Of a DNA stretch of 21,237 nucleotides, positions 1 to 21,237 are shown piece after piece (within the stretch, counting starts at the first letter, position 1; each line of letters opens with the position of its first letter). This DNA comes from Aminivibrio sp. GTDB taxonomy: Bacteria; Synergistota; Synergistia; Synergistales; Aminobacteriaceae. The DNA is taken from assembly GCA_018057035.1 (NCBI GenBank), contig JAGPEN010000007.1, forward strand, positions 1 through 21,237. Direction: 5' to 3'. The notes under the pieces were generated by a model. The model searched no databases and had not been told where the DNA came from. It saw nothing but the letters and a program-made list of their open reading frames with translations. Both the position numbers and the translations under genes were made by a program.

Positions 1-167
1 CGGCCAGGAAGGCCATGCAGAGAGCCTGTATTGAAATACTGAAGAACTACCTTCAGAAATGTGTCCATGAAACGAAAGCCCCTGATTTCGACAACCTGGA
101 AAAACTCATTGAGGCCCTCATCGAAATTTCCCCCGCAAAGGCTCTTTCCCCGGAAGGGGATGAATAA
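1..167 (+). CDS. C-terminal fragment of an unidentified protein
   Basis: An open frame entering from the left edge (first complete codon at base 3) runs for 54 codons to TAA at 165-167. The visible tail is mostly helical and charged, containing KNYLQKCVHETKAPDFDNLE and ending in PEGDE. No family is recognised. The stop codon abuts the inverted repeat that borders the SRP RNA gene, which is transcribed towards it, so the two units converge with no spacer. Codon use looks ordinary. The start and most of the protein lie outside the window, so function cannot be assigned. A chance open frame is possible but less likely given the well-formed ending. Confidence 0.5.
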   Translation, partial: ARKAMQRACIEILKNYLQKCVHETKAPDFDNLEKLIEALIEISPAKALSPEGDE

Positions 168-300
168 CCGCAGCCGTCTGCGGGAAACCCAGCTCCCCCG
201 TGGCACCCGGAGAATTCTCCTTACTGCTGCTCCCTTCCGGGCCTGACAGGGTTCGGAGGTCTCCGCCGCACGGGACTGGATTCCCCGCAGACGGCTGCGG
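168..300. repeat. Inverted repeat enclosing the SRP RNA gene
   Basis: Bases 168-184 (CCGCAGCCGTCTGCGGG) are the exact reverse complement of 284-300. They would form a 17-bp closing helix around the SRP RNA core. Each arm is also nearly self-complementary (CCGCAG, four-base loop, CTGCGG), so each could fold as its own hairpin. On the minus strand the downstream arm lies where a terminator would be expected, but only a weak T-rich tract (TTATTC) follows. Confidence 0.75.
185..283 (-). ncRNA. ffs: Signal recognition particle RNA, small bacterial type (4.5S)
   Basis: On the minus strand the sequence contains the hallmark SRP apical motif GTCAGGCCCGGAAGGGAGCA followed by GCAG. This is the conserved domain IV hairpin with GGAA tetraloop and asymmetric loop that binds the Ffh M domain. 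The flanks pair as ATCCAG..CTGGGT and CCCGTG..CACGGG, giving a single long hairpin of about 95-100 nt, the usual size of the small bacterial form without an Alu domain. The RNA acts with Ffh and FtsY in co-translational targeting of membrane proteins. The mature ends are uncertain, because the pairing continues outward through the 168-184/284-300 repeat; the primary transcript probably starts near 310. Confidence 0.93.
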
Positions 301-316
301 GGTGTTCAACCTGAGG

Positions 317-325
317 ATTATAGCA
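317..325 (-). promoter_or_regulatory. Extended -10 promoter of the SRP RNA gene
   Basis: Read on the minus strand the sequence is TGCTATAAT: a perfect TATAAT (317-322) with a TG extension. It lies about 17 bases upstream of the 5' arm of the SRP RNA. No convincing -35 hexamer is present at normal spacing (TGGCGG), which fits an extended -10 promoter. Confidence 0.7.
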
Positions 326-412
326 TGGAGTATTTCTTTCCGCCACTACAGTTTTTTCAAAAGCACAACACAAAGCTCCGATAAAACTCTTTCAATCCAG
401 ATTTTCTCTGGG

Positions 413-1468
413 CTACTTTGTCAGCATATTCTCCCAGAGTCTCGGGTCATCGGGGTTGACTTCCTGGGGAACGAGGGGCCCCTGGAGCACCACGAAAGCT
501 CCGTCGTCCGCCCAGGGATTCCGTATGACCTTTGCTGGAGACCACAGGGCTCCTTCAACGATGAGCGTATCCCCGATTTTCGGAACGGGCTTCCCCCTCA
601 GCTTGTCCACAAGGTACTGAACCGCAAGGGCTGCGGCGTCATATGCCGGCTGGGCGACAGCCCCGAGCATTTTTCCCTTCTTGATGAGGTCGATCCCTTC
701 AGGCCCGATGCAGATTCCCGCAATGCCGAAATCCGCCGCGTCCAGTCCGGCCGCCTCGATTGCCGCAACTGCTCCCGGTCCCATGATGTCCGGAGTCTGG
801 ACGTATATCCCGAGGACCCTGTTTCCGAACCGGGTCAGAAGATCCGAGACGACCGCGTGGGAATCCGTGTTGTTCCACTTGCCTTCTCCCTGGGCGATTT
901 CAAGCTGGGGATACCCGGAGAGAACCGAATTAAAGCCTTCGGTGCAGGCGTGGCTGAACATATCCGCCTTATCCCCGAGAATCTCGAGGACGACTCCTGA
1001 GGGAACCGTTCCTCCGTTCCGGTTTTTTATCCCCTCGACGAACAGTTTGGCCGCTTTTGCGCTCGACTGGGCAAGGTCGAATGAGAGAAAAAAGTCCACA
1101 ACACCGCCTTCCGGTGAAGTATCCAGGGCCGCCACCGGGATCTTTGCCTCGTTGAGCCTCCGGATCCCGGGAACGAGAGCACGGAGGTCCACCGCACCCC
1201 CAAGGATGAAGGCATCGATTCCCTGGGCCATGTATGTGTCGATAATATCCATGATTTTGATGGAATCGCCTTCACCGTCGCGGATAAGGAGATCTACGCC
1301 GAGTTCCCCTGCCTTTTCCTCGGCAGCCTTCATGAACGCCTGGATGTAAGGGGCGGTCGGTTCCTTCACCACGAGACCTACCGTGAGCTTCTTCTCCGAT
1401 GCCCCTGCCGCGGACAGAAACACGAGAACCAATGCCGCCGCCATCACCGAATGCCGGAACATTTTCAT
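413..1468 (-). CDS. Sugar-type ABC transporter substrate-binding protein (RbsB-like)
   Basis: A 351-residue protein of the periplasmic-binding-protein family that serves ribose/galactose-type ABC importers. A signal peptide is visible (basic MKMFRHS, hydrophobic core, likely cleavage near AGA/SEKK at about residue 23). Two Rossmann-like lobes follow, with family features such as a first strand reading LTVGLVV, the segment DIIDTYMAQGIDAFILGG and a later QPAYDAAALAVQYLVDKL. The ATG was chosen because GGGAGGA sits six bases upstream and because it overlaps the permease stop as ATGA. It is the last gene of the SDR-hisD-ABC operon. Its ligand cannot be read from sequence; the adjoining dehydrogenases suggest a polyol, sugar acid or sulfonated C3 compound. 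No clear intrinsic terminator follows. Confidence 0.88.
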   Translation of the reverse strand: MKMFRHSVMAAALVLVFLSAAGASEKKLTVGLVVKEPTAPYIQAFMKAAEEKAGELGVDLLIRDGEGDSIKIMDIIDTYMAQGIDAFILGGAVDLRALVPGIRRLNEAKIPVAALDTSPEGGVVDFFLSFDLAQSSAKAAKLFVEGIKNRNGGTVPSGVVLEILGDKADMFSHACTEGFNSVLSGYPQLEIAQGEGKWNNTDSHAVVSDLLTRFGNRVLGIYVQTPDIMGPGAVAAIEAAGLDAADFGIAGICIGPEGIDLIKKGKMLGAVAQPAYDAAALAVQYLVDKLRGKPVPKIGDTLIVEGALWSPAKVIRNPWADDGAFVVLQGPLVPQEVNPDDPRLWENMLTK

Positions 1469-2526
1469 ACTGATTCCTCCCTTGGTTTTCCGACTGAGTG
1501 TTCCGCTCCCCGTTCTTCTTCCCGGTGGAGCGTTCGTATCTGTTCTTTCCGCAGCATGGAGCTCCGGAGCGAGACCCTGAACCGGTCGACAAGGATCGCG
1601 AGAAAGATCAGCGTCCCCTGGGCGGCGTGGATGAGGGTCACCTTGACGCCGAGAAGGTTCAGAGCGTTGGAAAACATTCCCAGCAAAACAGCCCCTCCGA
1701 GCATGCCGAAGGCCGAGCCCTTGCCTCCCGACATGGACGTCCCCCCAAGAAGGGCTCCCGCAAAAGCGAGAAGCGTCATCCCGTTTCCCATGGTGTTCGA
1801 CACGGAGTCCTGCCTTCCCGCCGTCAGCATTCCCGCTATGGCCGACAGAATTCCTGCGACCATGAACCCCAGGATGATCATCCTGTTCGTGTTGATGCCG
1901 GCGACGAAACTCGCCCGTGCGTTTCCGCCGGTGGCCAGATAGTTTCTTCCGAAGACCGTGAAGTTGATCAGCACGTGGAAGACGAAAAAAATGAAAAACG
2001 TCACCGGGATCGCCGCGGGGATATTGCCGAGCTGGGCGATCCGTGCCTTCCCGATGAAGGAATACACCGGGTCGAGGGGGAAAATGGACAGGGGGATGAA
2101 GAACAGCACCAGTCCCCTGAGGATGATGGAGACGGAGAGGGTCTGCATGAAGGCGTTCATTCCGAGCCGGGCGACGCAGAACCCGTTGAAAAGCCCGAGC
2201 AGGGCACCGATCGACAGGGTGAGGAGAATGGCTGTCCAGGGGCTGCCGAGCAGTCCGGGAAACCACTTCACCGATAAAAGGATCGCCATGCCGGGAGCGA
2301 AGGCGAGAACGGCGTCAATGGACAGGTCAAGGTTCCCGCTCATGAGAACGAAACCCTGGGCGAGAACGAGCATGCTCATGATGGTCGTATGGTAGAGAAT
2401 GTTCACCAGGTTGGTCCAGGTCGCGAAGGCCGGTATGGCGAGAGCGCACACCGAAAAGAACGCGATGAGCATCATCCATATAATATTGTCCAGTAGAGCG
2501 AGCCTGAGCTTCAAACTGCCTGACAT
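1465..2526 (-). CDS. Sugar-type ABC transporter permease (RbsC-like)
   Basis: A 353-residue, strongly hydrophobic protein with about eight to ten membrane segments. It carries the family signature of ribose-type permeases: VLMSGNLDLSIDAVLAFAPG after the second helix, and GALLGGTSMSGGKGSAFGMLGG late in the protein, which matches the region contacting the ATPase. It forms the channel for the solute delivered by the downstream binding protein. Its start overlaps the end of the ATPase gene by 16 bases, and its TGA overlaps the binding-protein ATG, so the three genes are probably translationally coupled. The charged C-terminal tail of about 35 residues is longer than usual and is probably cytoplasmic. 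Confidence 0.9.
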   Translation of the reverse strand: MSGSLKLRLALLDNIIWMMLIAFFSVCALAIPAFATWTNLVNILYHTTIMSMLVLAQGFVLMSGNLDLSIDAVLAFAPGMAILLSVKWFPGLLGSPWTAILLTLSIGALLGLFNGFCVARLGMNAFMQTLSVSIILRGLVLFFIPLSIFPLDPVYSFIGKARIAQLGNIPAAIPVTFFIFFVFHVLINFTVFGRNYLATGGNARASFVAGINTNRMIILGFMVAGILSAIAGMLTAGRQDSVSNTMGNGMTLLAFAGALLGGTSMSGGKGSAFGMLGGAVLLGMFSNALNLLGVKVTLIHAAQGTLIFLAILVDRFRVSLRSSMLRKEQIRTLHREEERGAEHSVGKPREESV

Positions 2527-4046
2527 TCTCTTCCACCTCTCCGGTCCTGTTGTCCGAATCCCTGCATATCGAGGAACAGCCTGTGTTCGCTGAAATCCTT
2601 CCGTTCATATTCCCTGAAAACCCCGCCTTTCGAGAGGACGAGGATCCTGTCGCACACATCGATGAGGTCATCCAGCCCGGGGGAGGTGATGATGACGCCC
2701 GCACCGTTCCTGATCCTTTCGGACACTATGGACAGGATCGCCTTCTTCGCGCCGATGTCCACTCCCCTGGTGGGTTCGTCCAGAAGGTAAATATCCGGGC
2801 TGTTCGCCATGATCCGTCCGATGACCACCTTCTGCCTGTTGCCTCCGGAAAGCTCGTCCACCCCCTGGTGGATCGAGAAGGCTTTCATCCGCACGTCACG
2901 AAAAACGGCCAGTGCCCGCTCCTCGCTCTTTTCCCAGTTGATGAACCTGCCGTCGCTGACTTTCCCGAGGCTGTTGAGAAGAAGGTTGTCCCGTATGCAA
3001 AAAGACCTGAGGAGCCCCTCCTTTTCCCTCTCCTCGGGAAGGTAGGCGATCCCTTCCTCGAGGGCTTTCGCCGGTGAACGGAAACGGACACGGTTTCCCC
3101 GGAGAAAGATCTCTCCTTCGTCGGCGGGTTCGATGCCGGCGAGGGCTTTCAGCAGTTCCGTCCTTCCGCTTCCCCGGAGCCCTGCAAGTCCCAGGATCTC
3201 TCCCCGCCGCAGGAAAAATGAAACATTTCCGAAGATTCCCCACCTGGAAAGTCCCTCGACCCGGAGAATTTCCTCTCCCGGAAGCGGGGCGTCCTCATGC
3301 CGGCCACAGGAGAGCCCCGCTTCCTCGCCTATGATGAGCTCCGAAAGAGAGGCGTGGTCCAGGGAGTTCCTCTCCCTCACGGCGACGGCTTTCCCGTCCC
3401 GCAGGACCGTCAGCCTGTCGCAGATGTCGAGCAGCTCGTCGATATGGTGGGATATATACACAATCGCCTTTCCCCGGGAGCGCATGTCGTCGACTATTTT
3501 TCTTAGGATCAGGGCGTCCCTGCCGCTGAGAGGTGCGGAAGACTCGTCGAGGACGACGATGGGGGCATCTTCCACCACGCAGGACTTGAGTATGAGCAGA
3601 AGCTGCCTTTCGCTCAGGGAGAGGTCCCCCGCCATCAGGTCGGCGCTTATGCCGGTCCTGTAGCCCGAGAGGGCTTCCTCGGCTCGGGCGCGCATTGTTT
3701 TCCTGTCCAGAATGCCTTTCTTCGAGGGAAGATCCCCGAGAAAAAGGTTTTCCGCCACCGAAAGATCCAGGATAAGTTCCGGTTCCTGGGGAACGATGGC
3801 CACCCCTTCCCTCTTCGCCCGGGCACGGGAAAGGGATCGAAAGGAACGGCCTCCCAGGGAGATCGTTCCCTCGGTCGGTTCAATGAGCCCCGCGAGAATG
3901 CCCACAAGGGTGGATTTCCCCGCCCCGTTTTTCCCGATGAGCCCGTGGACTTCGCCTGGGCAGACCTCAAAGGACACCCGGTCCAGGGCGACCGTTCCGG
4001 GGTAAATTTTCGAGATCCCGTTCAGGGAAAGGGCAGGCGCTTTCAT
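2511..4046 (-). CDS. Sugar-type ABC transporter ATP-binding protein with two ATPase domains (RbsA-like)
   Basis: A 511-residue tandem ATPase of the RbsA/MglA type that powers import. The first domain has Walker A GKNGAGKS at residues 38-45, a signature segment LSLSERQ near 142 that departs from the usual LSGG form, Walker B VVLDE near 164 and the switch histidine at 200. The second domain has the degenerate P-loop GLRGSGRT, a canonical LSGGNRQ signature and Walker B YLLDEPTRGVD; this one-good, one-degenerate pattern is usual for the family. The ATG at 4046 was chosen because it overlaps the hisD-like TGA as ATGA and the protein then begins directly at the domain. The same frame stays open upstream, but that stretch lies within the hisD-like gene. 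Confidence 0.92.
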   Translation of the reverse strand: MKAPALSLNGISKIYPGTVALDRVSFEVCPGEVHGLIGKNGAGKSTLVGILAGLIEPTEGTISLGGRSFRSLSRARAKREGVAIVPQEPELILDLSVAENLFLGDLPSKKGILDRKTMRARAEEALSGYRTGISADLMAGDLSLSERQLLLILKSCVVEDAPIVVLDESSAPLSGRDALILRKIVDDMRSRGKAIVYISHHIDELLDICDRLTVLRDGKAVAVRERNSLDHASLSELIIGEEAGLSCGRHEDAPLPGEEILRVEGLSRWGIFGNVSFFLRRGEILGLAGLRGSGRTELLKALAGIEPADEGEIFLRGNRVRFRSPAKALEEGIAYLPEEREKEGLLRSFCIRDNLLLNSLGKVSDGRFINWEKSEERALAVFRDVRMKAFSIHQGVDELSGGNRQKVVIGRIMANSPDIYLLDEPTRGVDIGAKKAILSIVSERIRNGAGVIITSPGLDDLIDVCDRILVLSKGGVFREYERKDFSEHRLFLDMQGFGQQDRRGGRECQAV

Positions 4047-5329
4047 TCCTGTTCCCTGTCGCTCCTGCCGTCTTTTTTCCGAAGCTCCGCAGACCGCTTG
4101 TGGCCGAAAAGGCCCTCGAGATCGGCGAAAGCGGAACATTTTTCCGCAAGGGAATAGGCCCCATCGCGGGAGATTTCCTGGTATGAGCTGACCTTGATGA
4201 AGGTTCCCGCGTACACTCCGTTGGAAAACCGTGCGCACCGGACGGTGGGCAGAATATGGTTCGGGCCGGACACATAGTCCCCGAAAGCCACCGGGGCATA
4301 GGGACCGATAAAGAGGGAGCCGAAATTTGTCAGCTTTTCCGCGGTTTCCCGGCTGTTTTCCGTCATCACCTGGAGGTGCTCCGGGGCGATGTCGTCGGTG
4401 ATTGCCACGGCTTCCTCCAGGGAATCAGCCAGCAGGATCCTTCCGTTGTTCCTCCATGCTTCGAGGGCAAGCTTTCCTGTGGGGAGAACCTCCGCCTGCC
4501 TGAGGATCTCTTCGGAGGTTTTCAGCGCAAGATCCCTGCTGGTGGTCACGATGACCGTCCACGAGTTCGGGTCGTGCTCGCACCGGGCGAGGGTGTCCGC
4601 CGCCACCCACTCAGGCTTTGCCGATCCGTCCGCAATGATGACCACCTCGCTCGGTCCGGCGAGCATGTCAATTCCCACCGACCCGCTCACCTGCCGCTTC
4701 GCTTCGGTCACATACCGGTTTCCGGGGCCGACGATCATGTCGACCGGCATCAATGTTTCTGTTCCAAAGGCGAAAGCCCCAACGGCCTGGGCTCCTCCCA
4801 TGCAGTAGATTTCGTCCACACCGGCAATATCCATGGCCACGAGAACGGCAGGGTGAATGCCCTCCTGCCCCCTGCTCGCCGGAGAACAGGCGGCTATGCG
4901 TTTCACTCCCGCCACCTTTGCGGGAATGGCCGACATGAGCGCCGAGGACGGAAGGGGGTACCTCCCGGCAGGGACATAGCACCCGCACGAAGCCACCGGA
5001 ATCAGGCGATGGCCAAGAACGACCCCGGGGGAGATCTCCCATCGGAGTTCCTTCATGCACTCCTTCTGCTTGATGGCGAAACCGCGGATCCTTCTGGCTG
5101 AGAACTGCAGCGTCTCCACCATTTCACGGGACACTTTCCCGTAGGCCTCCCGGACCGTTTTTTCGTCGACCCGCAGTGCAGAGGGGCGGAAACCGTCAAA
5201 TTTCTCGGTGTAATTCCTGACGGCCTCGTCGCCACCAGACCGGACATCCTCGAGGATGTCCCTCACGGTCTTCTCCACCGACGCGGTTTCCGCTGCTCCG
5301 CTTTTTTCCGCTTCCTTGAATACGATCAT
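4043..5329 (-). CDS. HisD-family NAD-dependent dehydrogenase, probably not histidinol dehydrogenase
   Basis: A 428-residue protein matching histidinol dehydrogenase along its whole length: VGPGNRYVTEAKRQV, AGPSEVVIIAD, APEHLQ (E317, H318), GDYVSGPNH and a C-terminal GHK. Of the four zinc ligands known in E. coli HisD (Q259, H262, D360, H419), the last three are present (H252, D351, H410), but the glutamine position is arginine (R249 in LARCEHD). The entry loop reads CGCYVPAGRYPLPSS, a form I associate with HisD-like catabolic dehydrogenases such as sulfopropanediol 3-dehydrogenase (HpsN). No other histidine gene is nearby. It sits between an SDR dehydrogenase and an ABC importer, so oxidation of an imported diol or sulfonate to an acid is the likely role. 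The substrate is unproven. The start has GGAAGGAG eight or so bases upstream. Confidence 0.85.
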   Translation of the reverse strand: MIVFKEAEKSGAAETASVEKTVRDILEDVRSGGDEAVRNYTEKFDGFRPSALRVDEKTVREAYGKVSREMVETLQFSARRIRGFAIKQKECMKELRWEISPGVVLGHRLIPVASCGCYVPAGRYPLPSSALMSAIPAKVAGVKRIAACSPASRGQEGIHPAVLVAMDIAGVDEIYCMGGAQAVGAFAFGTETLMPVDMIVGPGNRYVTEAKRQVSGSVGIDMLAGPSEVVIIADGSAKPEWVAADTLARCEHDPNSWTVIVTTSRDLALKTSEEILRQAEVLPTGKLALEAWRNNGRILLADSLEEAVAITDDIAPEHLQVMTENSRETAEKLTNFGSLFIGPYAPVAFGDYVSGPNHILPTVRCARFSNGVYAGTFIKVSSYQEISRDGAYSLAEKCSAFADLEGLFGHKRSAELRKKDGRSDREQE

Positions 5330-5350
5330 TTTCCTGCTCCTTCCGGAAGG

Positions 5351-6121
5351 TCAGCTCGCGAGCCAGCCACCGTCGATATAGATGATCTGACCGGTAATAT
5401 AGTCCGAGGCCGAACTGCAGAGAAACACGAGCGTGCCCAGGAGATCTTCGGCAGTACCTACCCTTCCCGCCGGAATGCGCTCCTCGATCCACTGCCTGTG
5501 GCCCGGGTCGAGGAAAAAGGGCTCGGTCATGGGTGTCCTGAAGTATCCCGGCCCCATGGCGTTCACCTGGATATTCGACCGTGCCAGCTCGATGGCCATG
5601 GTCTTCGTGATCTGCACCACTCCGCCCTTGGTTCCGCAGTATACCGAGGACTTCGCCAGGCCGATGGTGCTGCCGAGAGAACCGATGTTCACGATTTTTC
5701 CCCGGCCCTGCTTCGCCATGATCCTGGCCGCCGCCTGGGCGCAGAAAAACACCCCCCTGAGGTTGACGGCCATGATCTTGTCGTACTGTTCTTCCGTCAC
5801 GGAAAGGAAATCGTTGATCTCCTCCACACCCGCGTTATTCACAAGGATATCGAGACTTCCCAGTCTGTCGGCCGCCGCACGGAAACACTCCTGCACTTCG
5901 GCTGGTTTCGTCACGTCAAGGCGGATGCCTTCGGCCCTTCCGCCGGAACGGCGGATTTCGTCCGCTGTTTTTCCGGCGGCTGTTCCGTCGATATCGGCAC
6001 ACACCACTGCTGAGCCCGCCGAAGCAAGCCCCAGAGAATATCCCTTCCCAAGACCGCGGCCCGCGCCGGTCACCACCGCAGTCTTGCCGGCGAGGGAGAA
6101 CTGTTCGAGAAATGCCGTCAT
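5351..6121 (-). CDS. Short-chain dehydrogenase/reductase
   Basis: A 256-residue classical SDR. Visible motifs are the nucleotide-binding TGAGRGLG (residues 18-25), an acidic residue after the second strand (CADID, favouring NAD over NADP), NNAG at 95-98, N120, and the catalytic S148, Y161, K165 (YCGTK). The C-terminal DYITGQIIYIDGGW is typical of gluconate- and polyol-type SDRs. It is the promoter-proximal gene of the operon, 21 bases before the hisD-like gene, so the two dehydrogenases may act on the same imported compound. The start is ambiguous: TTG at 6130 is only three bases from GGAG, while ATG at 6121 is twelve bases away. The ATG is used here because residues before it lie outside the conserved fold. 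Confidence 0.88.
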   Translation of the reverse strand: MTAFLEQFSLAGKTAVVTGAGRGLGKGYSLGLASAGSAVVCADIDGTAAGKTADEIRRSGGRAEGIRLDVTKPAEVQECFRAAADRLGSLDILVNNAGVEEINDFLSVTEEQYDKIMAVNLRGVFFCAQAAARIMAKQGRGKIVNIGSLGSTIGLAKSSVYCGTKGGVVQITKTMAIELARSNIQVNAMGPGYFRTPMTEPFFLDPGHRQWIEERIPAGRVGTAEDLLGTLVFLCSSASDYITGQIIYIDGGWLAS

Positions 6122-6207
6122 GTCAGTCAAAAACTCCTTTTTCCTGTCATTTTTGGAAAACCATTGAAGGAATTCTTTTACCGGAGAACCATCAAAAACA
6201 CTTTAGC

Positions 6208-6235
6208 ATGATAGCATATGCGAAGGATAATGCAA
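6208..6235 (-). promoter_or_regulatory. Candidate promoter of the SDR-hisD-ABC operon
   Basis: On the minus strand TTGCAT (6230-6235) is followed after 16 bases by TATCAT (6208-6213), with a TG extension directly before the -10. It lies about 87 bases upstream of the SDR ATG and downstream of the terminator closing the tct operon, as expected for an independent unit. The -35 match is weak. Confidence 0.5.
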
Positions 6236-6258
6236 TAATACAAGGAAGAGACGAAATA

Positions 6259-6285
6259 GAAAAAAGATTCCCCGAAGGGAATCTC
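6259..6285 (-). terminator. Intrinsic terminator of the tctCBA operon
   Basis: On the minus strand AGATTCCC, loop TTCG, GGGAATCT forms a perfect 8-bp stem (6265-6284) with a stable tetraloop, running into six consecutive T. It lies about 67 bases after the tctA stop codon and before the next promoter on the same strand, separating the two operons. Confidence 0.9.
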
Positions 6286-6351
6286 ATGCAGATGAACGAA
6301 TTTTCCCGGTTACCTTTTCCCAGGACAGCCTCAAATAACGGGACAGAAAAT

Positions 6352-7833
6352 TTACTCCCCTTTTTTCCTCCTGAAGAATTCCATGACAGGGCCTCCGAAA
6401 AAGACGAAAAGGATAAGAAAAATCAGGGTAAGGCAGATCGGGTCGAAGATGAATTCGCCGAGCCTTCCATGGGTTTTGATGAGCCCGACCCTCAGATTGT
6501 TCTCTATCATCGGCCCCAGGATAATGGCGAGAATGAGAGGAGGCAGGGGAATATCGAGGTATTCAAAGAAAAAACCGGCAACGCCGAACGCGGCCATGAT
6601 GTAGATGTCGAAGAAACTGTTTCTGATGGCGTAGGAGCCGATGACCGAGAAGATGAGCACGATGACCATAACGATATTCCGGGGCATTCTCAGGATCTTC
6701 CCGAAAACCTTAATCCCGATAAGCCCAACTGGAATAAGGAAAAGCTGAGAAATCAGTCCAACCGCGAAAATACCGTGAACAAGTTTCAGGTTCTCCTGGA
6801 AAATGAGCGGTCCCGGCCTCAGCCCGTACATGAGCATGGCCCCGAGGACTATGGCCGTGATGGAGTCTCCGGGCACACCGAAAACAAGGGCCGGAATCCA
6901 CGTTCCTCCCAGGGCCGCATTGTTGGCGCTCGTAGGGGCAATGACTCCCTTTATGGATCCCTTCCCGAATTCCTCGGGATTTTTGGATGTCTTTTTCTCC
7001 ATGCCGTAGGCGACCCATGCGGCGATGTCGGCTCCGGCACCGGGAAGGGCGCCGACGCACGTGCCCAGGAGCGAGGCCTTCAAAACGGTCATTTTGTTTC
7101 TGAGAACGATCTTCAGGGTTCCCAAAAGGGAGATGCGTCCGAATTCAGGAATGCTGCTTTTTCCGAGGAGTTTTTGGTCTCCCACGTTCTTGAGTACCTC
7201 GGAGAGGCCGAATAGCCCCACCATGGCGGGTATGAACCCGATTCCTTCCAGAAGCTCCATATTTCCCCCGGTGAACCGGGGAAGCCCGGTGGTGATGTCC
7301 ATCCCCACGGTTGAAACAAGAAGCCCCAGCGTAGCGGACAAAACGCCGTTGAGGGGCCTCCCTGCACTCAGAACGGCGCTCATGCTCAAGCCAAAGATCC
7401 CGAGCCAGAAATACTGGAAGTTGGTGAATTTGAGGGCGAATTTTGCCAGCGGAGGGGCGACCGCCATGAGAAGGAGTATTCCGATGAAGCCTCCTATGGC
7501 GGAACAGAGTAGATCCAGCGAGAGGGCTTCCATGGCGCGGCCCTGTTTGGTCAGTTCATAGCCGTCGAGTGTGGCCGCTCCTGAAGCCGGGGTTCCTGGA
7601 ATCCGAAGCAGGGTCGCAGGTATGTCCCCGGTGAAGATGGACGTGAAGGACACGCCGAGAATCATGGACATTCCTGCGAGTGGTTCCATGTAATAGGTTA
7701 CAGGTATGATGAGGGCCACTCCCATGGTGGCAGTCAGGCCGGGGGTACCTCCAATGAGGACTCCGAAGGCCATGGAAAGGAGCCACGGAAAAAGTATGGC
7801 GGGACGGAAAACAGCGAGTATTTCCTCAAACAT
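6352..7833 (-). CDS. tctA: Tripartite tricarboxylate transporter large permease, TctA family
   Basis: A 493-residue membrane protein with about ten to twelve hydrophobic segments. TctA family landmarks are present: the N-terminal GVLIGGTPGLTATMGVALIIPVTYYM, the segment GDIPATLLRIPGTPASGAATLDGYELTKQGRA and the central repeat-like GALPGAGADIAAWVAYGMEKK. It forms the channel of a TTT importer for carboxylates, driven by an ion gradient and loaded by the TctC protein. It is last in the order tctC-tctB-tctA and is followed by a clear terminator. The start ATG has GGAGGGG ten bases upstream and lies 12 bases after the tctB stop. The substrate class cannot be fixed from sequence. Confidence 0.95.
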   Translation of the reverse strand: MFEEILAVFRPAILFPWLLSMAFGVLIGGTPGLTATMGVALIIPVTYYMEPLAGMSMILGVSFTSIFTGDIPATLLRIPGTPASGAATLDGYELTKQGRAMEALSLDLLCSAIGGFIGILLLMAVAPPLAKFALKFTNFQYFWLGIFGLSMSAVLSAGRPLNGVLSATLGLLVSTVGMDITTGLPRFTGGNMELLEGIGFIPAMVGLFGLSEVLKNVGDQKLLGKSSIPEFGRISLLGTLKIVLRNKMTVLKASLLGTCVGALPGAGADIAAWVAYGMEKKTSKNPEEFGKGSIKGVIAPTSANNAALGGTWIPALVFGVPGDSITAIVLGAMLMYGLRPGPLIFQENLKLVHGIFAVGLISQLFLIPVGLIGIKVFGKILRMPRNIVMVIVLIFSVIGSYAIRNSFFDIYIMAAFGVAGFFFEYLDIPLPPLILAIILGPMIENNLRVGLIKTHGRLGEFIFDPICLTLIFLILFVFFGGPVMEFFRRKKGE

Positions 7834-7845
7834 TTCAGGCCCCTC

Positions 7846-8310
7846 CTACCATGGAAGTCCCAGCTCGCCGAGAGGAAGCTGTATCTGAAACAGGCGGCCG
7901 AAGACAAGAAGAATAAAAACCACCGAAAAAATTGTCACCGTGAGGGCTTTCAGCAATCCTACCCTGAGACGGAGAAGAAGAAACATGGAAAAAAGAACGG
8001 TGGAAAGAGCATATCCCATCCATTGCATAAGCTGAACATACACGGCAAGGGACAGAATGACGATCGCCCCGTTGGCCGCTCCGGGACCCCATCCCCTGCC
8101 GGCGGTTTCCGGCCCGGACCTCAGGGCCGAAACCACCTGGTGCAGCCCGCACGGAATCAGCACCACGGAAAGAAGCACCGGGAAAAAAGCCGGGCCGGGG
8201 ATTTTCTTTCCGGCCGAAACTGCCTCGGGAAAGGTGGAACTGGTGCGGATGACCCACAGGGAAACAAGGACCAAAGATACGCCGAAGAGTATTCTCAGAG
8301 TTTTTTTCAT
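7846..8310 (-). CDS. tctB: Tripartite tricarboxylate transporter small permease, TctB family
   Basis: A 154-residue protein with four hydrophobic segments: one near the N-terminus (ILFGVSLVLVSLWVI), one at about 41-60, and two in the C-terminal half. A loop follows the first helix with GPAFFPVLLSVVLIPCG, typical of TctB. It assists the large TctA subunit at the membrane. The start ATG is preceded by GGAGGCTGTCA. Another open frame over the same bases has no membrane pattern and is a shadow. Confidence 0.9.
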   Translation of the reverse strand: MKKTLRILFGVSLVLVSLWVIRTSSTFPEAVSAGKKIPGPAFFPVLLSVVLIPCGLHQVVSALRSGPETAGRGWGPGAANGAIVILSLAVYVQLMQWMGYALSTVLFSMFLLLRLRVGLLKALTVTIFSVVFILLVFGRLFQIQLPLGELGLPW

Positions 8311-8325
8311 TGACAGCCTCCGGAA

Positions 8326-8362
8326 GAAAGGGCACCCCGCCGGAATGCGGCGGGGTGCTTTC
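8326..8362 (-). other. Strong intergenic hairpin between tctC and tctB
   Basis: GCACCCCGCC (8332-8341) pairs with GGCGGGGTGC (8349-8358) around a 7-base loop. An outer GAAA/TTTC extension pairs across a two-base bulge. It lies just downstream of the binding-protein gene in the direction of transcription. There is no T-run after it on the minus strand, so it is more likely an mRNA-stabilising or partial-termination element than a full terminator. Such elements let the binding protein be made in excess over the permeases. Confidence 0.75.
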
Positions 8363-8375
8363 CCTTGTAAAGGTA

Positions 8376-9341
8376 CTATTTTTTAAGATATCCGCCCAGC
8401 TCCATGACGTTTTTCAGGTCAGTATCCTGCTGGCGGGCGAATTCAGCGAACTCCTTCGGACCGCGGACCAGTAAGCCGAAGCCGTTCTTGCTCATAAACT
8501 CCTTGTATTCACCGGAATCGGTAATCTTTTTCATTGCGTTGTACAGGACATCAATTACTTCAGCAGGAGTGCCCTTCGGGACGGCAAATCCCCGCCACGT
8601 TCCGGCCGACCAGTCGATGCCGCTTTCTTTCAGTGTCGGAACGTCCGGGAAAGCGGGATCCCGGGAATCGGCCATAATGGCCAGGGGCCGTATTTCTCCG
8701 GCCGAAATCTGGGAGGCCGCTTCGGGAAGACTGCAGGTGATTACCTCCACGTGACCTCCGAGAAGCTCGATGATCGAAGGAGCGGCTCCCGTAGTGGGGA
8801 TCCAGCTGACGGCATTGACGGGAATGCCGGCCTTGTCGAGCATCCCTATCCGTGCAAGGTCCCACACGCCGCCGGCAGCAGTTCCCGAGAACTTGAACTT
8901 TTCGGGATTTGCCTTCACCGCTTCAAGAAGTTCACCGAGGTTCTTCCAGGGAGCGTCAGCCTTCACCATCACCCCGGCAGGGTCCTGGTTCAGCTGGATC
9001 ACGTAGTCGAAATCCGCGTAGGTAAGCTCCGTCAGGCCCATCCAGTGCATGGTGGCCAGTTCCAGGGTCACCATGGTGATCGTATAACCGTCCGGTTTTG
9101 AAAAGGCTCCTGCCGAATGGCCGACAGCGCCGTTGCCGCCCGTCTTGTTCGTGACGGGGAAAGGCTTGCCGAGTTCCTTTTCGAGCTGGGAAGCCATGAA
9201 ACGGGTCAGCCTGTCCGTTCCGCCGCCCGCTCCCCAGGGGCAGACGACGGATACGCTCCTTTCAGGGAAGGCGGCAAAGGCAGCCGAGGCCAGAAAAACG
9301 AAAAGGAACGAAAACATCAGTATCCGGGACATCTTTCTCAT
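8376..9341 (-). CDS. tctC: Tripartite tricarboxylate transporter substrate-binding protein, TctC/BUG family
   Basis: A 321-residue exported protein. The signal peptide reads MRKMSRILMFSFLFVFLASA with likely cleavage at AFA/AFPE. Directly after it comes the BUG-family start: FPERSVSVVCPWGAGGGTD, then LGKPFPVTNKTGGNGAVG, the loops that hold carboxylate ligands through backbone amides. Length is normal for the family. The ATG at 9341 was chosen because GGGAG lies ten bases upstream; ATG at 9332 is the alternative, and longer versions would place residues before the signal peptide. It is the first gene of the operon, divergent from rocD across a 325-base control region. The ligand is unknown; its position hints at a carboxylate linked to amino-acid breakdown. 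Confidence 0.93.
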   Translation of the reverse strand: MRKMSRILMFSFLFVFLASAAFAAFPERSVSVVCPWGAGGGTDRLTRFMASQLEKELGKPFPVTNKTGGNGAVGHSAGAFSKPDGYTITMVTLELATMHWMGLTELTYADFDYVIQLNQDPAGVMVKADAPWKNLGELLEAVKANPEKFKFSGTAAGGVWDLARIGMLDKAGIPVNAVSWIPTTGAAPSIIELLGGHVEVITCSLPEAASQISAGEIRPLAIMADSRDPAFPDVPTLKESGIDWSAGTWRGFAVPKGTPAEVIDVLYNAMKKITDSGEYKEFMSKNGFGLLVRGPKEFAEFARQQDTDLKNVMELGGYLKK

Positions 9342-9413
9342 GCAAAACCAACTCCCTTCAGAAAAATAGGACACACGAAAAACTACTGATCCCGAAAACG
9401 GCACCCTCCTTTC

Positions 9414-9446
9414 AAAAGGGATACAAAATGCGCAATACTCCCTTTT
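9414..9446. promoter_or_regulatory. Inverted repeat in the tctC-rocD control region
   Basis: AAAAGGGA (9414-9421) and TCCCTTTT (9439-9446) are perfect 8-bp inverted repeats 17 bases apart, within the region transcribed ahead of tctC. The arms are far enough apart to be either two faces of a protein site or the stem of a leader hairpin. This base-level pattern alone does not decide which. Confidence 0.4.
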
Positions 9447-9464
9447 TGATCAGTATATCAAAAA
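9443..9464. promoter_or_regulatory. Operator-like dyad covering the tctC -10 element
   Basis: TTTTTGAT (9443-9450) and ATCAAAAA (9457-9464) form a perfect 8-bp dyad around six bases. The minus-strand -10 candidate TATACT, extended by TG, occupies 9452-9457 in the centre, so a bound protein would block tctC transcription. The core TGATCA-N4-ATCA recurs at 10981-10996, upstream of the aldo/keto reductase. It resembles an FNR box but with six instead of four central bases. Confidence 0.5.
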
Positions 9465-9537
9465 ACGACATCCGCTACACCACTTTCGCTGTTCTTTTCA
9501 CCTGAGAATACCGTTCTTTCGGCCCTAAATCCAAAAC

Positions 9538-9566
9538 TTGAAAAAAAAGTCTCCTTGGGCGAGAAT
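9538..9566 (+). promoter_or_regulatory. Candidate rocD promoter
   Basis: TTGAAA (9538-9543), 17 bases, then GAGAAT (9561-9566, four of six consensus bases). It would give a leader of about 95 bases before the rocD ATG. A TTG-initiated extension of rocD beginning at 9538 is open, but it lacks a ribosome site and family similarity, so this stretch is read as promoter plus leader. Confidence 0.45.
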
Positions 9567-9573
9567 AGTACTG

Positions 9574-9645
9574 GATTCTTTTCGTTCCTGTAATGAACTG
9601 CTTTCCATAAAAAACAAATCGAATGAACTTCAGGAGCGAAGAATC
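9574..9645 (+). other. Structured rocD mRNA leader, 15-bp stem
   Basis: Bases 9574-9590 (GATTCTTTTCGTTCCTG) can pair with 9631-9645 (CAGGAGCGAAGAATC) in 15 base pairs, one of them G-U, with a single two-base bulge (9581-9582). The loop is about 40 bases. The stem ends about 12 bases before the rocD ribosome site (AGAGGTG), and no T-run follows, so it is not a simple terminator. It matches no riboswitch class that I recognise. Confidence 0.5.
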
Positions 9646-9666
9646 GAAATCTTGGAAAGAGGTGAC

Positions 9667-10893
9667 ATGATGACTCGTTACACATCAGACGAACTGATGA
9701 AAATGGAGCATGAATATGGTGCCCACAACTACCACCCGTTGGAAGTTGTCATTTCCAAGGCAGAGGGCATCTGGGTCGAAGATCCGGAAGGCCGCCGCTA
9801 TATGGACATGCTCTCGGCATACTCGGCAGTGAACCAGGGACACCGGCATCCGAAGATCATCAAGGCACTCAAGGATCAGGCCGATATCCTCACACTCACC
9901 TCGAGGGCATTCTTCAACGACAAGTGGCCCCTCTTCGCCCAAAAACTCGCCGGTGTTACAGGGAAAGAAATGATCCTCCCCATGAACACCGGTGCTGAAG
10001 CTGTCGAAACGGCCATCAAGACCATGAGGAAATGGGGCTACATGGTCAAGGGCGTTGAAAAGGACAAAGCAGAAATCATTGTCTTCGCCGATAATTTCCA
10101 CGGCAGAACGGTCACCATCATCTCCTTCTCCGTCGATCCCGATGCGAAGGAAAATTACGGACCCTTCACCCCGGGATTTGTCGTCGTCCCCTACGACAAC
10201 CTCGAAGCGGTGGAAAAGGCCGTGAATAAAAATACGGTCGGCATTCTCGTGGAACCCATCCAGGGAGAGGCCGGCGTGGTCGTGCCGAGCGAAGGATTCC
10301 TCAAGGGACTTGAATCCATCGCCAGGAAGAACAACCTTCTCCTCGCGGTGGATGAGATCCAGACGGGATTCTGCCGCACGGGAAAGACCTTCGCCTTCCA
10401 GCATGAAGGGATCACGCCCGACATCATCATCATGGGCAAGGCTCTGGGCGGCGGAGTGATGCCGGTCTCCGCCATCGCGGCCGACAAGAATGTGCTTGAA
10501 GTGTTCCTTCCCGGAACCCACGGCTCGACTTTCGGAGGGAACCCCCTCGCCTGCGCCGTGGCGTCCGCCTCGATCGACGTCCTCATCGAGGAGAAGCTGG
10601 CCGAACGCTCCGCAGAGCTCGGCGCCTATTTCATGGAGGGCATCAGGGCGCTCAAATCCCCCAAGATCAAGCTGGTCAGGGGAAAGGGCCTTCTCATCGG
10701 CGTAGTGCTCCACGAATCGGCCGGAAAAGCGAGGAAATACACCACCGCTCTCAAGGAAAAGGGCCTTCTCTGCAAGGAGACCCACAACTGGATTATCCGG
10801 TTTGCTCCCCCACTGGTAATAACAAAACAGGAGATCGACATCGCCCTCGGGAAGATGGCGGAGGTCTTCTGCGGAGTAGAGGCGAAAGCATAG
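9667..10893 (+). CDS. rocD: Ornithine--oxo-acid aminotransferase
   Basis: A 408-residue class III PLP aminotransferase. It has the RocD-specific opening YGAHNYHPLEVVIS and MDMLSAYSAVNQGHRHPKI, the substrate segment NTGAEAVETAIKTMRKWGY, the phosphate/aromatic segment NFHGRT, the cofactor aspartate in AVDEIQTGFCRTG, and the PLP lysine K258 in IIMGKALGGG. Length matches Bacillus RocD (about 400). It moves the delta-amino group of ornithine to 2-oxoglutarate, giving glutamate semialdehyde and glutamate in the cytoplasm. ATG 9667 with GAGGTG upstream is used; ATG at 9670 is equally possible. It stands alone between a divergent tct operon and a strong terminator. The RocB-like gene in the minus-strand operon nearby supports a shared ornithine/arginine pathway. 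Confidence 0.95.
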   Translation: MMTRYTSDELMKMEHEYGAHNYHPLEVVISKAEGIWVEDPEGRRYMDMLSAYSAVNQGHRHPKIIKALKDQADILTLTSRAFFNDKWPLFAQKLAGVTGKEMILPMNTGAEAVETAIKTMRKWGYMVKGVEKDKAEIIVFADNFHGRTVTIISFSVDPDAKENYGPFTPGFVVVPYDNLEAVEKAVNKNTVGILVEPIQGEAGVVVPSEGFLKGLESIARKNNLLLAVDEIQTGFCRTGKTFAFQHEGITPDIIIMGKALGGGVMPVSAIAADKNVLEVFLPGTHGSTFGGNPLACAVASASIDVLIEEKLAERSAELGAYFMEGIRALKSPKIKLVRGKGLLIGVVLHESAGKARKYTTALKEKGLLCKETHNWIIRFAPPLVITKQEIDIALGKMAEVFCGVEAKA

Positions 10894-10917
10894 AAAAGCC
10901 GCTATACGGAAAAAGAT

Positions 10918-10962
10918 GATGAAAAAGGCTCCTCCCGCATCACTGGAGGAGCCTTTTTCATC
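10918..10962 (+). terminator. Intrinsic terminator of rocD
   Basis: GATGAAAAAGGCTCCTCC (10918-10935) pairs perfectly with GGAGGAGCCTTTTTCATC (10945-10962) around a 9-base loop: an 18-bp stem whose 3' side contains the T5 tract. It lies 25 bases after the rocD stop. Confidence 0.93.
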
Positions 10963-10979
10963 TGTGCCTGCTGCGGAGC

Positions 10980-10997
10980 CCTGATCACGCAATCAGG
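10980..10997. promoter_or_regulatory. Dyad upstream of the aldo/keto reductase
   Basis: CCTGAT and ATCAGG flank six bases (CACGCA). The core TGATCA-N4-ATCA is the same pattern as the dyad in the tctC-rocD region. It lies about 24 bases upstream of the candidate -10, in a position suited to a regulator acting near the -35 region. Confidence 0.4.
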
Positions 10998-11020
10998 TTG
11001 CTCACTGAAAGGTGAATCTC

Positions 11021-11029
11021 TGGTATCCT
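11021..11029 (+). promoter_or_regulatory. Candidate extended -10 promoter of the aldo/keto reductase
   Basis: TGGTATCCT is an extended -10 (TG, one base, TATCCT) 36 bases before the GTG start and downstream of the rocD terminator. The -35 region is poor (TTGCTC at 20-base spacing). Confidence 0.4.
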
Positions 11030-11065
11030 TAAGGAAATCTTGTTTTTCCGAAGGAGCTGGTATTC

Positions 11066-12097
11066 GTGCGCTACCTTCCATTCGGCAGCACAGGCGCCAT
11101 CGTTTCGGAACTCGGATTCGGCGGCATTCCCATCATCAGGCTCACTACCGAGGATGCGGTTCGGGTCCTCAAAAGGGCCTATGACAGGGGAATCACTTTC
11201 TTCGACACCGCGAATTCCTACGAAGGAAGCGAAGAAAAAATTGGATCAGCCCTGTCCGGCGTTCGCGAGAAAATCTTCATCGCCACCAAGAGCAAGAACC
11301 GGGACGGAAAAGGCGTGACAGAGCATATTGACCTCAGCCTGAAACGAATGAAGACCGACTATGTCGATCTTTTCCAGTTCCACCAGGTCGTCCAGGAGAA
11401 GGACTGGCAGGCCATCATCGCTCCCGGCGGAGCTCTCGGCGCAGCGCTGGAAGCCCGGCGGCAGGGGAAGGTCCGGTTCATCGGCATCACGTCCCACGGC
11501 ATCCCCACGGCTCTGAAGGCCATCTCCACGGGAAAGTTCGTCTCCATCCAGTTCCCGTTCAATTTCATAGAAACGGGAGCTGCGGAGACACTCCTCCCCC
11601 TCGCCCAAAAAATGGGTCTCGCCTTCATCGCCATGAAGCCCTTCGCGGGTGGGGCCATCAGCGACGCCTCCCTCGCCTTCAAATTTCTGAGGTCCCATCC
11701 GTACATCCTGCCCATCCCAGGGTACGACTCGGTGGAATCCGTCGACCAGGTGACGTCTTTCTACGAATCGCCCAACACTGTGAGCGATGATGACCGCCGG
11801 GCCATGGAATCCATCGCGGACACCATGGGGAAGGCATTCTGCCGCAGGTGCGAGTACTGCCAGCCGTGCCCCCACGGAGTTTCGATCACTCTCGGCATGA
11901 CCTACCCCCTGCTCGCTTCCCGAATGTCGCCGAAGGTGGCATGCGGGTACGTGACAAAGGCTCTCGAAACGCTCCCCCAGTGCGTGGAATGCGGCGCCTG
12001 CCTGCCGAAATGTCCCTACAACCTTCCCATTCCCGACATGCTGAAAAAGCACTACGCCCTGTTCAGGGAACACCAGAGGTTCTATCACAACGAATAG
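11066..12097 (+). CDS. Aldo/keto reductase with C-terminal iron-sulfur cluster domain
   Basis: A 343-residue two-domain protein. Residues 1-245 are an NAD(P)-dependent aldo/keto reductase barrel with the complete catalytic tetrad D47, Y52, K75, H106. Residues 255-320 hold two cysteine groups, C259/C262/C265/C268 (CRRCEYCQPCPHG) and C306/C309/C312/C316 (CVECGACLPKCPYNLPIP), the ferredoxin-like tail found in anaerobe members of the family, able to hold 4Fe-4S. It may couple carbonyl reduction or alcohol oxidation to a low-potential electron carrier; the physiological substrate is not known. Start is GTG with AAGGAG about nine bases upstream; no ATG gives the full barrel. It is a single-gene unit between the rocD terminator and a convergent hairpin. 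Confidence 0.92.
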   Translation: MRYLPFGSTGAIVSELGFGGIPIIRLTTEDAVRVLKRAYDRGITFFDTANSYEGSEEKIGSALSGVREKIFIATKSKNRDGKGVTEHIDLSLKRMKTDYVDLFQFHQVVQEKDWQAIIAPGGALGAALEARRQGKVRFIGITSHGIPTALKAISTGKFVSIQFPFNFIETGAAETLLPLAQKMGLAFIAMKPFAGGAISDASLAFKFLRSHPYILPIPGYDSVESVDQVTSFYESPNTVSDDDRRAMESIADTMGKAFCRRCEYCQPCPHGVSITLGMTYPLLASRMSPKVACGYVTKALETLPQCVECGACLPKCPYNLPIPDMLKKHYALFREHQRFYHNE

Positions 12098-12105
12098 AAA
12101 AACAA

Positions 12106-12131
12106 ATGCCCGCACCATACGGTGCGGGCAT
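12106..12131 (-). terminator. Terminator between convergent genes
   Basis: ATGCCCGCACC and GGTGCGGGCAT form an 11-bp perfect stem with loop ATAC. Read on the minus strand it is followed by TTGTTTTTC, so it is best suited to terminate the rocB-like gene arriving from the right. In the plus direction it follows the aldo/keto reductase stop by eight bases but lacks a T-run, so it probably works there less well. Confidence 0.85.
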
Positions 12132-12160
12132 CCTGACATCAGGCCCCGGGCGAAAAATCT

Positions 12161-13822
12161 TCAGTTCCCGGCCCGGTTTTTTTCGATGATCTTTTTCACG
12201 AGAAACGCCAGAAGATGGGGAAACACTTCCAGAGTGTACCTGAGGTGGATCCTTTCCGTGTTCTTGTGGGCATCCCTGCCGAGGGGGCCGAGGTTCAGCA
12301 CCGGGATGTCGAGCTCGGCGAGGGCATCGGTGGGAAGGCTGTACAGCTTTCCCCAGCCCGGCATGTTGCGCGCGAAAACGTCCATTTCCGATGGCGGCCC
12401 CTGGAAGCCGCAGTAGCTCAGGTCGGAAACGCCTTCAAAAAAGGGACGGAGCTGCAGCGTTTCTCCGAACCTGATCTCCCCCTCCCGCACCGTCTCTCCT
12501 GCCGCCCACGCTGCGGTGCGCTCTCTCTCTGAATCTCCGAGGCTGCTCCTGTGGGGGTACCAGGGCGGCAGGAAACCGACAACCACAAGGGGACCGGCGA
12601 GACCGCACAGTTCAACCATGGCCTCGACAAGGGCGATTGCCCGGTCCCTCTCGTCGGCATCTTTGGTCCCCGAGGCAAGAGATTCCTCAACAAAAAGATC
12701 GAAATTGCTCCCAAGCAAATCCGCCGCCATGCGTGATAGATCGGCGAAATCAATCACCCGGGGATTCCAGTTCCCTGGAGGATTTTTTGTTCCGTCAAGG
12801 GAAGAGAACGCTTCGGCGTTCTTCCGGTACCGGCTGATGGACTGGTCAAGGGCCTTGGCGGCTATGGAACGCATGTCCGAAAGTATTTGCCCGGGCAGCC
12901 TGGTTGCCGTGAGATAACTGTAGAATGCGAAACCGCGTGTCATTATGGTCGCGGAATACTCCCGGCGGAGATCCGTCTGGCGCATACAGCCGAAAGGCGG
13001 ATAAGACCTGCCGAAAAGGGAGTCCGCATACTCAGGGTTGCCGTCGAGCATGAGGTTGATGTGTGACAGGATGGGGGCGGCACAAAATCCTTCGTAGTAT
13101 TCCCCTACATGAGTTTCCTTGCCGGCGCAGAAGAAAAAAGGATTGATTTTACCTATGCTTCCAAGGTATATTGATATTTTTGCCTCCCCGCCGGCGGCGA
13201 ATGTGGGTTCGAGCATGACGCATGCCAGGAATCGCAGCCCTTCCTCTTTCTGGATGCGCGCCAGGAATGACGCAGCGGACAGCATGCCGCATGAATTGTT
13301 TTCCTCGTCGGGGACGGCGAGAAAGGCTATGTTCGCCCCGAGCCCCGTGCCGTCCCCGGCAGCCCGCATCAGCAGTTCCATGCCGCCGGCAAGCCCGCTC
13401 TTCATATCGGCAACGCCCCGTCCGAAAAGCCACTCCCCCGTTTCGAGATCCTTCCGCACCTCCGGGGAAATATCCGCAGCCCGAATCCTCTCTGTATATT
13501 CCTCCGGATCGAATGCAAATGGAGCGAGGGAACCGCATGCCTGAACCCCCACCACGTCCATATGCCCGGCAAGCAGCACCGTTTCGGCGGTGGGTTCCGG
13601 CGCCCTCACCATGGCGAAGACGAAATGTCTTCCCAGGGGGTCGTTGTCCAGCGGCAGAAGGCGGATGTCTTCCGGGTGCCCGCGGAAATAGGGCTGCACC
13701 GAAAGAGTATCGAAGATAAAGCGTGCGATTGCGTTCTCGCCCTCCCGTGAAGGGGAAACGCTCCTGAATTTCACTAGATCGGTCAGAAGCCTGTACAGTT
13801 CGCTGCCTTCATATCTGTTCAT
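12161..13822 (-). CDS. RocB-like M20 family peptidase/deacylase
   Basis: A 553-residue protein of the M20 zinc hydrolase superfamily, close in length and layout to arginine-utilisation protein RocB (about 560). M20 metal and catalytic positions are visible: H87 and D89 in AGHMDVVG, D139 in GRGVADMKSGLAGG, and E173/E174 in PDEEN. A C-terminal histidine lies in GRDAHKNTERIHLRY. The biochemical activity of RocB is not settled; M20 relatives hydrolyse N-acyl or peptide bonds of amino acids. It is last in the iclR-TRAP-opine dehydrogenase operon, 23 bases after the preceding stop. ATG 13822 has GGGAAAGG upstream; GTG 13849, which overlaps the previous stop as GTGA, is an alternative adding nine residues. 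Confidence 0.88.
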   Translation of the reverse strand: MNRYEGSELYRLLTDLVKFRSVSPSREGENAIARFIFDTLSVQPYFRGHPEDIRLLPLDNDPLGRHFVFAMVRAPEPTAETVLLAGHMDVVGVQACGSLAPFAFDPEEYTERIRAADISPEVRKDLETGEWLFGRGVADMKSGLAGGMELLMRAAGDGTGLGANIAFLAVPDEENNSCGMLSAASFLARIQKEEGLRFLACVMLEPTFAAGGEAKISIYLGSIGKINPFFFCAGKETHVGEYYEGFCAAPILSHINLMLDGNPEYADSLFGRSYPPFGCMRQTDLRREYSATIMTRGFAFYSYLTATRLPGQILSDMRSIAAKALDQSISRYRKNAEAFSSLDGTKNPPGNWNPRVIDFADLSRMAADLLGSNFDLFVEESLASGTKDADERDRAIALVEAMVELCGLAGPLVVVGFLPPWYPHRSSLGDSERERTAAWAAGETVREGEIRFGETLQLRPFFEGVSDLSYCGFQGPPSEMDVFARNMPGWGKLYSLPTDALAELDIPVLNLGPLGRDAHKNTERIHLRYTLEVFPHLLAFLVKKIIEKNRAGN

Positions 13823-13845
13823 TTTTTTTGCCTTTCCCGGGAACG

Positions 13846-15057
13846 TCACTCCGAATAGACACCTTCCCTCAGATATGCATTCAGCATCTGCCTGTCCATA
13901 CGGGCAATTCCAAGATCTTCCAGGGTGACGCCCGTTTTCCGGAAATCAGTTCCCGTCATAACGGAGGCCAGCGTTATCATAGATTCAATCACCGGCACAT
14001 CCACTCCGAACTTTTTTGCCAGTTCGCTGAAAATATGGCATCCCACGGGAATATCCTCCGTAATATACCTGTTGTGGATCGTAAAGGGCCCTGTACCCAG
14101 CGCAAGAGTGTACTGCTCGTTGAAGGGGACCTCGAACTTCTCCCCCATGTGCTCGGCCCCCAGTATATTCGACCGGGAGAAAAAGGCCTTCTCCGGGAAA
14201 TCCTGGATCCCCACACCCATGGCTTCGGCAATGGCGCATTCCTCCCGGTACAGGGCAAGCTGCACCCGTGAAATGGACGGACAGTAGGCATGGGAGTAAA
14301 TGGAGAAATCGTACTTGTTCTCACCGTAGACCACGCCCCAGTTCTCCATGGCGCCCACTCCCAGGATGGTTCCCGGGCAGTGCAGTATGGGATTGACGTT
14401 GCTGAACCCTATGTCCGCTATCGTATCGCCCCGGACAGGGTGGACCACTGAATCCAGGGAAGGCACGAACTCCTTTGACGCGAAAAAGGCATCCTGGTCC
14501 GTCATGGGCAGCGCGGCGCCCCGGAGGCTTATGGCCCAGTAGTTGACGCTTACCTCTGGCATCTGTTCCCCTCCGGCCATTTTTATCCGGATGCCGTAGG
14601 GCTGACTGCTCCATTCCCCCACGATGACCTTTTTGCTGCATCCGGCCTCACGCATCATTTTGCGCAGAAGGAGAGAACCGAAGTTCGCCGTAGTGAAGTG
14701 GATGGCCATTCCGTCCTCGAGGCAGGGAATGAGCTTCTCGAGGAACGCCCTGTACCCAACTGCCGGGAAGCTTATAATCACTATCCCTGCCCCCTCGACA
14801 GCTTCCTTTATGTCGTTGGTGACCACGTCTATTTTGGCAAGCCCCTCTCGCTTGAATCCGTACAGGCTTTCCTGTTTTCCGCTGACGCGGATCTCCCTGT
14901 TCTTCGCTATACACCCGAGACCGCCAAAAAAGTCGGGAAGCTCGTACAGCCGAACCTCCCTGCCGGCAAGGGCCGTGCACGCGGCATGGCCCCTGGCCGT
15001 GGCTCCTCCTCCGAGGACTGCGACGGGCCTGTTCCCGAGATATTCCATCCCATTCAT
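13846..15057 (-). CDS. Opine dehydrogenase (octopine/nopaline dehydrogenase family)
   Basis: A 403-residue protein. The N-terminal Rossmann fold starts PVAVLGGGATARGHAACTAL (residues 11-30), followed by RLYELPDF. The C-terminal half has the opine dehydrogenase pattern around SNVNPILHCPGTILG, with the catalytic-type histidine, then YSHAYCPSISRVQLALYREE and a helical tail. The family reversibly joins or splits an amino acid and a 2-oxo acid using NAD(P)H. In an operon with an importer, oxidative splitting of an imported opine is likely, giving an amino acid plus pyruvate or 2-oxoglutarate. The ATG has AGGAGG seven bases upstream and lies 11 bases after the dctM stop. Neighbouring rocB- and rocD-like genes suggest ornithine or arginine as the amino part. 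Confidence 0.88.
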   Translation of the reverse strand: MNGMEYLGNRPVAVLGGGATARGHAACTALAGREVRLYELPDFFGGLGCIAKNREIRVSGKQESLYGFKREGLAKIDVVTNDIKEAVEGAGIVIISFPAVGYRAFLEKLIPCLEDGMAIHFTTANFGSLLLRKMMREAGCSKKVIVGEWSSQPYGIRIKMAGGEQMPEVSVNYWAISLRGAALPMTDQDAFFASKEFVPSLDSVVHPVRGDTIADIGFSNVNPILHCPGTILGVGAMENWGVVYGENKYDFSIYSHAYCPSISRVQLALYREECAIAEAMGVGIQDFPEKAFFSRSNILGAEHMGEKFEVPFNEQYTLALGTGPFTIHNRYITEDIPVGCHIFSELAKKFGVDVPVIESMITLASVMTGTDFRKTGVTLEDLGIARMDRQMLNAYLREGVYSE

Positions 15058-15068
15058 GGCATAACCTC

Positions 15069-16373
15069 CTATAGTCTGCCCCCGAGCACAAGCCGGGGAA
15101 GCCAGAGTGCAAGCTCCGGAATGTACGTGACCAGCAGAAGCGTGGGAAGCCAGGCAAACACTATAAATATCATTGCCGGCTTCATCATCTGTGAAACAGG
15201 CGTCTTCGCCATCCGCCCGCCGAAATAGAGCGTGGGCGCAGTAGGCGGAGTCACGTTTCCGAGTCCCAGGTTGGTTCCTATGATCGCCGCGAAGTGGATC
15301 GGGTGGATCCCGAGCGAAACCACGACCGGAAGCAGAATGGGCGTGCACAGCAACATGGCGCTCACGTCATCCATTATCATTCCGATGATGATCATGAAGA
15401 TATTGATCATGAGCATAATAACGTACTTGTTGCTGGAGATTGCCGTGAGGAAGGCTATGATCATGGCCGGAAGCCGCTCCTGGACATAAATCCGACTCAG
15501 CATCATGATGCAGTACATCATGAGCATGACGACTCCCGTAGTCGTCGCAGTCTCGATAATCACCTCGATAAAATTGTTCCGGTTCAGCCCCCTGTAGATC
15601 AGGAATCCCACCGGTATGGAGTACAGAACGGCAACCGCCGCCGCCTCCGTCGGGGTCATGATGCCGCCGTAAATGCCGCCGAGCACGATCACAGGCATGA
15701 AAAGGGCAGGAACCGCCTTTTTCCCGCGGCTTCCGAGAAGCTCGACCTTCTCCTGGAAGGTGATCTGCGGCGTCACGTTTATGTTGGGGTCGTTCCTCAG
15801 CAGAATGAGGTTCAGAATGCTGAGAAGGATCATGAGCACGATCCCCGGCCCGACGGTGGCAAGAAAACACGCGAGCACCGACTGCTGCCCCACCCACGCG
15901 AACAGGATCATCTGGGAACTCGGGGGGATCAGCAGGCCCAGGGGTGCCGCGCAGGATACCAGGGCGGCACTGTGCCCCATGGGATAGCCGTTTTCCCGGA
16001 GACGGGGGAACATGATGGAGCCGATGCACGAAAGGGTCGCGGCACAGCTTCCGGAAATGGACCCGAACACCGCACACGAGACCACGGCCACGACTCCCAG
16101 GCCTCCCTTTATCCGCCCGACGAACACATCGACGAAATTGACAAGGGACGTGCCGATGCCTCCCCTGTCCATCATACCGCCGACCATGATAAAAAGCGGA
16201 ATGGCGAGAAGCACAATGGAACTCATCTGGCTGAATCCGTAGGGAAGAAGGAACGACGGGTCGTAGCCGTGGGTTATCACCATGAAGGTGGTTGAAAGCA
16301 TAAAACAGAAAGGAACCGGCAGCCCGAGAAGAAGGGTAATGATAATCAGCAGAAGTGCAATGGTAATTGCCAT
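15069..16373 (-). CDS. dctM: TRAP transporter large permease, DctM family
   Basis: A 434-residue membrane protein with about twelve hydrophobic segments. DctM features include the N-terminal LLGLPVPFCFMLSTTFMV, AIPLFIMVGGMMDRGGIG, VFGSISGSCAATLSCIG and the later GMIMDDVSAMLLCTPILLPV and GNVTPPTAPTLYF. It is the ion-coupled transport subunit of a TRAP importer. The start ATG has GGAGGAAA upstream; a longer open frame ahead of it covers the 70-base gap to dctQ and is not coding. It sits directly before the opine dehydrogenase gene. Confidence 0.95.
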   Translation of the reverse strand: MAITIALLLIIITLLLGLPVPFCFMLSTTFMVITHGYDPSFLLPYGFSQMSSIVLLAIPLFIMVGGMMDRGGIGTSLVNFVDVFVGRIKGGLGVVAVVSCAVFGSISGSCAATLSCIGSIMFPRLRENGYPMGHSAALVSCAAPLGLLIPPSSQMILFAWVGQQSVLACFLATVGPGIVLMILLSILNLILLRNDPNINVTPQITFQEKVELLGSRGKKAVPALFMPVIVLGGIYGGIMTPTEAAAVAVLYSIPVGFLIYRGLNRNNFIEVIIETATTTGVVMLMMYCIMMLSRIYVQERLPAMIIAFLTAISSNKYVIMLMINIFMIIIGMIMDDVSAMLLCTPILLPVVVSLGIHPIHFAAIIGTNLGLGNVTPPTAPTLYFGGRMAKTPVSQMMKPAMIFIVFAWLPTLLLVTYIPELALWLPRLVLGGRL

Positions 16374-16443
16374 AGGCGTTTCCTCCAGATTTCGGCCGCG
16401 GCCCGACAGTATCCTCCGGGGCCGTGACCGGGGTAGACTCAGC

Positions 16444-16965
16444 TCAGGATGTTCCCTCCTGCGCTCCGGACAAGAAACTGAAAAGGCCGTCGAAAAAATG
16501 GACCACTGCATAGAAGGACATGAGTGCGTATCCGGCGAGCACCGAAGACTGGGAAATAAAAACCGGTATCCGCAGCCCTGTCGTCCGGGGCATCCACTCG
16601 ATGCTGTACAGTACCATGTCAACTGCCCACACGGTGAACAGAATGCACAGGACTGCCATGGTCATGTCCATAACAACCGCGAGGAGCGCTCTTCCCCTGG
16701 GGGGAAGAAACTGGGGAATAATGTCCGCCTTCACGTGGCTCTGGTCATAGACGCCATAAGAACTTCCCATGAAATAGAGCCAGAAGGCAGCGATAACCAC
16801 GATCTCCTCCATGCCGAAAAGGTCGGATTTGAACACGTACCGCAGCAGCACGGTCACGCACATGATGAGGACAACAAAAAGGCTGCTCAGCACCAGAAGA
16901 GCGCGCTGCAGCCAGAGGATGAACTTCCAGGCAGAAGAATTTTTGACTGCGTCCAAAAATCTCAA
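16444..16965 (-). CDS. dctQ: TRAP transporter small permease, DctQ family
   Basis: A 173-residue protein with four membrane segments, including LVLSSLFVVLIMCVTVLLRY and IVVIAAFWLYFMGSSYGVYD. The charged turn DQSHVKADII after the second helix is the DctQ family mark. It joins the DctM subunit to the binding-protein cycle. The start is taken as TTG at 16965 because GGAGGG lies eight bases upstream and the length is then normal. GTG at 17010 would put the start inside a hairpin with no ribosome site. Confidence 0.88.
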   Translation of the reverse strand: MRFLDAVKNSSAWKFILWLQRALLVLSSLFVVLIMCVTVLLRYVFKSDLFGMEEIVVIAAFWLYFMGSSYGVYDQSHVKADIIPQFLPPRGRALLAVVMDMTMAVLCILFTVWAVDMVLYSIEWMPRTTGLRIPVFISQSSVLAGYALMSFYAVVHFFDGLFSFLSGAQEGTS

Positions 16966-16982
16966 TGGGGATCCCTCCAGGC

Positions 16983-17010
16983 GTGCCGGGCAGCCATCGC
17001 CGCCCGGCAC
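16983..17010 (-). other. Intergenic hairpin between dctP and dctQ
   Basis: GTGCCGGGC (16983-16991) pairs with GCCCGGCAC (17002-17010), and three more inner pairs are possible. It begins ten bases after the dctP stop, with no T-run beyond. Like the tctC-tctB hairpin it sits directly after a binding-protein gene, suggesting 3'-end protection or partial termination that favours the binding protein. Confidence 0.7.
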
Positions 17011-17020
17011 GAAGAGTGTA

Positions 17021-18037
17021 TTACTTCAGAGATTCTTTTATTTTGTCCAGCGTTTCCTTTCCGTAGGTCTTTTCCAGTTTGGGCCACGTGGTGTTCCGTA
17101 TTGTTTCGGCGAGTTCGGCCATCTCCTTCTCGGGGATTGGAATGATCTTGACGCCGAAATCGGCCAGTTTTTTCTGGAACTCTATATCCTCCGCTTTGCT
17201 GTCTGCAAAACTCTTGTCCGCTTGCTCATTTACAGCTTTTAAAATTACTTTCTGGTCGGCCTCGGAAATCTGGTCCCAGACCTTTTTGCCCACGATGTAG
17301 GCCGTCTGGTCGAACAGGCAGTTGTAGGGAACGTAGAATTTAATCACGTCCCGGAAGCTCAGGTAGTTGATCTGGGACGATCCGCCGATCCATCCGTCGC
17401 AGACCCCGGTCTGGATGGCGCTGTATGTATCGGCATAGGGAATGGAAGTCGTCCGGAAGCCGAGATCCTCGGCGGTTTCCTTGTACACCGCCAGGGGGGC
17501 GACACGGATCATGGCGTCCTTGGGCATGCCGGCCTTGAGAGGGTTCGCGGGTTCTTTCGCCAGGCCGACACCCACAAAACCGTCACCGTAGATACGGAGG
17601 AGATTGACGCCCAGTTTATCCAGGGATTTCTCGATAATGTCATAGACCACTGACCCGGGGGAAAGCTGCTTCTGCATTCCTTCACCCGTCTCGGCAAGGA
17701 AGGGAAGAGAGCCGACTTCAAGCATCAGGTCGAACTGGCTTGGAAGGAAAATGAGTCCCATCTCGATGGTCCCACGCCGGATCTCCTCGAACACCTGGGT
17801 ATAGTCTCCAAGCTGGTTGGCAGGGAAGAGGTCGAGGATAATCCGCCCCTCGGTTTCTTTTTCAACCACTTCCTTGATGGCAAAAAGCGATTTTGTACCC
17901 CTGTACTCCGGCGCTGAAATGCCGGCCACTTTCAGCGTCATCGGTTTGGCGAAAGAAGGGACTGCAGCGGAGGAAAGAAAAATCGCTCCCAGGATAAAAA
18001 TACCCAGCATCCGGTACGCCATGCTCTTCCTAACCAT
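17021..18037 (-). CDS. dctP: TRAP transporter substrate-binding protein, DctP family
   Basis: A 338-residue exported protein. The signal peptide (MVRKSMAYRMLGIFILGAIF, then LSSAAVPSFA) is cleaved near SFA/KPM. The mature part has the DctP pattern: KEVVEKETEGRIILDLFPANQLGDYTQVFEEIRRGTIEMG, and a central MIRVAPLAVYKETAEDLG whose arginine is at the place that normally salt-bridges the ligand carboxylate. YSAIQTGVCDGWIGG also fits. It delivers a carboxylate-bearing ligand to DctQM. Opine dehydrogenase and the RocB-like enzyme downstream suggest an opine or N-substituted amino acid as ligand. ATG 18037 has AAGGAG about ten bases upstream. It follows iclR by 81 bases without an obvious terminator. 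Confidence 0.93.
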   Translation of the reverse strand: MVRKSMAYRMLGIFILGAIFLSSAAVPSFAKPMTLKVAGISAPEYRGTKSLFAIKEVVEKETEGRIILDLFPANQLGDYTQVFEEIRRGTIEMGLIFLPSQFDLMLEVGSLPFLAETGEGMQKQLSPGSVVYDIIEKSLDKLGVNLLRIYGDGFVGVGLAKEPANPLKAGMPKDAMIRVAPLAVYKETAEDLGFRTTSIPYADTYSAIQTGVCDGWIGGSSQINYLSFRDVIKFYVPYNCLFDQTAYIVGKKVWDQISEADQKVILKAVNEQADKSFADSKAEDIEFQKKLADFGVKIIPIPEKEMAELAETIRNTTWPKLEKTYGKETLDKIKESLK

Positions 18038-18118
18038 ATGAATCACTCCTTTTTTTAAATGGTTTGATCCCCGGGAAAACGCAGTGCGCGAATCCCCTGT
18101 ATTCTGCCCCCCCTTCAT

Positions 18119-18871
18119 CTAGTGCCTGTATCTGAAACTGAATGAAATTTCTTCCGCACCCTTTTTCAGAATATGGATCCACTCGGGAATTTTCTCCTCC
18201 GGAAGGTGGTGCTTGGGAGCCGAAAGACCAAGGCTGGCAATGACAACGCTTTCCTGGGCGAAAATCGGAACGGCCAGCGTAATCTCCCCCAAGGTGAACG
18301 TTTCGTCTTCGAGGGCATAGCCCCTCTCTCGGATCTTTCCGTACTCCTCCAGCAGGCTATCCCTGTCCATAATCGTGAAGGGCGTTCTTTTCTCAAATTC
18401 CGCCGTACTCAGAATTTTCCTTATCATCGCCCCATCCTGGTACGCACAGAGAACCATTGCCGAGCCTCCGGAATTCAGAGGGATGCTTTTCCCGATAAAA
18501 TCAGCGGCATCGTAGCAGCCGCCCCGCACGGCGTTTTTATAGGCCGGAAACGCCCGGTCTCCTTCCCAGACGGTAATGTAGGTGGTCTCTCCAAGCGTAC
18601 GGGAAATGTATGAAAGAACAGGCCGGGTGATCTCTTCGATCCCCTTCAGGCGGCCATATACATTGCCGAGGCGGATCATGATTGGGCTGAGATGGTATTT
18701 TTTCGTAAGAAAATCCTGGATAACAAAATTATGGGTCTGGAGGGTTTTCAGTATTTTAAAAGCGCCGCTTTTCCCGATGCCAACAAAAGAGGCGAGCTCT
18801 GAAAGGTTGAATTCGTAAGGAGGGTCTCCCAAGTGCTTCAATATGGACATGGCTTTATCGAGACTGCCCAT
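18119..18871 (-). CDS. IclR-family transcriptional regulator
   Basis: A 250-residue regulator. Residues 1-65 are a winged helix (DKAMSILKHLG, LSELASFVGIGKSGAFKILKTLQTHNFV) and residues 75-245 an IclR effector domain (LGETTYITVWEGD, GKSIPLNSGGSAMVLCAYQ, RGYALEDETFTLGEITLAVPIFA). It probably senses the imported substrate or a product and controls the TRAP-opine operon, of which it is the first gene. ATG 18871 has AGGAGG five bases upstream; the longer open frame has no ribosome site. A palindrome at 18891-18908 in its own leader is a plausible autoregulatory site. Whether it activates or represses cannot be told from sequence. Confidence 0.93.
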   Translation of the reverse strand: MGSLDKAMSILKHLGDPPYEFNLSELASFVGIGKSGAFKILKTLQTHNFVIQDFLTKKYHLSPIMIRLGNVYGRLKGIEEITRPVLSYISRTLGETTYITVWEGDRAFPAYKNAVRGGCYDAADFIGKSIPLNSGGSAMVLCAYQDGAMIRKILSTAEFEKRTPFTIMDRDSLLEEYGKIRERGYALEDETFTLGEITLAVPIFAQESVVIASLGLSAPKHHLPEEKIPEWIHILKKGAEEISFSFRYRH

Positions 18872-18890
18872 TTCAACCTCCTTTTCCCTA

Positions 18891-18908
18891 TGGGAAACCA
18901 ATTTCCCA
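18891..18908. promoter_or_regulatory. Candidate IclR-type operator
   Basis: TGGGAAACCAATTTCCCA is a perfect 7-bp palindrome with four central bases, similar in form to known IclR-family sites (TGGAAAT-N-ATTTCCA in E. coli). It lies just downstream of the expected transcription start of iclR, so binding would block the operon. Confidence 0.55.
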
Positions 18909-18967
18909 AAATATCTACAAATCACACTATATCAGCAAAAACACTATTTGTCGATATTCCCAAAATA
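18903..18967. repeat. Direct repeat TTCCCAAAATA flanking the iclR promoter
   Basis: The 11-mer TTCCCAAAATA occurs at 18903-18913, overlapping the palindrome, and again at 18957-18967, just upstream of the -35. The 54-base spacing is close to five helical turns, compatible with two regulator sites on one face of the DNA. Confidence 0.5.
18926..18954 (-). promoter_or_regulatory. Promoter of the iclR-dctPQM-opine operon
   Basis: On the minus strand TCGACA (18949-18954, five of six) is followed after exactly 17 bases by TATAGT (18926-18931, five of six), with a TG extension before the -10. This is the best promoter match on this strand in the right-hand part of the window; no second clear promoter was seen between iclR and dctP. 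Confidence 0.7.
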
Positions 18968-18985
18968 CGGTCAAATCCGGGGGGC

Positions 18986-19008
18986 AAAAAAAAGCGGCCA
19001 AAAGCCGC
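18986..19008 (-). terminator. Terminator of the 143-residue protein gene
   Basis: On the minus strand GCGGC, loop TTTTG, GCCGC is followed by eight T. It lies about 85 bases after the stop of the upstream minus-strand gene and before the iclR promoter. Confidence 0.8.
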
Positions 19009-19092
19009 CTCTGGAGATGATCTGTTGCTGGATCCCGAGCCGCATTCAGCACACAGCTCGTGACAGCTCCTCAAAAAAACATCCTGTTTAAA

Positions 19093-19524
19093 CTACTCGC
19101 TTTCACCATCGAGCTCGTGAGCAAAATAATCTTCTTCTTCCATTTCTTCCTCGTTATCAGGGGGCATGGAAAGGTACCTGATAGTGCGAAGGCTATCCAC
19201 GCTGACATCAGACTCAAGGGATTCAAACACCCCCTGGCTCCTCAGCTCGTCGAAGGGGTACGCGGGAGACTCGGGAAAAATGTAAGACAGGTCCCGGGCC
19301 GCAAGGAAGCAGTAAGGTCGTGCCAGTACTTTCTCGCCGTTCCACAGGTATTGAAGGCCAAGGCTATTTGATTCCGAAACGGCCTCCGGATCCATAAAAG
19401 GAAAGACCGACTCCTCCGCCTCTTCCAGCGAAGCCTCGAGAAAAAAAGCGTCAACCCTGTATTTCCTGAGAGTTTCGGGTATACGGTCATAGTGGCAATG
19501 ACGCCATACAAAACGAATGAGCAT
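19093..19524 (-). CDS. Hypothetical protein, 143 residues
   Basis: A small cytoplasmic-looking protein with no signal peptide or membrane segment and no recognised family. It starts MLIRFVWRHCHYDRIPETLR and then alternates helix-like acidic stretches (LEASLEEAEESVFPF) with short hydrophobic ones (ARPYCFLAARDLSYIFPES). It ends in a very acidic tail, DNEEEMEEEDYFAHELDGES. The ATG is well supported: GGAGG lies six bases upstream. The open frame extends upstream through both tRNA genes, but that part is only the antisense of tRNA-Ser and should not be included. It has its own candidate promoter and terminator, so it appears to be a single-gene unit between the tRNAs and iclR. No function is proposed. 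Confidence 0.72.
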   Translation of the reverse strand: MLIRFVWRHCHYDRIPETLRKYRVDAFFLEASLEEAEESVFPFMDPEAVSESNSLGLQYLWNGEKVLARPYCFLAARDLSYIFPESPAYPFDELRSQGVFESLESDVSVDSLRTIRYLSMPPDNEEEMEEEDYFAHELDGESE

Positions 19525-19555
19525 ACAAAACCTCCGTAGGGAAAAATTCCGGATA

Positions 19556-19584
19556 AAAATAACACTATTCTTACAGAATAGCAA
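19556..19584 (-). promoter_or_regulatory. Candidate promoter and dyad for the 143-residue protein
   Basis: On the minus strand TTGCTA (19579-19584), 17 bases, then TATTTT (19556-19561), each four of six consensus bases. A dyad CTATTC, five bases, GAATAG (19565-19581) fills most of the spacer, where a repressor could sit. Evidence is by position and pattern only. Confidence 0.4.
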
Positions 19585-19698
19585 TACTATTCCCTTCTGT
19601 TCCGCCTTAATTTCCACCCATTTTTTCTCTTTATATTCATTCTCAACGGCCCGTCTGCGTTCAGAAGGAAACAGTAGGATTAAAGCCTGCAGACATAC

Positions 19699-19727
19699 TT
19701 GGCAAGCCGGAAATGAACGTGTATAAT
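19699..19727 (+). promoter_or_regulatory. Promoter of tRNA-Ser(CGA)
   Basis: TTGGCA (five of six), 17 bases, TATAAT (six of six), ending 12 bases before the tRNA 5' end. Near-consensus strength suits a stable RNA gene. Confidence 0.85.
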
Positions 19728-19739
19728 ACCCTTCCGTGC

Positions 19740-19829
19740 GGAGAAGTGCCCGAGTGGTCGAAGGGGATTGACTCGAAATCAATTGGGCGGCTTGCTGCCC
19801 CGTGGGTTCGAATCCCACCTTCTCCGCCA
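19740..19829 (+). tRNA. tRNA-Ser, anticodon CGA
   Basis: The acceptor GGAGAAG pairs with CTTCTCC, discriminator G, and CCA is encoded. The anticodon stem ATTGA/TCAAT encloses the loop CTCGAAA, giving anticodon CGA (reads UCG). A long variable arm is present, as for all serine tRNAs, and the T arm GTGGG/CCCAC is fully paired around TTCGAAT. Confidence 0.96.
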
Positions 19830-19869
19830 GCAAAATCGTTTTTCCAGGTATAGCAATCCTGAAAAGCTG

Positions 19870-19878
19870 TGATATAAT
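19870..19878 (+). promoter_or_regulatory. Extended -10 promoter of tRNA-Ser(GGA)
   Basis: TGATATAAT: a perfect TATAAT (19873-19878) with TG extension, 16 bases before the tRNA. The -35 is weak. Its presence indicates that the second tRNA can be expressed independently of the first. Confidence 0.65.
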
Positions 19879-19894
19879 GTCTGCCGTTGCATGC

Positions 19895-19982
19895 GGAGAA
19901 GTGGCCGAGTGGTCGAAGGCGGGCGCTTGGAGAGCGTCTGAACCGTGAGGTTCCGTGGGTTCGAATCCCTCCTTCTCCGCCA
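19895..19982 (+). tRNA. tRNA-Ser, anticodon GGA
   Basis: The acceptor GGAGAAG/CTTCTCC matches that of the first tRNA, with discriminator G and encoded CCA. The anticodon stem GGCGC/GCGTC holds the loop TTGGAGA, giving GGA (reads UCC/UCU). The variable arm is AACC-GTGA-GGTT. The T stem is GTGGG against CCCTC, which leaves one U-U mismatch at the second pair. Its 3' end directly adjoins an integrase gene, so it is the probable attachment site of an integrated element. Confidence 0.95.
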
Positions 19983-20032
19983 TTAATCATGCCTTAATAC
20001 TGGAAACAGAAGAGAAAAACGGTATACACGCT

Positions 20033-21237
20033 GTGCGCCAAAAGCGTACAGCACCCTTGGTGTTACAAACTGGTGTTCCATTCATCGAGCGCCGCGGGAA
20101 TATTTATTATTTCCGCTGGGTCATACCCAAAACGGAGCGATTCCTATGGAACAAATCGGAAATCCGGCTCTCCCTCAAAACCCCCTACCTCAAACTCGCG
20201 CGAAAAAGAGGAGAATACCTTCGCGCCGGACTGATTTTTCTGCCCATGAATCTCACGCCTGAAGAAAAAGACGAAAGAGTCAAATTGCTCCATGAGGAAG
20301 CCCTGCTTCTCACCGACAAGTACAACCCTTCCTGGGACGACTCCGTCGAGTCGGTTGCCCTGGCCCGTGACCACTCCCTTCATCTGACTCCCGACGAAGA
20401 GACGGAAAAGGAAGCGATCAACGAGGTCTACGGTGACACAAAGCAGCACAATAACTTTTGGGAGCTTTTCGAGGGAAAAAGAAGAATCATCCCCGTCACC
20501 TCCGAAAAATCACCTGAAGCGGACTTTTCTCAAAGAGAGATCGACTTAATGGTGGAGCTTCTCATCGCTAATGACTGGGCCTTTCTTGAAAAAAAACTCC
20601 TTGCATCCGACCACCGCATTGTCGAAGGGTACAATCTCGGGATATCAATGGAGGTTGAGGACCTGACCCTCTATCTCCTTGTCCGGAAGAAGAATTTCCG
20701 GAACATACTCAAGGCCAGAGCTTTTACCGACCTTTACAACGTCCGGAAACTCATCCCCCACACAAACAGGCATTTCCCGTCGATCGCCCAAAAATTCGTA
20801 TCCGGCGCACTGGCGAATTGCGACCGTGCCCTAAGGGAACTCAACGGCATTCTTCCGCCGGAATCCGTACAAATTGCCTACAGATCCGAACATCCGGTAG
20901 TGCCGCCGGCAGTTTCGGTGAATAATACTACACCCCGTCCCACTGCAGGACCGGACTATGAAGACCCGGAAATCGCAACGCTCGTACAGGAAATTATTGC
21001 CGAGAAGACTACATCAAAGGCCCGGAAGGAAGTTCGCTGGACCGAAAAGACCCGAGGAGAGTTTGAGTCGAAATTCAAATTCATTCTTCGCTATTTCGGC
21101 CAAGGCAGAAAAGTTTCCGAAATAACCAAGGAACATCTCACCGAACTCATGGATATTTTCAATACCCGGCTGTCTGCCCGGCAGGGACAAAAGATGGAGG
21201 ATCTCGATCCCAATGTACTTCTCCGGGGGAAAATACC
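20033..21237 (+). CDS. Tyrosine-recombinase-type integrase, N-terminal part (runs off the window)
   Basis: An uninterrupted frame of at least 400 codons to the right edge. It begins with a DUF6538-like integrase N-terminus (RRGNIYYFRWVIPKTERFLW, then EIRLSLKTPYLKLARKRGEYL), has a long helical middle, and from about residue 336 shows a core-binding (SAM-like) domain: RWTEKTRGEFESKFKFILRY, then KVSEITKEHLTELMDIFNTRL. The catalytic domain with the R-H-R-Y residues would lie beyond the window. The start is uncertain: no ATG fits, and GTG 20033, TTG 20057 and GTG 20060 all lack a good ribosome site. It starts about 50-80 bases after tRNA-Ser(GGA) on the same strand, the classic layout for an element integrated at a tRNA 3' end. 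Confidence 0.82.
   Translation, partial: MRQKRTAPLVLQTGVPFIERRGNIYYFRWVIPKTERFLWNKSEIRLSLKTPYLKLARKRGEYLRAGLIFLPMNLTPEEKDERVKLLHEEALLLTDKYNPSWDDSVESVALARDHSLHLTPDEETEKEAINEVYGDTKQHNNFWELFEGKRRIIPVTSEKSPEADFSQREIDLMVELLIANDWAFLEKKLLASDHRIVEGYNLGISMEVEDLTLYLLVRKKNFRNILKARAFTDLYNVRKLIPHTNRHFPSIAQKFVSGALANCDRALRELNGILPPESVQIAYRSEHPVVPPAVSVNNTTPRPTAGPDYEDPEIATLVQEIIAEKTTSKARKEVRWTEKTRGEFESKFKFILRYFGQGRKVSEITKEHLTELMDIFNTRLSARQGQKMEDLDPNVLLRGKI

Follow-up and report, generated by a model that had tools for sequence, protein, structure and literature searches.

Does a gene set that joins a regulator, a TRAP importer, an opine dehydrogenase and a RocB-like hydrolase serve the use of opines or other N-substituted ornithines and arginines? 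This question is raised by a stretch of 21,237 nucleotides from Aminivibrio sp. (contig JAGPEN010000007.1; hereafter, the window), for which a sequence-only reading had proposed such a system. Our answer is that the locus has about an even chance of being a regulated catabolic cassette for N-blocked ornithine-type amino acids.

A six-gene operon in the window

On the minus strand, from position 18871 down to 12161, six genes were found head to tail in the order iclR-dctP-dctQ-dctM-ODH-rocB (ODH, opine-dehydrogenase-family enzyme). The set named by the sequence-only reading, namely regulator, TRAP importer, opine dehydrogenase and RocB-like M20 protein, was thus present with all six genes. The features discussed below are as follows.

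18954-18926, minus strand: sigma-70-like promoter match 5' of iclR (consensus only; 10/12, with TG before the second hexamer)
18119-18871, minus strand: IclR-family regulator of 250 aa, heading the operon (PF01614, 95.2 bits; PF09339, 30.1 bits)
17021-18037, minus strand: DctP, TRAP solute-binding protein (PF03480, 125.2 bits)
16444 to about 16965, minus strand: DctQ, TRAP small permease (PF04290, 90.2 bits; TTG start at 16965 picked by eye)
15069-16373, minus strand: DctM, TRAP large permease (PF06808, 289.3 bits; TIGR00786, 341.8 bits, cut-off 268.45)
13846-15057, minus strand: ODH, 403 aa (PF02317, 111.8 bits, cut-off 30)
12161-13849 (GTG start) or 12161-13822 (alternative ATG), minus strand: RocB-type M20 metallohydrolase (PF01546, 47.9 bits, cut-off 24.6)
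12133-12104, minus strand: terminator-like hairpin of 13 pairs 3' of rocB, a hairpin-plus-T site (pattern match)
11066-12097, plus strand: aldo/keto reductase with a C-terminal 4Fe-4S region, convergent with rocB
9667-10893, plus strand: RocD, ornithine aminotransferase (TIGR01885, 539.6 bits, cut-off 378.4)

The three TRAP subunits adjoin one another, and each scored above the curated cut-off of its family (PF03480, PF04290 and PF06808). The spacing speaks for one transcript: 81 bases separate iclR from dctP and 11 bases separate dctM from ODH, while rocB starts at a GTG that has a 4-base overlap with the stop of ODH. Over the whole stretch, 13 terminator-like and 9 promoter-like sites were counted, against 8.2 and 3.3 in shuffled sequences; since shuffling also yields such sites, any single one is weak evidence. 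As for rocD, which had been described as close by, it is indeed near, but it lies on the opposite strand beyond the convergent aldo/keto reductase gene and hence outside the operon. OraSE, OrtAB and Ord were absent from the ten window proteins scanned.

Sequence features of ODH, DctP and RocB

The only solved relatives of ODH found by sequence were 1bg6 (CENDH; E 1.2e-21) and two distinct octopine dehydrogenase sequences (3c7a/3iqd; E about 2e-8). ODH shares with these PF02317 enzymes the family and a conserved catalytic stretch but is only distantly related to them, and the searches made found no characterised member of its own clade. In the alignment, His226, Asp335 and Arg330 of ODH stood opposite His202, Asp297 and Arg292 of 1bg6, and all three are conserved; we take His226 and Asp335 to be catalytic and Arg330 to be the arginine of the NRYxxED motif. 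Distant relatives of ODH often occurred with genes for MttB, a corrinoid protein or PanB, with a racemase-like gene or with MetNIQ-like ABC genes, and because of these neighbours they presumably serve other amines.

Arg178 of DctP was the same in all 50 rows of the alignment. It pairs with the arginine in the LRVPDAATN stretch of SiaP, which we take to bind a carboxylate.

An hmmscan of the window M20 protein against NCBIfam found no RocB model. The name RocB rests on relatives whose source records call them "arginine utilization protein RocB", the nearest being that of A. pyruvatiphilus (88%) and others being several JGI rows, and on M20 matches from plasmids. Ten such plasmid rows among the matches listed, which bear no RocB name, were 31.5-33.7% identical to the query and covered 94-99% of it. 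Residues H87, D89, D139, E173, E174, E205, H238 and H519 were invariant in 53 rows and are presumably the metal and catalytic residues of M20 enzymes. RocB, which we assume to be of the COG4187 type, thus appears to be an intact M20 metallohydrolase with the DapE/ArgE/LysK fold. Among the public loci found, the nearest was that of a Synergistaceae MAG (L001; ODH 97%, RocB 95%).

Conservation of the cassette in Synergistota

Among 185 Synergistota genomes, ODH was detected in 20 (E <=1e-100) and RocB in 102 (E <=1e-60). Orthologues of DctM with 79-98% identity occurred at 20 places plus one partial one, i.e., at 21 places in 20 genomes. Six of these carried TRAP-ODH-rocB (G001, G031, two copies in G002, G043 and G026); in G043, the order is the same from dctP to the start of rocB, where the contig ends. 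At one further TRAP-ODH-rocB place (G003), an aminotransferase gene and a contig break intervene: dctM-ODH meets the contig end, and another contig holds the rest of ODH, the aminotransferase and rocB. Three places had ODH without adjoining rocB, namely G006 and G024, where TRAP and aminotransferase genes diverge from ODH, and G186, where dctM-ODH-aminotransferase lies at a contig end. One contig stopped directly after dctM (G180).

The remaining ten places had TRAP-rocB without ODH. The entire cassette with IclR was seen in five of them (G022, G028, G029, G111 and G116), and for the other five (G027, G030, G110, G113 and G114) the adjacency of dctM and rocB was checked. When these ten genomes were searched more loosely for ODH, eight had no match at E 1e-8 and two had a relative of 26-27% identity. 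A more distant version was present in G133 as a run on one strand (ODH, 45%; DctP, 51%; DctQ-like; DctM, 69%; RpiR; aminotransferase; RocB, 40%).

In L139-L144 and L176, the cassette begins with an IclR relative (49-94%). The order iclR-TRAP-ODH-rocB was found again in L139 and its near-identical counterpart L001, in both G002 copies and in G026; this recurrence indicates that the gene order is more than chance. The whole gene set, however, did not hold up as a conserved unit: ODH was missing at 10 of the 21 places, with one more unseeable, and rocD was near at only two (G001 and G031). A unit of iclR-TRAP-ODH-rocB-rocD was accordingly rejected. TRAP and RocB form the steadier core, and ODH comes and goes.

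For a RocB tree, matches shorter than 420 residues, rows with a stop and duplicates were dropped by a script, leaving 50 rows, and the subsequent removal of six truncated rows left 44; L189, whose contig has only part of dctM, was labelled TRAP-linked by hand. The TRAP label needed 6 changes on these 44 rows, and a single clade of TRAP-linked RocB was rejected.

The frequent lack of ODH is in line with another explanation, in which RocB would be the sole key enzyme: citrulline or an N-acyl-ornithine would be imported and converted to ornithine by a citrullinase or deacylase activity, and ODH would act on another amine made by the same cells. The fold of RocB is close to those of N-acyl diamino-acid deacylases, and an excerpt of a review terms RocB a probable citrullinase (PMC4813224). 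If citrulline were the only substrate, ODH would be a bystander, whereas it is tightly coupled where present, being 11 bases from dctM and overlapped by rocB. We regard this explanation as unlikely, although it deserves serious weight.

Ornithine genes beside the cassette

In two spirochaete MAGs (G004 and G007), TRAP-rocB precedes and ODH follows ornithine-fermentation genes. In one contig of G004 (L007), the order was OrtB (809 bits, cut-off 550), a 119-aa gene in place of oraS, OraE (1342, cut-off 800), Or-4 (600.6, cut-off 600) and ODH (79%), which starts 9 bases past Or-4. Another contig of G004 carried DctP (56%), a DctQ-like protein, DctM (82%), RocB (50%), a TrmB-like regulator, OrtA (128.8, cut-off 70) and the front of OrtB; on its opposite strand were Ord (442.7, cut-off 400) and an ornithine-racemase-like protein (434.9, below the cut-off of 480). 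In G007, one contig had DctM-RocB-TrmB-like and a second one had the TrmB-like gene, OrtA (117.6), OrtB (790.5), the 119-aa gene, OraE (1343), Or-4 (615.3) and ODH; the two contigs overlap by 224 bases at 99.1%. The ODH copy of G007 may be damaged, since its match is split into two segments (3-238 and 280-402).

ODH as a substitute for Ord in this pathway was rejected for G004, which has Ord itself; for G007, where only a below-cut-off relative (242.1) was found, ODH may take that place.

The position of ODH at the end of a fermentation gene run in both MAGs would also suit a reductive role. Mollusc opine dehydrogenases work reductively and dispose of NADH, and Synergistota are largely amino-acid fermenters. 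ODH might join pyruvate or another 2-oxo acid to ornithine, alanine or a similar amine, disposing of NADH in amino-acid fermentation; according to an excerpt of PMC4575208, the OCS and NOS reactions are possibly reversible in vitro. An NADH sink, however, would make the carrier a bystander and leave the linked importer and hydrolase unexplained, and none of the six operon genes encodes an additional transporter able to export an opine. We therefore consider a reductive role quite improbable.

An atribacterial MAG (L008) showed a further arrangement. Consecutive genes on one strand encoded ornithine carbamoyltransferase (OTC; 430 bits, cut-off 281), an aminotransferase of the GABA type, a PyrR-like protein assigned by eye, an ArgE/DapE-type M20 protein (222.7, cut-off 217.6), DctPQM, ODH and part of another aminotransferase. 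RocB was not found in this genome at E 1e-20. The presence here of ODH with TRAP and no RocB, as well as the recurrence of ODH at the close of the spirochaete ornithine run, argues against RocB as the sole key enzyme.

RocD or OraE was found in 14 of 20 Synergistota genomes with the cassette TRAP, compared with 23 of 165 others (p 2.7e-7). By curated cut-offs, the 20 genomes had RocD in nine, OraE in five, neither in six and both in none. Among RocB carriers, RocD or OraE was present in 13 of 19 with the TRAP and in 22 of 83 without it (p 9e-4), and RocB accompanied RocD in 28 of 29 cases (p 1.3e-7). These p-values serve as guides only, because Synergistota genomes share ancestry. G001, the genome nearest to the window, lacked OraE over the cut-off and had Ord. 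Taken together, the spirochaete OrtAB and OraE, the atribacterial OTC and the co-occurrence with RocD or OraE in Synergistota bear out the earlier proposal that the system feeds ornithine catabolism, and the ornithine link of the cassette is well supported by gene context in three phyla.

Alternatively, the system could serve an unrelated N-substituted or hydroxy acid, with the nearby ornithine genes being incidental. The wider ODH family adjoins MttB (at least 32 of 80 loci), a racemase-like gene (at least 35 of 80) and PanB (at least 22 of 80) rather than ornithine genes, and DctP was equally close to different kinds of solved binding protein, with no kind closer. Such a coincidence appears rather improbable, since ornithine genes of three kinds (RocD; OraE/OrtAB; OTC) lie next to the cassette across three phyla, with a strong co-occurrence with RocD or OraE.

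Proposed pathway and comparison with known systems

For a cassette that acts on N-blocked ornithines, we infer the ligand, the direction of ODH, the activity of RocB and the order of the steps as follows. The TRAP carrier would import an N-substituted ornithine (or an arginine or citrulline compound), with the DctP arginine holding its carboxylate. Two enzymes would then take off different blocking groups: RocB would hydrolyse an N-acyl or ureido bond (an amide or ureide block), and ODH, where present, would remove an N-(carboxyalkyl) group by oxidation with NAD(P)+ to give the amino acid and a 2-oxo acid. The last step has the support of gene context: the freed ornithine would pass to RocD in the lineage of the window and to the Orr/OraSE/Ord/OrtAB route in other hosts. 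The least complicated model for all these observations thus combines one carrier with exchangeable deblocking enzymes, RocB or another M20 protein on the one hand and ODH on the other, with ornithine as the common product. Such a model of two keys for one carrier explains why the carrier occurs either with RocB alone or with ODH plus another M20 protein or an aminotransferase. Four observations weigh against the pathway: the six TRAP genomes with neither RocD nor OraE, the ten places lacking ODH, the other neighbours of distant ODH relatives, and the six changes of the TRAP label in the RocB tree.

A further kind of opine catabolism for anaerobes, in which TRAP import is followed by an NAD-type ODH and RocB to yield ornithine and a 2-oxo acid and then by RocD or OraSE/OrtAB, is a more tentative proposal, to which we give somewhat less than an even chance. 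As proposed here, it resembles the occ/noc, OoxAB/NoxAB and OdhABC systems of Agrobacterium and Pseudomonas, in which an opine is imported and split by oxidation into a basic amino acid and a 2-oxo acid, and ornithine is catabolised; as described in an excerpt of PMC4575208, those systems rely on ABC permeases and on a dehydrogenase of several subunits that contains flavin. The window cassette instead has a TRAP carrier, an NAD(P)-type PF02317 dehydrogenase and a coupled RocB-type hydrolase, and neither an ABC opine permease nor a flavin-containing dehydrogenase occurred among the six genes of the operon.

The M20 protein is homologous over nearly its full length to Bacillaceae plasmid copies among the matches listed, and RocB and RocD co-occur in Synergistota; both points link the cassette to the Bacillus roc system. 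That system has the permeases RocC and RocE and arginase (excerpt of PMC4813224), whereas RocB in the window is tied to a TRAP carrier. The activity of RocB is only termed probable in that excerpt, and Ctu and CtlX, which are citrullinases, fall into other families (excerpt of PMC9007349). With clostridial oxidative ornithine fermentation (Orr, OraSE, Ord and OrtAB; excerpt of PMC8803604), the spirochaete MAGs share OrtA, OrtB, OraE and Or-4, and G004 also Ord; their run differs in having TRAP-RocB before it and ODH after it. The literature searched contained no pairing of "opine dehydrogenase" with "RocB", "TRAP transporter" or "MttB".

RocB was named for arginine utilisation, although its reaction is so far a putative one, and here it has a dedicated carrier. 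Its place beside a known ornithine pathway in two spirochaete MAGs narrows the candidate substrates to a few testable compounds. If the anaerobe opine route is true, RocB would act on ornithine derivatives as an N-deblocking hydrolase, and the question of its role would be settled. If ODH is degradative, the cassette would provide an opine route that lacks the flavin enzyme found in known systems, and anaerobes of sediments and digesters could use animal and plant opines.

Other genes of the window and further RocB copies

The window also carries the following features, in which the carriers were named by eye.

413-6130, minus strand: HisD-like dehydrogenase, SDR and sugar-type ABC carrier
6352-9341, minus strand: tripartite tricarboxylate-type carrier genes, beside rocD
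19740-19829 and 19895-19982, plus strand: tandem pair of tRNA-Ser genes (cga, gga)

The gene group at 413-6130 lies farther from rocD than the carrier genes at 6352-9341.

A second RocB paralogue (41-44% identity to the window protein) was observed at the loci L156, L157 and L158, the last in the window's nearest genome (G001:C13). It was directly followed by the ornithine aminotransferase RocD (86-87%) in L156 and L157 and not in L158, and LIV-type ABC genes, called as ABC by eye, came after it in L156 and L158. Furthermore, RocB of the window type (52-68%) was found without TRAP genes at L145-L148 and L151 (genomes G187, G188, G182, G181 and G183), and aminotransferase class I/II proteins, with families checked at L148 only, were located near these copies.

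At another locus, one ornithine-racemase-like protein was found.

L178:7439-9253, minus strand: ornithine-racemase-like protein

Its C-terminal stretch matches the arginase family (PF00491, 35.1 bits), and the metal-binding motif is changed here, as judged by eye.

Because the same 4650-base contig sits in two bins, as L003 and L005, once assigned to Synergistales and once to Phycisphaerales, one of these bins is contaminated.

Neighbourhoods of the wider opine-dehydrogenase family

A relative of the window's opine-dehydrogenase-family protein (ODH) with 66% identity was observed in an archaeal MAG, Candidatus Hermodarchaeum yapensis (L012); no match to the window TRAP and RocB proteins was found at that locus.

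Most of the ODH relatives at L013-L080 showed 52-59% identity. When the neighbours of the wider family were counted over 80 loci, each count being a lower bound, an Asp/Glu-racemase-like protein stood beside ODH at 35 loci or more, MttB-family methyltransferases adjoined it at no fewer than 32, and PanB did so at at least 22. Together with corrinoid proteins and BCCT carriers, these neighbours were seen in acetogens and sulfate reducers; in Lachnospiraceae, ODH adjoined ABC genes of the MetNIQ-like kind, accompanied by a racemase and an aminotransferase. Taken together, these neighbours suggest an amine pathway so far undescribed.
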